Virus record (IMG/VR): IMGVR_UViG_3300043409_000785 | Location: 1 to 64,000 of that record | Direction: 5' to 3' (one strand) | Length of the DNA: 64,000 nucleotides | Origin: a virus | Shown: in pieces, positions 1 through 64,000 of the stretch | Layout of the letters: the number at the start of each line of letters is the position of its first letter | Position numbering within the stretch: position 1 is the first letter of the stretch | Notes under the pieces: model-generated | Told to the model about the DNA's origin: nothing | What the model saw: the letters and a program-made list of their open reading frames with translations, nothing else | Databases searched by the model: none | Position numbers and translations under genes: made by a program

Positions 1-575
1 GCATCCTTCAGCTCAGTCATGCCTGAGTTCTCTTTCACATCCAGGTTGAGTTGAAAGTTGGTGCACTCTTTGGGCTTGGTCAGATGGGTCAGAATCGAAT
101 TGGCTGCGTCACAACGTACCTTGTCCGAGGCTGAATTGGCCATCAGGTCTGCTTGCACGTTGAGTGCCTTCTGATACAGGTCTTGGTTCAGCACCCAGCT
201 AGGCACCAAGCTCTGCTCCATGATCAGGTTGACAAGCTTGCCTTTGTGGTAGGCAGACACATACGCGGAAATGTCCTTGGGTGTGGTTCCCTTGGCTACC
301 AGATTGGCGTGCCGTTGAGGGAAAGTTCTGAAGTAGGCATCCTGGTTGCTGTAGCCCATGAGCTTGTAGCTCACGTAAGCCACGGCATGCACGTAATCTT
401 CAGCCTTGAACTTACCCTCCTTGAGCACGGAGGTGTAGCTTATGAAGTTGTTCCTGACCTGCTCTGCCACCAGCGGATCAGCAGCAATGTTGTTCAGCAG
501 GTCTGTAAGGGGCTGAGTGGCTGCACTCTTCAAGTTGGCAGGCAATGAGCGTTCGACTTGTTCTTTGGTAAGCAT
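1..575 (-). CDS. N4-like late protein, possible small terminase (partial)
   Basis: The reading frame is open from a start codon at 575 down to the window edge, so the C-terminus is missing. The visible ~191 residues are soluble and mostly helical, with a 'YVSYKLMGY' stretch followed by 'YRTFPQR'-like basic sequence (FRTFPQRH). That pattern resembles a helix-turn-helix protein found beside the terminase in N4-like phages, where it is sometimes proposed as the small terminase subunit; this is recall, not a search result. No clear ribosome binding site precedes the start. It lies downstream of the gp49-like gene (651-1046) and a strong hairpin terminator, within the same minus-strand late unit. 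Confidence 0.6.
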   Translation of the reverse strand, partial: MLTKEQVERSLPANLKSAATQPLTDLLNNIAADPLVAEQVRNNFISYTSVLKEGKFKAEDYVHAVAYVSYKLMGYSNQDAYFRTFPQRHANLVAKGTTPKDISAYVSAYHKGKLVNLIMEQSLVPSWVLNQDLYQKALNVQADLMANSASDKVRCDAANSILTHLTKPKECTNFQLNLDVKENSGMTELKD

Positions 576-597
576 GGTGAGTTTTGTTCTGGATATA

Positions 598-616
598 GAA
601 AAGGGGCCGAAGCCCC
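598..616 (-). terminator. Rho-independent terminator after gp49-like gene
   Basis: Read on the minus strand: a five-base GGGGC/GCCCC stem (603-607 with 612-616), a UUCG tetraloop and then four T. It lies between the gp49-like stop at 651 and the next minus-strand start at 575. Confidence 0.75.
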
Positions 617-650
617 AGGAGAGTTGAAGGATGGAACCAAGAAGGGAAGC

Positions 651-1046
651 TTAGCCAGCTTGCTTTTCCCGATGCAGCTTTTGAGCCAGCTCGAAACCAA
701 ACATAGGCCAGAGCTTGTCAATGGCTTTGCTACGTGCGTCCTTACGTGCGTACTCCGCGGAGTAGTTGGCAGCAGACACACTGCCATGGTTCACACCTTC
801 TACCCGCATACCGTTCTTCAGAACCAAAACACAGAACAAGGTACGGTCCATGACTGCACGATCTTCAGAACTTGCAGGAGTTGCATGCAGGGGATTGTCG
901 GAGCCGAGACACCAGTAACCCACAACACCATCCATAGCTGAGAAGTAGTGCTCACTGGAAATCTCAGCTTCGATCTGCTCGATGGTCACTCGGGGTGCTG
1001 TCTGCCCCACACCACCAACAATGGCTTGGGTAGGTTCTTGGTTCAT
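651..1046 (-). CDS. N4 gp49 / Sf6 gene 66 family protein
   Basis: 131 residues. The C-terminal half carries the hallmark of this small phage family: 'NGMRVEGVNHGSVSAANYS' followed by 'ARKDARSKAIDKLWPMFGF', i.e. an acidic/aromatic strand then the KAIDKLWP helix. Function is unknown in the family. A longer frame opens at 1085, but the start at 1046 has a good AAGGAA Shine-Dalgarno about six bases upstream and gives the usual family length. The first codons (ATG AAC CAA GAA) contain a copy of the genome-wide GAACCAAGAA motif. In N4 the gp49 gene lies near the junction of early/middle and late genes; here it is in the late-oriented block at the window start. Confidence 0.85.
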   Translation of the reverse strand: MNQEPTQAIVGGVGQTAPRVTIEQIEAEISSEHYFSAMDGVVGYWCLGSDNPLHATPASSEDRAVMDRTLFCVLVLKNGMRVEGVNHGSVSAANYSAEYARKDARSKAIDKLWPMFGFELAQKLHREKQAG

Positions 1047-1085
1047 GGGTACGTTTCCTTCTGTAATTTCGATTGCTAAGGTCAT

Positions 1086-1261
1086 CAGTGTAGCTTACAC
1101 TTTAGGCATACCGCAACCCCATTTCCTACTCTATTTCCTATATGGGAATGGGAGGGCTAGGGCTATGTTGGTTCCAAGGAACCAAGAGAAGAAAAGGAAA
1201 ACCAAATCACCAAATGAAAAAGGACACCGAAGTGTCCTTGGTCAGCGGCAAAGTACCTATT
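1086..1261. other. Noncoding gap between minus-strand genes
   Basis: No gene seen. It holds a terminator hairpin (1217-1239) and an inverted pair of the dispersed motif, TTGGTTCC (1168-1175) and GGAACCAA (1178-1185), separated by only AA and followed by an A/G-rich run. Confidence 0.6.
1217..1239 (-). terminator. Hairpin terminator downstream of 1262-1486
   Basis: Eight-base perfect stem AAGGACAC (1220-1227) / GTGTCCTT (1232-1239), UUCG loop on the minus strand, then a run of T read from 1220 to 1217. It sits just after the minus-strand stop at 1262. Confidence 0.7.
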
Positions 1262-1486
1262 TCACACTGCTTCTGTGAAGTCCACGTAGAACAGCTTGCC
1301 GGGAACAAACTGCTTGGCAGCTTCTGGGTTGATGGTGCCAATCTTGATTTCACCGCTAGGGGTGTACTTGAAGAACTCTTCATTCTCCTTGCTGCCGCTG
1401 ATGACAGGAACCAGCGTAGCAAACGTACCTGATTCCGTGGTGGCAGTGGATTGAACTTTGAATTTAGCTCGAACTACTTTGGTCAT
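1262..1486 (-). CDS. Conserved small phage protein
   Basis: 74 residues, predicted beta-rich. Recurring features of a small conserved phage family are visible: 'KFKVQS' near the N-terminus, 'ENEEFFKYTPSGEIKIGTI' in the middle and 'AAKQFVPGKLFYVDFT' at the C-terminus. No function is known to me. A good AGAGGA ribosome binding site precedes the start, and it is the first gene after the sigma70-like promoter at 1517-1546, so it probably leads the late minus-strand transcript of this end. Confidence 0.8.
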   Translation of the reverse strand: MTKVVRAKFKVQSTATTESGTFATLVPVISGSKENEEFFKYTPSGEIKIGTINPEAAKQFVPGKLFYVDFTEAV

Positions 1487-1508
1487 TTAAATCCTCTGTT
1501 GATTGATA

Positions 1509-1546
1509 ACCGTAGCATTCTACAGAAATCTTTGCTAACATGTCAT
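1509..1546 (-). promoter_or_regulatory. Candidate sigma70-type late promoter
   Basis: Read on the minus strand: -35 ATGACA (1541-1546, five of six to consensus), an 18-base spacer and -10 TAGAAT (1517-1522, five of six). It directs transcription into 1262-1486. N4 late genes are read by host sigma70 polymerase, which fits. Inferred from sequence only. Confidence 0.5.
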
Positions 1547-1612
1547 CACGTTTTGCGACGTAGCCAGGCCAGTGGAAGGTGCTCCAACATCCACAGTCAG
1601 AGAAGTCTCCTC

Positions 1613-1813
1613 CTAGCTTTGATCTGACAGCAGTTCCCAGACCTGCTTTATCAAAACTGGTTTCCTTTTGTCTTGTACTTCAAACTTATCTCTAGGACAC
1701 CAAGTAGTTCTATAGTATTTTTGGAATAGAACTACTTCAAAGATATGTCGGGTATCGGGAGCTTCTGTAGAAATATTATCTGGAATAGTTTGAGAAAACA
1801 TCTGGAAAATCAT
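1613..1813 (-). CDS. Hypothetical protein (doubtful)
   Basis: 66 codons on the minus strand with a charged, non-repetitive sequence ('RTTWCPRDKFEVQDKRKP'). No convincing ribosome binding site precedes the ATG at 1813 and I recognise no family. It lies upstream of the late promoter in the presumed terminal region. It may be chance; listed because nothing else occupies this stretch. Confidence 0.25.
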   Translation of the reverse strand: MIFQMFSQTIPDNISTEAPDTRHIFEVVLFQKYYRTTWCPRDKFEVQDKRKPVLIKQVWELLSDQS

Positions 1814-1818
1814 TCTGC

Positions 1819-1895
1819 AAATTTTTGGGTTTGAAATTATTTTGGTAGTGAGGTGACATTGCAGTGCGGATATGAATTTTCTAAATTTTTGGGTT
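1819..1895. repeat. Direct repeat of a 13-mer near presumed genome end
   Basis: AAATTTTTGGGTT occurs at 1819-1831 and again at 1883-1895, 64 bases apart, with no gene between. Such a repeat in the divergent, gene-free stretch could belong to the terminal-repeat or packaging region; this is inference. Confidence 0.5.
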
Positions 1896-1924
1896 CATGG
1901 AAATGTTCATAGTGACTTGCCATT

Positions 1925-1975
1925 ACAGTATCCACACCCACACCACACCCCGAACCACAACCACCCCCCCGGTCA
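1925..1975 (+). other. A/C-only tract in early leader region
   Basis: About fifty bases almost free of G, made of CCACACC-type units and ending in seven C in a row, directly before a motif copy (1981-1990) and the first early promoter. No gene seen. Unpaired A/C-rich leaders can be single-strand or protein-binding sites; nothing more can be said from sequence. Confidence 0.45.
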
Positions 1976-2008
1976 TATTCTCCTTGGTTCCACTGCATAC
2001 CCACCCTT

Positions 2009-2028
2009 GTTGCTACGCAACTCGTGAG
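2009..2028 (+). promoter_or_regulatory. Virion-RNAP-type hairpin promoter a
   Basis: Five-base stem GTTGC/GCAAC with loop TAC (2014-2016), then TCG and TGAG. On the template strand the loop is C(GTA)G, the same closed GNA-type triloop layout known from N4 virion polymerase promoters. It lies 33 bases before the gene at 2062. Confidence 0.75.
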
Positions 2029-2061
2029 GCAATGTCGCCTTGTTTTCTATTGGAGGCCGCT

Positions 2062-2256
2062 ATGCGCCCATTGGTTATCTACGTTACGTTCCGTCATGCT
2101 GAATCTCAGCAACTGACTGAAGAGTTCACGCATAACTCACTGCAAGCAGTGAAGTCTGTACTGGACTCGGGTAACTACTACCTCGACCATTGCCTGGTCA
2201 ACGGTGTGTTGTTCTCAGATCGTGAGTTCAACAAGCTGTGCTCGGCACTGATCTAA
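2062..2256 (+). CDS. Early hypothetical protein, 64 aa
   Basis: First gene of the early block. The ATG at 2062 is chosen because TGGAGG lies five bases upstream; a longer frame from 1897 would run through the A/C tract and the promoter hairpin. The protein begins 'MRPLVIYVTFRHAES' and has a mixed alpha/beta look with no membrane segment. Unknown function; small early proteins at this position in N4-like phages are host-takeover candidates. Followed by a UUCG terminator hairpin, making a one-gene unit with promoter a. Confidence 0.7.
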   Translation: MRPLVIYVTFRHAESQQLTEEFTHNSLQAVKSVLDSGNYYLDHCLVNGVLFSDREFNKLCSALI

Positions 2257-2260
2257 CTAT

Positions 2261-2278
2261 AAGACCCTTCGGGGTCTT
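2261..2278 (+). terminator. UUCG hairpin after early gene 1
   Basis: Seven-base stem AAGACCC/GGGTCTT around TTCG, four bases after the stop. The downstream run is AT-rich rather than pure T. Confidence 0.65.
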
Positions 2279-2320
2279 ATTAAATTCCTTACACCCAATA
2301 CGGATACCTAAGACAGATAG

Positions 2321-2340
2321 GTAGCTACGCTACTCATGAG
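2321..2340 (+). promoter_or_regulatory. Virion-RNAP-type hairpin promoter b
   Basis: GTAGC-TAC-GCTAC (2321-2333) followed by TCA and TGAG. Same layout as the other seven early hairpins; 30 bases before the ATG at 2371. Confidence 0.75.
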
Positions 2341-2370
2341 TAGTTATCAATCAACCAACTGGAGTTCATC

Positions 2371-2493
2371 ATGATCCGCTTCGCATTCAACGTCGTTACC
2401 CTTATCGAGAACATCACTTGCCTCCTTGCACATCGTGCCAAGGAACAGCTCAAGCTCCTTGAGCTGAAACAGCAGCTTCGCAATCATCGCTAA
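2371..2493 (+). CDS. Early 40-aa protein
   Basis: Forty codons from ATG 2371 to TAA 2491, with GGAG seven bases upstream. The N-terminal half is hydrophobic ('FAFNVVTLIENITCLLAH'), the C-terminal half is a charged helix rich in Lys, Gln and Leu ('KEQLKLLELKQQLRNHR'), suggesting an amphipathic coiled-coil or membrane-edge peptide. It has its own promoter (2321) and terminator (2503), which argues that it is expressed. Function unknown. Confidence 0.65.
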   Translation: MIRFAFNVVTLIENITCLLAHRAKEQLKLLELKQQLRNHR

Positions 2494-2502
2494 GCACCAA
2501 CC

Positions 2503-2529
2503 AGACCTCTTCGGAGGTCTATTTCTTTT
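2503..2529 (+). terminator. UUCG terminator after 2371-2493
   Basis: AGACCTC/GAGGTCT stem (2503-2509 with 2514-2520), TTCG loop, then ATTTCTTTTC. A good intrinsic terminator. Confidence 0.75.
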
Positions 2530-2532
2530 CTT

Positions 2533-2552
2533 GGTTCTACGAACCTATTGAG
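2533..2552 (+). promoter_or_regulatory. Virion-RNAP-type hairpin promoter h
   Basis: GGTTC-TAC-GAACC (2533-2545) then TAT and TGAG. Here the left stem is built from a copy of the dispersed motif (TTTTCTTGGTTC, 2526-2537). The expected 5' end of the RNA then folds into GAGCAA-TC-TTGCTC. 33 bases before the ATG at 2585. Confidence 0.75.
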
Positions 2553-2584
2553 CAATCTTGCTCTCAATCAAACAGGAGTTAATC

Positions 2585-2902
2585 ATGGCAACAGCACGTA
2601 TGTCTTTGGGTTCAGTCTTTGGCGCAATCGGTCAGACCGCTCAGACTTTGACTGGCACTCTCGGTGCTATCAATGCAGGGGTTGGTATGGCCAACAAGGC
2701 TATCGAGAACATGGCAGCACAGCAAGATGATCGCATCAAAGCTGACAACAAGATGTTCAAGATCACTCTCGCTAACGAGAAATCGCAAGAACTGGCCGAG
2801 TCAACTATGGAAGCAGCTAAGTTTCGCAACAAGTCTGAGGCTCATGCTCAAGCATACGACCAGGCTTACGCACTCATCGCTGCTGCACTCGAAGAGAAGT
2901 AA
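2585..2902 (+). CDS. Early helical protein, 105 aa
   Basis: Start at 2585 has AGGAG six bases upstream; a frame from 2558 exists but overlaps the leader hairpin. The N-terminal ~45 residues are Ala/Gly/Thr-rich ('LGSVFGAIGQTAQTLTGTLG'), the rest is a long charged helix (residues ~50-100) likely to form a coiled coil. Similar short proteins occur in the early regions of podoviruses; role unknown. Monocistronic: promoter h upstream, double-stem terminator downstream. Confidence 0.7.
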   Translation: MATARMSLGSVFGAIGQTAQTLTGTLGAINAGVGMANKAIENMAAQQDDRIKADNKMFKITLANEKSQELAESTMEAAKFRNKSEAHAQAYDQAYALIAAALEEK

Positions 2903-2905
2903 ACC

Positions 2906-2940
2906 TTAACAACCTGGGCTGAGCAATCAGCCCTTGTTAA
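2906..2940 (+). terminator. Two-part hairpin after 2585-2902
   Basis: Inner stem GGGCTG/CAGCCC (2916-2921 with 2928-2933) and outer stem TTAACAA/TTGTTAA (2906-2912 with 2934-2940) separated by a CCT bulge. Confidence 0.65.
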
Positions 2941-3032
2941 ATTCATTACACATAACACAAACACCTAATTCGCAGGCATGGATAGTCTCATCCAAGTATC
3001 TGTCTTCAACTCAAACCAGTTAGATTGGGTTA

Positions 3033-3052
3033 GCAACTACGTTGCTTGTGAG
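3033..3052 (+). promoter_or_regulatory. Virion-RNAP-type hairpin promoter c
   Basis: GCAAC-TAC-GTTGC (3033-3045; an extra A-T pair outside), then TTG and TGAG. The start of the RNA would form GTGAGA-ATGT-TCTCAC (3048-3063). 30 bases before ATG 3082. Confidence 0.75.
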
Positions 3053-3081
3053 AATGTTCTCACTAACCTTTGGAGATTGAT

Positions 3082-3306
3082 ATGGCTACCGTTGATCTGT
3101 TCAACAACATCCCTGATAGGTATGACGAAGAGTTCTTTCCTTACTCTGAGATTGAGTTCACTCAAACAGAAGTCATTGTCAGCTCTATCAATGAGCACGG
3201 CTATGTGACTTATGGGCACAAGACCATCACTTCAGTTAAACATGGTCCTACCATTACTGAAAATCCTTGGCTCTTATGTGATTGGGATGACCTGGATGAG
3301 TTGTAG
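3082..3306 (+). CDS. Early acidic protein, 74 aa
   Basis: ATG 3082 is preferred over 3070 because TGGAG lies six bases upstream of it. The protein is strongly acidic, opening 'MATVDLFNNIPDRYDEEFF' and closing 'LLCDWDDLDEL'. Small acidic early proteins can mimic DNA or bind host polymerases, but no family is recognised, so function is unknown. Own promoter (c). Confidence 0.65.
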   Translation: MATVDLFNNIPDRYDEEFFPYSEIEFTQTEVIVSSINEHGYVTYGHKTITSVKHGPTITENPWLLCDWDDLDEL

Positions 3307-3391
3307 TTCAGTGTACCTGTAACTAACTCTCAACTAACCTTTCCCTAACACTCTCTTCCTCATTTCCTAAACCAACCCAATAACCCAATCA

Positions 3392-3413
3392 AGGACAGGC
3401 TCAATCCTGTCCT
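3392..3413 (+). terminator. Hairpin in the gap after 3082-3306
   Basis: Eight-base stem AGGACAGG/CCTGTCCT around CTCAAT. It ends nine bases before the next possible start. No T run follows, so it may be a processing or attenuation hairpin. Confidence 0.45.
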
Positions 3414-3421
3414 CCAAACTT

Positions 3422-3520
3422 ATGCCTAACTTTGTCATCACCTTTGCCATCATCTACTTCTCGTACATCGGCTACTTGTTCGGTGGTGGTGTGCTTGTCA
3501 TTCCAACTTTTATGCTCTAA
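3422..3520 (+). CDS. Possible 32-aa membrane peptide
   Basis: Thirty-two codons from ATG 3422, almost entirely hydrophobic ('FVITFAIIYFSYIGYLFGGGVLVI'): one transmembrane helix. No good ribosome binding site is present and there is no separate hairpin promoter, so translation is uncertain. It fills an otherwise empty gap before promoter d. Confidence 0.35.
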   Translation: MPNFVITFAIIYFSYIGYLFGGGVLVIPTFML

Positions 3521-3528
3521 CCAAAGAG

Positions 3529-3548
3529 GCAGCTACGCTGCTTCTGAG
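3529..3548 (+). promoter_or_regulatory. Virion-RNAP-type hairpin promoter d
   Basis: GCAGC-TAC-GCTGC (3529-3541), then TTC and TGAG. The RNA start can form GAGACA (3546-3551) / TGTCTC (3566-3571). 43 bases before ATG 3591. Confidence 0.75.
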
Positions 3549-3590
3549 ACATAGCAATCCTGCCGTGTCTCAACCTTTTAGGAGATAGTT

Positions 3591-3929
3591 ATGACTGCTG
3601 AAAAGAAGAAACCTTCCAATCTTGAACTCTTCCGTGCTGAGCGTAATAGGCCACGTCCTTGGCTCGATAAACCAGAACCCAAATCTCGTGTTTGGCTCAA
3701 CATTGGCTATCACAAGCCTGATGGTGAGTACGTTCGCTTGCCTTTTGGCGTGTACATGGACCCTGCTGAAATTGCGAGGTCTGCGCACATGTGGTCTGAC
3801 GACCAGAAGGCACTGCTCAAGGTGTTCATGGATCAAGGCAACGCTCTCGAAGAGGGCACTAGCACTGAGGTTACAGACTTCAATGGCAGCCCGTTGGTTG
3901 CCCAGATTCGCAAGACACTGCCCTACTAA
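3591..3929 (+). CDS. Early protein, paralogue A (112 aa)
   Basis: ATG 3591 follows AGGAGATAGTT. Residues ~33-60 read 'SRVWLNIGYHKPDGEYVRLP' then 'FGV', matching 'FWVNIGYNHD...VQLPFGV' in the protein at 4373-4795; the C-terminal thirds also align ('DQGNALEEG' against 'EQGEALKPG'). So the two are diverged paralogues, probably one beta-sheet domain preceded by a basic N-terminal tail. Function unknown; the family is common in early regions of podoviruses. Promoter d upstream, promoter e directly downstream. Confidence 0.75.
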   Translation: MTAEKKKPSNLELFRAERNRPRPWLDKPEPKSRVWLNIGYHKPDGEYVRLPFGVYMDPAEIARSAHMWSDDQKALLKVFMDQGNALEEGTSTEVTDFNGSPLVAQIRKTLPY

Positions 3930-3937
3930 GCCCAAGA

Positions 3938-3957
3938 GCCTCTACGAGGCTTTTGAG
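3938..3957 (+). promoter_or_regulatory. Virion-RNAP-type hairpin promoter e
   Basis: GCCTC-TAC-GAGGC (3938-3950), then TTT and TGAG. Outer A/G-T pairs lengthen the stem, and a T run follows, so the same hairpin could also terminate the upstream transcript. 31 bases before ATG 3988. Confidence 0.75.
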
Positions 3958-3987
3958 GCTTTTCTCAATCACATTTAGGAGTATTTC

Positions 3988-4269
3988 ATGGCCATTTCCC
4001 CAAATACCACTGCACCCGGCGAATACAGCGACCTTGAGCTGATCTGCATTTTCCACGTCCCAGAAGAAGAAATCCCTCTGCTCAAAGCACAGGGCATGAC
4101 TTCTGCTGAGATCGCTGAGCGTCAACGTCAACGCTTCAAGGATGGCACCTTGGTTGAACCCAAGGTGACGTACAGCAAAGTGTCTTCGCTTCGTGAAGCT
4201 CTTTGCCCTGGTTCGAATGACAGTTCTTCTAGCAATCCAGGCTTTGAGGTCTGGGTTCAGAATCGTTAA
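3988..4269 (+). CDS. Early hypothetical protein, 93 aa
   Basis: AGGAG lies about eight bases before ATG 3988. The protein is acidic in its first half ('EYSDLELICIFHVPEEEIPLL') with a helix 'TSAEIAERQRQRFKDG' that looks like a small helix-turn segment. No known family recognised. One-gene unit between promoters e and f. Confidence 0.65.
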   Translation: MAISPNTTAPGEYSDLELICIFHVPEEEIPLLKAQGMTSAEIAERQRQRFKDGTLVEPKVTYSKVSSLREALCPGSNDSSSSNPGFEVWVQNR

Positions 4270-4275
4270 TACATT

Positions 4276-4295
4276 GCGCCTACGGCGCTTTTGGG
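4276..4295 (+). promoter_or_regulatory. Virion-RNAP-type hairpin promoter f
   Basis: GCGCC-TAC-GGCGC (4276-4288), then TTT and TGGG; the only copy with TGGG instead of TGAG. Its downstream TTTTGG equals that after the N4 P2 hairpin as I recall it. 78 bases before ATG 4373. Confidence 0.7.
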
Positions 4296-4372
4296 TATGG
4301 TTGGTTGGGCAATGGTGCTCAATCAATCTTTTCGTGGGTTTATCCACTTTGTAAGTTCAAGGAGTATTTATC

Positions 4373-4795
4373 ATGCCTATCAACAATCAAGCAGCTGCTC
4401 TCAATTTCGGCATCAACGGTGGTGGCAACATCAACCTGAACAACGGCAAGAGTGATCAGATCCCTGCTGAGTTCTGGGTCAACATCGGCTACAACCACGA
4501 TACTGGCAAGCTCGATGAGCAGGGTCAGCCTGTCATGCTGTTCGTACAGCTCCCGTTCGGTGTTCCTCTGGAAACGCCTGAGACATTGAAGGCCAAGAAG
4601 GTCTTCATGACGCCTGAGAAGCTTGCTTTTCTGGCAATGGTGACTGAGCAGGGTGAGGCACTGAAGCCTGGTGAAACTGCCTTCATTGGTGGCTATGCTG
4701 ACGGTCTGTTGATTCAGCTTCGGCGTGTCAACCATGACAAGCCTGTTGCTGATGTGGGTGCCAAGCCTACTATCAAGTTCGGCATGAGGGCTTAA
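4373..4795 (+). CDS. Early protein, paralogue B (140 aa)
   Basis: Paralogue of 3591-3929, longer by an insert in the loop before the 'QLPFGV' strand and by a C-terminal extension ending 'KPTIKFGMRA'. The N-terminus is Asn/Gly-rich and probably disordered ('FGINGGGNINLNNGKSD'). Translation is supported by AGGAG ten bases before ATG 4373. Function unknown; duplication within the early block suggests selection for two variants. Followed by a TTCG hairpin. Confidence 0.75.
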   Translation: MPINNQAAALNFGINGGGNINLNNGKSDQIPAEFWVNIGYNHDTGKLDEQGQPVMLFVQLPFGVPLETPETLKAKKVFMTPEKLAFLAMVTEQGEALKPGETAFIGGYADGLLIQLRRVNHDKPVADVGAKPTIKFGMRA

Positions 4796-4807
4796 CTTAA
4801 GCACGTT

Positions 4808-4833
4808 GGGAATGGGTCTTCGGACCTGTTCCC
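4808..4833 (+). terminator. TTCG hairpin after paralogue B
   Basis: GGTC-TTCG-GACC core (4815-4826) with a GGGAA/TTCCC outer stem interrupted by a small bulge. Confidence 0.55.
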
Positions 4834-4876
4834 TTCAAACTCAAGTCCAGATAGCTCACAATCCCATTTCAACTTT

Positions 4877-4910
4877 CGATAGTCTAAGTTCAACTTTTTG
4901 AACCCTATCG
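4877..4910 (+). promoter_or_regulatory. Long leader hairpin before 4937 gene
   Basis: CGATAG (4877-4882) pairs with CTATCG (4905-4910) and, inside, GTTCAA (4888-4893) pairs with TTGAAC (4898-4903). No TAC triloop here, so this gene lacks an early-type promoter; the structure may be a leader or a transcript end. Confidence 0.4.
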
Positions 4911-4936
4911 GCTAAAAAACCTAAAGGTCAAGAATC

Positions 4937-5152
4937 ATGACAAAACCACTGAACCAAGAAGAAAAAGAGAGGCTTGCTGGCCTTCGTAAGTTCTATGGCC
5001 ACATGACCGTAGAGACTGCTCGTGCCATGGAAGCACGAGAACAACGCAATGCTAATTTCGTTGGGTCAAGAGACAAGCTTTATGCTGGGCACCTGTTTCG
5101 ACGTGATCAGTACAGCTTCTATGCTGAGCTGATGGCTCGTGAGAACCTATGA
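4937..5152 (+). CDS. Early charged protein, 71 aa
   Basis: Highly charged, helical ('NQEEKERLAGLRKFYGHMTVETARAMEARE'). Its codons 6-9 encode a copy of the dispersed motif (GAACCAAGAA, 4951-4960). Weak AAGG-type ribosome site (AAAGGTCA). No family recognised. It reads from the 4373 unit or from a promoter not seen. Confidence 0.65.
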   Translation: MTKPLNQEEKERLAGLRKFYGHMTVETARAMEAREQRNANFVGSRDKLYAGHLFRRDQYSFYAELMARENL

Positions 5153-5159
5153 TCCCATA

Positions 5160-5179
5160 GCCGCTACGCGGCTGTTGAG
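5160..5179 (+). promoter_or_regulatory. Virion-RNAP-type hairpin promoter g
   Basis: GCCGC-TAC-GCGGC (5160-5172), then TGT and TGAG. The last of the series; no further C-TAC-G hairpin with a five-base stem was found to the right. 85 bases before ATG 5264; the leader can pair AGGCT with AGCCT. Confidence 0.75.
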
Positions 5180-5263
5180 GCTTTTTAGCTTTTAGCCTTT
5201 TTACCATTTGGGGTTTGTTCTGGGTTTGAGCAAACCTTTTATTCATTTTCAAAGAAAGTATTT

Positions 5264-5479
5264 ATGCCAAAGACGCTTACCTATGCTGGCAGTCAGTTTA
5301 CTGCTAACCGCATCAAACATTTGCACTGTGTGGCATTTCAAAAGCAATTCGCTATTGATAACGATTTGAAAGATCGTTTCACGCAGTTGCGTAGGGATTG
5401 GATTTACGCTGCAGAAGATGCTTACTACAAAGACAACGTTTCTATTGATGTGTTTCGCATCATGCTATACGGCTGCTAA
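5264..5479 (+). CDS. Early hypothetical protein, 71 aa
   Basis: Basic, mixed protein ('KTLTYAGSQFTANRIKHLHC', 'RFTQLRRDWIYAAEDAYYKD'). The start at 5264 follows AAAGAAAG. No recognisable domain. Fifteen bases upstream of the SLOG gene, so promoter g probably drives both. Confidence 0.65.
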   Translation: MPKTLTYAGSQFTANRIKHLHCVAFQKQFAIDNDLKDRFTQLRRDWIYAAEDAYYKDNVSIDVFRIMLYGC

Positions 5480-5494
5480 ACCAAGGAAAGAACA

Positions 5495-6034
5495 ATGAAA
5501 CAACTTACATTCGCTGGAATCGGTTCGAGGGAAACACCTGGGCCTATCCTCAATCTCATGACCCAGATTGGCTATGACCTTGCCAAGTCTGGATGGCTGC
5601 TTCGCTCAGGCTTTGCTGATGGAGCTGACAATGCCTTTGCCTACGGTGCTGAACAAGCACAAGGAGCCATGGAGCTTTTCATTCCATGGAAAGGCTTTAA
5701 CAATGCTCCCAACATGGATCAACGATTCATCGTTCCTGAGTTCTCTGACCTGCAAATGAGTATTGCAGCCAAGTGCCATCCTGCCTGGAACCAATGCAGC
5801 CAAGGGGCTAAGAAGCTTCATGCTCGCAATGTCAATCAGGTGCTTGGCAAAAACCTGGATGACCCTTCTGACCTCATCATTTGCTGGACACCCAATGGTT
5901 CTGGCAGTGGTGGAACAGGTCAGGCTATTCGCATTGCCAAGATTGCCCAAGTACCTGTCTTCGATCTTGCTATTCCTGGCAAGTTTGACGAGCTGGTCAA
6001 GTATGTTGAACAACTGGAAAAGAACAATGTCTGA
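5495..6034 (+). CDS. SLOG / DprA-like Rossmann protein
   Basis: 179 residues. 'FAGIGSRETPGP' at residues 6-17 and 'LRSGFADGADNAFAYGA' at 36-52 are the two glycine-rich nucleotide-binding motifs of the SLOG superfamily (DprA, LOG, YspA), and 'LIICWTPNGSGSGGTGQAIRIA' gives the third loop. Such proteins bind nucleotides or NAD-derived ligands; in N4-like phages a gene of this kind often lies before the RNAP genes. Ribosome site is the motif-type AACCAAGGAAAG. Overlaps the next start by eight bases. A role in nucleotide sensing or in blocking NAD-based defence is inference. Confidence 0.8.
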   Translation: MKQLTFAGIGSRETPGPILNLMTQIGYDLAKSGWLLRSGFADGADNAFAYGAEQAQGAMELFIPWKGFNNAPNMDQRFIVPEFSDLQMSIAAKCHPAWNQCSQGAKKLHARNVNQVLGKNLDDPSDLIICWTPNGSGSGGTGQAIRIAKIAQVPVFDLAIPGKFDELVKYVEQLEKNNV

Positions 6035-6362
6035 ACTGCTGAAGAACTTCTACCTGGCTTATGCTGCATGGCTGGATGATGGTACCCAAGATGAAACTGT
6101 CTTCAGCAAAGCAAATGGTTTGTGCTCTAACCTGCGTTGGTACTGTGATTACGTTGAAACCAGCGATGCTGAGTGGTTCTGTGTAAAAGGTGAACTGGTA
6201 GATCAGTTCATTGATGCTGGGTTGAACAAGACATATCCGTTCGACCTTGATGGCTTTGCTTATGAAAAGTCTGGTCAACAATATAAATGTCATCTCAAGC
6301 CTAGACGCATCCAATGGGTGCGTGATCAAGTAGCCAAAATCAAGGAAGAAGCGTCTAGCTAG
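6027..6362 (+). CDS. Hypothetical protein, 111 aa
   Basis: The ATG at 6027 overlaps the SLOG stop, indicating translational coupling; a longer frame upstream would lie wholly inside the SLOG gene. The protein is Trp/Tyr-rich and acidic ('FYLAYAAWLDDGTQDETVFSKANGLCSNLRWYCDY') with a basic C-terminal helix. I know this pattern only as an uncharacterised phage protein. Confidence 0.7.
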   Translation: MSELLKNFYLAYAAWLDDGTQDETVFSKANGLCSNLRWYCDYVETSDAEWFCVKGELVDQFIDAGLNKTYPFDLDGFAYEKSGQQYKCHLKPRRIQWVRDQVAKIKEEASS

Positions 6363-6369
6363 TTCTGTG

Positions 6370-6400
6370 AAGCATTCTGGTATTCATTACTCGAATGCTT
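6370..6400 (+). terminator. Hairpin after 6027-6362
   Basis: AAGCATTC/GAATGCTT, eight perfect pairs around a 15-base loop, nine bases after the stop. No T run. Confidence 0.5.
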
Positions 6401-6449
6401 TGCAGAGAATGTTTAGTTTGTTTTTTGAATAATTAACCTGGAGTACCTT

Positions 6450-6752
6450 ATGACCTTGAATCAATACATCGCTCAAGAACACGTCAAGCGTAAAAACGCT
6501 TACGAACCAATCAAGCCTATCGAATGTGTTGATGGTTTCACCATCAGTGTTCAAGCATCCCGAGTGCATTATTGTGAACCTCGCGAAAAAGATGGGCCAT
6601 ATTTATCTGTTGAATGTGGTTTCCCATCATCCGATGTACCTGAGATGGCTGACTACAAGGATGGTGATGATTACGACACTGATTCGGTTTTTGTCTGCGT
6701 CCCTGTTGAAATTGTGGAAGCAGTCCTGGCAAAGCATGGAGGCATGAAATGA
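6450..6752 (+). CDS. Hypothetical protein, 100 aa
   Basis: Start 6450 has TGGAG nine bases upstream. Short beta strands ('FTISVQASRVHYC', 'YLSVECGFPSS') and a final helix. No family recognised. Its stop overlaps the start of the macro-like gene (ATGA at 6749-6752), so the two are coupled. Confidence 0.65.
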   Translation: MTLNQYIAQEHVKRKNAYEPIKPIECVDGFTISVQASRVHYCEPREKDGPYLSVECGFPSSDVPEMADYKDGDDYDTDSVFVCVPVEIVEAVLAKHGGMK

Positions 6753-7129
6753 CTAAAGTGTTTACGTTCGGCAGCAATGCCGCTGGAATCCACGGTGCTG
6801 GTGCTGCTAAGGAAGCCTACAAGAAGCACGGTGCTCGTTGGAAAGCTGGCTACGGCCATTATGGCAATAGCTTTGCCATCCCTACCAAAAGCATTTATCT
6901 TGAGACGTTAACTCTGGGCACCATCAAGGCTTACGTGGAAGGCTTCAAAGCCTACGCTGCTGACCATCCTGAGTTGACCTTTCAGGTTACTCAAATTGGT
7001 TGTGGATTGGCTGGCTACCAGGACAAGGACATTGCTCCTTTGTTCATTGGTTCCAGTCTCAATTGCCAGTTCGATAGCGCCTGGGAATCGTTTCTCGGTG
7101 CTGAGTTCACCTACTGGGGTCATGTATGA
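6749..7129 (+). CDS. Macro-domain-like protein
   Basis: 126 residues. 'VFTFGSNAAGIHGAGAAKEA' at 4-23 and 'QVTQIGCGLAGYQDKDIAPLF' at ~83-103 match the two ligand-loop motifs of a widespread macro-like family that binds or hydrolyses ADP-ribose-type compounds; 'GNSFAIPTK' is the strand between. Coupled by ATGA overlaps to genes on both sides. Together with the SLOG gene it suggests early handling of NAD-derived signals, which is inference. Confidence 0.7.
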   Translation: MTKVFTFGSNAAGIHGAGAAKEAYKKHGARWKAGYGHYGNSFAIPTKSIYLETLTLGTIKAYVEGFKAYAADHPELTFQVTQIGCGLAGYQDKDIAPLFIGSSLNCQFDSAWESFLGAEFTYWGHV

Positions 7130-7311
7130 CCTCTGAGCAATTCCTGCTGATGTCGGCTCAAGGCAGACCTGTCCGTGAGTTTGAATCACCTGACGCAGCC
7201 CGTCACTGGGCGCAAAAGCGAAAGGAATCAGCTGATGGCTACTATTGCCCCAACCTGATTCTGATCAAGAAAACCACCACTGTCGTTGAAGAAATTCTCG
7301 ACTACGTTTGA
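7126..7311 (+). CDS. Hypothetical protein, 61 aa
   Basis: ATGA overlap with the macro-like gene. 'SPDAARHWAQKRKES' forms a basic helix, the rest is beta-like. No family recognised. Last gene before RNAP1, whose ribosome site overlaps its stop region. Confidence 0.65.
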   Translation: MTSEQFLLMSAQGRPVREFESPDAARHWAQKRKESADGYYCPNLILIKKTTTVVEEILDYV

Positions 7312-7326
7312 ACCAAAGGAAACAAA

Positions 7327-8145
7327 ATGCAAGACGCAAATAAAATGCAGCATCAAATCATATTGGAAAAACTCTTCGCCAAGAACCAGCTCATAGACAG
7401 ACTGCGCTATGAGTTCTTCCACAACAAGTCTCCAGACTTTGTGGGCTACATGGAAGCAGTGCAGATTGATATGAACTTCGGCCTGGATCTCTTGATCCAG
7501 ATGCAATTGCACAAGCGCTGTAGTCTTCAAGTGCTGTTGGGTACTCTTCGCGGTCACTACGAGACAGCTCAAGAAGTAGCTGATGCCATCCTGAAGTGTG
7601 CTGAGGCTTATCTGGTAGATTTTGATCCTGCTCTGGAAGTCTTCATTGTGAAGTTCCTGGTCAATGCTAACGTTCAGGAAGAGTTGGATCGTTATCAGTA
7701 TCCATTGCCTATGGTGGTAGAGCCTGAAGAGGTAACTAATAACAAAAGCACTGGCTACAAAACTATTCCTGGTTCACTTATCCTCAAGAAGAACCATCAC
7801 AATGACGATATTTGTTTAGACCACATCAACCGAATGAATAAAGTCAAGCTTACTCTTGATGCAGATACTGCCATGATGGTTAAGAACCAATGGAAGGGTC
7901 TGGACAAGATGAAGGATGGGGATACCAAGGAAAAGTTTGAGAAGCGCAAGAAGGCATTTGCGCTTTATGACAAAGTAGCTAAGGACGTGATTGGCCTCTT
8001 AACTCAAGAGGGTAATGAGTTCTATCTAACACATGCCTACGATAAACGTGGCCGTACTTACTGTAAGGGCTACCATGTTAACTACCAAGGTAATCCTTGG
8101 AACAAGGCTGTAATTCAGTTTGCAGATAAAGAATTAATTGACTGA
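7327..8145 (+). CDS. RNAP1, subunit of middle RNA polymerase (N4 gp15-like)
   Basis: 272 residues, close to the N4 RNAP1 length. It is the N-terminal part of a T7-type single-subunit RNA polymerase; the conserved DxxGR element is seen near the C-terminus as 'YDKRGRTYCKGYHVNYQGNPW' (residues ~240-260), which lines the active site near the template. In N4, RNAP1 and RNAP2 assemble into one enzyme that transcribes middle genes. Ribosome site AAAGGAAAC is part of a motif copy (7310-7320). A small membrane-protein gene and a terminator hairpin separate it from RNAP2. Confidence 0.9.
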   Translation: MQDANKMQHQIILEKLFAKNQLIDRLRYEFFHNKSPDFVGYMEAVQIDMNFGLDLLIQMQLHKRCSLQVLLGTLRGHYETAQEVADAILKCAEAYLVDFDPALEVFIVKFLVNANVQEELDRYQYPLPMVVEPEEVTNNKSTGYKTIPGSLILKKNHHNDDICLDHINRMNKVKLTLDADTAMMVKNQWKGLDKMKDGDTKEKFEKRKKAFALYDKVAKDVIGLLTQEGNEFYLTHAYDKRGRTYCKGYHVNYQGNPWNKAVIQFADKELID

Positions 8146-8155
8146 GGAAACAATA

Positions 8156-8362
8156 ATGATCATTCCACTCTGGATCACCACCGCACTTCAATCACTGTAC
8201 TACTTATGGGCAGTTATTGAGGTGTTCACTCTAGCTTGTGTCATCTGGAACAACACCAGTCCACATCTGGAAAAGATTCACTACACAGACATTGGACTTA
8301 AGTACAGTGTGTTGTTTGTCATCGTGTCTGTGTTCTATTTCAGTTACCTCGTAGTGGGTTAA
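8156..8362 (+). CDS. Small membrane protein between RNAP genes, 68 aa
   Basis: ATG 8156 with GAGGAAAC upstream. Two transmembrane helices (residues ~5-32 'LWITTALQSLYYLWAVIEVF' and ~49-66 'YSVLFVIVSVFYFSYLVVG') joined by a short polar loop. No family recognised. N4 RNAP2 is membrane-associated early in infection, so a membrane protein made with it could be an anchor; this is inference. Confidence 0.65.
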   Translation: MIIPLWITTALQSLYYLWAVIEVFTLACVIWNNTSPHLEKIHYTDIGLKYSVLFVIVSVFYFSYLVVG

Positions 8363-8383
8363 TACACTAACTCTCCCCAACTC

Positions 8384-8407
8384 AAGGGCCACTCATGTGG
8401 TCCTTTT
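8384..8407 (+). terminator. Attenuator-like hairpin between RNAP1 and RNAP2
   Basis: AAGGGCCAC (8384-8392) / GTGGTCCTT (8397-8405), nine pairs with a TCAT loop, then TTCATTTG. Placed 29 bases before the RNAP2 start, so it could lower RNAP2 relative to RNAP1. Confidence 0.6.
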
Positions 8408-8435
8408 CATTTGTCAATTTACTTCAGGACGCATT

Positions 8436-9647
8436 ATGCAGAAGTTTCAAACATTCACCGCTCGTCAATATTTGATGATCGACATCGCCAACAACTTTGG
8501 CCTCGACAAAAAGAACTGGGATGACCGTCTTGCTTGGTTCAAAGAGAATGAGCACTGCCTCATGGATCTGGTCAAGCAAGCTGAGACACCAGCTCTGTAC
8601 TACGCAGGTGTCAAAGCCTGGGAAGCTGTGCAGCGTGGTGAGCCTATCGGTTACCTCATCTCACTCGACGCAACTGCGAGTGGTTTTCAGTGCTTAGCTG
8701 CCTTGACGGGTGATCATAGTGCAGCTCAACTGTGCAACGTGGTGGACACTGGCAAACGTGAAGATGCCTACACCGTGGTGTACAACTTCATGATGTCTGT
8801 TTTGGGTGAAGACTCCAAGATTGACCGTGCTGACACCAAACAGGCCATCATGACTGCGCTCTACGGCAGCAAGGCTCAGCCCAAGAAAGTCTTTGGCACT
8901 GGCAAGCTGCTCAAGACCTTTTACGCTGTGATGAATCATTTGGCTCCTGCTGCTTGGAAGCTCAACGAGGCTTTCTTGGCTATGTGGAATCCACAGGCAC
9001 TCATTAACAGCTGGGTACTTCCTGACAACTTCCATGTTCATGTGAAGGTCATGAACCAGGAAGAGGAAACAGTCCATTTTCTGAACAAGCCCTACACCAC
9101 GTTCAGGACGGTCAATGCTCCAAAAGAGGATGGCCGCAGTTTGGGAGCAAATTGCATACATTCGGCTGATGCGCTTATCGTTCGTGAGATTGCAAGACGT
9201 TGTGATCACGATCCTGCTCAGGTTCAGTACCTCTATGAAGTGCTAGAAACCTATTCCGAGCATCCTGCTGAGGAAGACAACATCTCCCTCAAGATGGTGG
9301 AAACCCTCTGGCAGCACTACCTTGATTCAGGCTATCTTTCAGCCCGGATCATGGACTATTTGCATGCCGATACGGTGCATCTGGTGGACCGTGAGGTGGT
9401 CAAGGAACTGCTGGATTCGCTGCCCAAGAAGCCTTTCAAGGTGCTGTCAATTCACGACTGCTGGAGGTGCCTTCCAGCCTACGGTAATGACATTCGCTGG
9501 CAGTACAACAATCAATTGATGTTGATTGCCAAGAGCAACCTGCTGCAGTTCCTGCTGTCCCAGATCATGGGCAAGGAGATCAAGATCACTAAACAAGATC
9601 CTGATCTTTGGAAGAGCATCATGGAATCGAACTACAGCTTGAGCTGA
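8436..9647 (+). CDS. RNAP2, catalytic subunit of middle RNA polymerase (N4 gp16-like)
   Basis: 403 residues, nearly the N4 length. It holds all catalytic motifs missing from RNAP1: motif A 'LISLDATASGFQCLAALTGD' (metal-binding Asp), motif B 'DTKQAIMTALYGSKAQPKK' (catalytic Lys and Tyr-Gly) and motif C 'VLSIHDCWRCLPA' (HD). The start at 8436 is chosen because a GTG at 8397 lies inside the terminator hairpin; the ribosome site is only a weak CAGGAC. Followed by two strong terminators, so it ends this unit. Confidence 0.92.
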   Translation: MQKFQTFTARQYLMIDIANNFGLDKKNWDDRLAWFKENEHCLMDLVKQAETPALYYAGVKAWEAVQRGEPIGYLISLDATASGFQCLAALTGDHSAAQLCNVVDTGKREDAYTVVYNFMMSVLGEDSKIDRADTKQAIMTALYGSKAQPKKVFGTGKLLKTFYAVMNHLAPAAWKLNEAFLAMWNPQALINSWVLPDNFHVHVKVMNQEEETVHFLNKPYTTFRTVNAPKEDGRSLGANCIHSADALIVREIARRCDHDPAQVQYLYEVLETYSEHPAEEDNISLKMVETLWQHYLDSGYLSARIMDYLHADTVHLVDREVVKELLDSLPKKPFKVLSIHDCWRCLPAYGNDIRWQYNNQLMLIAKSNLLQFLLSQIMGKEIKITKQDPDLWKSIMESNYSLS

Positions 9648-9649
9648 TC

Positions 9650-9689
9650 AAATACTGGAATCTCCGAAAGGTGGTTCCAGTATTTTTTT
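9650..9689 (+). terminator. Strong terminator after RNAP2
   Basis: AAATACTGGAA (9650-9660) / TTCCAGTATTT (9675-9685) with seven T. It begins three bases after the RNAP2 stop. Confidence 0.9.
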
Positions 9690-9764
9690 GGTTCCTACAT
9701 ATATATGGCAGATTTTTTGAGAAAAACTTCAATGAATTCAACAACTTAGCTGCTGCGAAAGGAC

Positions 9765-9806
9765 GTAAAAAAACCTACTCCCCTGCAAGGAAATAGGTTT
9801 TTTTAC
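9765..9806. terminator. Second, bidirectional terminator
   Basis: Thirteen perfect pairs, GTAAAAAAACCTA (9765-9777) with TAGGTTTTTTTAC (9794-9806); A run before and T run after allow function on either strand. Confidence 0.85.
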
Positions 9807-9848
9807 TAACTATGGTATGCTGTAGGTTCCTCAACGAAAGCAACCAAT

Positions 9849-10253
9849 ATGGGTATTCTACTAGCAGCTTACGACTCAAGCAAAACTGAAGTCACGTTCG
9901 GCAAAAAAAGATTCAACGTGCCCTTCTACTCACCACTACAAACAAGGAACAAGTGCATGACTGACGCAAGAAAAGTCCTACAGACGCTTACCAAAACAGA
10001 GTCTTGGTTCTTTTGGGAAATGGATATATCCAAGGATACGGAAACAAATGAAGTAATGTTTTCTAGGAGTAATTGCCCAGAAGAGAATAAAACCACCTAC
10101 CCAACTATTATTAAAAATCTGGTTGACAAAGGTATGATTTTGCGAATCAAGCAAAACCATTACCTGATAAACCCCAACGTGACGATGCCCAAGTTTGATT
10201 CGTATGCCAAAGTGTTGGCCAAATGGCATAGCTTAGGTGGCTTGCCGCTGTAG
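9849..10253 (+). CDS. Winged-helix protein, RepL-like
   Basis: 134 residues. Residues ~40-115 look like a winged helix: 'KVLQTLTKTESWFFWEMD', then an acidic wing, 'TYPTIIKNLVDKGMILRIKQNHYLINP'. The last stretch (helix, KG, I.RI, Y.INP) is the signature of RepL-type plasmid replication initiators and related phage DNA-binding proteins. It may be a regulator or replication initiator. It starts a new unit after the double terminator; no clear Shine-Dalgarno is present. Confidence 0.6.
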   Translation: MGILLAAYDSSKTEVTFGKKRFNVPFYSPLQTRNKCMTDARKVLQTLTKTESWFFWEMDISKDTETNEVMFSRSNCPEENKTTYPTIIKNLVDKGMILRIKQNHYLINPNVTMPKFDSYAKVLAKWHSLGGLPL

Positions 10254-10298
10254 TGGCATAGCTATTCTTTCTTTGGTTCTAAAAACTAGGAGTGACTT

Positions 10299-10631
10299 AT
10301 AACAAATGATCGTATTAAAGAATTGGCACTGGCCAATGGATTCAAGCTTGTAAATCAAGGCATGGCAGGTATTGACCTGGAGCCTCCTGTTTATGCCTTT
10401 GCAAATGCTTTGCTTGCAGAGCACAAAAGCTGGCAACCACTGACAAGCAAAATGCTTGAGCAGTTTGAGCTGGAAGGCTCTGGTGAGTGCTTCCTTATTG
10501 ATGATGATGATGGATTCAAACTGGTAGGTGTCTATGAGTGGCGTCAAGGCAGGAACCCACATGGATTTTCTGACAGTGATGGTCGATGGTATTCAGCAAG
10601 CGACTTCACCAAGATCATGATCAATCCTTGA
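10299..10631 (+). CDS. Conserved phage protein with apparent ATA start, 110 aa
   Basis: The in-frame sequence from 10299 reads (I)TNDRIKELALANGFKL, the usual N-terminus of a small conserved phage family ('IKELALANGFKL'). TAGGAG lies six bases before this ATA codon, exactly where a start is expected, and no ATG or GTG exists in frame until far inside; the next usable start is TTG at 10323, which would remove eight family-typical residues. So either AUA is used, or the start has mutated. The C-terminal half is acidic ('LIDDDDGFKLVGVYEW') and ends 'SASDFTKIMINP'. Function unknown. Confidence 0.6.
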   Translation: MTNDRIKELALANGFKLVNQGMAGIDLEPPVYAFANALLAEHKSWQPLTSKMLEQFELEGSGECFLIDDDDGFKLVGVYEWRQGRNPHGFSDSDGRWYSASDFTKIMINP

Positions 10632-10702
10632 TTTCTTTACTTGGTTCACTAATCTTTTCTTGGGTTGGTAAACCCATTCAACAATTTTTAGGAGCATCCC
10701 TC

Positions 10703-11116
10703 ATGGGCCTCGATCAGTACGCCTACCGCATCAAAGCTGGCATTCTCAACGATAACGATCAAATTGATCTGTGTAGCAATCTTTTCCATGATGGAAACCC
10801 ACTGCCAGGGGTTGACACAAAATTTGCCTACTGGCGCAAGTTCAACGCCTTGCACGGCTGGATGGAACAGCTCTACCGTAGCAAGGGTGGCACCAAAGAA
10901 TTCAACTGCACCACAGTACGTTTGATACCAGATGACATTGCTCGCCTAGAGTCGATGGCTTTGGCTAAAGCTCTAGTACCTGTAGCTGGATTCTTCTTTG
11001 GAGATAGCGAGTCTCCCTTCAGCGATGAAGACAAGGATGAAGTGCTTGAGTTTGTTTCAAAAGCCAAAGAAGCTCTGGCTTCTGGTGATGCTGTTGCGTA
11101 TGACAGCTGGTGGTAG
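10703..11116 (+). CDS. Conserved phage protein, 137 aa
   Basis: Start 10703 has AGGAG eight bases upstream; a longer frame from 10586 overlaps the previous gene. 'MGLDQYAYRI' and 'FAYWRKFNALHGWMEQLY' are the hallmarks of a family found in many phages, with a phospholipid- or nucleotide-free, uncharacterised fold. The C-terminal region is acidic ('SPFSDEDKDEVLEF'). Followed by a GC-rich hairpin and the pseudoknotted noncoding element. Confidence 0.75.
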   Translation: MGLDQYAYRIKAGILNDNDQIDLCSNLFHDGNPLPGVDTKFAYWRKFNALHGWMEQLYRSKGGTKEFNCTTVRLIPDDIARLESMALAKALVPVAGFFFGDSESPFSDEDKDEVLEFVSKAKEALASGDAVAYDSWW

Positions 11117-11140
11117 GCTCAGCCTTTCTTGGGTTGAGTA

Positions 11141-11400
11141 AACTATAAAGCCTGCCTGAAATGGCAGGCCCATCATTGAATGACATTGAGTAGGTTGCCA
11201 CAACAACCTAACTACTTGTGGGTATGCCGGAGCTGAGGCTGCGGTCAGTGTTATTCAATGATGGTGAATGTGGGATGCTGACCCACAACGAGTGTCGGTA
11301 AATCCCCATCCGATTCGATAGGATATGACTCAAGGTGTGTGAAATAGCGGGTTGTCTCAGGACAGCAATAGGCTTTCACTGCAAACGTAAGGACACCATG
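11141..11400 (+). ncRNA. Candidate pseudoknotted noncoding RNA
   Basis: No gene fits in this 337-base gap, but many helices do: GCCTGCC/GGCAGGC (11150-11156 with 11163-11169), CATCATTGAAT/ATTCAATGATG (11171-11181 with 11253-11263), TAGGTTG/CAACCTA (11191-11197 with 11204-11210), TTGTGGGT/ACCCACAA (11216-11223 with 11281-11288) and GTGAAA/TTTCAC (11339-11344 with 11374-11379). The second and fourth helices interleave, which is a pseudoknot. The first hairpin may instead terminate the upstream gene. Class unknown; it could be a stable trans RNA or a leader of the next gene. Confidence 0.5.
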
Positions 11401-11453
11401 CAAGGATCAGCTCTCGCCACCATCACCTATTGTTAATAACTAAGGAACCAAAG

Positions 11454-11726
11454 ATGAACCGAGAAAAGAATGAGCAGTCTGTGATGATGTCTGCTTTTGC
11501 TCTGTGCCCAACTGAGCAAAGTCATCCTCAAAAAATGAAGTGGATCGGTGACTACTTTCTCAAGCACTACGTCCCGTGGGTGCCCAAGTACGCTCAGCTT
11601 TCCCAAGAGGAATGTGATCGTCTGCAGTACGATCAAGGTGGTTGGACACGTAAGTTCCGTGAGGCTCACAAGCTAGGCTGGGATGCAGCAAGGAAAGCTC
11701 ATGAAACTGATCTGCCCAAACTGTGA
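11454..11726 (+). CDS. Hypothetical protein, 90 aa
   Basis: ATG 11454 follows a motif copy (GGAACCAAAGA) that also supplies the AAGGAA site. Trp/Tyr/Lys-rich with helices ('KWIGDYFLKHYVPWVPKY', 'FREAHKLGWDAARKAHE'). No family recognised. Overlaps the next gene by 26 bases. Confidence 0.65.
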   Translation: MNREKNEQSVMMSAFALCPTEQSHPQKMKWIGDYFLKHYVPWVPKYAQLSQEECDRLQYDQGGWTRKFREAHKLGWDAARKAHETDLPKL

Positions 11727-11898
11727 GACAGAAGGTAGCCTGTCTGTGATAGAAACCAGACAGTCTGCCAAGCTCATCTACCGTACAAGGAGATGTGAAT
11801 CCTGTAAGTGGAAGTTCACTACCCACGAAACTTTTGCTGAAGATGAGACTATCCCCAACAATATCCGTAGAAATTACAGCAAAGAGTTGGAAAGCTAG
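11701..11898 (+). CDS. NrdR-like zinc-ribbon protein
   Basis: 65 residues. 'MKLICPNCETEGSLSVIETRQS' and 'RTRRCESCKWKFTTHETF' reproduce the N-terminal zinc ribbon of NrdR (two CxxC pairs, then the RFTTYE-like segment), which in bacteria binds NrdR boxes upstream of ribonucleotide reductase genes. The nucleotide-binding ATP-cone of NrdR is missing, so it is a DNA-binding module alone. ATG 11701 has AGGAAA upstream. Possible role: interfering with host nucleotide control; inference. Confidence 0.7.
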   Translation: MKLICPNCETEGSLSVIETRQSAKLIYRTRRCESCKWKFTTHETFAEDETIPNNIRRNYSKELES

Positions 11899-11933
11899 TG
11901 TAGAATTAAGTTAGTGGTAGCCCAGAGATGGGG

Positions 11934-12034
11934 CTATCCTAGAAGCAGGTTGTAACTCAGTTGGTAGAGTAGAGTCCACCGAACACCGATCTTTTGTCGC
12001 TGGTTCGAGTCCAGCCAGCCTGCTTCTAGGATAG
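11934..12034 (+). repeat. 16-bp inverted repeat bracketing the first tRNA
   Basis: CTATCCTAGAAGCAGG (11934-11949) pairs perfectly with CCTGCTTCTAGGATAG (12019-12034). It extends the acceptor stem of the tRNA-like gene well beyond normal, and ends exactly where tRNA-Met begins. Confidence 0.85.
11946..12023 (+). tRNA. tRNA-like gene, anticodon unclear
   Basis: Acceptor CAGGTTG/CAGCCTG, T8-A9, D-arm ACTC-AGTTGGTA-GAGT and T-arm GCTGG-TTCGAGT-CCAGC are all present. The stretch between D-stem and T-stem is 28 bases (11971-11998), about five more than normal, and I cannot draw an anticodon stem in it. No CCA is encoded. Either a degenerate tRNA, one with an unusual arm, or a tRNA mimic. Confidence 0.6.
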
Positions 12035-12109
12035 TGTGATGTAGCTCAGTGGTAGAGCAGAGAACTCATAATTCTTTGGTCCTTGGTTCAAATCCAAGCT
12101 TCACAACCA
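12035..12109 (+). tRNA. tRNA with CAT anticodon (Met, or Ile2)
   Basis: Acceptor TGTGATG/CTTCACA (one T-T mismatch), D-arm GCTC-AGTGGTA-GAGC, anticodon arm GAGAA-CTCATAA-TTCTT, T-arm CTTGG-TTCAAAT-CCAAG, A and an encoded CCA. The anticodon CAT could be elongator Met or a lysidine-modified Ile tRNA; the first pair T1-A72 argues against initiator. Its T-arm by chance contains CCTTGGTTC. Confidence 0.9.
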
Positions 12110-12700
12110 GTATGCGGTGCGGTTCATGGTGTTGCTTGTAAAGCTGCATCTCGTGGGTGTTAAAACCATGAACCAAATAGCCCATAGCCTAGGGGCTTTA
12201 TAAATTAGGTTGACTTTGCTGGTGGGAAAGAAACCAGCACTATCAAGAGAGTAGATCAGAGTGGCAGGTTAACTGCAACCTTGTCAAACAATTGCCAAGT
12301 GAAGACGTAATAGCTTGGCATGGATTTGGTGTTCAACAGGAGCATGGACTAGCTATCCTACGCAAAGGTTGAACCACAGCAGCAAATCGCTGGATAGTAT
12401 TGATCTACTCCCTTGATGGTGTAACGTAATTTGCGTACTAGCTCCGAAGTACAAGGAATCAAGCTAGGGTGCTTGAGGCTCAAAAGGCATGATCGGCCCC
12501 ATCAACTACCAATGGCGCTTTGCTGGTTTAGCGTCGATACAAATCAAACCAGTACCATCAAGTAAGAATCAAGGAGTCCGTTAATCACGGAAACAGGAGC
12601 AATGACTTAGTATCTTCTTCCTTGGTTCTTTCTTGATGGTTAAGCATATACGGGCTTCATGCTCTGTATGTCGGGTTGGGAGTTCCTAGCCGCCATCAAC
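12110..12700 (+). ncRNA. Candidate large structured RNA inside tRNA array
   Basis: About 590 bases without a reading frame but with many helices: GGTTCATGGT/ACCATGAACC (12121-12130 with 12165-12174), TGCTGGT/ACCAGCA (12217-12223 with 12233-12239), a 16-pair long-range helix with one A-C mismatch (12242-12258 with 12401-12417), TGCCAAG/CTTGGCA (12293-12299 with 12314-12320), CTATCC/GGATAG (12353-12358 with 12392-12397), CTAGCT/AGCTAG (12438-12443 with 12462-12467), CTGGTTT/AAACCAG (12523-12529 with 12546-12552) and ACCATCAAG/CTTGATGGT (12554-12562 with 12632-12640). Size, architecture and location beside phage tRNAs recall the ornate phage RNAs GOLLD and ROOL. No sequence-level match to either was tested. 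Confidence 0.6.
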
Positions 12701-12707
12701 TTTTAAT

Positions 12708-12780
12708 GCGGGCTTGGCCGAATCAGGTTAGGCGGTAGCTGTTATGGTTACAGATGTGAGTTCAAATCTCATAGCCCGCT
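12708..12780 (+). tRNA. tRNA with unusual anticodon loop (TTA or GTT)
   Basis: Acceptor GCGGGCT/AGCCCGC, D-arm GCC...GGC, T-arm GTGAG-TTCAAAT-CTCAT and normal spacing throughout. The anticodon arm is GTAGC-TGTTATG-GTTAC. Strict geometry gives anticodon TTA (would read UAA) but with G instead of the universal T at position 33; shifting by one gives T33 and GTT (Asn) but breaks the stem. TAA is the normal stop of many genes here, so Asn or a defunct tRNA is more likely than a suppressor. CCA not encoded. Confidence 0.65.
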
Positions 12781-12790
12781 TCAATTTCAA

Positions 12791-12865
12791 GGGTGTATAT
12801 TTTAATTGGCAAAATGCTGATCTCCAAAATCAGTGATGGGAGTTTGAGTCTCGCTACACCCGCCA
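12791..12865 (+). tRNA. tRNA-Trp (CCA)
   Basis: Acceptor GGGTGTA/TACACCC, anticodon arm CTGAT-CTCCAAA-ATCAG (anticodon CCA), T-arm GGGAG-TTTGAGT-CTCGC with one mismatch, G discriminator and encoded CCA. D-stem is unusually weak (TTTT/AAAA). Confidence 0.9.
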
Positions 12866-12872
12866 AGTATTT

Positions 12873-12948
12873 GCTGGTTTAGTTCAATTGGTAGAACGCC
12901 TGATTTGTATTCAGGATGTTGAGGGTTCGAGTCCTTTGACCAGCACCA
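12873..12948 (+). tRNA. tRNA-Thr (TGT)
   Basis: Acceptor GCTGGTT/GACCAGC, D-arm GTTC-AATTGGTA-GAAC, anticodon arm CCTGA-TTTGTAT-TCAGG (anticodon TGT), T-arm GAGGG-TTCGAGT-CCTTT, A and CCA. Seven bases after tRNA-Trp. Confidence 0.92.
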
Positions 12949-12956
12949 AGTTTATT

Positions 12957-13047
12957 GCGTCGTTAGCTTAATGGATAAAGCAGCAGCCTTCTAAGCTGTA
13001 AGTCAACGAAGACATTAATGTAGGTTCGAGTCCTACACGGTGCACCA
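12957..13047 (+). tRNA. tRNA-Arg (TCT) with long variable arm
   Basis: Acceptor GCGTCGT/ACGGTGC, D-arm GCTT...AAGC, anticodon arm GCAGC-CTTCTAA-GCTGT (anticodon TCT), T-arm GTAGG-TTCGAGT-CCTAC, A and CCA. The variable region is about 20 bases with a GTC/GAC stem, like class II tRNAs, whereas bacterial Arg tRNAs have four to five bases there. Confidence 0.85.
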
Positions 13048-13123
13048 GAACTCTCCAGTGAGGGCTAAGGCCACGGCAGTAAGGCTACCATTTGAATGAG
13101 TATGGAAAATCTGTCCCAGTTTT

Positions 13124-13197
13124 GCAGGCTTGGCCGAATGGTTAGGTTCTGGATTTCCAATCCAGCTATGTGAGTTCAATTCTCACAGTCTGCTCCA
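13124..13197 (+). tRNA. tRNA-Gly (TCC)
   Basis: Acceptor GCAGGCT/AGTCTGC, anticodon arm CTGGA-TTTCCAA-TCCAG (anticodon TCC), T-arm GTGAG-TTCAATT-CTCAC, T and CCA. It shares acceptor and D-arm style with the tRNA at 12708. The 76 bases before it (13048-13123) hold no recognisable tRNA. Confidence 0.92.
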
Positions 13198-13218
13198 TTA
13201 TGCTTTGCAGCAGCCTTT

Positions 13219-13257
13219 AACCCCGTATGTTCCTCTGGAGCTGCGGGGTTCTTTTTT
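13219..13257 (+). terminator. Terminator of the tRNA array
   Basis: AACCCCG (13219-13225) / CGGGGTT (13244-13250), then C and six T. Confidence 0.85.
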
Positions 13258-13507
13258 GAATCAAACAAAATAGGATAGCTTATATCTAAACGAGAATTCT
13301 TTGGTGAGTATTATTACCTCTGGGCAATTCAGCAATATGAAGCAGCCAGGGTATTTCTCAAAAACTGTGGCCGTCCACAAAACGACCACGATAGATTTCT
13401 GATTTCAGAAGCAAAGTGGTCTGCTTCATTTTTCAAACAAATATTGAACTAGGCTAACAAGCCTGTTCTTCTTTTCTTGGTTCAACAACCCTTTAACAAA
13501 ACAAATC
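13258..13507 (+). promoter_or_regulatory. Leader of the 13508 gene with nested hairpins
   Basis: No gene seen. TGAAGCAG (13338-13345) can pair with CTGCTTCA (13421-13428), and a competing local hairpin GAAGCA/TGCTTC (13408-13413 with 13422-13427) followed by ATTTTT looks like a terminator; GTGG-C-CGT (13367-13374) pairs with ACG-A-CCAC (13382-13389) inside. A motif copy (13472-13483) precedes the start. Mutually exclusive helices suggest attenuation; inference. Confidence 0.4.
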
Positions 13508-14551
13508 ATGGCTGAAAATAATCTTTATCGCTGTACGCCCCGACAGGCTAAACGTTTCGTCATTGAAATACTGGAAGCAGGTCTGGTTCCGTATATTCAA
13601 TCTAGCCCCGGCATGGGTAAAAGCAGCATCGTTCGGGAAATTTCCGATGAAGCCCATACCTTTCTTTTGGATGAGCGCCTGAGTACACGGGAACCCGTGG
13701 ACATGTCGGGTTTTGCCATGGCTAACAAAGAGCGCACTCGTGCAAGCTACATTCCTTTGGAAGACTTTGTGCCCTTGGAAAATGAACCTATTCCCGATGG
13801 TTATGATGGTTGGTTGCTTTTTCTTGACGAGTTTAATGCTGCTCCTAGAACGGTACAGGCAGCGGCTTATAAGCTCATCCTGGATCGAATGATTGGACGG
13901 CACAAAATTCACCCCAACGTGGCTATAGTAGCTGCGGGTAATCTCGCCACTGATCGAGCGATTACCAACCCCATTTCCACGGCTATGCAAAGTCGCTTGG
14001 TGCATCTGGAGATGGAACTGAATTTCGATGAGTGGTTGTTCGATGTGGCAATTCCGCAAAACTACGACAGCCGCATCGTTGCTTACCTGAACCAGTACCC
14101 TAGCAAACTGATGGACTTTCGCCCAGACCATACGGAGAAGACATTCGCTTGTCCGAGGACGTGGGAGTTCCTGAACAAGCTCATCACTGGCAAGGAAGTC
14201 ACTGAAGACCGAGCTGCCATGTATGCTGGAACGATTACCTCCGGTGTGGCTGTGGACTTCATCCAGTTCACCAAGGTGTTCCACAACATGGTGTCCATCA
14301 AGGACATCCTGGCCAATCCCAAAACCTGCCATGTGCCACAAGACAACTCCACTCGCTGGGCCGTCATCACGCACATGATGGAGAAGATGACGGCTGACAA
14401 CTGGGGAGCCTTGATGGATTACTCCAGTCGCTTCAGTAGTGACCATCGAATTCTGTTTTTCCGGGCCTCTCTTAACAGGATGCCTGCATTGAGGCAGCAC
14501 CCTGCTTTCATCCAACATGCCCCTGAACTGGGTCGTTATTTACTCAGCTAA
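13508..14551 (+). CDS. MoxR-type AAA+ ATPase (N4 gp24-like)
   Basis: 347 residues. Walker A 'SSPGMGKSSIV' (~31-41), Walker B 'WLLFLDEFNAAPR' (~97-109) and a sensor-I Asn in 'VAIVAAGNLATD' define an AAA+ ATPase of the MoxR class. Such ATPases act as chaperones with a VWA-domain partner; the partner is encoded at 15120-16244, with a second VWA fragment at 14574. The pair is conserved in N4-like phages with unknown substrate. It opens a long plus-strand unit. Confidence 0.85.
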   Translation: MAENNLYRCTPRQAKRFVIEILEAGLVPYIQSSPGMGKSSIVREISDEAHTFLLDERLSTREPVDMSGFAMANKERTRASYIPLEDFVPLENEPIPDGYDGWLLFLDEFNAAPRTVQAAAYKLILDRMIGRHKIHPNVAIVAAGNLATDRAITNPISTAMQSRLVHLEMELNFDEWLFDVAIPQNYDSRIVAYLNQYPSKLMDFRPDHTEKTFACPRTWEFLNKLITGKEVTEDRAAMYAGTITSGVAVDFIQFTKVFHNMVSIKDILANPKTCHVPQDNSTRWAVITHMMEKMTADNWGALMDYSSRFSSDHRILFFRASLNRMPALRQHPAFIQHAPELGRYLLS

Positions 14552-14573
14552 ACCAAAGAAAGAAGAAACTGAA

Positions 14574-14669
14574 ATGCCAAAGAACTATATCGGTTTTGTG
14601 AACGACAACTCAGGCTCAATGTCCTCCCTGGCTGCTAAAGCCAACAAAGAACTTTTGACTGGGCAGTAA
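14574..14669 (+). pseudogene. Truncated VWA-domain gene
   Basis: ATG 14574, preceded by motif-type AAGAAAG, encodes 31 residues and then TAA. The peptide 'YIGFVNDNSGSMSSLAAKANKELL' is the first strand and MIDAS loop (DxSxS, here DNSGS) of a von Willebrand A domain, which normally needs ~180 residues. The next frame starts at the overlapping TAATG and shows no VWA continuation. So it is probably the remnant of a second VWA gene beside the ATPase, or a truncated decoy peptide. Confidence 0.6.
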
Positions 14670-14917
14670 TGCTGGTTTGCACCTACAGCATTCGGGATGA
14701 AAGTCCTAAAGTGAACTGCCAGATCCAAGGTAAAAGGAACTGGCTTGTTGAACTCTACATCACTGATGGCATCGAACGCATCACCAAGACACTTCGCAAC
14801 AAGGATAGGGCTTACCTGCCTGAGTTGCTGAGCACTTCTTTAAACGAATTAACCAGTATGTGGCCTGAGCTGGATCAGGTTACTGATGCCGGTTTCACTG
14901 TCAAACTTTTGAGGTAA
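14669..14917 (+). CDS. Hypothetical protein, 82 aa
   Basis: Starts within the TAATG of the truncated VWA frame. Predicted beta-rich first half ('WLVELYITDGIERITKTLRN') and helical second half. No ribosome site other than coupling. No family recognised. Confidence 0.55.
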   Translation: MLVCTYSIRDESPKVNCQIQGKRNWLVELYITDGIERITKTLRNKDRAYLPELLSTSLNELTSMWPELDQVTDAGFTVKLLR

Positions 14918-14922
14918 ACGGA

Positions 14923-15117
14923 ATGGAATTACAAGAGTTGAGCCAAGACAAGAATCTCACCGCTGCCCAATTGCGGGTGAAATACAAATACTACTGTGAT
15001 GGTGAACATCACACTTTCACCAAAGCAGATTGGCGCGATTGTGTCTTGGAACATAAGACACTCTTAGGCTACTGGGACTGGGTGGGAACTTCCATCCATG
15101 CCGCACTGAAAGGCTAA
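14923..15117 (+). CDS. Hypothetical protein, 64 aa
   Basis: Helical, charged protein ('LTAAQLRVKYKYYCDGEHHTF', 'WDWVGTSIHAALKG'). Weak ribosome site (AAACGGA). Two bases separate its stop from the next start, indicating coupling to the metallopeptidase-like gene. Confidence 0.6.
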   Translation: MELQELSQDKNLTAAQLRVKYKYYCDGEHHTFTKADWRDCVLEHKTLLGYWDWVGTSIHAALKG

Positions 15118-15119
15118 TC

Positions 15120-16244
15120 ATGCAACACGACAGCTACCAGCTACAGCGCATGTTGGATCAAACCAAGAGCAGTGTCTTTCTTGGCAAGAGTGCTGCTTTC
15201 CTTGGTTCAATCTCATCCAACTTAGAGTTTATCTGGGATAACTCTATTCCAACAGCAGGCACTGACGGTACCAAACTGTGGTGGAACCCAGACTACTTTC
15301 TAGGTCTTCCCCCAAAGTCTCGTAATACGGACTACATGCACGAGTTATGGCATGTTGCTTTGCTTCACGGTGTCCGCAGAGACACCCGGGATCCTAAGCA
15401 GTGGAACATAGCTTGTGATGTGAAGATAGATCTCATGCTAGAAGATGAAGGCTATAGCTTTGATGGCATCAAAGGTGTGCTGACATTCCCAGACCTCAAT
15501 GCTAGGCAGTATGCTGGATGGGTGGAAGAAGACATTTATGACGATCTTGTTAAGAACAACTTCCAACCACCACCTAAGTATGAATGCGATATGGTTCCTG
15601 GAGGGCCTGGGGACAAACATGCTGTGATCAACAGTGTTGTCAGAGCTGTGCATCAAGCCAAGCTGGCTAACGCTGCTGGGAGCATTCCTGGCGGCATCGA
15701 GGAAATGCTCAACAACTTTCTCTCGCCTGTCGTGCCTTGGGAAACCCTGCTAAGACGCTGGTTTACCGATATGCTGGACGAGGACTACACCTGGAAGCGG
15801 CCTAACCGTCGCTACTCAGACATGTATCTACCGTCTCGTTTTTTGGATGATGGCCGCTTGAAGCACTTGGTTTACTACCAGGACGTTTCAGGCTCTGTTT
15901 CCAATGCAAATGTACATCGCTTCAACTCGGAGCTGAGTTTTGTCTGGAAAGAATTCAAACCTCAGAAAATGACCGTGGTGCAGTTCGACACCAAGATCCA
16001 AAAGATTGATGAGTTCAAGGAAGGTGATACCTTCAATGAAATCAAGATCGTAGGTAGAGGCGGTACGGATTTGCGTTGTGTTCGTGAGCACATCATGGAA
16101 ACCAAGCCCACTGCTGCCATCATATTCAGTGATCTGGAATGCCCACCAATGCGCAAGCTGGACTTTGATATTCCAGTGATCTGGGTTGTCGTTGGGAACA
16201 AAGAGGCTGGGGTTAACTTTGGCCATAAGATTCATATAACTTGA
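15120..16244 (+). CDS. VWA-like / metallopeptidase-like protein (N4 gp25-like)
   Basis: 374 residues in two parts. The N-terminal part carries a zincin-type 'YMHELWHVALLHG' (~73-85; HExxHxxxxH-like) and 'WNIACDVKIDLML', as in the DUF2201 putative metallopeptidases. The C-terminal part is a VWA-like domain with MIDAS 'YYQDVSGSVSNANVHRF' (~255-271) and a later 'VGRGGTDLRCV' (the Thr/Asp loop). This is the standard partner of the MoxR ATPase. Codons ~27-30 contain a motif copy (15198-15208). Confidence 0.85.
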   Translation: MQHDSYQLQRMLDQTKSSVFLGKSAAFLGSISSNLEFIWDNSIPTAGTDGTKLWWNPDYFLGLPPKSRNTDYMHELWHVALLHGVRRDTRDPKQWNIACDVKIDLMLEDEGYSFDGIKGVLTFPDLNARQYAGWVEEDIYDDLVKNNFQPPPKYECDMVPGGPGDKHAVINSVVRAVHQAKLANAAGSIPGGIEEMLNNFLSPVVPWETLLRRWFTDMLDEDYTWKRPNRRYSDMYLPSRFLDDGRLKHLVYYQDVSGSVSNANVHRFNSELSFVWKEFKPQKMTVVQFDTKIQKIDEFKEGDTFNEIKIVGRGGTDLRCVREHIMETKPTAAIIFSDLECPPMRKLDFDIPVIWVVVGNKEAGVNFGHKIHIT

Positions 16245-16259
16245 ACCAAGGAAATAAAT

Positions 16260-16394
16260 ATGAAGACCTATATAGTCTATGGCGGCACCGGCAAAGAAGT
16301 TGGGTATATCAAAGCCGGTAGCCACAATGCTGCCGAGAAGAAAGCCCAGAAGAAATATGGCCCAAAAGCCTCCGTGGCCTACACTGAGCTTTGA
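16260..16394 (+). CDS. Hypothetical protein, 44 aa
   Basis: ATG 16260 follows GAACCAAGGAAATAAAT. The peptide is basic ('GSHNAAEKKAQKKYG') after a short strand 'YIVYGGTGKEVGYIK'. Its stop is followed at once by the next motif-type ribosome site. The regular gene-motif-gene spacing supports it as a real gene; function unknown. Confidence 0.65.
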   Translation: MKTYIVYGGTGKEVGYIKAGSHNAAEKKAQKKYGPKASVAYTEL

Positions 16395-16407
16395 ACCAAG
16401 GAAAGAA

Positions 16408-16644
16408 ATGACTCTGCTTAACTACCCAAGCGAGGAAGTCCTGCAATTCGGTGTGCGAGTCTCTGATGCTCTGCTTGACTGTTGCATTAGAAAAACCATG
16501 GAAGGCTTGGGTGGTTGTAAACCATACAAGCTTGAGGACTTTGATGAAGACCTCAGACCGTATATCGAAGCGTACATCGTAGGCAATAACAACAGCAGTA
16601 TTGCTGTTACCTACGCAGCAATGCGAACCAAGGAAAAAGAATGA
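16408..16644 (+). CDS. Hypothetical protein, 78 aa
   Basis: ATG 16408 has GAACCAAGGAAAGAA directly upstream; a longer frame from 16279 overlaps the previous gene. Residues include 'DALLDCCIRKTMEGLGG' and 'DEDLRPYIEAYIVGNNNSS'. No family recognised. The 3' end encodes another motif copy, which acts as ribosome site for the next gene; ATGA overlap at 16641. Confidence 0.65.
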   Translation: MTLLNYPSEEVLQFGVRVSDALLDCCIRKTMEGLGGCKPYKLEDFDEDLRPYIEAYIVGNNNSSIAVTYAAMRTKEKE

Positions 16645-16916
16645 AAATTGTTATCAACAAATGCTACGGAGGCTTTGGCCTCTCAGTTGCAGCAGAAGAA
16701 CTCTACAAAGCCAAATCTGGCAAAGACAAGTTCTATGACTTTGAACTTGAGCGGGATGATCCTAATCTTGTTGCTGTGGTGGAAGAACTTGGCAATGCTG
16801 CCAATGATCGTGCTGCAGACCTTAAGGTTGTTGATGTCCCTGATGGTGTGCATTGGGAAATCAAGGAATACGATGGGCTGGAGCACATTGCTGAAATTCA
16901 CCGTACTTGGGGTTAA
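16641..16916 (+). CDS. Widespread small phage protein, 91 aa
   Basis: 'MKIVINKCYGGFGLSVAAEELY' and the C-terminal 'LKVVDVPDGVHWEIKEYDGLEHIAE' mark a small family found in very many phages and prophages, of unknown function. Acidic overall. Translationally coupled to both neighbours. Confidence 0.8.
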   Translation: MKIVINKCYGGFGLSVAAEELYKAKSGKDKFYDFELERDDPNLVAVVEELGNAANDRAADLKVVDVPDGVHWEIKEYDGLEHIAEIHRTWG

Positions 16917-16918
16917 GC

Positions 16919-17422
16919 ATGATAATCAATGGTAAATCTTTGCTTTTCCAAGCACCCATCAAGAACATGCTGACTGAGAAGCAGACAGCTCATGGGGTAA
17001 CCCATGGGTTAACCGAATGCGGAGTAGATATTCGCATTAAACAAAGCATAGTTTTTAGCCAAGCAGGTGGCAAACGGGTAGTTTACTTTACCGATGAATC
17101 AAACGTACCTGAGTTTAGTGAAGGACGGTTCTGTCTTGCTTCTTCCATTGAAGAATTTCAAATGCCCAACAACCTCATGGCTGTTGTGCATGACAAGTCT
17201 TCTTGGGCACGACAAGGTTTGTCAGTGTTCAATTCCTGTATCGAACCAGGATGGAATGGTTTTTTAACCATCGAGCTGGTTTACCACGGGAATGGTGAGT
17301 TGATTATTCCAGCTGGTTCAGGCATTGCCCAAGTTATCTTCCATGATTTGACTGAGCCTGCAAAATATACCGGCAAGTATCAAGGACAAGCTGATCGGCC
17401 TGTGGCTGCTATTTTGGTTTAG
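16919..17422 (+). CDS. dcd: dCTP deaminase / dUTPase family protein
   Basis: 167 residues. 'CGVDIRI' (early strand), 'VVHDKSSWARQGLSVFNSCIEPGWNGFLTIELVYHG' (the S-x-x-R-x-G phosphate loop and catalytic-Glu strand) and 'GSGIAQVIFHDL' are the core motifs of the Dcd/Dut trimeric fold. It converts dCTP to dUTP, or hydrolyses dUTP, feeding dUMP to the ThyA encoded nearby (18141). The start at 16919 is preferred to 16907. No Shine-Dalgarno is obvious; the previous stop is two bases away. Confidence 0.85.
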   Translation: MIINGKSLLFQAPIKNMLTEKQTAHGVTHGLTECGVDIRIKQSIVFSQAGGKRVVYFTDESNVPEFSEGRFCLASSIEEFQMPNNLMAVVHDKSSWARQGLSVFNSCIEPGWNGFLTIELVYHGNGELIIPAGSGIAQVIFHDLTEPAKYTGKYQGQADRPVAAILV

Positions 17423-17480
17423 TTTGCTTTGTTTGGGGTTGATGCGCTTTTGCACAGCCCTGAACCAAGGAATAAATAAT

Positions 17481-17747
17481 ATGACAACAATCAAACAAGT
17501 AGCTAAAGCTTTTGCTTCAGGTAATAAGGCTAAATGTTACAACGCTGAGACTGATGGTAAAAGCTATTGGCTGCATGGCAACAGGATTGCCTATAAGAAA
17601 GACGATTACGTAACTGCAGACTGGTGCGGTTATCACACCGCAACTACAGCCAACCACTTGAACAAGATCGCCAGAGCCATTGGCAGTCAAAAGCGTATCG
17701 GTTATGCAACTGCCCGGCTTGTTGATGAGAAAACATTCCAATTCTAA
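17481..17747 (+). CDS. Conserved phage protein, 88 aa
   Basis: ATG 17481 follows GAACCAAGGAATAAATAAT. The sequence 'NAETDGKSYWLHGNRIAYK' then 'TADWCGYHTATTANHLNKI' is typical of a small phage family that occurs next to nucleotide-metabolism genes; function unknown. Nine bases from the NinX-like gene. Confidence 0.65.
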   Translation: MTTIKQVAKAFASGNKAKCYNAETDGKSYWLHGNRIAYKKDDYVTADWCGYHTATTANHLNKIARAIGSQKRIGYATARLVDEKTFQF

Positions 17748-17755
17748 GATCAATC

Positions 17756-18121
17756 ATGAAAATCAAAACTGCTGAGTTAACCGAAGCTGCACTCAACTGG
17801 GTAGTAGCTTCTATCGAATGGCCGAATGACTCTGGGATTTTGAATCCTAGGTTGGTGAATAAGGAATCTGTCAACGAAGAATATGGGTTTCATTGTGATG
17901 GAACCCTGTCCATACACATTTTTGAACGTGAGCAAATAAGCTTACGGGCACCGAAACCCTACTGGCCCCATTGGACAGCCTGTGTGTACGTGCTACAAAG
18001 CGGAGTGGGCATGGTTGATAATCAAACAATGTCTGGCCCCACCATGCTAGTTGCCGGTCTTCGCTGCCATATTGCCAACAAGCTTGGTGATGAAGTCGAA
18101 GTACCTGATCACCTTCTTTAA
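17756..18121 (+). CDS. NinX-like (DUF2591) protein
   Basis: 121 residues. Begins '[21 protein letters not shown]' and ends '[21 protein letters not shown]', the two conserved ends of the phage NinX/DUF2591 family, whose role in the lambdoid nin region is undefined. Directly before thymidylate synthase. Confidence 0.8.
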
Positions 18122-18140
18122 TTCTTTCCTTGGTTCAAAA

Positions 18141-19094
18141 ATGAAACAATACCTAGACTTCCTCAAGCACATCCACACCAATGGTGTGTATAAATCTGAC
18201 CGCACTGGCACTGGTACAACTAGTGTCTTCGGCCATCAAATGCGCTTTGACCTCAGTCAAGGCTTTCCTTTGGTGACCACCAAGAAGGTCCATACCAAGT
18301 CTGTCATTGCAGAACTGCTGTGGATGCTTTCTGGTAGTACCAACGTCAATGATTTGCAGGCTATGGGCTGCACAATCTGGGACGAGTGGGCTAATGAAAT
18401 GGGTGAGCTTGGTCCAATCTACTCAAAGCAATGGCGTAGCTGGGATGCCCCAGTAATTGAAGAATTTGATTGCCCAACTGACGGCATTTATGATGTGGAT
18501 TTCAAAACAATTGATCAAATCAGTGAAGCCATCCGCCTTCTCAAGGAAGACTCTGATTCTCGCCGTATTCTGGTGAGTGCTTGGAACGTAGCTGACCTGC
18601 CTGATATGGCTCTGGCACCATGTCATTGCCTGTTCCAGTTCTACACGCAGGAATTGGCATTGCACGAGCGCAATACACTGTGGGAAAAGCAGTTCAATAC
18701 ACTAAAGAGGCTAGAAATTGCTTTCCCTTGGGATCATGGTGACCTCGACGATATTGGTATTCCTCGTCGCAAGCTCTCCTGCCAGCTCTACCAGCGCTCT
18801 GCTGATGCTTTCTTAGGCATGCCTTTTAATATCGCCAGCTACGCTCTTCTGACACACATGATGGCCCAGCAGTGCAACATGGCAGTGGGCGATTTCATCT
18901 GGACTGGTGGAGATTGTCACATTTACAGCAACCATCAAGAGCAGGTTGCCTTGCAGCTGTCTCGTGATCCGCAACCACTGCCTAAGCTGGTCATCAAACG
19001 TAAACCTGATTCCATCTTTGATTACAAGGTGGATGATTTTGAGTTTGAAGATTATGTCCACCACCCGGCCATCAAAGCTGATGTGGCTGTTTGA
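18141..19094 (+). CDS. thyA: Thymidylate synthase (folate-dependent)
   Basis: 317 residues. '[19 protein letters not shown]' (residues ~16-34), the long '[14 protein letters not shown]' helix, the catalytic Cys in '[11 protein letters not shown]', '[26 protein letters not shown]' and '[12 protein letters not shown]' are all intact. It methylates dUMP to dTMP. It is ~50 residues longer than the E. coli enzyme; the extra residues lie after the catalytic Cys ('[18 protein letters not shown]...') and before it. The ATG at 18141 is preceded not by a Shine-Dalgarno but by the motif in its complementary form (TTCCTTGGTTC, 18126-18136). Confidence 0.95.
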
Positions 19095-19116
19095 AATCTG
19101 AACCAAGGAAAAGAAA

Positions 19117-19290
19117 ATGTATTCAGACAAAGAAATGTTCATATTTGGACTGATCTGTGGAATGTTTGGGGCTATTGGTTTTCTCATTTCGCATGGAACT
19201 AACAGTTATGCGCTGAAGAAATCTCAGTATGAGTGCGTTGAGACTATTAACGACAAATGCACAACCTATGTCTTGAAAGAAATCAAATGA
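19117..19290 (+). CDS. Small membrane protein, 57 aa
   Basis: ATG 19117 follows GAACCAAGGAAAAGAAA. One transmembrane helix (residues ~8-25, 'FIFGLICGMFGAIGFLIS') then a polar tail with two Cys ('YECVETINDKCTTYVLKE'). ATGA overlap with the next gene. Type I or II membrane peptide; the pair could be spanin-like, but no lipobox is visible in the partner. Confidence 0.65.
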   Translation: MYSDKEMFIFGLICGMFGAIGFLISHGTNSYALKKSQYECVETINDKCTTYVLKEIK

Positions 19291-19466
19291 TCAAACTGTT
19301 TACTGTCTGCTTAGCTTTTGTTTGTTTTGGCTCCATTGCTGCAGAGCCTGTGCTTGTATCTAACAAGCTTTATCCTGCTGTGGAATACAAACCAGCTATT
19401 TTTGTTTCAGCTAAGACTGAGGCTGTTGTTAAACCTGCCGGCAAAGCTAGTGAACCCAAGAATTAA
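19287..19466 (+). CDS. Secreted small protein, 59 aa
   Basis: Begins with a signal peptide ('MIKLFTVCLAFVCFGSIAAEP', cleavage likely after AA at ~19), leaving a ~40-residue periplasmic peptide ending in a Lys/Pro-rich tail. Coupled by ATGA to the membrane protein upstream. Function unknown. Confidence 0.65.
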   Translation: MIKLFTVCLAFVCFGSIAAEPVLVSNKLYPAVEYKPAIFVSAKTEAVVKPAGKASEPKN

Positions 19467-19469
19467 CCT

Positions 19470-19766
19470 ATGAACCCCCCAACTAAACCTGGACAGAAAT
19501 GCCGTGTCGTCGGTGGCAGGATGGCTTACAACGATGAGGGCAAAGGCCCAAATATCGGCAAGAAAGTCACCACCATGTTCCTGCACACTAAGCAAGCTGG
19601 TGTGGAAAAGGAGAACGTCTGGCACTGCCGGGCTAAAGATGGTGAGATGCTTCAGACCTACTTCGGAGTGGGTAATGAAGCCGACTTTTTGGAGTGTTGG
19701 CTTGAGGTGATTCCTGAACAGGAAAACCAAGATACGCTCTCTAACAAATTAGAGCTATCTTTGTAG
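19470..19766 (+). CDS. Conserved phage protein, 98 aa
   Basis: 'KCRVVGGRMAYNDEGKGPNIGKKV' and 'DFLECWLEVIPE' are familiar from a small SH3-like phage family. Starts three bases after the previous stop without a visible ribosome site. Function unknown. Confidence 0.65.
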   Translation: MNPPTKPGQKCRVVGGRMAYNDEGKGPNIGKKVTTMFLHTKQAGVEKENVWHCRAKDGEMLQTYFGVGNEADFLECWLEVIPEQENQDTLSNKLELSL

Positions 19767-20013
19767 AGCAGTCTGCCTTATCCTAACGTCAACGCAGCTC
19801 TCTACTGTAGAGCTGAGTAGTTCAAGGAAACCACCCCCGATATGTTTTGTGGGTCGGGCACCTTGTAACCACAGCCAGTAGTGTCTCGGCCTCATCAGCT
19901 CAGATGCGTGACTGGCAGCCATCCTAGCCCCTGTTGCCTGCCACGGAACAGGGGCTTTTTCTTGACCAAAACCTTTTCAACCATTAAGCGGTTCTTTGAA
20001 CCAAGGAGCAAAC
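19767..20013 (+). other. Noncoding gap with hairpins before rIIA
   Basis: 247 bases without a gene. CAGCTCT/AGAGCTG (19795-19801 with 19809-19815) and a strong terminator (19926-19960) are present, then a motif copy as the rIIA ribosome site. Confidence 0.55.
19926..19960 (+). terminator. Strong terminator before rIIA-like gene
   Basis: AGCCCCTGTT (19926-19935) / AACAGGGGCT (19947-19956), ten pairs, then T run. Confidence 0.9.
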
Positions 20014-22470
20014 ATGCAGGTCACCCATTCAGACGACTATATCACCCACGCTGTTATCGGTGGTGGCAAAACCATCGACTTCGGCATCTCTAACAATGCC
20101 GAGTTCTTCCACATCCTGAGCAGCACCCTCTACACCAACCAAGAGTTGGCTGTCGTCCGTGAAGTGCTGTGCAATGCCTGGGATGCCCATATCGAAGCAG
20201 GCTGCACTGACAAGGCTGTCATCGTCAGCACCAAGGACAGCAAGTTCTCTGTGCAAGACTTCGGACACGGTATCCACAAAGAAAAGATTGGCCCTATCTA
20301 TGGCACCTATGGAGCTTCCACTAAGAAGAACGATGGTGGTCAAACGGGTGGCTTCGGTTTGGGATGTAAAGCACCTTTTGCCTATACAGACCACTTTGAG
20401 GTGACCTCCTGCCATGATGGTGTCAAGACCGTCTACAGCATGAGTAAATCTTCTGCTGAAGTAGGTGGCAAGCCTAGCATCATTCCCATTGCCAGCTTTC
20501 CTACTGTTGAATCAGGTATCACAGTCTCACTGGCTTTCAAGCAAGCTAGTGACCGCTACACTTTTGAGAGGTACATCAAGCACATCACTCGCAATGGTGA
20601 GATGAAAGTTGAACTCGACGGCAAGCTGCTGGAAGTTCACCCTTTCAGTAGTATGACAGAAAACTTCTTGGTAACGACTCAGTTGAATCAAGATCACCCA
20701 AGTAGTGAAAGACTCTACGTTCGCTACGGCAATGTGGTGTACCCAATACCAGACAACGGAGCCTACACAAGCAATTACAAGTACATTGAGCATTATCTGA
20801 AACAACTGCAGCAAGGCTATAGCAGCAGATACAGCATCGTGTTTCAGGCACCAGCTCACAGCATTGGTGTAACACCCAGCCGGGAATCATTGTCCATGCA
20901 GGAACACACGCTTAAAACATTGCAAGCACTTTTGACTGCTTTTGTTGATCGTTTGAACCAAGTAGAAAAGACACAATCGGTTATTGTCATGAAGCAGTCT
21001 ATTGAAAAGACAGCTGCTGAAGGCAAGACTGGTTTGTTGCTGCATGCTTCGGATGCTATTCCTGGTCTGTTAAAGGCAAGCAATGTAGCTCCACAGTACA
21101 TACTGAGTTCTACTGAACTTATCAACGCTAAAGTAGCCTACATGTATCCTCAGTTTAATGGTTTTCGTTATGCAGATATTTTCAACCGAGTTGACGCTGC
21201 AATGAAAGCTGGTGTAGGTGATCGTGGTTTGCTTCAGTCTTACCGTGCTGCTTTATTGAAAGAGAAGCTGTCAAAGTACCGAGAATCTGATTGGTTTCAC
21301 AAACAGATTGCTGGTCCGTTGCTGGCTGCTATGAGCAGCGCTCCAGAAGACAAACTGGCTAAAAGTCCTGTGAAGAAAGTTCCAGATGTGTCTGTTGATC
21401 GCTTGTTGGCTTACGGGCACATGCACTCAATACATAGCCATTCTTTTCGGGATGGAAGTGCCTCATTCAAAGGATTAGTTGTTCCTTTGGTTCAAGCCAA
21501 GAAGCTACCATTGGATCAGTATCTGCCGTATCTGAGAAACATCGTGGTCATCTCGCATACCAAGATTGGTGTGAAAGATGCTCTGAAGAATGTTTCTGAG
21601 TTTAGGGCTGCTGACAATAAACCTTATGGGTTTCTGCTCTACCACGTCCACCGCTCTAAGGCCAAAACTGAAGCTGCCATTGAGTTCTTCAAAAAGCGTA
21701 GGATGGTTGTAATTGACATTACTGACCAGCAGCAGCTGGAAAGTAAAGAGACAAGAGCACCAGTTATTACTCGTAAGAAGGGATTGGCTTGTGCTTCTTC
21801 TGCTCTGGTTGCTGATAGAGTTGATCTGTCTTTGGTTATGCTCAATGATGTTAAACGCATTGAGAAGCCTGAATGGATTAGCAAAGTCAGCACAAGTGAC
21901 TATGCAACCAATGGTGGAAATTTCGACAAGTTCAGCAATGAGGATACTGTTGCTATTGTTCGTTTGTTTGGTTCAGTAGGTGGCATTTATGTCAGCTCAC
22001 TTCAAAAGAAGAATTACACCAGCAATGGCGCAGTTCATCTTGTGAAGTATGTGCATGACAAAGTTTGTGCTGAGATCATGAGCAACCCAAGAATCAAAGA
22101 GCATTTGAGCCTCAAAGTAAGTGGTGCCCCACACTACTGGGACAGCTTTTGTTCTTCGGAGTTGTTGGCTAAAGAGTTTGGTTTAGTGACTAACATCACT
22201 GAACAGGATCGGCTGTACCTACAACTGTACAACTCTTTACTTGACAAGTCTTACTACAACCGCACAACCTACCCAGAGCTCACTAAAGTAATGGCTTATT
22301 CTGCTGCTATTCAGGTCAATACAGTTGCTATTACTTTGGTGGACAATCTTAAAGCAATTGATCATTATTTGGATGTGCGGAATTTTGTTAGTAAATTAAA
22401 AAGTAAATCTTCTACCCTCGCAGTTAAATCTAAGTTATTGGAAATCTTGCATCTTGCTTTGAAACCGTAA
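20014..22470 (+). CDS. rIIA-like protein
   Basis: 818 residues. The N-terminus is a GHKL ATPase: 'VVREVLCNAWDAHIEAG' (N-box, ~45-61), 'FSVQDFGHGI' (DxGxG, ~80) and 'GGFGLGCKAPFAYTDHF' (glycine-rich lid, ~113-129). This matches T4-type rIIA proteins, which with rIIB protect against certain prophage exclusion systems and associate with the membrane. The start at 20014 has GAACCAAGGAGC upstream. The rIIB-like gene follows 13 bases later. The C-terminal half is helical without known domains. Confidence 0.85.
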   Translation: MQVTHSDDYITHAVIGGGKTIDFGISNNAEFFHILSSTLYTNQELAVVREVLCNAWDAHIEAGCTDKAVIVSTKDSKFSVQDFGHGIHKEKIGPIYGTYGASTKKNDGGQTGGFGLGCKAPFAYTDHFEVTSCHDGVKTVYSMSKSSAEVGGKPSIIPIASFPTVESGITVSLAFKQASDRYTFERYIKHITRNGEMKVELDGKLLEVHPFSSMTENFLVTTQLNQDHPSSERLYVRYGNVVYPIPDNGAYTSNYKYIEHYLKQLQQGYSSRYSIVFQAPAHSIGVTPSRESLSMQEHTLKTLQALLTAFVDRLNQVEKTQSVIVMKQSIEKTAAEGKTGLLLHASDAIPGLLKASNVAPQYILSSTELINAKVAYMYPQFNGFRYADIFNRVDAAMKAGVGDRGLLQSYRAALLKEKLSKYRESDWFHKQIAGPLLAAMSSAPEDKLAKSPVKKVPDVSVDRLLAYGHMHSIHSHSFRDGSASFKGLVVPLVQAKKLPLDQYLPYLRNIVVISHTKIGVKDALKNVSEFRAADNKPYGFLLYHVHRSKAKTEAAIEFFKKRRMVVIDITDQQQLESKETRAPVITRKKGLACASSALVADRVDLSLVMLNDVKRIEKPEWISKVSTSDYATNGGNFDKFSNEDTVAIVRLFGSVGGIYVSSLQKKNYTSNGAVHLVKYVHDKVCAEIMSNPRIKEHLSLKVSGAPHYWDSFCSSELLAKEFGLVTNITEQDRLYLQLYNSLLDKSYYNRTTYPELTKVMAYSAAIQVNTVAITLVDNLKAIDHYLDVRNFVSKLKSKSSTLAVKSKLLEILHLALKP

Positions 22471-22483
22471 AAGGAAATAAATC

Positions 22484-23914
22484 ATGAAAATTAAAATCAT
22501 AGCTGCGGTTGTCGATACACGGCAACTGACACTCTATAAAGAGAACGGTGAAGCTGTAGTCATCCCACAAGGTGACCCACGCTTGGCTCGTATCGTGGCT
22601 GAGGCTACACCTTTCCTGGCTCGTAATGAGCCTGTGGAAGTAGATTTGACTACTAAGACAGTTAACCACTATAAGGACTTTGAAGAAAGTTCTGGCGGTT
22701 TGGTCAAGTTCTTCCGAGTGGCTAAGAACAAGCTGAAAAGCTTGTTTGCTGTTAGTGCAGAAGCTGAACCTAAAACAATTCAGCCAATGACCCTGGGAAC
22801 TGTTCCGGGAAACAAAGAAGAAAAGATCACAGCTGCTGTTGCTGAAATCATGCAGCATGCTGTATCTGTTTCAGCTCCTGAGTTTGATGATCAAGAGATT
22901 GGTGAGAACGCTGACAACACTGTCATTGCAGTGATGAAACAGGTCAATGCAGCTCCTGCTGTGGTCACCAATATTGAGAGTATTGAGCCTCAGTTGGCGC
23001 ATGCTAATGCCAATGGTTCAACCATCGGTGTGCAGCGTTTCATGGAACGTATGGCTGCTGTGGTAAACAAGCGTCGTCATTCTGTGGAGGACTTGATGAA
23101 GTTCCTGCAGAAAGGTGACCTGCCCATTGCCCACGATGGCTCCATCATCATCTACAAAGTGCTGAACAAAGTAGACGATCACTACGTTGATTGCCACACT
23201 TGGAATGTGCCTCAAAAGGTGGGCAGCTATGTCTGCATGGATGAGTCCTTGGTGGACCCGGATCGTCGCAACGATTGCAGCAATGGTCTGCATGTGGCTC
23301 GCCGTGGCTACATCAGCGGCTTCAGTGGTGATGTATGTGTGCTGGCCAAGGTCAAGCCCGAAGACGTGATTGCTGTACCGCAGTACGATGCCAACAAGAT
23401 GCGTGTCTGTGGCTACCACATTTTGTTCGAGCTGAGCCAGGAAGACCATACCAAGCTCCGCAACAACAAGCCTATCACCGACACGGTGGAAGGCCAGAAG
23501 CTGCTGGGCAAAGCCATTGCTGGTGACCATGCGGGCATCCTAGAGGAAGTTCGTATCGGTGGGCACAAGGGCACCAATATCAAGGTAACGCCTGTGAAAA
23601 CTGCTAAAGCTAAACCTGTAAAGCAAAAACCAACACCCTTGGTTGCAGCCATCGAAGAGTCGTCGGCAGTACCACAAGCTCCTGCTCTCGATCCCAAGGC
23701 TGTAGCTACTGCAGTGGTTGTTGCCAAGCAAGGCAATGCCCGTCAGCAGAAAGCCAAGGCACTGTGGGAAACCACTTGCTTTCCTGCTACTGAGCTGGAA
23801 CGTACTCAGGCAGCACAAGCTTTGCTTGACTTTAAGAAAGCTGCCAAAGTGAGCTGGGCAACTCTTGGGTTGCCAGACGCCACTGGAGCTGACTTGACCA
23901 AGCTGCTGAGCTAA
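22484..23914 (+). CDS. rIIB-like protein
   Basis: 476 residues. The central ~180-340 region ('VQRFMERMAAVVNKRRHSVEDLMKFLQKGDLPIAHDGSIIIYKVL' and 'NGLHVARRGYISGFSGDVCVLAKVKPEDVIAVP') is the conserved core of rIIB-like proteins; the flanks are Ala/Lys-rich linkers. Expected to act with the upstream rIIA-like ATPase. Start follows AAAGGAAATAAATC. The C-terminal repeat-poor tail (~400-476) is helical. Confidence 0.85.
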   Translation: MKIKIIAAVVDTRQLTLYKENGEAVVIPQGDPRLARIVAEATPFLARNEPVEVDLTTKTVNHYKDFEESSGGLVKFFRVAKNKLKSLFAVSAEAEPKTIQPMTLGTVPGNKEEKITAAVAEIMQHAVSVSAPEFDDQEIGENADNTVIAVMKQVNAAPAVVTNIESIEPQLAHANANGSTIGVQRFMERMAAVVNKRRHSVEDLMKFLQKGDLPIAHDGSIIIYKVLNKVDDHYVDCHTWNVPQKVGSYVCMDESLVDPDRRNDCSNGLHVARRGYISGFSGDVCVLAKVKPEDVIAVPQYDANKMRVCGYHILFELSQEDHTKLRNNKPITDTVEGQKLLGKAIAGDHAGILEEVRIGGHKGTNIKVTPVKTAKAKPVKQKPTPLVAAIEESSAVPQAPALDPKAVATAVVVAKQGNARQQKAKALWETTCFPATELERTQAAQALLDFKKAAKVSWATLGLPDATGADLTKLLS

Positions 23915-23930
23915 ATTGATCTGTAAAGGG

Positions 23931-23957
23931 TACCTCTATCGTATAAACTTAGAGGTA
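23931..23957 (+). promoter_or_regulatory. Inverted repeat, possible operator
   Basis: TACCTCTA (23931-23938) and TAGAGGTA (23950-23957), eight perfect pairs over an 11-base spacer, 21 bases before the start of a helix-turn-helix gene. Could be its operator or a hairpin terminating the rIIB transcript. Confidence 0.45.
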
Positions 23958-23978
23958 ACTTTTACAGGAATCACTTAC

Positions 23979-24299
23979 ATGTCAGACGCTTACCGAGCCA
24001 ACCGAAAATGCACCGATGAGGACATCATCCGACTCAACAGTGTTGGATTGTCCTTGTCCACCATTGCCAAAAAACTAGACTGCCACCCAACCACCATCAC
24101 GCTGCGATTAAAAGCCCTCAAAATCAATCCAGCTGATACCCGAAGAACCTTCATGGAAGATGTGTTCAATGGTATGGCCAAGCCCCAACAAGACTGGCTC
24201 ATCAGTCAACTAGGGCCACATATTACCATCAAGGACTATGTACAAAACCTACTGGTCAAGGATTACTTGACCAGAAATCAATCGAACCAAGGAACATAA
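23979..24299 (+). CDS. Helix-turn-helix protein, 106 aa
   Basis: ATG 23979 has CAGGAA eight bases upstream. Residues ~12-45 ('TDEDIIRLNSVGLSLSTIAKKLDCHPTTITLRLKAL') form a clear sigma70-r4/Myb-type helix-turn-helix, likely DNA-binding. The rest is helical. Candidate regulator of middle genes; target unknown. Confidence 0.75.
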   Translation: MSDAYRANRKCTDEDIIRLNSVGLSLSTIAKKLDCHPTTITLRLKALKINPADTRRTFMEDVFNGMAKPQQDWLISQLGPHITIKDYVQNLLVKDYLTRNQSNQGT

Positions 24300-24300
24300 C

Positions 24301-25002
24301 ATGCCAGGACACTTTACTACTTCGTATCTTAGTGCTGACTCCAGTTCTGCAATAGCCGCGTCAGGAGATGAGTTTTTTGTGGGAGAGGTTGTGGGCCATC
24401 AAGGCACAAGCGACCTAGCTACAATTAAATCCTTCAAAGCCAACAGCGAAACCAATGACATTGATGTGGATACTGATAAAGGACACTGCACAATAAACTT
24501 TTTAGTGAAAGTAGATAGAGCAGTATGCGTGCATGAGGGTAATAACTGTACGCTAAGCAAAACCAAGGAATGGTTTGAGAAAGCTGTGCCCAACCCTGTG
24601 TTGAAAAACTTCAACAGCCAGCTGGGTTGCCATTTTGAAGAAGTGGCAGAGATGCTAAATCCAATTCAAGGAGTGGATAGTCTTACATCTGAATTGCTGA
24701 TCTCTGCTGAAGACGCTATGAGCGCCCTAGCCAGCCATATCAAGAACAACAGTGGGAAACGCATTGTTTTTATTGAATCAGAAAACGAACTTGAATTTCT
24801 TGACGCTATCTGTGATCAGATCGTCACCGGCACTGGCGTAGCTCACATGTCAGGACAGGACATCATTGGTGCTATGACCGAAGTCAACGACTCCAACTTC
24901 TCCAAGTTTGAAGATGGCCTGCCTCTCTTTGATGCTAACCGTAAGATCATCAAAGGCAAGCATTACCGCAAGGCAAATCTTGAACCTTTCCTGAAGAAAT
25001 AA
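24301..25002 (+). CDS. MazG-like NTP pyrophosphohydrolase with N-terminal extension
   Basis: 233 residues. The last ~145 form an all-alpha NTP-PPase: 'LGCHFEEVAEML' (ExxE pair), 'LEFLDAICDQIVTGTGVAHMSG' (second metal site ExxD) and a C-terminal 'NFSKFEDGLPLFDANRKIIKGKHYRKANLEPFL' that is standard in phage members. It would hydrolyse a nucleotide triphosphate, perhaps a modified or alarmone nucleotide. The first ~90 residues are an extra beta-rich domain of unknown role. Followed by a terminator. Confidence 0.75.
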   Translation: MPGHFTTSYLSADSSSAIAASGDEFFVGEVVGHQGTSDLATIKSFKANSETNDIDVDTDKGHCTINFLVKVDRAVCVHEGNNCTLSKTKEWFEKAVPNPVLKNFNSQLGCHFEEVAEMLNPIQGVDSLTSELLISAEDAMSALASHIKNNSGKRIVFIESENELEFLDAICDQIVTGTGVAHMSGQDIIGAMTEVNDSNFSKFEDGLPLFDANRKIIKGKHYRKANLEPFLKK

Positions 25003-25024
25003 ACTCCCCCATCCTCACTAACAC

Positions 25025-25046
25025 AGCCCCTGCTCAGGGGCTTTTT
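25025..25046 (+). terminator. Terminator before helicase gene
   Basis: AGCCCC...GGGGCT stem (25025-25030 with 25037-25042) extended inward by TG/CA, followed by TTTT. Confidence 0.85.
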
Positions 25047-25060
25047 GATTGGAAATCTAT

Positions 25061-26365
25061 ATGGATACCAAAGACGAATTGAACCAAGGACAGAGAAAAG
25101 CTGCGGAAGGCTTTTTCTCGTGGTTGTTTGACCCATCCTCTAAGGAACTCAACATCTCCGGCCCTGGTGGTGTTGGTAAGACCTTCCTCATGGGAAAACT
25201 CATTGATGAGATATTGCCTCGTTACTTTGATACTTGCAAGTTGATGGGTATTCCTCCTGAGTACGACTCGGTGGTGATGACGGCTACCACGAATCAAGCT
25301 GCTGAGGTGCTGGGGCTATCCACAGGACGGCCTACTGAAACCGTGCATTCCTTCTTCAACCTTACCGTGAAGGATGACTTCAAGACGGGGGAATCTATTC
25401 TCACTAAAACCAGGAACTGGGTAGTGCATGAGCGCAAGATCATCTTTGTAGATGAAGCCTCTATGGTGGATTCTAAATTGCGTAAATACATACTGGAAGG
25501 AACACACAACTGCAAGCTAGTCTATGTTGGCGATCATTGCCAACTAGCACCAGTCAAGGAAACTCTGTCTCCTGTGTACCGAAATGGCTTGCCAATTTTT
25601 GTGCTTACAGAGCCAATGAGAAACAGCAAGCAGCCTGCCTTGATGGCTCTGTGCCAACAGCTCAGAGACACTGTAGAGACTGGCGTATTCAATCCTATCC
25701 AGGTTGTTCCTGGCGTCATTGACTGGCTTGACAATCATCAGATTCAAGCAGAGCTTGCTAATACATTCCTACGTCAAACTCTTGATGCTCGTATTCTGGC
25801 TTACACCAATCCCCAAGTAGTAGGTTTCAACGACTACATCCGGGATTTGCGCCAGCTTCCTGACGAATACAGTGTGGGTGAGATGTTGATCAGCAACAGT
25901 GCTGTTCAGCTCAGTATGACTTCTCGACTGTCTATTCAGGAAGAAGTGGAGATTGTTGAACAAGCTCCCTTGACCATCATGGAAAAGATTGCTGCTGGTG
26001 GCGTAGAACTGGAAGTACGTGAAACCAAACTCCGTACTCGCCTTGGTTCGGTGGTCAGCGTCAAACTGCCAGTCAACCGGGAGCACTTTGCCCAGCTGGT
26101 CAAGTATTTCCAGCAGGCCAAGAACTGGGAACGCTACTTCCATTTGAAGAACACTTACCCCGATCTGCGTCAACGAGATGCTGCCACGGTGCATAAAGCC
26201 CAAGGCAGCACTGTCGAGACGGTGTACATCGACGTAGGTAACCTGAGTACTTGTCACCAACCCAACACAGCAGCACGTTTGCTGTATGTCGCTGCTACCC
26301 GAGCACGTTCCAGGATCGTCATGTATGGTGAACTGGCTCAGAAGTACGGAGGCATCATTTACTGA
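25061..26365 (+). CDS. SF1B DNA helicase, Dda/RecD-like (N4 gp37-like)
   Basis: 434 residues. Motif I 'ISGPGGVGKTFLMGKL' (~32-47), motif Ia 'TATTNQAAEVL', motif II 'IIFVDEASMVD' (DEAS, ~129), motif III 'YVGDHCQLAPV', and motifs V/VI 'ATVHKAQGSTVETVYID' and 'LLYVAATRARSRIVMYG'. This is a 5'-3' helicase of the Dda/RecD group, conserved in N4-like phages for replication. ATG 25061 with GGAAA before it is preferred to TTG 25049. Codons 6-9 and ~320 carry motif copies. Confidence 0.92.
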   Translation: MDTKDELNQGQRKAAEGFFSWLFDPSSKELNISGPGGVGKTFLMGKLIDEILPRYFDTCKLMGIPPEYDSVVMTATTNQAAEVLGLSTGRPTETVHSFFNLTVKDDFKTGESILTKTRNWVVHERKIIFVDEASMVDSKLRKYILEGTHNCKLVYVGDHCQLAPVKETLSPVYRNGLPIFVLTEPMRNSKQPALMALCQQLRDTVETGVFNPIQVVPGVIDWLDNHQIQAELANTFLRQTLDARILAYTNPQVVGFNDYIRDLRQLPDEYSVGEMLISNSAVQLSMTSRLSIQEEVEIVEQAPLTIMEKIAAGGVELEVRETKLRTRLGSVVSVKLPVNREHFAQLVKYFQQAKNWERYFHLKNTYPDLRQRDAATVHKAQGSTVETVYIDVGNLSTCHQPNTAARLLYVAATRARSRIVMYGELAQKYGGIIY

Positions 26366-26374
26366 AAGAGACTC

Positions 26375-26884
26375 ATGATTGACGAAGCAAAAACCATCCT
26401 GGCAAAGATTGATGAGACGCTATTTGTGGCTGAAGAGCGTCGCTTGAAAGCTGCACTTGATGCACTGGTTCTAGCTAATAACGAAGCGCATAAGCAAGTC
26501 TTGTCTGGATTTTTTTACAACGGGGATTTCTATTTGCATAGCAAAATGCTCCCCAGCTTGCAGAGTGTCAGGGTGCCTAAGCCCACTTTGCACATAAGCT
26601 TAAATGATCAAATGCAGGCTCATCTCAAGGACAGGGTAGCTGTCAAACTGGACCGGGATCAGATAAAACAGATTCTGTACAAGCTGGTGTATCGGTGTCT
26701 CAGTCTTCAGGAAGTTAGGGACGCTCTCCCGGAGTGCCTTGTTTCCTTGGTTCCAGATTTGGCCAAACTAAGGCGAAAAAAACGCCAAGAAATGTTCTTC
26801 TTTGGTGACCAAAGAACAGAGCGACAGTTCCTAATGCTGCTGCCCAAGATGGAGTTATATGCTGTCTCAAGATTCCTTTATTGA
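26375..26884 (+). CDS. Conserved protein between helicase and polymerase, 169 aa
   Basis: Sits where N4 gp38 lies. Helical N-terminus ('AEERRLKAALDALVLANNEAHKQ') and a basic segment 'LAKLRRKKRQEMFFFGDQRTERQF'. No domain is recognised; its fixed place between helicase and polymerase genes suggests a replication accessory role. Start has AAAGAGA upstream, ten bases after the helicase stop. Confidence 0.65.
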   Translation: MIDEAKTILAKIDETLFVAEERRLKAALDALVLANNEAHKQVLSGFFYNGDFYLHSKMLPSLQSVRVPKPTLHISLNDQMQAHLKDRVAVKLDRDQIKQILYKLVYRCLSLQEVRDALPECLVSLVPDLAKLRRKKRQEMFFFGDQRTERQFLMLLPKMELYAVSRFLY

Positions 26885-26896
26885 ACCAAGAAGAAT

Positions 26897-29032
26897 ATGA
26901 ACTACCTTGTTTACTCCAACCCAGAGAAAGCTACATACCCAATTTGCATTCTGGTGTCTGCCATTCGCAAGACAGAGATCATGGATGCTTATCTCAAAAC
27001 AGGAATCAATCCTGATGATGTATTGGTCATGGACTTGCACTATAGCAAAACCCAAAAGAAAACCCCTGTCTCGGAAATCAAAGCCTATCTTAAAGAAGAG
27101 CTGGCTCCTGAGCTTACACGGCTGGGTGTGCAACACGTTCTAGTCACGGACAGTGATTACTTCAAAGTCTTGACTGGTACTGCTAAGGTAGAAGCTCATC
27201 TTGGCTATGTGATGTCTTCTTCCTTTGGTTCCTTCAAGGTGGTTTACGCTCCCAGCTACAAGGCGATCTTTTACGATCCTGTAAAGGTCAAGGCTAAGAT
27301 TGCACAGGCTGTGGATGCTTTGTTGGCTGACCTACAAGGTCAATATGCCAAGCCAGGAGAAGGCATTATCAGGTTTGCTGAGTACCCTAGAACCAAAGAA
27401 GAAATACAGCAGTGGCTAGACAGGATTCTGGCCATGAACTGTGACCTGACCTGCGACATTGAAGCATTCAGCCTCAAGCACCATACGGCAGGCATTGGCA
27501 CTATCACCTTTTGCTGGAACCAGCATGAAGGCATTGCCTTTGCTGTGGACTACCAGGAGATTCCTGGAGCCATGACAGCACCGTATGGCAAGCAAGTCTT
27601 CAACGTAGAAGTCAGGGCCATGTTGCTGAAGTTCTTCCTAGCTTTCAAGCAAAAGATGATTTATCACAACATCGCCTATGACGCCTACGTGTTGATCTAC
27701 CAGCTCTTTATGGTGGACATTCTGGACACGGAAGGATTGCTCGATGGTATGGATGTGATGCTCAGGAATTGGGAATGCACCAAGCTCATCACCTATCTGG
27801 CTACCAACTCTTGTGCAGGCAACAAGCTGGGACTGAAGGCCCAAGCACAGGAGTTTTCAGGGAATTACAGCATGGACGACATCCATGACATCACCAAGAT
27901 TCCATTGCCTAAACTGCTGGAATACAACTTGGTGGATGGTCTATCTACGTGGTTCGTTTACCACAAGCACTGGAATACTCTGGTGGCAGATCAACAAGAA
28001 GAAATTTATCAGACACTCTTCAAGCCAGCAACTCTGGACATCATCCAGATGCAGCTGACAGGTTTGCCATTGAACATGGAACGTGTCAAGGAAGTCAAGG
28101 CCATCCTACAAGCCATTGAGGATCAGGCTACTTCCGTGATTCAGCAGTCTCCACTGGTGCAGCAGTACACCCATCACTTGCGAGAAAAGCATGTGGCCAA
28201 ACGAAACTCAGAGCTGAAGAAGAAGCAAATCACCATGGCAGATGCTGAGGTATTAGCGGTCAACTTCAATCCGAACTCAGGACCACAACTGCAGGAGTTG
28301 TTGTTTGAGATGGTAGGCTTGCCTGTCATTTCTTATACCGACAGCAAGCAACCTGGAACTGACGGGGATACGTTGAAAGCTTTGCAGAACCATACCAAGG
28401 ATACCGATGTGCTTTCTTTCCTTGGTTCGTTGATTGACTACAAAGCAGTCAATAAACTTCTGGTGAGCTTCATTCCTGCATTTGAGGAAGCAGTCCAGGG
28501 ACCGGATGGCTGGCATTATTTGTTTGGTAGTTTCAACTTGGGAGGCACCGTCTCAGGACGGCTATCCAGCTCAAATCCGAATATGCAGAATCTGCCTGCT
28601 AACATTGTGATGGTTATCTCTGCTGCTTTGCTGATATTGTTTGAAAAGCAACTTGAAGGCTTTGTCGAAAAAGGCAAGCTCAATCTGGGCAAGCTCATCA
28701 AGAGCTGTTTTCAAGCGCCCCCAGGATGGTTATTTTGTGGCTTGGACTTTGCTTCCTTGGAAGACAGGATCAGTGCGCTGACCACCAAAGATCCCGCTAA
28801 GTTGCTCGTGTACGTTGACGGGTTCGACGGCCACTGTTTACGCGCTCATGCCTACTTTGGGGAGCATATGCCAGAAATCATTCTTGCTGCCGAAACAGAT
28901 CGCTGTTTTTTGGTAAATGTAGGTGGCAAGGAATTATCTGTAATGTGTGGTACATTAGTTACCTGTCCAGATGGGCAGGTTAGAAAAGTGGAGGATTATT
29001 TTGAACTGGTTACCGATAAAAAACTTCCCTAA
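26897..29032 (+). CDS. DNA polymerase A family, N-terminal part (N4 gp39-like)
   Basis: The frame encodes 711 residues; homology to N4-type polymerase runs to about residue 668 (28900). 3'-5' exonuclease motifs: 'LTCDIEAFSLKHH' (~184), 'YHNIAYDAYVLIY' (~256) and 'YNLVDGLSTWFVY' (~342). Polymerase: 'GSFNLGGTVSGRLSSSNPNMQNLP' and motif A 'FCGLDFASLEDRISAL' (Asp ~617). After 'EHMPEIILAAETD' the sequence stops resembling polymerase, runs 43 unrelated residues and ends at TAA. Motifs B and C are in the downstream segments (29600-30355). The gene is therefore split by an HNH cassette. Ribosome site GAACCAAGAAGAAT. Confidence 0.88.
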   Translation: MNYLVYSNPEKATYPICILVSAIRKTEIMDAYLKTGINPDDVLVMDLHYSKTQKKTPVSEIKAYLKEELAPELTRLGVQHVLVTDSDYFKVLTGTAKVEAHLGYVMSSSFGSFKVVYAPSYKAIFYDPVKVKAKIAQAVDALLADLQGQYAKPGEGIIRFAEYPRTKEEIQQWLDRILAMNCDLTCDIEAFSLKHHTAGIGTITFCWNQHEGIAFAVDYQEIPGAMTAPYGKQVFNVEVRAMLLKFFLAFKQKMIYHNIAYDAYVLIYQLFMVDILDTEGLLDGMDVMLRNWECTKLITYLATNSCAGNKLGLKAQAQEFSGNYSMDDIHDITKIPLPKLLEYNLVDGLSTWFVYHKHWNTLVADQQEEIYQTLFKPATLDIIQMQLTGLPLNMERVKEVKAILQAIEDQATSVIQQSPLVQQYTHHLREKHVAKRNSELKKKQITMADAEVLAVNFNPNSGPQLQELLFEMVGLPVISYTDSKQPGTDGDTLKALQNHTKDTDVLSFLGSLIDYKAVNKLLVSFIPAFEEAVQGPDGWHYLFGSFNLGGTVSGRLSSSNPNMQNLPANIVMVISAALLILFEKQLEGFVEKGKLNLGKLIKSCFQAPPGWLFCGLDFASLEDRISALTTKDPAKLLVYVDGFDGHCLRAHAYFGEHMPEIILAAETDRCFLVNVGGKELSVMCGTLVTCPDGQVRKVEDYFELVTDKKLP

Positions 29033-29668
29033 GTATGTTGTGTCCGACACTGGGCTTGTGGCAAACATCAAAGACTATGTTCCGCTTGCAGCAAGCCTTT
29101 GTGTTCGGAATCACACAACCTATGTTCGTGTAACCCTGTTTAAGGGTGGGACACGGCACTACAGGCAGGTCCACAGATTAGTCGCAGAAACGTTTATACC
29201 TAACCCACAAAATTTGCCAGAAATTGACCATCAAGATAACAACGGTGAAAATAATGCTGCAAAGAATCTGCAATGGGTCACACGGACCAGAAACATACAA
29301 CTCTCTTTTGAAAGAAATCCCAATGAAAAACTGAAAATATGCAGCGCAGGGGGCAAAGTATCTGGGGCCATGAAGCAGGCCGCTTCAGAGAAAAAACATA
29401 AAGAAATGTTGAATAGTCGCTTTCTAAAATTCTTTCCTTCAGGGGAAATCAGCAAGGAAGCGGCAGTTCGATACACATGCGAATGCGGTGTACAACGTAC
29501 TGCCGAAATTGTGTGGAAAGAGTTACGACAGCACTCAGGTAAATGCCCGGCGTGTACCAACACAGTTAAACGATCATCCCAATCACTAGAGTAACACCAA
29601 TGGAGCATAAAGGACTTGTGCCTTTGGTTCTTGACAACAGTTCTATCACCGAAATATCGCATATAGCG
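28901..29668 (+). other. Intervening sequence in the polymerase gene
   Basis: 768 bases (a multiple of three) between polymerase-like codons ending ...GCC GAA ACA GAT and resuming TAT AAC GTT CGG. Boundaries are inferred from loss and return of homology and are uncertain by some bases. Near its 5' end are hairpins AATGT/ACATT and ACCTGTCC/GGGCAGGT (28962-28985 region); it contains the HNH gene. No clear group I core (P, Q, R, S elements) was found, and no single reading frame spans it as an intein would need. Exon frames on both sides are the same. Confidence 0.6.
29001..29594 (+). CDS. HNH homing endonuclease
   Basis: 197 residues from a TTG at 29001, chosen because TGGAGG lies six bases upstream and the protein then begins 'NWLPIKNFPKYVVSDTGLVAN', the usual NUMOD4 start. 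Next comes the HNH core 'VHRLVAETFIPNP...LPEIDHQDNNGENNAAKNLQWVTRTRNI' (~55-100). The C-terminus has two Cys pairs, 'CECG' and 'CPAC', suggesting a zinc ribbon. Such proteins cut intron-less or uninterrupted alleles and spread the insertion. It reads in a different frame from the polymerase. Confidence 0.88.
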   Translation: MNWLPIKNFPKYVVSDTGLVANIKDYVPLAASLCVRNHTTYVRVTLFKGGTRHYRQVHRLVAETFIPNPQNLPEIDHQDNNGENNAAKNLQWVTRTRNIQLSFERNPNEKLKICSAGGKVSGAMKQAASEKKHKEMLNSRFLKFFPSGEISKEAAVRYTCECGVQRTAEIVWKELRQHSGKCPACTNTVKRSSQSLE

Positions 29669-29740
29669 TATAACGTTCGGGCAATAAATAGAATTGAATC
29701 CTTGTACAAAGGATACCGTCAAGAATCAAAGGCACCTTAG
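29600..29740 (+). pseudogene. DNA polymerase middle fragment ending at in-frame TAG
   Basis: In the same frame as both other polymerase parts. From about 29669 it reads 'YNVRAINRIESLYKGYRQESKAP', which is polymerase sequence leading into the O-helix. It then meets TAG CTT (29738-29743) and continues ACG TTT GCC TTA ACT TAT ('TFALTY'). Family members read 'SKAPTFALTY' without a break, so six extra bases including a stop interrupt the most conserved catalytic helix. Whether this is removed, bypassed, suppressed or an error cannot be told from the sequence. Confidence 0.7.
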
Positions 29741-29782
29741 CTTACGTTTGCCTTAACTTATCAGGGCACTTTTAAAACCCTA

Positions 29783-30355
29783 ATGGCTAATTGTGGGTTT
29801 TCGCTGGAGAAAGCAAAGCTAGTGGAATCCCGGTATCACCAACTATATAAAGTCAGCGACCAGTGGGTAGCTGCCAAATTGAACCAAGCAAGCAAAGATG
29901 GATACATTACTGCAGCTTTTGGCTTAAGAGTCCGTACACCACTGCTTCATCAGGTAATACGTGGAAATTCACGCACTCCATTTGAAGCTGAGGCTGAAGG
30001 CAGAACTGCGGGTAATGCTCTTGGTCAAAGCTGGTGTTTGCTCAATTCACGAGCCAGCACTGAGTTCATGGCTAAGGTTAGACAAAGCAAGTACCGTCTT
30101 GACATTCGACCCTGTGCCCACATCCATGACGCCCAGTACCACCTGATCCGAGACAACATCAATACCCTGATGTACGCCAACGAGCATCTGGTCAAAGCCG
30201 TGGAGTGGCAGGATCACCCTGACATTGCCCACGATCAGGTCAAACTAGGTGGCAAGCTTGGCATCTTCTGGCCGTCCTGGAAGAACGAAATCACCATACC
30301 TAACGGAGCAAGTCAAGCAGAAATTTTCTCAATCATCGACAAACTTATGTCGTAA
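29783..30355 (+). CDS. DNA polymerase A family, C-terminal part
   Basis: 190 residues from ATG 29783, but the frame is open back to 29744 and the real translation start, if separate, is unknown; no ribosome site precedes the ATG. It carries the palm/fingers remainder: 'GYITAAFGLRVRTPLL' and motif C 'CAHIHDAQYHLIRD' (His-Asp, ~116). Together with 26897-28900 and 29669-29737 it rebuilds a complete N4-type polymerase. The 15 codons before the ATG ('TFALTYQGTFKTL') are polymerase sequence too. Confidence 0.82.
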   Translation: MANCGFSLEKAKLVESRYHQLYKVSDQWVAAKLNQASKDGYITAAFGLRVRTPLLHQVIRGNSRTPFEAEAEGRTAGNALGQSWCLLNSRASTEFMAKVRQSKYRLDIRPCAHIHDAQYHLIRDNINTLMYANEHLVKAVEWQDHPDIAHDQVKLGGKLGIFWPSWKNEITIPNGASQAEIFSIIDKLMS

Positions 30356-30362
30356 GTCGGTG

Positions 30363-30381
30363 CCAAGCGTGTTACGCTTGG
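30363..30381 (+). terminator. Triloop hairpin after polymerase
   Basis: CCAAGCGT-GTT-ACGCTTGG, eight pairs with a three-base loop, seven bases after the polymerase stop. The loop differs from the early promoter TAC loop and no T run follows; it may protect or end the transcript. Confidence 0.5.
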
Positions 30382-30413
30382 TGCCAAATTCCCGTGAACC
30401 GAGAAGCAAAGAA

Positions 30414-30446
30414 ATGCTTCGTTACTACCTTGAAAGCAAGTTATGA
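30414..30446 (+). CDS. Possible ten-residue leader peptide
   Basis: ATG at 30414 encodes MLRYYLESKL and stops in TTATGA, overlapping the next gene's ATG (30443). Weak AGAAG site. A short coupled leader frame; expression untested. Confidence 0.3.
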   Translation: MLRYYLESKL

Positions 30447-30844
30447 GCCAAAACCTTTCCACCCACCGTTTCCGATTCCTTGTCGCTGGCGAGATCATCT
30501 TTAACCAAGCTGACAGCGATGTCACGCACTCGGTACGGCTCAATGCCATGATTGCCCACACCGATGTCAACCTGCCAGCTCGCCTCATCGGCAAGGCCCA
30601 GCAGACCCTGCAAATGCTGCTGTTCAAGCGCATGGGTGAGTCTGCTGAAGCCGCTGATATCGCTATGCCCAAGATCACTGTCCATGACGTGGTAATCCTC
30701 AACATCAGCAACCTTGGTTGGATGAGCGAAGAAGAATTCAATGCTCCCCCCGAAGGTACTGTGAAGCAGGAGAAGGACAAGAATCCTCTTTCCTTGGTTC
30801 CTGCCAATGACGAATTTCACATCATCACCGGGGCTGCAGAATGA
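30443..30844 (+). CDS. Conserved N4-like protein (gp40 position), 133 aa
   Basis: Basic/acidic mixed protein starting 'MSQNLSTHRFRFLVAGEIIF' with a beta strand pattern and 'ITVHDVVILNISNLGWMSEEEF'. Position after the polymerase matches a conserved N4 gene of unknown function. Ends in a motif-bearing segment ('PLSLVPAND', motif at 30790-30800) and overlaps the next start by ATGA. Confidence 0.7.
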   Translation: MSQNLSTHRFRFLVAGEIIFNQADSDVTHSVRLNAMIAHTDVNLPARLIGKAQQTLQMLLFKRMGESAEAADIAMPKITVHDVVILNISNLGWMSEEEFNAPPEGTVKQEKDKNPLSLVPANDEFHIITGAAE

Positions 30845-31233
30845 TTCCAAGTCTAATTGTTTTCAATTCCACTGATGAGTACGATGCTTTTATGGAAAGC
30901 CTTGGTGTTCCTTGTCAAGAAGAGGAACCAAAGAAGGAAAAAGCTAAGCTTGCTAACCCACTTACTGGGGGTAGTGTTGGCTACTATTCAGTCGATGTTG
31001 ATCCTTTGAATAAGCCAGCATACACAGCAGAGTGTGGGGACATCATTGATACTCTCGGACTGACGTTCAGTGAAGCCAATATCTTTAAAGAGATTTGGCG
31101 TTCTGCCAATGCTCGTCTGGGCAATGGCAAACCTGGCAATACCCCATTGCGTGGCGCAGAAAAGATTGCCTACTATGCCAACCGCATTCTGGCAGCAGAG
31201 AAACAAAATAGTGAATTGACTTTCAAATCCTAA
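30841..31233 (+). CDS. Conserved N4-like protein (gp41 position), 130 aa
   Basis: The C-terminal ~75 residues ('TAECGDIIDTLGLTFSEANIFKEIWRSANARLGN' ... 'GAEKIAYYANRIL') resemble the DUF3310/SaV-like fold common in phages. The middle is Lys/Glu-rich linker encoding a motif copy ('EEEPKKEK'). Function unknown. Coupled to 30443 gene; followed by a strong terminator. Confidence 0.65.
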   Translation: MIPSLIVFNSTDEYDAFMESLGVPCQEEEPKKEKAKLANPLTGGSVGYYSVDVDPLNKPAYTAECGDIIDTLGLTFSEANIFKEIWRSANARLGNGKPGNTPLRGAEKIAYYANRILAAEKQNSELTFKS

Positions 31234-31250
31234 GTCTTCGCTCCCACAAT

Positions 31251-31287
31251 GGGCCACAGTCTTTCTTTGGGCTGTGGCCCTTCTTTT
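31251..31287 (+). terminator. Strong terminator before gp42-like gene
   Basis: GGGCCACAG (31251-31259) / CTGTGGCCC (31272-31280), then TTCTTTT. Confidence 0.9.
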
Positions 31288-31306
31288 AACCACTTGGAGC
31301 TATCCT

Positions 31307-32281
31307 GTGAAAGTAACTAACAACAATGACGTGTCACTGGCTCTGGCCGTGTGGCTGCTCCACGATGAATACGATTACGTCAATGAAAAGAACTACATCA
31401 GCGTCACCACCCTGATGAAGCCTTTACGGCAAATCATCCTCCCACCACGAATCCAGCAAGGCCAGCATGAAGTGCCTGATGTGATGGACTATGCTTCCCG
31501 TGCTTTGGGTAACTCCATGCACGCTGCCATTGAACGTGCCTGGACGGTGGGCCATAAACGCTCTCTGGAGTTGTTGGGCTATCCTGAGAATGTGATTGAC
31601 CGTGTTCGTATCAATCCACCCGATGCTGTAGTTTTGGCATGCAAGGCAGAAGGTAAATTGATTATCCCAATCTATTTGGAGCAACGTGCTCTACGTCCAC
31701 TCGATGGCTACGTCATCGGTGGCAAGTTCGACATGGTGGCTGAGGGCATTGTGCAGGACTACAAGAGCACCAGTGCTCATAAGTGGAACAAGTTTTCTAG
31801 CGATAGTGACTACAAACTTCAAGGTTCCCTATACCGCTGGTTGAACCAAGACAAAATAACAGAAGACTTTGTGCGGATCAACTTCATCTTCACTGACTGG
31901 AAGAAGTTGGATTCAATCAAAGATCCTACTTACCCCAAGCATCGTATCATGCACAGGGATATTCCTTTGCTGAGCATTGAAGAAACGGAAGCATGGGCTA
32001 GACGCAAGCTAGCCCTGATCAAGAAATACTGGAATACCCCTGAAAAGGAAATTCCCCGCTGCACTGATGAAGAACTTTGGATTGGTAAGTCTGTATTCAA
32101 ATACTACTCTGATCCAACCAGTACATCAGGCAAGTCAACTAAGAACTTCACTACTCTCAGAGAAGCCAATCAGTTCCGTGCTGAGAAAGGTAAGGGACTG
32201 GTGATCTCTGTTCCTGGTTCGCCAAAACGTTGCGGCTACTGCAACGCCTTTCCAATCTGCACTCAACGAGAACAAATATGA
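31307..32281 (+). CDS. PD-(D/E)XK nuclease-like protein (N4 gp42-like)
   Basis: 324 residues from GTG 31307, which has TTGGAGC seven bases upstream. 'VIGGKFDMVAEGIVQDYKSTS' (~135-155) is the D...(D/E)xK catalytic pattern, and a C-terminal 'KRCGYCNAFPICTQ' resembles the Fe-S cluster Cys set of Cas4/AddB-type nucleases. N4 gp42 is needed for replication. Stop and next start overlap (ATGA at 32278). Confidence 0.75.
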   Translation: MKVTNNNDVSLALAVWLLHDEYDYVNEKNYISVTTLMKPLRQIILPPRIQQGQHEVPDVMDYASRALGNSMHAAIERAWTVGHKRSLELLGYPENVIDRVRINPPDAVVLACKAEGKLIIPIYLEQRALRPLDGYVIGGKFDMVAEGIVQDYKSTSAHKWNKFSSDSDYKLQGSLYRWLNQDKITEDFVRINFIFTDWKKLDSIKDPTYPKHRIMHRDIPLLSIEETEAWARRKLALIKKYWNTPEKEIPRCTDEELWIGKSVFKYYSDPTSTSGKSTKNFTTLREANQFRAEKGKGLVISVPGSPKRCGYCNAFPICTQREQI

Positions 32282-34431
32282 TTGACTTAACAAATGTGGT
32301 CCACCACCCAGCAATTGAAGAGATTGTTGATGTACTGTGCAGAAAGACACAGAACACCGACCGAGGTTTCTTCAGAACTGAGGTGGCTTATTTTCTTGCT
32401 AAGATGGCCAGCAACATGCGGGCACTGATCGTCACCAAGGATCGGGGTGAGATTCCCGTCAACATCTATGCCATGGCCTTAGCCACATCCGGCTACGGCA
32501 AAGGTCACTCCGTCAACATTGTCGAATCCGAGTTCATGCTGGGCTTCAAGAAGCGGTTCTGCGACGACACCTTCAATGTCATTGCTGAGCAGCATCTTTG
32601 GAAGATTGCCAACGAACGCTCCCTACGTAACGCTACTGATCCACAGGAAGAGTTTGACAAGGTGGAACGCTCCTGGGAGTCTGGTGGCGAGTTTCCCTAC
32701 ACGTTCGACAACGGCACCCCCGAAGGCGTCAAGCAATTGCGTTACAAGCTGCTGCTGTCAGACATCGGAGCCATCAGCTATCAAGTGGATGAGATTGGAT
32801 CCAATCTGGAACGCTCCAACGATGTGCTGAACCTGTTCCTGGAGCTGTATGACCAAGGCATCGTCAAGCAAAAGCTGACCAAGAACACCAGCGAGAACAA
32901 GCGGGCTGAAGACCGGGATGGCAAGACACCTTCCAACATGCTGCTCTTTGGTACGCCTATCAAGCTGCTGGATGGCGGCAGGACAGAGGATGCTTTCTAC
33001 TCCATGCTGGAAACTGGCTACGCTCGTCGTTGCCTGTTTGGCATTGGGGTGCAGAGCAAGAAAGCTTTCAACACCCAGACACCAGCGGAAATCTATGCCA
33101 ACCTGATCCAGCCTGCCAACACCACAGCTGTGAACAAGTGGGCACAGCATTTCCATAAGCTCGCTGACCCTGCCATGTATGGCTGGAAGATGACAGTGCC
33201 AGATGATGTGGCTATCGAGCTGTTGACCTACAAGATAAACTGCGAGATGGCTGCTGATCTGATGGCTGATCATGAGGAAATCCGTAAGGCTGAGTTGTCA
33301 CACCGTTACTTCAAAGCCTTGAAGCTGGCAGGTGCCTATGCCTTTGTGGATGAATCCAACGAGGTGGAGATGGATCACTTGAAGCAGGCTATCCTGCTGG
33401 TAGAGGAATCCGGCGCAGCTTTTCAGAGCATCCTCACTCGTGAGAAAGCTTACGTGAAGCTGGCTCGGTACATCGCTGACGTGGACGAGGAAGTGACCCA
33501 TGCCGACTTGGTGGAGAAGCTTGCCTTCTACCCAAGGGGTGCTGCTGGCCGTAGTGAAATGATGAGTCTTGCAATGGGATGGGGCTACAAAAAGCACATC
33601 ATCATCAAGAAGACTTTTCAAGATGGTATCGAGTTCTTCAAGGGTGAAAAACTCAAGGAGACGGATTTGTCCAAGCTCATCATTGCCTACAGCGATCATT
33701 GGGCCTACAACTATGCCACTGAGGATGTTCCATTTGATCAGCTCCATGTGTTAACTCAAATGGCAGGGCAGCACTGGACTAACCATGCTTTTAAGAATGG
33801 TCATCGCTCTGAGGAAAACGTCATCTGTGGCTTTAACGCCGTGGTAATTGACGTGGACCACGGAACGACCTGGGAGTCAGCCAAGGAACTGCTCAAGGAC
33901 TACAAGTTCTTGAGCTACACCACCAAGCGACATACCGATGAGGCTAACCGCTTCAGAATCATCCTGCCGATCAACTACCACCTGGAACTGGACAAGGATG
34001 ACTACAAGGAGTTCATGGAGAACGTGGTCAACTGGCTACCCTTCAAGAACACCGACGAGGAAGCCAACCAGCGCTCCAGGAAGTGGGCTTCCTGTGAAGT
34101 AGGACAGTATGCCTACAACATGGAAGGTCAGATTCTGGATGCTTTGCCGTTCATTCCCAAGACCAGCAAGAATGCCGACTACAAGCAGGCTTACCAGAAA
34201 GTTGAATCCCTCGACAATCTGGAACGCTGGTTTGCCCAGCGGATTGCCTCGGGTAACCGCAACAACCAAATGCTGAAGTTTGCTCTGGCGTTGGTTGACT
34301 CTGGGCTGGACCTGATGAGCGTCAGCAAGCAGGTGCATGCTTTCAATGCCAAACTGAGCAACCAACTCAGCGAGACAGAGATTGACACGACAATCCTCAA
34401 CACCGTGGCCAAACGCTTTCAACGGCATTAA
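32278..34431 (+). CDS. Primase/ATPase-like replication protein (N4 gp43-like)
   Basis: 717 residues. N-terminal half: P-loop-like 'MALATSGYGKGHSVNIVE' (~63-80) and 'QVDEIGSNLE', as in DUF3987-type ATPases. C-terminal half: 'NAVVIDVDHGTTW' (D-x-D, ~520), 'FLSYTTKRHTDEANRFRIILPINY', consistent with an archaeo-eukaryotic primase fold, as proposed for N4 gp43. It would make primers at the fork. Coupled to the gp42-like gene; ends 8 bases before a motif-built terminator. Confidence 0.78.
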   Translation: MIDLTNVVHHPAIEEIVDVLCRKTQNTDRGFFRTEVAYFLAKMASNMRALIVTKDRGEIPVNIYAMALATSGYGKGHSVNIVESEFMLGFKKRFCDDTFNVIAEQHLWKIANERSLRNATDPQEEFDKVERSWESGGEFPYTFDNGTPEGVKQLRYKLLLSDIGAISYQVDEIGSNLERSNDVLNLFLELYDQGIVKQKLTKNTSENKRAEDRDGKTPSNMLLFGTPIKLLDGGRTEDAFYSMLETGYARRCLFGIGVQSKKAFNTQTPAEIYANLIQPANTTAVNKWAQHFHKLADPAMYGWKMTVPDDVAIELLTYKINCEMAADLMADHEEIRKAELSHRYFKALKLAGAYAFVDESNEVEMDHLKQAILLVEESGAAFQSILTREKAYVKLARYIADVDEEVTHADLVEKLAFYPRGAAGRSEMMSLAMGWGYKKHIIIKKTFQDGIEFFKGEKLKETDLSKLIIAYSDHWAYNYATEDVPFDQLHVLTQMAGQHWTNHAFKNGHRSEENVICGFNAVVIDVDHGTTWESAKELLKDYKFLSYTTKRHTDEANRFRIILPINYHLELDKDDYKEFMENVVNWLPFKNTDEEANQRSRKWASCEVGQYAYNMEGQILDALPFIPKTSKNADYKQAYQKVESLDNLERWFAQRIASGNRNNQMLKFALALVDSGLDLMSVSKQVHAFNAKLSNQLSETEIDTTILNTVAKRFQRH

Positions 34432-34438
34432 CCAAACA

Positions 34439-34477
34439 GGAACCAAGAAGAGAAAGGGTATTTCTTTTCTTGGTTCC
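34439..34477 (+). terminator. Terminator built from two opposed motif copies
   Basis: GGAACCAAGAAGAGAAA (34439-34455) pairs along all 17 bases (one G-U) with TTTCTTTTCTTGGTTCC (34461-34477) over a GGGTA loop. The stem is exactly the dispersed motif and its complement. It separates the gp43-like gene from the next unit. Confidence 0.7.
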
Positions 34478-34502
34478 AAACCTTTAATCGACAGGAGAAA
34501 CA

Positions 34503-35249
34503 ATGTCCGACACCGATCAAATCAATGATCAGCTGATTCTTGTCAGTGGCTACAGTGCCACTGGTAAATCAGCCAGCCTGCGAAATATCAGGAACCAAGA
34601 AGGATGGCTCTACTTGAATTGTGAGGCAGGCAAACGTCTACCCTTCAAGAACAAGTTTGACCAGTACCGCATTGAAGACCCGTATCAAGTGCATGAAGCA
34701 TTTGACTATGCCACCTCTGGTGAGGGTGCTGGGAAAGTACAAGGAATCATCATTGATTCCATCACCTTTCTTCTGGACATGTTTGAAACCATGTACGTGA
34801 TCAACAGTGCCAACACCATGAAAGGATGGAGTGACTTTGCCCAGTTCTTCAAGATCCTAATGCAAGACAAGGTGACCAAGTTTGGTAAGCCTGTCATCAT
34901 CATGGCCCACGTTCTGGACGTGTATGACGAGAAAGCCATGGAGATGAAAACCTCCGTGCCCGTCAAAGGCAGCTTGAAGAACAACGGCGTGGAAGCCTAC
35001 TTCTCCACCGTTGTTTACGCCAAGAAAATGGCGGTCAAGGACTTGGAAAAGTTCGGCTCCAAACTTCTCACCATCACGGATGAAGAAAAGGAACTTGGCT
35101 ACAAGCACGTCTTCCAAACCCGGCCCACCAAGACCACGGTGGGTGAACGAATTCGTTCTCCGATGGGAATGTTCAGCAAAGAACAAACCTATACGGATAA
35201 TGATGTTCAACATTTGTTGGACCACCTCCATGAGTTTTATACTCATTAA
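34503..35249 (+). CDS. RecA-fold P-loop ATPase (N4 gp44-like)
   Basis: 248 residues. Walker A 'VSGYSATGKSASLRN' (~14-28), Walker B 'QGIIIDSITFLLD' (~82-94), and 'KPVIIMAHVLDVYDE' as third strand: the Sak4-like phage recombinase/ATPase group. It lies between the primase-like protein and SSB, so a single-strand annealing or loading role is likely. ATG 34503 with AGGAGAAACA upstream. Codons ~30-34 contain a motif copy (RNQEG). Confidence 0.8.
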   Translation: MSDTDQINDQLILVSGYSATGKSASLRNIRNQEGWLYLNCEAGKRLPFKNKFDQYRIEDPYQVHEAFDYATSGEGAGKVQGIIIDSITFLLDMFETMYVINSANTMKGWSDFAQFFKILMQDKVTKFGKPVIIMAHVLDVYDEKAMEMKTSVPVKGSLKNNGVEAYFSTVVYAKKMAVKDLEKFGSKLLTITDEEKELGYKHVFQTRPTKTTVGERIRSPMGMFSKEQTYTDNDVQHLLDHLHEFYTH

Positions 35250-35288
35250 CCCAAAATCAACCAACCCTGAAACTGAAACGAAACAAAA

Positions 35289-36038
35289 ATGACTTCTCTC
35301 TTTGGCAACCTGAAATCCGATGGCCTCGAAGCTTCTACCGACAATCTGGGCGGTGGTAGCTTTACCCGTGAATCTGACATCTACAGCGGCAAGATCAAAA
35401 TGGCTTATGCCGGTGCAGCCAAGTCCGGTGCTCGCTTTGTTCAACTCATTGTGGACCTGCCTGATGGCAAGGAATACAAAGAGACGGTGTACATCACCAA
35501 TAAGGCAGGCGAGAACTTCTACCTGAACAAGTCGGACAACTCCAAGAAGGTTCCTCTGCCGGGCTTCACCACGATTGACGACATCTGCTTGTGTGCCACT
35601 GGCAAGCCTCTGGCTGAACAAGATGCAGAAGAAAAAATCGTCAAGATTTACGACTTTGAAGCCAAGGCAGAACTGCCCACTTCGGTGCCAGTGCTGATCG
35701 AACTGCTGGGTCAGGACATTTCCCTGGCCATCCTGAAGGTTACGGAAAACAAGCAGGCCAAGAATGCCAGCGGTGTCTATGAAGCCACGGCAGAAACCCG
35801 TGACATCAATAGCATCGACAAGGTGTTCAACACGGCTACCCAGATGACTGTGGTGGAGGCCCGCAACAAGGCCGAAGCACCTGTCTTCTGGGACAATTGG
35901 CTGGAGCGCAACAAGGGCAAGACCCGTGACAAGACCAGCAAGGTTACCGGCAATCCTGGTGCTCCCGGTGCAGCTCGTTCTGGACCCCCACAAGCTGGTG
36001 CAGCTCCTGCCCGTCAGAGTCTGTTTGGCAAGAAGTAA
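35289..36038 (+). CDS. ssb: Single-stranded DNA-binding protein (N4 gp45-like)
   Basis: 249 residues. Starts 'MTSLFGNLKSDGLEASTDNLGGG', has an OB-like beta core ('IYSGKIKMAYAGAAKSGARFVQLIVDLPDG') and a long Gly/Pro/Ala tail ending 'RQSLFGKK'. This matches the N4 SSB family, which in N4 is required for replication and recombination and also activates late transcription by host polymerase. The weak ribosome site (AAACGAAACAAAA) is unusual for an abundant protein. Confidence 0.85.
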   Translation: MTSLFGNLKSDGLEASTDNLGGGSFTRESDIYSGKIKMAYAGAAKSGARFVQLIVDLPDGKEYKETVYITNKAGENFYLNKSDNSKKVPLPGFTTIDDICLCATGKPLAEQDAEEKIVKIYDFEAKAELPTSVPVLIELLGQDISLAILKVTENKQAKNASGVYEATAETRDINSIDKVFNTATQMTVVEARNKAEAPVFWDNWLERNKGKTRDKTSKVTGNPGAPGAARSGPPQAGAAPARQSLFGKK

Positions 36039-36041
36039 ACC

Positions 36042-36608
36042 ATGAAGGTAGCTGTCCTGGGCATGGACCCCTCAATGAGAAATTGGGGACTTGCCGAGGC
36101 AGTGCTTGATCTGGAAACTGGCTTGCTGGATACCCCTATTCTTTCCTTGGTTCAACCCAAGGATTTAGTAGGCAAACAGGTACGTCAAAACTCTTCAGAT
36201 CTGCACCTGACAACACAGCTGGCTGAGGTTGTTTTACCTATGGCGCGTAAGGCAAAGGTCATCTTTGTAGAAGTGCCCATTGGCTCTCAATCGGCTAGAG
36301 CTATGGCCAGTTACGGGTTTTGTGTCGGTCTTCTGGGGGCAATTAGAGCTGAAGGGATCCCCTTCATCGAAGTTACTCCTACCGAAGTGAAGAAGGTCTT
36401 CACCGGCAAGGCTGATGCAACCAAAGGTGAAATGATAGAGAAAGCTCTATCTGAGTATCCTGATGCTGTCTTCCCCATGCACAATGGGAAAGTTAGCGCA
36501 GCCAAGACAGAGCATGTTGCCGATGCACTGGCTGCAATCCATGCGGGAGTGCAAACTCCCGTTTTTAAAAACCTGATGCGTTTATTGAGTGTCAGCAAAT
36601 CCAACTAG
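36042..36608 (+). CDS. RuvC-like Holliday-junction resolvase
   Basis: 188 residues with an RNase H fold: 'VLGMDPSMRNWGLAEAV' (first catalytic Asp at 8), 'AKVIFVEVPIGSQSARAMASYG' (Glu), and 'KTEHVADALAAIHAG' (C-terminal Asp motif). Such phage enzymes cut branched DNA during replication and packaging. Starts three bases after the SSB stop. Carries a motif copy at 36143-36153 (encodes SLVQP). Confidence 0.8.
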   Translation: MKVAVLGMDPSMRNWGLAEAVLDLETGLLDTPILSLVQPKDLVGKQVRQNSSDLHLTTQLAEVVLPMARKAKVIFVEVPIGSQSARAMASYGFCVGLLGAIRAEGIPFIEVTPTEVKKVFTGKADATKGEMIEKALSEYPDAVFPMHNGKVSAAKTEHVADALAAIHAGVQTPVFKNLMRLLSVSKSN

Positions 36609-36615
36609 GAACATC

Positions 36616-37053
36616 ATGCAAATTACAATCAATCAATCTGAAATCGAATCGGCTATCACCACGTACATTGGTGGCCTCTTCAAGCTTAATCCTGGCACGA
36701 AAGTTCAGATTGAACTCAAGGCTACCCGTGGTGCTGAAGGTGCTACAGCCATCATTGACATCGTGCCAGATTTTCAAACTGGCCCTATGATGATTTCTGC
36801 TGCCTCAGCTGCTGTGCAAGAATCAAAGAAAAAAGAAGTAGCCGAAACCATCCACGAGATCAAAGCTACCTCTGCCAAGCTGTTTGCTGCCTCTGTGGCT
36901 GCTGAAGCTCCAGCTACTGTGACGGTTGATGAGGCCATTGCTGCAATCCCTGAAGTTGCACAAGAGGCCCCAGTCCACGACCCTGTTGCTGAAGTGCCAG
37001 TGCCCGCTCGCACCAGCTTGTTTGCTGGCCTGAAAAAACCAGTTAACACTTGA
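36616..37053 (+). CDS. Replication-block protein with SSB-like tail, 145 aa
   Basis: ATG 36616 follows TAGGA. N-terminal ~55 residues form a beta-alpha domain ('QITINQSEIESAITTYIGGLF', 'TAIIDIVPDF'); residues ~60-130 are Ala/Glu/Pro linker; the C-terminus 'ARTSLFAGLKKP' mirrors the SSB tail 'ARQSLFGKK'. A shared tail suggests a common partner. No family recognised. Confidence 0.65.
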   Translation: MQITINQSEIESAITTYIGGLFKLNPGTKVQIELKATRGAEGATAIIDIVPDFQTGPMMISAASAAVQESKKKEVAETIHEIKATSAKLFAASVAAEAPATVTVDEAIAAIPEVAQEAPVHDPVAEVPVPARTSLFAGLKKPVNT

Positions 37054-37055
37054 CC

Positions 37056-37217
37056 ATGCCGCAAGTCTTGACTGTTCTGGCACTGGTTCTGGTTGCATTT
37101 TTCATTGTGACCACAGCCGTCATTGCCGCTGCCCCGTATGTTGCTATTGCAGCAATCATTTGGGGTATCGGTTGGAGTATTGGCCAAGAGGCTGATGATC
37201 CACCAACCCAGAAGTAA
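37056..37217 (+). CDS. Small membrane protein, 53 aa
   Basis: Starts two bases after the previous stop (TGACCATG). Almost wholly hydrophobic for 43 residues ('VLTVLALVLVAFFIVTTAVIA', 'YVAIAAIIWGIGWSIG'): two transmembrane helices, then an acidic tail. Last plus-strand gene before the convergent terminator. Function unknown; holin-like size, but position argues nothing. Confidence 0.6.
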   Translation: MPQVLTVLALVLVAFFIVTTAVIAAAPYVAIAAIIWGIGWSIGQEADDPPTQK

Positions 37218-37233
37218 ACACAGCACTTCAATC

Positions 37234-37263
37234 AAACCCACCAGAACCTCTGGTGGGTTTTTT
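37234..37263. terminator. Bidirectional terminator between plus and minus halves
   Basis: AAACCCACCAG (37234-37244) / CTGGTGGGTTT (37250-37260), 11 pairs with A run before and T run after. It lies between convergent genes ending at 37217 and 37273. Confidence 0.92.
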
Positions 37264-37272
37264 ATTTAGAGC

Positions 37273-40200
37273 TTAGTCAAACACAGCATTCACAGTTGGC
37301 AGCAGCATTGGTGCATTGAACAACATTCCTGGTCCAATGGAATTGCCAAGACCACCAGACCATGCTTTAGAGAACAGGTTGTCCGTGATGGGCGTTCCAA
37401 TGGAACCAAACAGATCGGGCTTGGGCATCATTCCTACCACCAGAGCATGCACTGGATTATTACGAATGGTACTTAAGGCAATCTTCACCAGACGAAGCTT
37501 GAAGTTATAGAACCAAAGCATACCAACACTTTCCAGATACCCGCGGCTACGGCCTGGGAGTCTGTCGTAGTTTACAAACTCTTCAGTAATACGTGCCAGA
37601 GCTTCTTTGGAAGTCAATCCTTTGCGTTGTGTCAAATCATCATAAAGGACTGCCTTGGCAATAAAGTCTCCGTAGTTCACTGCTTTTTGCAAGCCTTGGA
37701 ACAGGGCAGTGTCTTTGGTAACCAGAGCATATCGGCCTGCATTACGGATGCTGGTAGGCAGTTTGTCCACCAGTGATTCGATGTACTCATGCAGCTTGCC
37801 ACTGGTCAGTTGAACGTCTTCGCTCGCCACTTCCATATCTGAGATGGATGAGAACTGGCCAGCTTCAATCAAAGGCCAGATCGACATACGACGATAGCTG
37901 TCACGGATAGACTGCAGCTCAGCACTGAGCTTGCGGGTATTGATCACATCACCTTCAGCGGCTCTGAGCAAAGCTTCAACCTTAACTTCCCGACGACGAG
38001 ATTTGGAGTATGAATCTACTTCCAGAGTTTTACGTGGCATTCCTTTAGCAATACTTAGCAAAGGAACACCCCGGCTAATCAACTGATAGACATTACCAAT
38101 CAGATTGGAGATTGGAACAATGATCGACTTCATAACAATCAAAGTCTTGGCACTACCGACCACGTTCTGCAAGATACGTTCACCATTGACCATGTACTGA
38201 TAGGCTTTGTTTCCAAAGACACTGATCGCCAAGTTCTTAACAGCAGCCTCAGTCTCAGGTGACCACCGATGATTACCTGTCCAGAAATCGCCAATAGTAG
38301 CGCCACGATAACCAAGCATATCATTAGCCAGTTCTTTGCGAACCATGAAAGTGCCTTTACCAAACACATCCTCAATGTATTTAATGGTTTCTGGGTTTAA
38401 TAAACGAACTGCATCAGCCAGCACAGGGTCTTTCTTTTGTTCCTTTGGATCAAAGACATTGATGTACTCTGCTTTTTTGCTACTGCTATTTTGCAGATCG
38501 GTTTTGTACATCTTCTTGGCAGCATCTACCAAGGCTTCATTGAAGACTTGAACCTTGGCCTCTTCCACCTGACGACCACGCCATACACCAATCATTTTGG
38601 CAAGGTCTGTGCTTTGGCTCAGACGCTCTAGTTGCTTAGGATCAACAGCCCGTTCAAAGGCCACAATGACACCATCAGCAGAGCGTACTGGCAGCAAAGG
38701 TTCGGTGGTAGCACGTTCATTGCGCAGGTTCTGTGCCAAACGATAAACCAGTTTACGATCAGTGATTCGCCCTGCTGTCATCAGCCCATCGGTAAAGCCA
38801 GTAGCCAGATCAATACCGCCAGCAGTCTGTCGAGCATTCTGCATCGTGCCCTGGTTGTAAGCAGCACGACCTGGAACGTTAGCAAAGTAGTAGCTTCTTG
38901 GTTCACCGCCCACTAGTGAAGAACCTTTATAGCTTTCCACCTTGGTATAACTTTTGCCGATTAGCTTGCTGTATTCAGCGTCAGAAGCTACAACCATAGT
39001 GACATTGCCATCCTGGCTGCTTGGGACAAACCCCTTGAAGTAATTCATACGAGCTGTCAGTGAAGCATTGGCTTTACGCATCTCTTCAGCACGTTGACCA
39101 GTCAAGTAAGCCATCACAAAATCAACACCCTGGGCTTCACTTTGAACCAAGGAAGAAAGACTACTGAGGTTCTCGTTGCTCAAACCATCAATGGCGTAAA
39201 GCGATACCAGCTTGTCCACAGCTTTGATATAGGCTTCATCTGGTTTGGTTCGTTTAGCTTGTTGAGGCTCGTCAAACAGGTTAGCCACAGACTCAGCATT
39301 GCGAAGCAGATTGTTTCCATAACCCTTACCGTTCATGTAGTCAGCCAGTTGCCTGGCTTTCTTTTCTACTTGGTTCCAGTGTTGTGGATCAGCAGTTTTA
39401 AGCTGGGTTTCCACAGTCCGGATAGCCATAGGCAGAGCAGATGGTTTGGTGAATAGTTCACGAATCTCAGCATCCTTCATGCTTTCACGAAGCAATGCAA
39501 TATCGGTTTTGCCCAGACCATGAAACATGGCTGTCATCTCTTCTTTGGTCACAGTACGGCTGAACTGTTCCAGAATAACTCCCGGCAGATCATCCCGGTA
39601 GTGTTGACGATCTTGAGAAACCATAGTCCGAACCAGCTTGTTCTGGTCATAGATTTCAGCATTGGAATCGGTACGTCCCACAATGTCGGCGATGACTTCA
39701 CGCAAGGTACGGAAACCATCCACCTTGTTGATAGTAGAAACAATACCTTGAGCAACAATCTCAGCGTTATCCTCATTAATGATGGCAGAGGTCAGCTCAC
39801 CCAACTTGCCCAATGTTTGTGAGAACTTACCGTACTGTGGGTTTTTCAACGCAGATACAGAAGCTTTGTGAAGTGCTTTTGCACTCTTGTCGATGTAACC
39901 TAGCAGTCTGTTGTTGCGTTTGTTCAAGCGGGTTTCTCGCCAGTCTGCAAAACCTTCTGTCATTCGAGTCAGCAAATCATTGTTCGCCGTACTCATCAAG
40001 TGTTCAGTCAAAGCATCAATGGCAGCTTGAACATTAGGCGCATGTTTGCCTTCACCAGAGAGACGGAGAGAGAGCTTTTCCATCAAGCTGTTACCGGCAT
40101 TTTCAAAAGCACTGTCCAGACTATCCCAGTCCTTGAGTTTGGTTTTGGGCAGTTCCAGCTTGGACAGCACACCACGGAACTTCTCGTTGGTGATAGCCAG

Positions 40201-43200
40201 CCCCATAAATACAGGCAGCAAGGTAGAACGCCCAAGGGCGTCTTTGCCCTCGTAGTAGTTACCCATCACAGCGTTGTACTGCTCATTGGCGTAGTACAAA
40301 GCCGAACCAGCATCGGTATTGCTTGGGTCAATGAAGTCAGCAACCGTCAGTGTTTTGGTAGCCAGCGTAAACAGCTCTTGAGCACGAGCCATTGTGTTGG
40401 GGTCAATCACAGCCTGGGTAGCCAACGTCTGCACAATGGATGTGAATGTAGATTGCTCTATTGGTTCCATTGGGAAGCCATGAGCATTCAAAGTCATGGC
40501 AGCTTCAGTAGCTACTTGAATGGCTGTGGTAGTCACTTTGCCCGTCAACACACCGTCTTTGGTAAGAGGCATCTTTAAGTGGTTAGGGATACGCTTCAAG
40601 AAGTTATCCCGAATACCGCGTAGGCGAAGATCATTCTTGGGTGAAGAATGTGGCAACACCGCAGTAGAAGCAGCTGCCATCGTAGCTGCAATACTAGGCT
40701 GATAACGAGCCAGCAAAGCAGTATTAAAGCGAATGTTGGTGAACATATCACCACCGACTTTAGGAGCACGTTTACCCCACACCAGTTCCTTAATGAACTC
40801 CAGCACCATCTTGGAAATACGAACCAAAGGATTAGCCGTGGTGTTTTTCGTCATGCGGATTAGGGCAGGATTTGACTGGGTGTAGGCCATGAACTCATTG
40901 AGTGCAGATGCCTGAGCCAATGGATTTTTTCCTTGGTTCAAGTGGATCTGGATCACCGAACGAGCATGCAGGTACTGCTGCATCGTTTCAGTGCTCAGAG
41001 CAGGAAGCTCTTCACTCAGTTCCATGAACTGACGCATCAGGATTTCAAGACCCCCCACAGCACCAGCAATATCTGCATTGCCTTTACCCGGCAATGTGCC
41101 ACTGTAGTGGGCATGGATGATACTGAAGGTAGCGGCATGGACCATCTCATGCACCAACGTTTCACCGGTGGCATTGGGAAATATGATGATTTTTTGCCCA
41201 GTCAGGGTCAGACCCTTTTCCAGATTGTTTAAATGCTCTGCTGCAACGCCTAGTTGCTCTGCTTTGGCTCTGATTTGTTCATTGGTTCCAGTGATGAAGG
41301 TCCATCCTTCAAGGGCTTTACTGTTCACCAGTTCGTTGTACATCCACCGCTGCTCTTGTGGGATGTTCATTTGTGAACCAAGGAAAGAAAGATTCTCTTG
41401 GTAGAAGACCTTAGCCCCAGTAGCCATATCGTGGTAACCAGAGTTACTAATGGCTTCAGAAATGTCCTGAGTCTTGCTTAGTTGCTTGGTGACCCTCTCA
41501 CGATGGAACTCTCTGCGCTCGTTTAGAACTTCAATGATTTTTTCATCAGACATGCCTTCAACAGAGATGGTTCCTTGATGCTGGTAAGGTGAGCTGAAGC
41601 CAGCCATCTGGTCAATACCAGCACTAATGTCTTGCATTGCAAGATGGCGAATCTCAACCTCAATGGCTGCATTTTTAAGCTTTTCATTGACCTTCACTAG
41701 CTCTAAACTGAGATCAGTTCTTAACCAAGACAGCTTTTCCCCATCCATTTGATCAACTTTTAAACTCGGACCATAAAATGCTGAAGCAAGCTTCTTAAAC
41801 AGAATGGGCTTGTCAACTGCAATGCGTATTATCTCTCCATCAGTGTCTTGCATGAACACACTGTAAGACTCCGACAAGGCTTTCATGGCATTGCCCATCC
41901 AGGCATCGAAGATGGCCTTATTAGCCTTCTCGGAATACTCACCCAGCTTGTCCAATGGCAGGTTGATACCGTCGAACACTGGGAGCGTACCAACAACATC
42001 ACCATCCCAGTAGAAGTTCATGATCATCTGGCCATCAACCATGCCGATGTTCAGAGCAGCAATACCACCAACACCCAGATCTTTTGGTCCACTAGCCATA
42101 GCTGGAGTTTTAAACTGCCCATCCAAAGATGAACCAAATGCCTTAACGTTTTCCAGTCTATTGGATTGAGAACCGGCAAGGTAGTATTCCATGTTGCCTG
42201 TGTCAATCTTAGGCATCATGTACTTCAGCTTTTCCAAAACCTTCTTTAGCTCATTCTCAGATAGGAAGTCTCCTTCTTGATGGTTAGGGTCTTCCTTTTT
42301 CTTTTTGTCTAGGGCTTTAGCAACCTCAGTCTTAAAAGCATCCTCAAGGAACAGGGTCTGAACCTGGGTGGCTTGGCGAATAAGCTCCATAGAACTCATC
42401 AAGCTTGCACCCATAGTTTGACGAATAGCTGTATCCATTGGTTCAACAAACAGTGTCTTGACATTGCCAGTCAGTGTAGCTTTAGCATTTTCATCTACAG
42501 TGAAGCCAACTGCAGTTTCATGATTCACTGATTCAACTCTTGGGGTGTAAACATCAGACTGACCCAATGAAGTAATACCAGAATCCCTATCCGTTTTAAC
42601 GTAGAAGTTGGTTAGTGCTTCCCAAGCGCCAGTGAACTTGTTGAAGTTCTCTCTTGAACCAAACATGATAGTAGCTTCATCAGCGTTACGATCAGCATAC
42701 TTAGCTGCAGCTACGTCAGACATCTTGGAGTACAGCTCGTCAGTGATGATGCCTACAATCTTGGCAGCAATGCCATACTGACCAGCACCATAGATGGTCA
42801 CAGTAACTGGACTCTTGGCGGCACCACGTTTGATCTTCAGTTCACCTTTCTCATTGAAAGTGACATTGCCTTCAAACAGCAGTTCCAGCAGGTTCAACAT
42901 GTGCTGAACTTGGTTACTGGCTTGCGTATCTCCAGGAGCACTCGTAGCGTCATACACTGCTTTGCTCTCCTCAATCAATGTAGAGGCAGTATTAGCAACA
43001 GTGCCATAGGTATCTACGTCGTCAGCAACAAACTGATCCTGTGCAGTCCACCCCTCTTTACCGGGGTAGTAGCCAACCTTACGCATCATTTGAAGCTCAT
43101 GCACTGTGAAGGCTCCAGTGCTATGCAGAATCATGGCACCACCGGGACCATTCTGCATACCGTCAGCTTCACCATACAAAGTTGTGGTGAAGTTCTTACG

Positions 43201-46200
43201 CTCATCCGAGTCCTTGGCTGTATTCAAGTACCTAGCGTACTCAGTCAGAGCCTGTAGAGCCAGGTTGTTAAGCTCCAGACCAGCATTATTGAAGCTTTCA
43301 ATGAAGATGTCTGTAGCGTCAGCTTGGATAGCACCTTGGTCATTCACCCACTTCTGCAATACTTCCACAGCAGGTTGCAGTTCAGTGTGCAGTTGCTTCT
43401 TGATCTGCTCTCTTACCAAATCGGGCTTGATACGCTCAATCTTCATGCCAACAGCCTGGGCGATAGCAATTAGAAAGTTCTTATATGAGGCTTCGTTCTT
43501 GTTGTCCAGGTTAATGACTGTTGTATGAGGCGACAACACAGCTCTCATCAGTTTATCGCCTTGAGGAGTGTTTCTTCCTTTCTGCTGTAGGCGCTGAACC
43601 TTGCTAGGCTGCATTGGGAAATGCACACCAACTTCTTCTGAGGTCTTACCAACAGCTTCAGCTCTAACATCAACCTGTGAGCGCAAGAAGTCCATACCGA
43701 GCATGCCGGAGACGATACCTTGGTTAGTGCCCTCCACAGACTTCAAGTGGTTTTTATTGAACTTGTTTTGCTTCTCTTCCTTGGACAAACTACCAAAGCC
43801 AAACAGCTTAAGCATGTTATCAAAGCCAAGAGCTTCGTACAGCTTGTACTGGTGAGTGAAGTTGTACGGGGTATTCTGAGTAGCTTCAATAGCTTTCAGT
43901 GCTTGCTTCTTGTTCTTGGCTCCAGGATTACGCATCTGTGTTCTGGCAACACTAGGACGCTCATCCTCCAAATAAACAGTCTGCTCAGGGGTAACCAGCA
44001 CAGCTTGCTCGATGGCGTCTGGGTAAGACTGTAATGATTTCACATGTTTACCCACAACAGCTCTCAAGTCAATCAGGATACGATTGTGGGTTTTACGATC
44101 AATGGCTGGAAAGCCTTTTTTGTTCAAGACCTGTTTGCCCTTAGCGTCTAAGATCGGCGTATTCCAATTAAACTCTTGTTTGCTCAGTAAGCTGATTGGG
44201 CCTTGCTTAGTGTCAACTGTGATACCAACCATAGTTGCAAGAATCTCAGCAGCCATGGAGTTAGCAATACCAATTACCTGATCCATCGGGTAATCTTTAT
44301 TACCCTCCAGTCCCCAGTATTGACGGATTTTGTCACCAAGAGCAGTAACAGCATCAAGTTCACCTTGACCAATGCTCATCTCAGTAGCCAAACCAGAAGG
44401 TACTTCACCCTCTTGAATGCCAAAGATACCAGCCACACTCTTGTTAGTGAGCCTGCTTGTCACGCCCTCAGAAGTAATCAACCACTGCAATGCAGCGAGC
44501 ACAGCACCTTCTAGCAGTGTTTCGTTGTAGGTCAACTTGCCATTGTTATTATTCAGCAGGTTGAATACCTTACCTGTGTCCCAGGTGTTCACAAAACCAG
44601 AAGCAGTAATCTGCTCTTGAATAGTCACACCAATGTTCTTGCCGGTTTCAGGTGCATAGGCTAATCTAGCAGCTAGCTTAGCTTTCACCGCATCAACTAC
44701 CTGAGCGCCAACACGAGAAACGTACTGTTTGTACAAGTTACCTAACTGGTCAGAGTAACCAGCTTTAGGTTTTTTACCCATTGTTTCTGTCATATTCTCG
44801 GTAGAGGTTACAGCACTAGAGATAGTTTCCAGTGCTGTATTGACCAAAGCAATACGGCTAATAGCTGCAGCAGGCAGCTTGTATGCATCCAGGAAGCGAT
44901 TGGCAGCACCACCAAACAGGTTAGAGAATTTGGGTTCATCACGAAGACCCGTAGCCTCACCTGTGTACACGAACGGTGTCACATCGCTAACGTCTTCTTC
45001 CTCAATAGGGTCAGCTTCCTCTTCTTGAACCAAGGAAGAAACAACAGTGGCACTAGGCTCAGCAGTTACAGGCTTGTTCACCAGCTCATATTGCATCTGG
45101 TAAGCAATCTTGCCTTTGTACTTGGCGTAGAGGCTAGGTGCCCAACCTTCCAGTTTGCTCCACTCTTCTGCTGTGACGCTAGACACCAAGTACGGATCAG
45201 TAGTTGCACGAACCTGTGCTTTCTGGCCTGTATAAGTGTTCTTTACCGTAAAGACATCGCCCTTCTTTAAACCCTTGAACCCTGCGAGATCATTACGTGT
45301 GCTGGCAGTCCGGTCACCAGACAGAATCAAATCCATCGTGCTTTTGCCTTTAAACTCAGAGCGCATTACGTGAGAGGCATCCTGACCATCACGATAGTTC
45401 ATTGGAACCACAATGCCAGTGTCAGCACTAGGCTCAGCAACAGCAGTAGGTGCAACAGCTGCTGGAGTAGAAGTAGCTGGAGGTTCTACTTTCTTCTTTG
45501 GTTCAACCGCAGGCACACCATTGAGAACATCTTGGTAGGCAGCATTTAGCACCTTCATGAAATTGCTCTTGGAGCCGACACCTTCCCAACGAGAACCTTT
45601 CACACCAACAGTATGCTCAGAAGCTTTCAGAAATTCCTTACCACCCCGTTCAGTAATCTGAGTAACCAGTTCAGGGTACTTTTGCAGCTTGGCAATGATC
45701 ACTGCTTTCATGGTCAGCATATCTGCAGCCAGCTTCTCAGCAGCAGTACCTGTAGTGGCTTTGTTGGCCAAGTACCAACGCTCAGCGTCTTTGAACTTGG
45801 TGGGGACATTTGCCAAACCTGGAACTGAGTCAAGCGTGTATTTGTCATAGGTAGGGTTGGTCAACGCCCTGCCAAGCGCATCAGTCGATTTGCTGTAGAT
45901 GTTGATGCCAACAACTTCAGCAGGCTTGGCAGTAGCTACGCTGCCTTGTGGAGCTTGCGGTACAGAAGTGCCTGGATCACTTCCAGTCGTTGTTTGGCTG
46001 GCAGTTGCTGCAGCTTTTGCAAGGCGTCTTGCTTCCCGATTGGCTTTTTGTTTTGCGAGTTCGGCTTCGACTTCTTTAAGGGCATTTTGTAAATCCTCTG
46101 CGTTGAGTGCTTGTTCAAGTTCCTGCAAGCTGGTGCCAATTTGGCCCAGCAGCATCTCGGTATCATAGGTTAAGTAGTTACCCTGCCCCAACTTATTGGC

Positions 46201-49200
46201 GATATATAGTTCCGCACTGCTCTCTTCATTAGGCGCAGTGTACCCATCGTTGACTTGCCGCTCAGAACCAAATCGCATATTGGGCGGCAAAAAGTCATCC
46301 AGCCTACCATCTGCGGTGTAGGTTGACAACTTTTGCCCTGGCTTGCCTTTCAAGAACGTCCTGGTCTTTTTCCAGTCAGGACCAAAGATTTGATTCAAAT
46401 CCCACTCAGTCATCGAATGCTTAAGAGCATTCCACAAGCTTGCTGGGTTCTCCCGTACTGCTTTTTTCTCAGCACGAGTCGTTTCACGAATCAGTTTGAG
46501 AAGCTGCCTGACTTCTTTCTTTTGTTCTGGTGTAGCTGTTGACAAATCAACAGACGAGTCTTCGCCTAACTTATCGAGCAGATTCTCAATGTCTTTTCTG
46601 AGATCGTGCAATGGCGCTAGGTCATTAGGGAGGCCATATATGTTGTGGCTTTCATATACCCCAATGAAATCATTTAGTTTTTCCAAAGTTTTCTTGAAAT
46701 AGTTTTCATTGAACTTACGATTAGCCTCAATGTCTTCTAGGCTACCTGTGTTGCTTAGAGACTTCCCAACAATCTCCATATTATGCCGGATGCCACTAAG
46801 TACGGGGATGCTTTCAATAAAGTCGGCAGCTTCATTCCATATGGCAAACTCTAAGGGGGACACTACACCCTCTTCGTTTACAGGAATGCCATCTTGTAGA
46901 TCGTAAACAAGCCAAGCAGTTGAGTAATCTTCCGCTTCTGGTGAGAACTCCACATCAACGTCACCCCGCCTCCAAGTCAACTCTTCGCCATCTACTGGAG
47001 TAAACCCCATGTTCTGTAGCTGATCCAACTCTTCTTCTGTTGGCTCAGTCTTCATAGAAGTCTGGGAATTGATGGCACTTGTGGCCTCATCAACCAGTGC
47101 GTTCATTTCTTCCAACGCCGTGGACAGAGCAGTAGCATCAGCTTCACTGACAGAACCAGCCATCAATTCATTGATGGCAGTTATCTTTTTATTGGCCCAC
47201 TCAATTACATTTTTGAGCTTTACGGAATCCTCTGCAGTAGGTTTTTCAAGAAGAGCTTTAGCTTTGTCCACCCCCACCTGTATATTTTTTAGCAAAGATT
47301 TAACAGGTTCCACTGACGTGTTAACTTTTCCTTCATTTTTAGACACGTTGGTAATTTCACCGCGAGCAAGTCTTGCGGAAAACGCAACCCCATTTCCATC
47401 AACTTTACCTTTACGGAGATCACCGTGGGGGACCATTTCTCCACCAGCGCCTTCTGAAAAAACAATACCGTTTTTCACTTCAAATTTGAGGCCAGTTTCA
47501 GAGTCTTCGTATAAACCATCCGATATCCCGTTTGGTTGATTTTTTGTAACCACGCCCTCACGTTCTTTTAATTTTTCAGCTGCCTTGGCTGCTTCTGCAG
47601 CGTCACTTTCTGCGCGTCCTTCCGGGGATTGGCTACGCTCCAGCTGTGCTTTACGCGCAGCTAGTATTTCTTTTTCCTGGGCTTTGGCTTCTGCAATGGT
47701 AAGGAGGGTACCACTTTCTTTTGCTGCAATCAGCAAGCGAACTGCATCAGCGCCCACACCATGCTCTTCTTTAAATTTACGAACAGCAGGGCTATTCGGA
47801 AAACGCCGACGACCATCCTCATCGAATAAGTCATCTACGGTTGTATTAGTAGTAATCGGCGAGACAGGCTTCACACCAGTCTTGAAAGCTGCCACCACTT
47901 CAGCAGCAGGCTTGTCAATCCGGGAATCCAAAGCAACAGCCTTCAGCTCTTGACCATTCAGCTCAGAGAATGTGTCCTTCAAGTTGTTGTAGGCAGCAGC
48001 AATCATCCTGGCATCAGCTGCCACATCCTGCATGAGCTGGACGCTTGCCTCATTCCAAGGCTTGACCCAAACACCACTCGCACTGTCTTTGAACATGCGA
48101 TCAGTTTGTCCAAGCGTTGTGTACGGCACAGCCTTCTTCACGTCACCACGGCCAGTCAGCAAGTGCTGATTGAATGCGGCCATTTTGTTCTGGATGGTTT
48201 CAGCGAACTTCCTGAAGTCTTCCAGCAAGACTCTAGCCCCGGCAATGTCGTTGGCTCGGTAGGCTTTGTAGATTTCAGTGGCATGCTGTACAGCTGACAA
48301 CTGGCCCTTACCCAGATACTCGGCAGACTGGATCTGGTTGCTCACAATGTCTTGAGTTTTCAAGCCAAGACGTTCACGGTTAGCAAAGTCTTCCCGTGAC
48401 ATATCGAACAGCCCCTTGGCAATAGCTACACCTTTTTGCTGCTTCTCCGTGAGCACCAGCTTGCCAGAAGCAGCATGGGCCAACACAGCATTAACCAAAG
48501 CAGGATTGGCTTTTGCAGGATCATGCGCAATGGCATTGGCAGCGTTCTGAGCAGCAAGCTGACCTTCAGGGGTAGCCATGCTTTGCTCTGTCAGGTTAGC
48601 ACCGGCTTTGGCATTCTCAGCCACCACAAAGGCATCAATCCTGGCCAGCGTTTTCTTCACGATTGGTTGAGCATTGATCTTTGCTAATGTGTCCTTAATG
48701 GCCTTCATGCGAACCACAGCAGGATGATCGTCAGGCAGTTTGCTTAGCGAAGCAGGCTCACTACGAAGAGCATCTTCCAAATCAAACACATAGTTGTTCA
48801 GCTCCAGAGCAGCAGCAAAGTTAACCGTCCCAACATCACCTTCACTGTTTGCATTGACAAACTGAGCCAGCTTCAGCATGGCTTCAGCTTTGTCTTTGGA
48901 ACCAGCAACAACATCTACCAAGGGAGTTCCTGCAAAGGCAGCAGCGTCCTGTTCACCATAGTTTAACGCACCAGTGAGTTTTGCTGCGTAAGCCTGCCCT
49001 TCTGTCTTTTCTTCTTGGTTCAAATCTGAAGTATCAATACCTGCTTGAATGGCAGCAGCAGTTTCTGGCATGGCAGCCTGAGTAGCTGCAACTTCAGCAG
49101 CAATCTTGTTTGGAGCCAAAGGAGAAGCAGCTTCATTGCCAGCTTCAAGCTTGGCAACAGACTCACTCATTGCTGTAGAAGCTTTGCCCCACAGGTATTT

Positions 49201-50652
49201 GCTGGAATCACTGACAGCATTCTTGACAGCACTGGGACCAGCAATGGCTGCTGTAGTGCCAAAGCCGTACAGACCACCTTCACCGGCCTGTTCACCAACT
49301 TGATCGTACATGTCCTGATTAGGATTAACCACAGCTTTGTTAAGCAGGTTCTGGCTAAACTGACCCCAACCAGATTGGATGCCCTCTTCCAAAGTCTCCT
49401 TGGCTCCATTTTGGGCAACGGTTTTCACAGAAGCACGGGCAAATGGATTAGCCTCAAATGGGGCTACCAACTTACCGGCTGCAGCAGCTACAGGGGCTGT
49501 GATTGCACCAGCAGTGATACCAGCACGGTTAGCCAACTGAGTACGGGCCTGCTCTGGCGTCATCCCACTGGCAACATATCCACGGAAGGTTTCACTGTTT
49601 TTAGCCAGTTCTTCAAATGGCATCTTGGCAATAGCGTCTGCTGTTTGTTGGTAAACACCAGCACCTTCCATTGCACCAACAGTCAGTGGAAATGCTGCCT
49701 TATCAACAAGAGTGCCTAATTCTGAACCAGCCAGACCAGTGTTGATTGGCCCACCAGACTTGATTACACCGGATTTACCCAGAGCACCGAAAATTCCCTT
49801 ACCAGCCGTTGAAGCGCCCTTGGCCAAGACTGAACCAGACAGAAGAGATCCTACACCGCTGGAGATGCCACTTCCAAGAATAGCCGAATCATCTGCAGCG
49901 TTACTAACAGCGTTAATAGCACCACGACCCAGACGTTTAAGCCCCGCATAAAGTTCACCGTCACCATTGGATAAATCAATTTCTTGTTGTGCTTTGCTGT
50001 CACGAGAATCAAGTGCATTCCTTGCCTCGTTAACTTTTTTTCGTTGATTCAACTCATCAGACTGAAGTGTGTTCTGTGTCCAGTTATTGAGTTTGGCAAG
50101 ACCTTGAGCAGCAGACACACCAGCATCTTGGTTAACCAGTCCAAGACCAAAAGCACCAATGTTCAAAGCTGGCATGACAAAGCCACTGCCAACATCCACA
50201 ACAGAATCACGTATAGCCTGTCCAGCAGTACGACTAGCACCGGAATCCAGAATGGCTTCTTGGTTAGCTTTGTTGGCTTGACTCATCATATCGGCAGCTT
50301 GACGACTACCGTATTTGAATCGAAGATCGTTTGGCCCCATAGTACGGATATCACGTTCGTACTCGGTCATCGTGTTACGACCTTGACCTGTCAGACCACC
50401 AACAGCAGTTTGATAAGACTGATCCAAGGAAGGAAGGATGCTTGGCTTACCCATAGCAGTCTTCTTTTGTTCTGCAGCGGCAGCTACGTTGACTTTCTTG
50501 GTATCAACTGTGCTTGGAGTAGTTCCATCAGAAAATGGATTTGCGTAAACACCATCCAAAGTTCGCTTGCTATCAACAGCTTGTCTGGTCGGATAAGTGT
50601 CAGCAGAAGTGTTGGTTGCGTACTGTGCCAGCAAGTCGTTGAAGTCTGTCAT
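37273..50652 (-). CDS. Giant virion RNA polymerase (N4 gp50-like)
   Basis: 4,459 residues from ATG 50652 (GGAAACC upstream). Catalytic T7-type motifs: 'QQKGR' (TxxGR, Arg 2360), motif A 'GEADGMQNGP' (Asp 2497), motif B 'KSPVTVTIYGAGQYGIA' (Lys 2613), motif C 'LPVFDGINL' (Asp 2894). Spacings A-B 116 and B-C 281 agree with the N4 mini-vRNAP residues D559, K670, D951. The core therefore begins near residue 1940, against ~1000 in N4. The N-terminal part has a phage 'YSKSTDALGRALTNP' domain (~1584-1711) and a 'STMDLILSGDRTASTR' ASCH-like domain (~1747-1859). The C-terminal part has a zincin-like HEMVH (~3166). Packaged and injected, it should read the hairpin promoters at 2.0-5.2 kb. Confidence 0.93.
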   Translation of the reverse strand: MTDFNDLLAQYATNTSADTYPTRQAVDSKRTLDGVYANPFSDGTTPSTVDTKKVNVAAAAEQKKTAMGKPSILPSLDQSYQTAVGGLTGQGRNTMTEYERDIRTMGPNDLRFKYGSRQAADMMSQANKANQEAILDSGASRTAGQAIRDSVVDVGSGFVMPALNIGAFGLGLVNQDAGVSAAQGLAKLNNWTQNTLQSDELNQRKKVNEARNALDSRDSKAQQEIDLSNGDGELYAGLKRLGRGAINAVSNAADDSAILGSGISSGVGSLLSGSVLAKGASTAGKGIFGALGKSGVIKSGGPINTGLAGSELGTLVDKAAFPLTVGAMEGAGVYQQTADAIAKMPFEELAKNSETFRGYVASGMTPEQARTQLANRAGITAGAITAPVAAAAGKLVAPFEANPFARASVKTVAQNGAKETLEEGIQSGWGQFSQNLLNKAVVNPNQDMYDQVGEQAGEGGLYGFGTTAAIAGPSAVKNAVSDSSKYLWGKASTAMSESVAKLEAGNEAASPLAPNKIAAEVAATQAAMPETAAAIQAGIDTSDLNQEEKTEGQAYAAKLTGALNYGEQDAAAFAGTPLVDVVAGSKDKAEAMLKLAQFVNANSEGDVGTVNFAAALELNNYVFDLEDALRSEPASLSKLPDDHPAVVRMKAIKDTLAKINAQPIVKKTLARIDAFVVAENAKAGANLTEQSMATPEGQLAAQNAANAIAHDPAKANPALVNAVLAHAASGKLVLTEKQQKGVAIAKGLFDMSREDFANRERLGLKTQDIVSNQIQSAEYLGKGQLSAVQHATEIYKAYRANDIAGARVLLEDFRKFAETIQNKMAAFNQHLLTGRGDVKKAVPYTTLGQTDRMFKDSASGVWVKPWNEASVQLMQDVAADARMIAAAYNNLKDTFSELNGQELKAVALDSRIDKPAAEVVAAFKTGVKPVSPITTNTTVDDLFDEDGRRRFPNSPAVRKFKEEHGVGADAVRLLIAAKESGTLLTIAEAKAQEKEILAARKAQLERSQSPEGRAESDAAEAAKAAEKLKEREGVVTKNQPNGISDGLYEDSETGLKFEVKNGIVFSEGAGGEMVPHGDLRKGKVDGNGVAFSARLARGEITNVSKNEGKVNTSVEPVKSLLKNIQVGVDKAKALLEKPTAEDSVKLKNVIEWANKKITAINELMAGSVSEADATALSTALEEMNALVDEATSAINSQTSMKTEPTEEELDQLQNMGFTPVDGEELTWRRGDVDVEFSPEAEDYSTAWLVYDLQDGIPVNEEGVVSPLEFAIWNEAADFIESIPVLSGIRHNMEIVGKSLSNTGSLEDIEANRKFNENYFKKTLEKLNDFIGVYESHNIYGLPNDLAPLHDLRKDIENLLDKLGEDSSVDLSTATPEQKKEVRQLLKLIRETTRAEKKAVRENPASLWNALKHSMTEWDLNQIFGPDWKKTRTFLKGKPGQKLSTYTADGRLDDFLPPNMRFGSERQVNDGYTAPNEESSAELYIANKLGQGNYLTYDTEMLLGQIGTSLQELEQALNAEDLQNALKEVEAELAKQKANREARRLAKAAATASQTTTGSDPGTSVPQAPQGSVATAKPAEVVGINIYSKSTDALGRALTNPTYDKYTLDSVPGLANVPTKFKDAERWYLANKATTGTAAEKLAADMLTMKAVIIAKLQKYPELVTQITERGGKEFLKASEHTVGVKGSRWEGVGSKSNFMKVLNAAYQDVLNGVPAVEPKKKVEPPATSTPAAVAPTAVAEPSADTGIVVPMNYRDGQDASHVMRSEFKGKSTMDLILSGDRTASTRNDLAGFKGLKKGDVFTVKNTYTGQKAQVRATTDPYLVSSVTAEEWSKLEGWAPSLYAKYKGKIAYQMQYELVNKPVTAEPSATVVSSLVQEEEADPIEEEDVSDVTPFVYTGEATGLRDEPKFSNLFGGAANRFLDAYKLPAAAISRIALVNTALETISSAVTSTENMTETMGKKPKAGYSDQLGNLYKQYVSRVGAQVVDAVKAKLAARLAYAPETGKNIGVTIQEQITASGFVNTWDTGKVFNLLNNNNGKLTYNETLLEGAVLAALQWLITSEGVTSRLTNKSVAGIFGIQEGEVPSGLATEMSIGQGELDAVTALGDKIRQYWGLEGNKDYPMDQVIGIANSMAAEILATMVGITVDTKQGPISLLSKQEFNWNTPILDAKGKQVLNKKGFPAIDRKTHNRILIDLRAVVGKHVKSLQSYPDAIEQAVLVTPEQTVYLEDERPSVARTQMRNPGAKNKKQALKAIEATQNTPYNFTHQYKLYEALGFDNMLKLFGFGSLSKEEKQNKFNKNHLKSVEGTNQGIVSGMLGMDFLRSQVDVRAEAVGKTSEEVGVHFPMQPSKVQRLQQKGRNTPQGDKLMRAVLSPHTTVINLDNKNEASYKNFLIAIAQAVGMKIERIKPDLVREQIKKQLHTELQPAVEVLQKWVNDQGAIQADATDIFIESFNNAGLELNNLALQALTEYARYLNTAKDSDERKNFTTTLYGEADGMQNGPGGAMILHSTGAFTVHELQMMRKVGYYPGKEGWTAQDQFVADDVDTYGTVANTASTLIEESKAVYDATSAPGDTQASNQVQHMLNLLELLFEGNVTFNEKGELKIKRGAAKSPVTVTIYGAGQYGIAAKIVGIITDELYSKMSDVAAAKYADRNADEATIMFGSRENFNKFTGAWEALTNFYVKTDRDSGITSLGQSDVYTPRVESVNHETAVGFTVDENAKATLTGNVKTLFVEPMDTAIRQTMGASLMSSMELIRQATQVQTLFLEDAFKTEVAKALDKKKKEDPNHQEGDFLSENELKKVLEKLKYMMPKIDTGNMEYYLAGSQSNRLENVKAFGSSLDGQFKTPAMASGPKDLGVGGIAALNIGMVDGQMIMNFYWDGDVVGTLPVFDGINLPLDKLGEYSEKANKAIFDAWMGNAMKALSESYSVFMQDTDGEIIRIAVDKPILFKKLASAFYGPSLKVDQMDGEKLSWLRTDLSLELVKVNEKLKNAAIEVEIRHLAMQDISAGIDQMAGFSSPYQHQGTISVEGMSDEKIIEVLNERREFHRERVTKQLSKTQDISEAISNSGYHDMATGAKVFYQENLSFLGSQMNIPQEQRWMYNELVNSKALEGWTFITGTNEQIRAKAEQLGVAAEHLNNLEKGLTLTGQKIIIFPNATGETLVHEMVHAATFSIIHAHYSGTLPGKGNADIAGAVGGLEILMRQFMELSEELPALSTETMQQYLHARSVIQIHLNQGKNPLAQASALNEFMAYTQSNPALIRMTKNTTANPLVRISKMVLEFIKELVWGKRAPKVGGDMFTNIRFNTALLARYQPSIAATMAAASTAVLPHSSPKNDLRLRGIRDNFLKRIPNHLKMPLTKDGVLTGKVTTTAIQVATEAAMTLNAHGFPMEPIEQSTFTSIVQTLATQAVIDPNTMARAQELFTLATKTLTVADFIDPSNTDAGSALYYANEQYNAVMGNYYEGKDALGRSTLLPVFMGLAITNEKFRGVLSKLELPKTKLKDWDSLDSAFENAGNSLMEKLSLRLSGEGKHAPNVQAAIDALTEHLMSTANNDLLTRMTEGFADWRETRLNKRNNRLLGYIDKSAKALHKASVSALKNPQYGKFSQTLGKLGELTSAIINEDNAEIVAQGIVSTINKVDGFRTLREVIADIVGRTDSNAEIYDQNKLVRTMVSQDRQHYRDDLPGVILEQFSRTVTKEEMTAMFHGLGKTDIALLRESMKDAEIRELFTKPSALPMAIRTVETQLKTADPQHWNQVEKKARQLADYMNGKGYGNNLLRNAESVANLFDEPQQAKRTKPDEAYIKAVDKLVSLYAIDGLSNENLSSLSSLVQSEAQGVDFVMAYLTGQRAEEMRKANASLTARMNYFKGFVPSSQDGNVTMVVASDAEYSKLIGKSYTKVESYKGSSLVGGEPRSYYFANVPGRAAYNQGTMQNARQTAGGIDLATGFTDGLMTAGRITDRKLVYRLAQNLRNERATTEPLLPVRSADGVIVAFERAVDPKQLERLSQSTDLAKMIGVWRGRQVEEAKVQVFNEALVDAAKKMYKTDLQNSSSKKAEYINVFDPKEQKKDPVLADAVRLLNPETIKYIEDVFGKGTFMVRKELANDMLGYRGATIGDFWTGNHRWSPETEAAVKNLAISVFGNKAYQYMVNGERILQNVVGSAKTLIVMKSIIVPISNLIGNVYQLISRGVPLLSIAKGMPRKTLEVDSYSKSRRREVKVEALLRAAEGDVINTRKLSAELQSIRDSYRRMSIWPLIEAGQFSSISDMEVASEDVQLTSGKLHEYIESLVDKLPTSIRNAGRYALVTKDTALFQGLQKAVNYGDFIAKAVLYDDLTQRKGLTSKEALARITEEFVNYDRLPGRSRGYLESVGMLWFYNFKLRLVKIALSTIRNNPVHALVVGMMPKPDLFGSIGTPITDNLFSKAWSGGLGNSIGPGMLFNAPMLLPTVNAVFD

Positions 50653-50706
50653 TCTGGTTTCCAAGATATAAATTTGAGCTAGGTTGTAGTGTAACTCTAC
50701 ATAGAC

Positions 50707-50737
50707 AAAAGCCCCGCCTCAAGTGAAGCAGGGCTTT
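50707..50737 (-). terminator. Terminator before vRNAP gene
   Basis: On the minus strand AAAGCCC-t-GC pairs with GC-g-GGGCTTT and a T run follows (50710-50707). It lies between the stop of 50756 and the vRNAP start. Confidence 0.75.
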
Positions 50738-50755
50738 CAAATAGAGCTGAATTAG

Positions 50756-52909
50756 TTACTGAGGTGCCAGCAGTACCTTGCCAGTTTTAGCCAAGTAAGC
50801 TTTAGCACGTTCTGCGACAAGTCTTTCTTGTTCGAGCTTGGCAATACGTTCTGCTTCTTTTGCTGCTGCTTCACTGGCTTTTCTAGCTTCAGTCTGTTGA
50901 CGAAGCCATGTTGCACGAAGTGGTGAATCTTTAGCTGGCTCTTCAGTAATTGCTTTGGCAATTGCTGTTGAGGCATCACCCCAAGAACCAGTAACACCCT
51001 GTTGTGGTATTACCTTGCCAGCAATAGTCTTGGCAACTGGTGGGGGTTTATCAGTTGTCTTATCTGGAAACTCTTGCTTGGCTACTTTAGAGTTGTCTTG
51101 TCTCAGAATGGCGTCTTGGTATTGCTTCTCAGCAGTTGCTAGTCGCTGCTCAGAACGAAGCACCGAACCAGCAAGAGCTGGGTTATCTGCAGCACGAGCA
51201 CGAAGCTGCAGATACTCTTGATTTGCTGCTGTGAATTTATCTTTAGCAGCATCGACAGCCGCACCAATAGCAACGATGGCGTCATTCTCAGCTACTCGAC
51301 TTTGACCCATTGGCGTTTTTAGCGCATTTGCGAGAGCCTCAATACGCTTCTCGTTTGGTTCATAACCAGTACCTTTAAAGGCATTTCCAGTAAGCCATTG
51401 TGGCAATGTGAACCTAACACTACCAGAACCCATACCTTTATTGAGCAAAATCTCACCGGCCAATGCAGGTGTAATTTCGTATTTTTCAGATATTCTGTTA
51501 ATTTCCTCCATAAGTACAGGATGTGGGATAGTCTTCCATTTTTCATTAAGAGCGGTAGCAATGTCAGATGGGTTACTGAGATCACCTCCCTTAGCCATTA
51601 CGCTAGATAGACCAGTAAGGTTCTTCATACTCAGTGCCATCTTGGCATCTAACGTAGCACTTGCCCCAGCACTATTGAGTTCTGCTGGTGTATTTAACTT
51701 AGCACGTTTAGCTGCATCAATCAGTCCTGCAACAGCGTCAGTACCGCCGTTAACTGCCTGTTTATCATAGTAGTCAAGACGTTCCATCCAAGTGCTGCGA
51801 TTTTCAGCGTGCTTGGGTTGTTTTAGCAAATCTTCATAGTGTGCTCTTCGCAGAGCATTGAACTTAACTGGATCACCTCCAGACTGTTCAACCCATTTCT
51901 TAGCATTACCTGGGCCTTGGTTCACAGCTGCATCCATAGCCGTACCCTGAATAGCTGGTGGCAAGCTATCACCACCAATTGCATCCCAGTAGCGTTCTTT
52001 GTAAAGCTGAACTGCTTTGTCTTTTGTCAGGTTTTTAACATCAATGTCTGGGTTTGCTTTTTGGTTTATACCAAAATTAGCAGGAGCACCACTAGCACCA
52101 TCACTAGAAGTGTATCCACCCTCACGACGAAGAATTGATTCTGTGGCCCCAGCAAACCCTGGAGTAATGCCACCGCCACCAACTGCACCAGCTTGAGGTC
52201 CAAACGCAGAACCCCAACCTGCTGCTGCAATAAGGTTTTGTACACCCTGCTTAACTTCAGGTGCTGCATTAGCCCATTTTGGATTCTTAAAAAGAAGTGC
52301 TGGAATGTCAGAAGCAACACCAATTCCTGGAATGATTTCTGAAGCAATAGCTGAAGCTTCTTGGCTTTGAACATCCTTGCGGATACCAACACCTGTGTTT
52401 GCAATGCCACCAACATTCTTGAACATATCAAGAAGCTGGTCACCCCGCAAATTACCAAAGGATGCAGCACCCTGGGCTGTACGCATACCTGCTGTGTCGC
52501 CTCTAGCAGCAGCACCAGCATAGATCAACAAATCAGGAACAGAAGCGTCTAATGCAGCATCTTTTTCCTGAGTACGCTTCATGTTGTACATGTTGGTGTT
52601 CTGAGCTGTCAGGTCACTAACACCCTTGTCCATTGCATTAAATGTATCAGTGCTAACTCGACGGGGATCAATACCTTGCAGAAATTCGCCAGAAGCTAGA
52701 GCCTGTTGTCTGGCTGCAGGGTCTTGGTAACGCTGCATTGCTGCTCTAATTCCTTGGTTCACACCATTGGAAATAGAGTCGTCGTAAGCAGTGACAGCAC
52801 CAGTGGCTGTAGCACCAGCACGGTTGATCAGATCACTGAAAGTCTTGTAGCCATCCAGACTCCCTGAGAAGTTTGGGGCATCTACATTGCGCCAAGTAAG
52901 TTGAGCCAT
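50756..52909 (-). CDS. Virion protein with GH108-type muramidase domain
   Basis: 717 residues. Residues ~265-400 carry a lysozyme-like domain of the GH108/phage muramidase type: catalytic Glu in 'ESILRREGGYTSSDG', then 'NFGINQKANPDIDVKNLTKDKAVQLYKERYWDAI' and 'DAAVNQGPGNAKKWVEQ'. The N-terminal part is a helical Ala/Gln-rich region typical of internal virion proteins; the C-terminus is a charged coiled coil ('ARKASEAAAKEAERIAKLEQERL'). Adjacent to vRNAP, it probably is ejected with it and digests peptidoglycan for DNA entry. Confidence 0.78.
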   Translation of the reverse strand: MAQLTWRNVDAPNFSGSLDGYKTFSDLINRAGATATGAVTAYDDSISNGVNQGIRAAMQRYQDPAARQQALASGEFLQGIDPRRVSTDTFNAMDKGVSDLTAQNTNMYNMKRTQEKDAALDASVPDLLIYAGAAARGDTAGMRTAQGAASFGNLRGDQLLDMFKNVGGIANTGVGIRKDVQSQEASAIASEIIPGIGVASDIPALLFKNPKWANAAPEVKQGVQNLIAAAGWGSAFGPQAGAVGGGGITPGFAGATESILRREGGYTSSDGASGAPANFGINQKANPDIDVKNLTKDKAVQLYKERYWDAIGGDSLPPAIQGTAMDAAVNQGPGNAKKWVEQSGGDPVKFNALRRAHYEDLLKQPKHAENRSTWMERLDYYDKQAVNGGTDAVAGLIDAAKRAKLNTPAELNSAGASATLDAKMALSMKNLTGLSSVMAKGGDLSNPSDIATALNEKWKTIPHPVLMEEINRISEKYEITPALAGEILLNKGMGSGSVRFTLPQWLTGNAFKGTGYEPNEKRIEALANALKTPMGQSRVAENDAIVAIGAAVDAAKDKFTAANQEYLQLRARAADNPALAGSVLRSEQRLATAEKQYQDAILRQDNSKVAKQEFPDKTTDKPPPVAKTIAGKVIPQQGVTGSWGDASTAIAKAITEEPAKDSPLRATWLRQQTEARKASEAAAKEAERIAKLEQERLVAERAKAYLAKTGKVLLAPQ

Positions 52910-52918
52910 GGTAATTCC

Positions 52919-53383
52919 TTACTTGGGCAGAGAGTTCTTGCTGAGATAGGCTTGACGGTCTTGTTCAGACATACCTTGAGTCTTAGCACGGGAATTGATA
53001 CGATCCTCCAAAGCTGTGTTGTAAGACTGGGTTTGGTTGTTCAAATTCTTTTCAGCCATCATCTTGGTGAAGTCAAATTGTTTGTTTGCCAAACCAAGAG
53101 ACTTAAAACCACCCCACAGATTGCCCAAAGTCTGCAGTCCACCAATACCTAGATTGATCATCCCTGCGTTGTCACCAAGGGTCTTAAACCAGTCAGGTGA
53201 ACTATTTTTATCCAGTCCAAAGCTAGGCATCTGGAAACCTTGCATTGGATTGACAAGACCATTGCTACTTGGGTCAGCAAAACTCATTTGAGTTGGTTGC
53301 ATGTTTGAACCAGGACCAAAAGAGAACTGGTTAGTGTTGGTAGGCATACCCATGCCATAAGGGGTGAGATCAAACATTCCCAT
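52919..53383 (-). CDS. Internal virion protein (N4 gp52-like)
   Basis: 154 residues. N-terminal half is Asn/Gly/Met/Pro-rich ('MGMPTNTNQFSFGPGSNMQP'), then a Gly-rich hydrophobic helix ('INLGIGGLQTLGNLWGG') and a conserved helix 'KSLGLANKQFDFTKMMAEKNLNNQTQSYN'. That helix recurs in small internal or ejection proteins of podoviruses. It lies between muramidase protein and the large virion protein. Confidence 0.7.
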   Translation of the reverse strand: MGMFDLTPYGMGMPTNTNQFSFGPGSNMQPTQMSFADPSSNGLVNPMQGFQMPSFGLDKNSSPDWFKTLGDNAGMINLGIGGLQTLGNLWGGFKSLGLANKQFDFTKMMAEKNLNNQTQSYNTALEDRINSRAKTQGMSEQDRQAYLSKNSLPK

Positions 53384-53392
53384 GATTTTCTT

Positions 53393-55741
53393 TCAAGTAG
53401 GTAAATCGGTTGTTAGTGTGAGTTCTGAAAATCTACTCAGCATGTTCATAGATAGTTCTGCTATCTCAGAGCCTGTCATGAGAGTTCTACCCAAAAACTT
53501 ATCTGAAGATTCTAAGGTAATGTGCGAGGAATCTGTCAACTTCATTGGATCAATCAGACCTTGCCCATAGCCAATGTTCTGTTCAAACAGTCGTTGTACC
53601 TCATCCATCTTGCCTTTGTAAGACTGCAACATGGCTTGAGTGTCTGCCAACACTTCCATTGTAGAAGCTCTGAGATAAGCTGACACACCATTACCTACAG
53701 CTTGAGTAAGCTTTAGTAGATTCTCAGCTTTCATCATGTTAGAGAAGTTAGCAGCACTACTGGCGTCTGCATTGATCTGACCGTTAACAATCAAAATGAC
53801 ATTAACGATTGCAACGATCAATGCAGCGTTCTTTTCCCCAAAGATTTCAACGGCTACTTTTTCAATAACTTTAGTGGCAACCAATGTTGCTAGTGCAGTC
53901 GGCAATCCGTAAAAGTAAGCCTGAACGACAAAAACAATAACCTTGAACAACCCGGTCTGATACCATTTCTGTTTGAACTCTTGATAGCAGTTGAAGACAA
54001 TAAAGCAGCAAGCGGTTGACACCTGGGTGCTGTCTATCAGCGACATACTTTTGTAGATGCCAGCGTGCAATGGAACAATGAATCCAGACTCAGAAGTATC
54101 ACCCAAAGCCTCTACCGCATTGATCTCTACAGCCTTACCACCGTAGATCAAATTACGATGTTTCAACCCTGAAATTTTAAGGCTCTTCCAGGTGTTGTCT
54201 GTGTCTTGCCAGTACAGTGTAATGTGCTCTACAGTGATTGACGTTACTGAGGTGATCAAGCCTGCCCTGTCAGTTTCAATGCCATAAGCAGTCATGTCGT
54301 AAGTGTCAGTGCCGCTTACCTCAAACCACAAGTCACCTTGCTTGGCATCAGGCTTCTTATGGCCGTAGCCAGTTTCTTCCTTGATGCCTGCCCAGTGAAT
54401 CAGCATATCGTAGTTCATTACAGGACGATTGCCAGAAGTGATCTGCACCTTGTAATCCGGGAATGGGGGATATGGTTTTACTACTGGTTCTGGTGAACTA
54501 AAGGAAGAACTACCATGCTCTCCTTGGGCATTCTTCCAAGCAGTCCAGGCTTCAAGTGAAGCTTTGGCCTCTGCCATCTTGATTTCCCAATCCCCTAAAG
54601 CATCAGATACGGGTTGAGCTTCTAACAGTGTTTTGAAAAATTGGTACAGATACTTTTTGCAAGAATTGTCTTTGACATTCAGAGACACACCAAACACTGT
54701 GTAGGCATAGTCAATATCACCCAGAGAAGCATTGTCAGATACCTTCTCAATGATGTCATCCAGTTTGCCTGTGGTGACTTTCTTTAATGCTTTCTTAGCG
54801 CCTGCATAGACATCTGGGTAGTAGGTATCCGAGACAAACTGGTTATCCAGTCGGATGGGAATGAATGGAAAAAACTCTCCCATGTCTTTTGTGCCACTGA
54901 ATAATTCATCCAAGTTAGTATTGCCACTTTCAAACTTGTAGATGAAATACTTCAGTGGTGACCAAACTTTATGAACAATCTTTTGAGTATCTATTCTGTA
55001 CCATTTGGGTGAAAGACTTCTGTGCTGAATCTCTTTAGTCGAGTAGGTGTAGTCACCCACATCGCCTTGACCTTTATAGGTAGTCTTTACCCACGTACTA
55101 CCATCAATAGTCCATCCAGTAAGACTGGGGAATGATTCAGTTGAGCCAAGGAAAATAGTAGTTCCTGTTATGACTGGTCCAGGTGTGCCTTCTTTGGTTA
55201 ATGAGTAGCTGGCGTATAGATAACGAGCATTGGGATCAAAGTCATCTGGAGTGAATGTTGACTCAGTGCTGTCTTCATAAGTGATTGTGATCTTGCCAGT
55301 GTTGGCAGAGTAATCTGCCACCCAGTCTGAAGTAAACAGCTCAGGATGATTGGTCAGCATGTACTGCTCAGCCCAATAGGTGAAGTCAGCCCAGCCTACA
55401 GAAGAAGTCTGGAGCTGTACTGTCTCACCCACAGCATGATCAATCTCTTCAATCAAAACCTTTTGGTCTAACTGGTTTCCTACTTCTATGGTTCCAGACA
55501 CCAAACCAACTGTGTCACTATAACCAGTACGCTTTGCCCAGTCAGGGAAGTGTCTAAAACGAATGCCTGGTCCCTTTAAATAGCCAGAACTAATGTTGGC
55601 TGCCATAGACGATTTGCTATTACCGATCACATTGGAAGTGACAAGTGACTTCAAATAATCTGGACGTTTCGCCTCATCCCCTGCCATGTTGTACACGACA
55701 GAAGACACAACAATAGTCTTGGAGCTACCGAAGAGTCCCAC
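53393..55741 (-). CDS. Large virion structural protein (N4 gp54-like)
   Basis: 782 residues opening 'MGLFGSSKTIVVSSVVYNMAGDEAKRPDYLKSLV', which I associate with the N4 gp54 position. Mostly beta-rich with Tyr/Trp, then a strongly hydrophobic region near residues ~595-680 ('FIVFNCYQEFKQKW', 'VFVVQAYFYGLPTALATLVA', 'NAALIVAIVNVILIVNGQ') that could insert in a membrane, and a helical C-terminus. Likely an ejected or tail-tube protein. Start has weak ribosome site; four bases from the gene before it. Confidence 0.75.
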   Translation of the reverse strand: MGLFGSSKTIVVSSVVYNMAGDEAKRPDYLKSLVTSNVIGNSKSSMAANISSGYLKGPGIRFRHFPDWAKRTGYSDTVGLVSGTIEVGNQLDQKVLIEEIDHAVGETVQLQTSSVGWADFTYWAEQYMLTNHPELFTSDWVADYSANTGKITITYEDSTESTFTPDDFDPNARYLYASYSLTKEGTPGPVITGTTIFLGSTESFPSLTGWTIDGSTWVKTTYKGQGDVGDYTYSTKEIQHRSLSPKWYRIDTQKIVHKVWSPLKYFIYKFESGNTNLDELFSGTKDMGEFFPFIPIRLDNQFVSDTYYPDVYAGAKKALKKVTTGKLDDIIEKVSDNASLGDIDYAYTVFGVSLNVKDNSCKKYLYQFFKTLLEAQPVSDALGDWEIKMAEAKASLEAWTAWKNAQGEHGSSSFSSPEPVVKPYPPFPDYKVQITSGNRPVMNYDMLIHWAGIKEETGYGHKKPDAKQGDLWFEVSGTDTYDMTAYGIETDRAGLITSVTSITVEHITLYWQDTDNTWKSLKISGLKHRNLIYGGKAVEINAVEALGDTSESGFIVPLHAGIYKSMSLIDSTQVSTACCFIVFNCYQEFKQKWYQTGLFKVIVFVVQAYFYGLPTALATLVATKVIEKVAVEIFGEKNAALIVAIVNVILIVNGQINADASSAANFSNMMKAENLLKLTQAVGNGVSAYLRASTMEVLADTQAMLQSYKGKMDEVQRLFEQNIGYGQGLIDPMKLTDSSHITLESSDKFLGRTLMTGSEIAELSMNMLSRFSELTLTTDLPT

Positions 55742-55744
55742 AGC

Positions 55745-56584
55745 TTAACCCAGGTTGTTATTGGTCTTGAGTACAGTCAGCACCTCATCCAAACTTGCGT
55801 TGGTAAATCCATTTGGCGGCAGCAAACCTTCATCAATGGTCTTCTGAGTAATCCAGGCGTCAACAAACATCTTGGCTGCTTTGGCTTCAGAATCACGCTG
55901 ATAGGAGGTAATCTGCTGGTTGTATAACTCACGTTGTTTACCTAACGTGCCGCTAACAGGTACTCCATCAACCCGTGTATCCAAAGTTTGTGCTCGTTGA
56001 GCTTCTACCTGCTCACGCAGCAATGTAAGCTGTGCAGGCATCAAATTATCAAGCTGGTACTTCAATGTGCCATACTGAGCGTCTTCTGTAGCAAGCTTAA
56101 GCTTGGTCAGTGCGTAATCTACTTCAGCAGTAAGTGCCTGAAACTGCAAAGCAGCATGCTGAACCTTGGCAGATTCCAGACCAATACGCGCTGTAATGGC
56201 AGCAATCTGAGCTGTCTGGGCCTGCCAGAATGCTTGATCCCTGCCAAGCAAGAATTGAACTGCACCCCCCATAGCCGATTCCGTCAAGGCAATGAACGCC
56301 TTGGTGTACTCAGCCCCAGTAATCCGGTTAGCGTTGTACTCCACCTTGAGGTGCGCAGCAAAGCTTTTCATGAGTACATCAAACGTACCAGTGCCATCCA
56401 CCCCAGTGGTCAAATCAGCATTTGTCAGCTTGGTCAGCAAAGCGTACATTGCTGCAGTAACGTCACCTGGGACTGCAAATTCTGATCCAGTCAGATCGAC
56501 ATTGGGCACTTCAAAAGATACCCCCTCAGTCAAACTGACAAGCAAAGCATTGGCTTCGATGTCCGATTCATAGCTCATGATCAT
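55745..56584 (-). CDS. Virion protein (N4 gp55-like)
   Basis: 279 residues, mainly helical: 'GAVQFLLGRDQAFWQAQTAQIAAITARIGLESAKVQHAALQFQALTAEVDY' is a long amphipathic coiled coil. The start has a motif-type ribosome site (AACCAAGGAAAG, 56588-56598) in front; a second ATG six bases later is also possible. Found next to gp54-like genes in N4-like phages; structural role inferred. Confidence 0.7.
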   Translation of the reverse strand: MIMSYESDIEANALLVSLTEGVSFEVPNVDLTGSEFAVPGDVTAAMYALLTKLTNADLTTGVDGTGTFDVLMKSFAAHLKVEYNANRITGAEYTKAFIALTESAMGGAVQFLLGRDQAFWQAQTAQIAAITARIGLESAKVQHAALQFQALTAEVDYALTKLKLATEDAQYGTLKYQLDNLMPAQLTLLREQVEAQRAQTLDTRVDGVPVSGTLGKQRELYNQQITSYQRDSEAKAAKMFVDAWITQKTIDEGLLPPNGFTNASLDEVLTVLKTNNNLG

Positions 56585-56601
56585 TCTTTCCTTGGTTCAA
56601 A

Positions 56602-56637
56602 ATAAAACGGCCCGACCTATGAAGGTATCGAGCCGTT
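56602..56637 (-). terminator. Terminator between 56656 and 56584 genes
   Basis: Minus strand AACGGC (56637-56632) / GCCGTT (56611-56606) then TTTATTTT. Confidence 0.75.
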
Positions 56638-56655
56638 CATGCCGAGCAACTGCGC

Positions 56656-57285
56656 TTAGTCAGCAGTGCTACCAGCAGCGGCTTGGACAGCAGCCAATCG
56701 GTTCAGCTCTTCACGGGTCAACTGAGGCAAAACATCCAAAGAAAATTCTTTGGCCCAGTTGCTTTCCACTTTCGTAGTGCCTTCTTTGCGATTGCGTACC
56801 GTGCGAATGTTCAAGAATTTGCGAGAGTCCAGTTCACGGTAAATGCAGTAAGGAACGTGGAAACCATCATCAGTAACTTCACCAAAGGGCACAAATTTCT
56901 TGATCGTACCAAGATATTCATTGGCTACAGTAATGACCTCACCCTGAAGATCCTTCTTCTTGGGATCCAGGTTGGTAATGCGAAGGCGTACCAATTTCAT
57001 CTGGGTATCCCGCATGTACTGTCGCAGGCTTGGAGTTTTTGCTGCGGGCTGTTGTTCAATCAACGGATTGACAATTTGCACGGGCTTTTCCAGATCAGGC
57101 TTTACTGCATCAACACCATTCATCTTTTCCTGAATGCGCTTCTTAAGCGTTTCTAAGCTGATGTTGTTTGAGTAGCTGATGCCCATGACCGTAGCCCGTT
57201 GTTTGAGCATAGTCAGCTGATCAATTTGTAGATCATCAGTGTCAGTGTCAACAGTGTCTGCAGAGAGGGTTTGATCGTCGCTCAT
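56656..57285 (-). CDS. Head-completion-type protein with SAP-like N-terminus
   Basis: 209 residues from 57285 (motif-type AACCAAGGAATAAAT upstream, 57303-57293). Residues ~20-60 ('LQIDQLTMLKQRATVMGISYSNNISLETLKKRIQEKM') look like a SAP/HeH helix-extension-helix domain. The C-terminal ~110 residues are a conserved beta domain ('LRITNLDPKKKDLQGEVITVANEYLG'). Lying directly downstream of the capsid gene, it is a head or neck protein candidate. Confidence 0.7.
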   Translation of the reverse strand: MSDDQTLSADTVDTDTDDLQIDQLTMLKQRATVMGISYSNNISLETLKKRIQEKMNGVDAVKPDLEKPVQIVNPLIEQQPAAKTPSLRQYMRDTQMKLVRLRITNLDPKKKDLQGEVITVANEYLGTIKKFVPFGEVTDDGFHVPYCIYRELDSRKFLNIRTVRNRKEGTTKVESNWAKEFSLDVLPQLTREELNRLAAVQAAAGSTAD

Positions 57286-57302
57286 GTATTTATTCCTTGG
57301 TT

Positions 57303-57339
57303 CAAAATTGGGTAGCAAAGTATTTCTACTTTGCTACCC
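57303..57339 (-). terminator. Strong terminator after capsid gene
   Basis: Thirteen perfect pairs GGGTAGCAAAGTA (57310-57322) / TACTTTGCTACCC (57327-57339), tetraloop GAAA on the minus strand, then AATTTTG. Confidence 0.9.
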
Positions 57340-57347
57340 AGACTGGG

Positions 57348-58811
57348 TTAGATGGGGGCAACTGTTTTGACAACTGCAATGCGCTCGGGGCGTTTGATGA
57401 GCACCCCGTAGTACCACTTGATAGAGCTGAAACCAGTCTCACCGTAAGGATCGGTTTTGTCAGCCGTTTCCTTGCCAGGCATCTTGGTCATGACCGAGAA
57501 TTTCACGCTCTTGCCATCAGTTTGGAAACCAATAGTGGTGAAGGAATCATCACCGATGACCAGCATAGGGTACACATCGTAGCGTTCAACACCAGCCACC
57601 GTGGAGGTGCGGTAACCGGGGTTGTCATCTACTGCAGCACCCGCACCAGCCCAGTGTAGCATTTCAGGAACCTGGATGATGTGGAAAGCGTCCACCATAC
57701 CGATTTCACCGTTCAGTACCGTGCCCGCATCAGCATAATGCTGGACAGCGATAAAAGCTTTCTCACCAAACAAGTCCGTCATGGCTTTAACCACTGGCAC
57801 CAGCTCAGAGCCAATGTACATGATGCGGCCAGCAGGGATGGTCTTGGTATCCGTCAACCGAGAACCAGTAATCACCGTGGTTTGTTTGGGAGTCCGGTTG
57901 TCCGTCAGGGTTTGATCCAGGCGCATAAAGTTGCGGTAGTTCACCACAGACGCTGGGATCTCCGGGGATACACCAGCCACAGCTGGAACAACTTCGCCAG
58001 TGATCTCACCAGCCACCGTAGCAGCACCCGCAAAAATCACCGTACCAGCAGCAGCCAGCAGGTCTTTTTGCAGCACAGCTTCTGTCAGCTGGACAGCACC
58101 GCTCATCAGCTCACGGCTGAGGTGATCCATCAGCATATCATCCGAGTCAAAGTCCATGGACTCTTGGTTGAACTCAGTGAAGAAACCAAACTTGTGGATG
58201 GAACCTTCTCGCTGGACACGGGTAAAGCCAACACGGTTAACTCGACCACCATTCTCGCCAAGGACTGGCAATTTACCCGTGATGGTGCCAATATCTTTGG
58301 ACGAACCGTACAGGTTACCAGAACCTTGGCGAACAGTAGCATCTGGGTACTTGGCCACAACAGCAGCAGCTTGTGCTTGAGTAGCAGCACTCAGATCCGT
58401 TTTACTGGTAGTCACAGTCCAAGGAGAAGCAGAACCAGACTTCACAGCCACACCGGCCTGGATGGCATTGATTGCTGCAGCAGCAGCTGTTGCAGTAGCT
58501 TCAACAGCAAAAGTCTCAACTTGGTTTGCCAGCGTAACAAAATACTGAGAAGTCGAGATCGTTGCACCAGCAGCATCAATACCTTGATCGTTGACGTTGC
58601 GGTTATCAAGCATCGGGATGTATTCATACACCTTGATGGTCTTGCCGTAGTTCTTAGGCATGTTTGTGACCGAAGCCAGTGGCATGAAGAACTGCTCTTT
58701 ACGGGCAGTGATGATAGCCTTCTTCAGATAGAAGAAGGTGTTCATCTGGTCGGAACCGGCACCGTCGATACTCGACTTTTGGCCATCGGCAGGGGCGTTG
58801 TAATTCAGCAT
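57348..58811 (-). CDS. Major capsid protein (N4 gp56-like)
   Basis: 487 residues, HK97-type by family. '[24 protein letters not shown]' (N-arm), '[49 protein letters not shown]' (E-loop and spine helix) and the '[19 protein letters not shown]' and '[29 protein letters not shown]' P-domain segments are typical of N4 gp56. An Ala-rich stretch (~105-120) is an inserted loop. Usual order portal - gp58 - gp57 - capsid is preserved. Confidence 0.9.
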
Positions 58812-58823
58812 GAAATTTTCTCT

Positions 58824-59897
58824 TTAAACACGGTTGTTCATGTGCTTGAGGAATTCATCATCACTCATGGAAAGAGGATTGACGAAAGCCTCAGCTTTAC
58901 GGGGAGTGCTGCGGGTTGGGGCAGCAGCATTGGCTTTGTCACCATTGGCCACTTGTGGCTTGGGTACAGCAGCACGGGTAATGACGGGAGTCGGATTGGT
59001 TTTTGGAACCAAATCAGCAAAGGCATTTGCCTCCACCATCTTGTCACCTACAGCTTTGTAGGCATGCAGAAATGGTGTATTCGGTGCAATAGTTCCCAGA
59101 ATACGTTGACGTTCCACTTCAGTCGCAATGCGGTCATAGATACCGCCCTCACGTTGCTGGTGGATCAGTGTCAAGTATTCAGGATTCTTCCACAAGATTT
59201 CCTTGCTGGCCTGATCCCAAGTATTGTGAACGGTGTTTAGCGTTGCTTTGCCTTCTGGATTGGAACTAAGGTCGTCCAGAACATTGCGAAAGCTTGCCTC
59301 TTCATCCGTTACCTTGTGATTGCCTTCACGGTAAGTCGGTTCGACAGTGGTATCAATATCCATTGGATCAATACCAGCATCCTTAATCAGCTTTTTAATA
59401 GCCTCAGGGTTCTTCTTTTCCAGATCAATCAGGTAAGAAAGTTTGCCCTCATCGAGCAAGCCATTGTTTTCCAACATCATCAGCACCTTACGGTGCGGAG
59501 CAATATCTTGCATCTTACGGGTGTAGTTAGCACCCTTCTGCATGAGTTGAACAGCTTCATTGATGTCCCGAAGTTCAATGGTTTTACCATTGGCTTGGAA
59601 CGGAGTCATCACCTGTTTGTAGAACGCCTCATAATCCACAGCTGCTGGCTGTTCTGCGGGTTTCTCTTCCGGCTTGGAACCAACAGAAGAAGAATCAATA
59701 CCTTCCTTCTTTGGTTCGGCCACAGGAGTGGCAGCTTCAATTTGAGCAGTGGGAGTCTCAGCGACTTCTTCAACAGGTGTAACAACGTCTTCAACTGCAG
59801 TCTTATCAACTGGTTCAACAATTTCACCATCTTCGGGGGGAGATTGCATGTTCATAATGTCTTCATCAGACATTGCCAACAGATCAGCACCGTCCAT
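58824..59897 (-). CDS. N4 gp57-like head assembly protein
   Basis: 357 residues. Acidic, Pro/Glu-rich N-terminus (~1-85), then 'FQANGKTIELRDINEAVQLMQKGANYTRKMQDI' and helical segments, and a C-terminal 'NPLSMSDDEFLKHMNNRV'. This layout, just before the capsid gene, is that of a scaffolding protein; in N4-like genomes it is often labelled tape measure, but the head-cluster position favours scaffold. Its N-terminus contains the similar 'LLAMSDEDIMNM'. Confidence 0.75.
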   Translation of the reverse strand: MDGADLLAMSDEDIMNMQSPPEDGEIVEPVDKTAVEDVVTPVEEVAETPTAQIEAATPVAEPKKEGIDSSSVGSKPEEKPAEQPAAVDYEAFYKQVMTPFQANGKTIELRDINEAVQLMQKGANYTRKMQDIAPHRKVLMMLENNGLLDEGKLSYLIDLEKKNPEAIKKLIKDAGIDPMDIDTTVEPTYREGNHKVTDEEASFRNVLDDLSSNPEGKATLNTVHNTWDQASKEILWKNPEYLTLIHQQREGGIYDRIATEVERQRILGTIAPNTPFLHAYKAVGDKMVEANAFADLVPKTNPTPVITRAAVPKPQVANGDKANAAAPTRSTPRKAEAFVNPLSMSDDEFLKHMNNRV

Positions 59898-60229
59898 TAT
59901 TCAGCTCCTTCCTGACGAAGTTCTTCAATAGCAACTTCGATCTGGGGAATCTCATTATTGGCAGTGTTGCCCATTTGAACAACAACAGACAGGAATCGAC
60001 GGAGATGACCAGCAGCTTGAGCCAAAGCCAGGGCATCAGCACGCTGTTCAGTAGTCAAAGCTGGATCAGCAGAGGACTGAGCATAACGAGCGCATTCTTC
60101 AACACAAAAGTCTTTCAGGATCAGTTGTTTGAATTCACGGTTGTCACTCAGCTTGAGTGCCATATCCCGACGAGCTGCCAGTTGTTTGGCAGTTTGCAAT
60201 TGTTTTTCGAGAGCGAGGACTTCTGACAT
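59897..60229 (-). CDS. N4 gp58-like small helical protein
   Basis: 110 residues, all helical and charged ('EVLALEKQLQTAKQLAARRDMALKL', 'ARYAQSSADPALTTEQRADALALAQ'). It shares one base with the next start (stop/start overlap at 59897). It lies between portal and scaffold genes as in N4. Possible portal or scaffold partner. Confidence 0.7.
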   Translation of the reverse strand: MSEVLALEKQLQTAKQLAARRDMALKLSDNREFKQLILKDFCVEECARYAQSSADPALTTEQRADALALAQAAGHLRRFLSVVVQMGNTANNEIPQIEVAIEELRQEGAE

Positions 60230-60276
60230 AGATTGGTCTGTGGGTTGGGTTGATTAAATTGGAACCAAGAAGAAAA

Positions 60277-62460
60277 TTAGTAACTCATTGGTTGTTCTTG
60301 CGAGCTTAGTTTATCACTAAGTTCATTGAAACCAATAGCTGCTGTCAAATCAGGTTGATATTCGCCTTCTTTACGTGGCTTAGTCAATGCTTTAGTAATC
60401 TCTAAGTTCTGATTACCACGAGCTTGTCCACCTTGCTTTTGCAATTCACGAGCATGCTTGGTGCCAGTTTCTTGTTCAACGTAGTTCAAGTCATTGATGT
60501 CTTTCTTGGAACCAGCTTCTTCTGCTTTTGCTTGGTTCAAAGCAATCTCAGACTGCACTTTGGCAATCTCTGCTTTCTTCAGTGCTATCTCAAGCTGTGC
60601 CAATTCCTGTTGTACTGGATCAGGCTCTGGCTTGTAGGTACGCAACTTATGGGCAAGTGCAGGCATTCTTTTGAGAGAAGCAATCTCAGCCAAGATGGTC
60701 ATGGAAATAGCTGGATCTCCTTTTGGTCCCATAGTCTGAAGCATGAAAGACAAGTCCTTGGCCTTGGCATCATCCACCTCGGCTGTGGAAATATCCACCT
60801 TGAAATCAAAGTTTCCTTTCAAGTCTTCCCGTTTGACAGTGACAAACTCATCATTGGTAATCCGTACCGTCTCTTCTTCAGACAGGAAAGCTGCATTCAT
60901 GGCAGCAATTTTGGTACCAATTTCCTCCATGCCTTTAGCCAAACGACGAAGGATAGCCATCTCCCGCTTGGAAGCAGCATCTAACACACCACGAATACCA
61001 GCAGCTACATCACCGTAAGCTTCACCAGAAATACCACCCCCAAAAGATTTCACCCCAGTCAGTGCTTCTGCTTCTTGGTTCTGAAGGTTCAGCATCATGA
61101 AAGCAGACTGAGGCAGCTCTGGATATTTGTGCTCAATCAAACCAGCAGCAGGTGTAAGGTTGGGATTGAACTCATAATCCTGGCCGTTCTCATAACGACG
61201 ACGATTCAAGGGGTCCAGCATTCCCTTAGCAAAGCCTTGCTGGCCATTGGCAGAACGTCCCAGCAAATCAATCATGCCTCTTGAAACAGCTCCCAGAATC
61301 TTTTGGTTGTCTTCCAGCAATTCAGCATCAGGCTCACCGTAAAGCTCACGTTTAATGGGCAGGTATGGCACCACCACATAAGGAAGCTTTTCATCCGGGA
61401 AGGGATTGGTTTCCATGCGGATAATCGTGTCACCAATCCAGGTGACCACGATAGGAACCAAAACGCCATCCCCAGCAATATCGTAGAAGCCCCAATACTC
61501 ATAGGCCACTACCTTCTTGCGAAGAGCATCCTTGAACTGAAAATCAGTTGGGGTGTTGGTTTCGTGCTCTGGATTGGTAATAGGGCTGTTGCCTTCCCAG
61601 TTCACCTTGTCCAGATTTTTGTAGCGGTTAGGTTCCTTGAGTAGTTCTGCCTTGTTAGTTTCAAAGGACTCCACCACAAATAGAGCTTTGTTCAGATCAC
61701 CCTGGCAGGAAGGATCAATGAAAACATTGGCGGGATTCTTGACCTCCACCGTAGGATAATTCTCAATGACCTTTTCTACATCAACTTTCTGCACACCAGA
61801 CTGCACAGCTATCGTAGCTTGCTGGGACTCCAAGTAATAATCCACTGCTGCTTTGACTGCAGGATTAACCATTTCGTTGTACTGACGTGGATTACTTTGT
61901 TGAAGCTCCAAAGCTTGCTGAAGCATTTGCAGTTGCTGCTCATCTTGAATTGGGTAATGCTCATAGACTGGCACATCTTCCTTGATAGTGACCGTCACAC
62001 GCTTCCAGCCAATACGAACAATGCTGGTGCCTTCATCTACTGTAGCCCTAACAAAGTTGTCAATAAACTTGACCTTGTTCATCTTGGTTCTGAATTGCCA
62101 GTTCAACACCAGTTCATTTTGTTTGGCTCCCAGATCATCCTCGTAGGTGACAGGAGATACTTCAAACAATTTATTGGAACCAAGAAATGGCTCTGTCAAC
62201 GCGGAGTAGCGCCATTCAGCTTGTCTGCGAATGAGCTTGGGCTGGACTGAAGAACGCCCCTTTGCCGCAGGAGGCTTGGCTTTACCACGCACAGCAGTGA
62301 GATCATTCCAGCCATTGATGCGGGTGATCTGCAACTGCTGGGCAGGCTTGGCCACTTCCAAGTCACCCTTGAGGGTTTGTAGAGTTGGCTCATTGGCCCA
62401 AGTAGTTAGCTTTTGGGATTGGTTCTCTGCCAGCACGAATTCAATTGGTGTACTTGGCAT
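60277..62460 (-). CDS. Portal protein (N4 gp59-like)
   Basis: 727 residues. '[46 protein letters not shown]' near the N-terminus, '[47 protein letters not shown]' and '[35 protein letters not shown]' are the clip/wing/stem regions of N4-type portals, which form the twelve-subunit DNA gate. A long C-terminal coiled coil ('[37 protein letters not shown]') forms the barrel. Motif copies at 61075 and 62177. Confidence 0.9.
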
Positions 62461-62463
62461 GAT

Positions 62464-62697
62464 TTACACCCGGTAAGTCGTAAAGGTGTTGGTGCCAGTA
62501 CGGATTGTTTTAAATGATGCCGACCCAGAAGTGCCCACCACCATATTCCCGACAACTGAGTTTCCAGTTGCAAGGGCTACCGTGGCGGTAAAGCTGGCAC
62601 TGGTGTTGACAACAGACCAGCTAATGCCTTCACCAGTACCTATCATAGCCACCCCGGTATTAAATGCAGTTTCCATAACCGTACCCGTAATATGCAT
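62464..62697 (-). CDS. Small beta-rich virion protein, 77 aa
   Basis: Start at 62697 with GGTGA upstream; a longer frame from 62751 would overlap the fibre gene. Thr/Ser/Gly/Val-rich repeats of short strands ('TGTGEGISWSVVNTSASFTATVALATG') suggest a beta-helix or decoration protein. It lies between the fibre and the portal gene, three bases before the latter. Function unknown. Confidence 0.6.
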   Translation of the reverse strand: MHITGTVMETAFNTGVAMIGTGEGISWSVVNTSASFTATVALATGNSVVGNMVVGTSGSASFKTIRTGTNTFTTYRV

Positions 62698-62711
62698 ATC
62701 AGTCACCACGG

Positions 62712-64000
62712 TTAAATAATTGCAGTCCAGCCGGTAACGGCTTTCCACCACACCCTGGAACCTGCAGCCCCGTCCAGCTGGAAGTAAATGGAACCAATTG
62801 ATGCTGCGGAAACGTAACTTGCCACCCCCGCAGCAGTTGGGGCACCAGTGCCTGCGGTCTGAATGGCGGTAGTGCCAGCAGGGCCAAGAGCGGTCGAGTG
62901 AGCAAACACACGGTTGAATTTGTACGCCGTCTGGGTGCCCAGGTTTTGCACATCTGGCGTGTTGGGCCGGAAGTGCCCGTCAGTCTGCAGAATCAAGCCC
63001 CATGTAGTTGAGGTGGTGCCATTACGTGAGTAAATCTCAGCTTGCCCCGCTGCGGTGGAAGCGCCAACGCCCATAAGGTTAATGCCCGCACCGTTAGCTA
63101 GCCCACCATCACGAGCACGAATCAACAGATTTTCTGTGTCATTAAAGTTGGCTTCAAGGTAAGCATGCTTGGTATTGTCTGATCCATTACGTGGATCGTA
63201 CACACGCATACTTGCCCCTGTCAGTTCCACCCGCTTGTAATACTTCTCAGACTGCTCGGAGTAATCAGCAACCAGCAGGGCTTCTCCTTCAGGAATGCTG
63301 ACATCAACAGCATTTTGGCGCAGAGCCACAGATGCTCCTGATACCCGTCTTGTAATTGCCCGGCTGATTGGTTCTTCACCGTCTTCCCCCCACGGCGGGC
63401 GCACGGAGTAAACGACCTTTGAGCGACGAGAGATGGTTCCATACTTGTAGTTTGTGCTGGAGTCCCATGCTCCTTTAGTTGCAGCTTTCGTCGTCTCTAC
63501 CCAGCTACTGTCAACACGGTCAGGCACTTGTCCGGTGCTGGACGAGACGGTGCATGCCCAGTTTTTTCCGGCGTGACTCACAATGTCACTACCGGTTCTC
63601 CACCAGTCGTGCAGCAAGATCAGTGCTTCACCATTGCGCAGGGTCAAACCTTCCGGCTCCAGGTTGTTTGGGTTGCCAAGGGTCAAGTGATTAAGAATCC
63701 CCGACTTACCATAAGCTGCCCGTACATCATCAGTAAAGACTTCTCGAATCAACTGCCCGGTCATGTCAAAAATTTGCAGCAAATGCGAGTGGAGTGGTTG
63801 CCCAAGTCCTCGCAGTACGTAAACGCAGCGTCCATCGCTGGCTACAGCCTGTAGTGGTGTACGTATAGGCCCGCCAGGTTGCAAAGGTGAATACCCGATT
63901 GGTTTCACAGTCAGTGGATCGGATGCTGTCTCTACTTCTTTGCGGTCGTAGATAAACATGTACGGTGCAGTGTCTTCAATAGCTTCAGCGTAGTCATCTG
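62712..64000 (-). CDS. Tail fibre / tailspike, C-terminal part (partial)
   Basis: The frame is open to the window edge, so the N-terminus is missing; at least 429 residues are visible. First comes a beta-rich region ('SDGRCVYVLRGLGQPLHSHLLQIFDMTGQLIREVF') with ligand-recording blade-like repeats, then 'RNGSDNTKHAYLEANFNDTENLLIRARDGG' and a C-terminal 'GLILQTDGHFRPNTPDVQNLGTQTAYKFNRVFAHS', a stretch typical of phage fibre ends just before the tip domain. Likely host recognition. Confidence 0.75.
   Translation of the reverse strand, partial: DDYAEAIEDTAPYMFIYDRKEVETASDPLTVKPIGYSPLQPGGPIRTPLQAVASDGRCVYVLRGLGQPLHSHLLQIFDMTGQLIREVFTDDVRAAYGKSGILNHLTLGNPNNLEPEGLTLRNGEALILLHDWWRTGSDIVSHAGKNWACTVSSSTGQVPDRVDSSWVETTKAATKGAWDSSTNYKYGTISRRSKVVYSVRPPWGEDGEEPISRAITRRVSGASVALRQNAVDVSIPEGEALLVADYSEQSEKYYKRVELTGASMRVYDPRNGSDNTKHAYLEANFNDTENLLIRARDGGLANGAGINLMGVGASTAAGQAEIYSRNGTTSTTWGLILQTDGHFRPNTPDVQNLGTQTAYKFNRVFAHSTALGPAGTTAIQTAGTGAPTAAGVASYVSAASIGSIYFQLDGAAGSRVWWKAVTGWTAII

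Follow-up and report, generated by a model that had tools for sequence, protein, structure and literature searches.

The promoter of the phage N4 virion RNA polymerase (vRNAP) serves as the textbook example of promoter recognition in the form of a DNA hairpin. Promoters of this type are inverted repeats of 5–7 bp around a 3-nt loop, and their use by vRNAP depends on gyrase and SSB. For extrusion of the N4 hairpins, a C-G closing pair and, in the template-strand loop, a 5' G (-10) and a 3' A (-12) are needed, and the N4 rule further calls for a purine at template position -11 (PMC4496689). About four polymerase molecules are injected in N4 (PMC12633501). For the Pseudomonas phages LUZ7, LIT1 and PEV2, vRNAP hairpins were predicted on the model of the central-purine contact in N4, three per genome (PMC3715699); like these, the phage described here is N4-like and carries predicted vRNAP hairpins. 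A pyrimidine at -11 is not mentioned in the literature searched, coverage of which was partial, and an earlier description is possible.

The window was a stretch of 64,000 nucleotides from a viral contig of the IMG/VR collection. A first-pass annotation had placed eight hairpin promoters at 2009–5179, each a five-base stem around TAC followed by TGAG (one TGGG), and all eight were recovered in this form and place. The early region contains the following features.

2009–2028, + strand: predicted hairpin promoter 1, GTTGC-TAC-GCAAC TCGT GAG; predicted +1 at 2026; first gene 2062–2256
2261–2278, + strand: terminator-like stem AAGACCC-TTCG-GGGTCTT separating the first two early genes, read directly in the sequence
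2321–2340, + strand: predicted hairpin promoter 2, GTAGC-TAC-GCTAC TCAT GAG; predicted +1 at 2338; gene 2371–2493
2503–2520, + strand: terminator-like stem AGACCTC-TTCG-GAGGTCT, then a T-rich tract, from a terminator scan
2533–2552, + strand: predicted hairpin promoter 3, GGTTC-TAC-GAACC TATT GAG; predicted +1 at 2550; 5' of the gp1 homologue
2585–2902, + strand: N4 gp1 homologue (phrog_5020), 105 aa
3033–3052, + strand: predicted hairpin promoter 4, GCAAC-TAC-GTTGC TTGT GAG; predicted +1 at 3050; gene 3082–3306, perhaps also 3422–3520
3529–3548, + strand: predicted hairpin promoter 5, GCAGC-TAC-GCTGC TTCT GAG; predicted +1 at 3546; 5' of the gp2 paralogue
3591–3929, + strand: N4 gp2 homologue (phrog_4099), 112 aa, paralogue of 4373–4795
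3938–3957, + strand: predicted hairpin promoter 6, GCCTC-TAC-GAGGC TTTT GAG; predicted +1 at 3955; gene 3988–4269
4276–4295, + strand: predicted hairpin promoter 7, GCGCC-TAC-GGCGC TTTT GGG; predicted +1 at 4293; 5' of the gp2 homologue
4373–4795, + strand: N4 gp2 homologue (phrog_4099), 140 aa
5160–5179, + strand: predicted hairpin promoter 8, GCCGC-TAC-GCGGC TGTT GAG; predicted +1 at 5177; last before RNAPII; first gene 5264–5479
7327–8145, + strand: probable RNAPII subunit 1 (RNAP1), from its position before RNAP2 and regional DNA similarity to schitoviral RNAP1/RNAP2 genes; no Pfam match
8397–9647, + strand: RNAPII subunit 2 (RNAP2; PF00940, 8e-15)

The eight elements are perfect 5-bp hairpins of the form G-NNN-C / TAC / G-NNN-C followed by TNNT-G(A/G)G, all on the + strand between 2009 and 5179. 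In the whole 73,646-base record, pattern GNNNCTACGNNNCTNNTGRG gave 8 forward and 0 reverse matches and its reversed-pattern control gave 0; the motif is absent from the rest of the 73.6-kb contig. Unvarying in 8/8 copies are the outer G-C pair, the closing C-G pair, the loop TAC, T-4, T-1, G+1 and G+3. For statistics, 3,000 dinucleotide shuffles of 1901–5300 were used. The most C-G-closed 5-bp hairpins with a common loop was 2 in the shuffles, compared with 8 observed, and 1 when the TNNTG context was added; a chance origin was rejected on this basis. Other 3.4-kb stretches of the window hold at most 1 such hairpin. All 40 stem cells are paired, and 3/5 pairs vary with both sides changing (covariation score 0.87 vs 0.16 shuffled, 0/500). 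The covariation was lost when the partner arm was slid. The stem bases had been described as freely varying but always paired; the pairing holds throughout, but free variation is confined to the three inner pairs, the outermost G-C and the closing C-G pairs being invariant.

With N4 P1–P3 the elements share a 5-bp stem, a 3-nt loop, a 4-nt spacer and an RNA +1 G, and they agree in place, at the left genome end and 5' of gp1 and gp2. The C-G closure and, in the template loop, the -10 G and the -12 A are present in 8/8 hairpins, as is the predicted +1, a G 4 nt beyond the stem base (template C). Hairpin 1 equals N4 P1 (GTTGC-TTC-GCAAC) in 13 bases except the central loop base. Hairpins 3 and 7 stand directly 5' of the gp1 and gp2 homologues, the genes after P1 and P2 in N4, so that promoter–gene orthology is seen at both; RNAPII lies further downstream. 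Differences from N4 are found in the spacer (TNNT vs TTTT/TTAT), in the predicted transcript starts (mostly GAG vs GG) and in number (eight vs three). About one gene per promoter had been proposed, which fits roughly for promoters 1–6; promoters 7 and 8 each probably drive more than one, 8 probably reading on towards RNAPII.

We consider the eight hairpins to be early promoters for the phage's own vRNAP, with a probability of about 0.92 as judged from the sequence. The vRNAP type is supported by the gp1/gp2 placement, by the vRNAP homology given below and by the recovery of N4 P1–P3 with the same hairpin scan. GC-rich stems in intergenic gaps could also be intrinsic transcription terminators between the small genes: promoters 5–8 start 6–8 nt past a stop codon, and the terminator scan flags 2/8 (3938 and 4276). 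However, their T-tracts are poor (2–5 T in 8 nt), and terminators require none of the invariant loop TAC, T-4, T-1 and G+1; on T-content and invariant bases this function was rejected as highly improbable. Separate UUCG-loop terminator-like stems are present at 2261 and 2503, and no early gene precedes the first hairpin.

It is hardly more credible that the hairpins are RNA leader elements controlling stability or translation in mRNA of another polymerase. Start codons do follow the hairpins at 50–105 nt, and structure is seen in the leaders, but no sigma-70-like site was found upstream or elsewhere on the + strand between 1500 and 6800, and the invariant bases match N4 DNA-promoter positions. 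Moreover, the leader structures start past the hairpin, at the predicted +1. Family-wide, 20/57 predicted transcripts have a 5' stem starting exactly at the predicted +1, with 2.1 expected and a maximum of 8 in 1,000 shuffles; the count drops to 10 one base past +1 and to 1–5 at offsets of 2–7 nt. A looser test, with closure allowed up to 40 nt, gave weak enrichment, the tighter test being position-specific.

For the polymerase, two features were placed.

37273–50664, - strand: giant virion RNA polymerase, 4463 aa, from homology to N4 vRNAP and domain matches
41512–44910, - strand: vRNAP catalytic core, equivalent to N4 mini-vRNAP, residues 1919–3051, from alignment to N4 vRNAP

By homology, the contig encodes an N4-type vRNAP. 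The core matched N4 vRNAP (gp50) over residues 1919–3050 with E = 1.6e-148, and the vRNAP-specific plug and other vRNAP domains were matched (PF21624, PF21769, PF21867, PF21894). The N4 catalytic residues D559, R666, K670, Y678 and D951 are all kept in the alignment, as are the initiation residues K437 and R440. A single-protein scan of IMG/VR with this core gave no match, and the alignment scan gave 74 loci.

The recognition residues were compared with those of N4 vRNAP, as the first-pass annotation had suggested. The tryptophan that stacks on -11, W129 in N4, is retained here as W2028; R119, which reads -11, aligns with Q2018, and R904, which reads -8, with K2852. Further changes are D901 to G and K849/K850 to Q/E. 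Around 119 the sequence is rich in insertions and the alignments do not agree: a first alignment gave T at this position, and a local alignment, anchored on the motif that comes next, gave Q, which was preferred. For K114, which contacts -10G in N4, no counterpart was placed; an insertion adjoins the site and two alignments disagree.

On the promoter side, the template-strand loop is 5'-GTA-3'. Position -11 is T in 8/8 hairpins, as had been observed, against the N4 purine rule, and the second base-specific N4 contact is also lost: -8, a G in N4, can be any base here and is G in 4/8 (G,G,T,A,G,T,C,G in promoters 1–8). Because the polymerase is changed at the matching residues, we infer that the polymerase–promoter pair has been re-specified, with Q2018 and K2852 as the putative cause of the altered specificity.

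The gp1 and gp2 homologues of relatives are preceded by hairpins with loops TCC, TTC, TGC or TAC, and -11 takes all four bases across family members, in promoters of these same genes (C in seven sampled relatives, T in three). TGC-loop promoters of the architecture seen here were found in Pseudomonas phage Meara and the uncultivated L074, L086, L103, L106, L115 and L141. They share a pyrimidine at -11 and, in most, the position 5' of gp1 or gp2 homologues, but they carry C at -11 and, except in L141, G at -8, and number 1–2 copies. TAC-loop promoters with the loop and spacing seen here lie 5' of gp1/gp2 homologues in the uncultivated schitoviruses L119 (G030), L107 (G023) and L203, in 2–3 copies each; vRNAP residues 119/904 are R/E in L119 and V/K in L107, and L203 is a fragment without vRNAP. 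The consensus had been called new. It departs from that of N4, but TAC loops are shared by three or more further uncultivated schitoviruses, and TGC loops (-11C) are found in seven phages. The excess over the three N4 copies extends to the sampled relatives, which have 1–4, eight being the highest count found. Pattern GTNGCTACGCNACTNNTGAG gave no match in IMG/VR.

Alternatively, the hairpins could be vRNAP promoters without re-specification, read solely by their shape, by +1 and by the sheared -10G/-12A pair, with any base tolerated at -11 and T there by chance or mutation bias. The conserved W2028, the variation of -8 within one genome and the combination of -11T with R at 119 in L119 all speak for this. 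We nevertheless regard it as unlikely: T is unvarying at -11 in 8/8 copies with scrambled inner stems and is therefore probably under selection, and nearly all relatives with multiple promoters keep a single base at -11 throughout.

For re-specification, the correlation between residues and bases was analysed. R or K at 119 is paired with -11G in 18/20 phages, compared with 1/12 with other -11 bases (Fisher p = 7e-6, over phages; for eight phages the residue at 119 was manually assigned or excluded). Besides L119, the exceptions are the sister -11G phages Arace01 and L122, which have L. A phylogenetic test gave 3 supported independent contrasts only, the sign test not being significant, and the 119/-11 link is therefore not claimed as proven; it fits the sequences and is phylogenetically unproven. 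The link between residue 904 and -8G is weak (p = 0.07 unfiltered), and its two apparent counterexamples are probably stray hairpins.

In the proposed re-specified system, the left genome end would enter the cell and negative supercoiling would extrude the small hairpins. The vRNAP would then bind the template-strand hairpin (5' arm, GTA loop, 3' arm), and RNA would start at the G 4 nt past the stem. The N4 extrusion determinants (C-G closure, -10 G, -12 A) are kept and the specificity positions -11 and -8 changed. How eight early promoters would be served by about four injected polymerases, the N4 copy number, is a question raised by this arrangement.

The "central purine plus -8G" rule was derived from one phage and repeated for relatives, and it is broken at -11 in every copy here. 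Tentatively, and at a little under even odds, schitoviral vRNAPs may follow a changeable code, in which -11 and -8 were swapped in evolution with residues 119 and 904 and the extrusion determinants stayed fixed. Under such a code this phage would stand at the extreme, changed at both positions and with its promoters amplified to eight, and its polymerase–promoter pair would show no cross-reaction with N4. A recognition code could be tested directly on two cultured sister Pseudomonas phages, CL (loop TCC, R119, -11G) and Meara (loop TGC, Q119, -11C), and orthogonal polymerases for single-stranded templates are a possible yield. The family is a natural system for comparing polymerase and promoter specificity, in which natural variation separates the bases for hairpin extrusion from those for protein recognition.

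The virus record comprises 73,646 bases, of which 64,000 lie in the window, and its gene order is N4-like (Schitoviridae). Eight hairpins, proposed as virion RNA polymerase (vRNAP) promoters in the first-pass annotation, were aligned without gaps and gave the pattern G-N-N-N-C T-A-C G-N-N-N-C T-N-N-T G-[A/G]-G. Across the whole record, this pattern had eight forward matches and no reverse match, and among 3,000 shuffles of the hairpin region that preserved dinucleotides, at most two hairpins of the same form had one common loop. Pairing held at every stem position in each copy, with the three inner pairs varying on both sides, which is covariation within one genome. Alignment, pattern count, shuffles and covariation thus bear out the eight-hairpin observation.

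Features in the window and in L203, a fragment of an uncultivated schitovirus
2009-5179, + strand: eight hairpins, starting at 2009, 2321, 2533, 3033, 3529, 3938, 4276 and 5160 (promoters 1-8)
2026-2060, 2550-2584, 3050-3081, 3546-3590: leaders with a short stem-loop at the predicted +1
37273-50664, minus strand: vRNAP, 4463 aa, matching N4 gp50
L203 12226-12674: TAC promoter (GCAGC stem), gp1 homologue downstream

On the template strand, each window hairpin consists of a 5'-arm, the loop 5'-GTA-3' and a 3'-arm, corresponding in N4 numbering to -10G, -11T and -12A with closing pair -9C with -13G, and lies four bases from +1. N4 promoters share this geometry. Applied to the N4 genome, the identical scan returned GTTGC-TTC-GCAAC at 90, GAAGC-TCC-GCTTC at 559 and GCTGC-TCC-GCAGC at 4548, which fit its three known promoters; hairpin 1 of the window and the N4 P1 hairpin are identical apart from their central loop base. 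Extrusion in N4 depends on the closing pair together with G at the 5' and A at the 3' end of the loop, and the polymerase reads -11 (A/G), -10G, -8G and +1C (PMC4496689). The extrusion set was present in 8/8 window hairpins, and -10G and +1C were retained. Position -11 was T in 8/8, and -8 was G,G,T,A,G,T,C,G in hairpins 1-8. DNA GNA triloops with C-G closing are unusually stable whatever the central base, so -11 could change without extrusion cost. Judged by sequence, we regard the hairpins as N4-type vRNAP promoters in variant form, departing from two base-recognition criteria and with predicted function.

Promoters 1-6 each precede one small gene by 32-45 nt, with clear ribosome-binding sites, and some early units are set apart by terminator-like UUCG stems. 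The predicted +1 of promoter 3 is 35 nt upstream of the ATG of a homologue of N4 gp1 (phrog_5020), and two paralogous gp2 homologues (phrog_4099) follow promoters 5 and 7; in N4, P1 precedes gp1 and P2 gp2. Promoter 8 is the final one before RNAPII (7327-9647). No sigma-70-like sites were found on the + strand from 1500 to 6800. The gp2 (RNAPII cofactor) copies (3591-3929 and 4373-4795) have diverged, each with its own hairpin promoter. The early region also encodes a DprA-like protein (5495-6034; phrog_768, 8.5e-59), as in many schitoviruses.

Residues 1919-3050 of the window vRNAP matched the crystallised N4 mini-vRNAP (catalytic core) at 1.6e-148, and Pfam returned the vRNAP plug along with three further vRNAP domains. 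Core identity to 19 aligned phages was 24-34%, at most about 34%. Catalytic and initiation residues of N4 vRNAP were invariant in the alignment, and promoter-reading W129 was retained as W2028. R119 aligned with Q2018, R904 with K2852, D901 with G2849 and K849/K850 with Q/E; no counterpart of K114 could be placed in the alignment. With architecture, gene targets and a dedicated polymerase all kept, the proposed reading as vRNAP promoters stands. About 900 extra residues (about 935-1919) separate the N-terminal domain from the polymerase core, because of which the protein exceeds the 2842-3820 aa of reference genomes (PMC10654107).

Hairpins were sought in the early regions of about 55 schitoviruses, named and uncultivated. 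Most had G at -11 (+ strand loop TCC); N4 P1, ort11, Fifi287 and G048 had A, Meara and six uncultivated phages had C, and the window, G030 (L119), G023 (L107) and L203 had T. The same gene carried different loops in different phages: before the gp2 homologue, N4 and CL have TCC, Meara has TGC, Fifi287 has TTC, and G030, G023 and the window have TAC, and all four loops were represented upstream of gp1 homologues. The L203 promoter shares its site with window promoter 3 but has a different stem. The window phage had eight copies versus 1-4 elsewhere, the latter being lower bounds because mainly perfect 5-bp stems were counted; over a dozen divergent phages gave no hairpin in the scan. Loops TCT and TAT, lacking the template 5'G at -10, occurred in L153 (G006; 11925 and 10989) and L162 (G017; 16045), which suggests that the N4 loop rule is broken in other ways too.

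Residue 119 (N4 mini-vRNAP numbering) was compared with -11 wherever the sites could be read. R or K was found in 18/20 phages with -11G versus 1/12 with other bases, the closest contrast being the sisters CL (R119, -11G) and Meara (Q119, -11C). Exceptions were phage L119 (R with -11T) and the sisters Arace01 and L122 (L with -11G). The vRNAP tree held only three supported independent contrasts, a number at which a sign test cannot reach significance. The four phages with non-uniform -8G, counted with two stray hits set aside, all lacked R904 (window K, L119 E, L141 A, ort11 T); unfiltered, the test of residue 904 against -8 gave p = 0.07, and R904 is also missing from Meara and the PB119 group, which retain -8G. 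Given the few independent contrasts, the exceptions and this p value, co-evolution of promoter bases and vRNAP residues is plausible but unproven.

Predicted window transcripts were more stable at their 5' ends than shuffled ones, with summed energies of -53 versus -26 kcal/mol (0/500 shuffles). Among 57 family promoters, 20 had at least 4 Watson-Crick pairs starting exactly at the predicted +1 (expected 2.1, maximum 8 in shuffles); the count dropped to 10 at an offset of one base and to 1-5 beyond. Independently of the hairpin, these stems support the assigned +1; we know of no earlier description of them. In the window and in other schitoviruses alike, predicted early transcripts frequently open with a short stem-loop that starts at +1 itself. 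Such stem-loops may protect the 5' ends of early mRNA.
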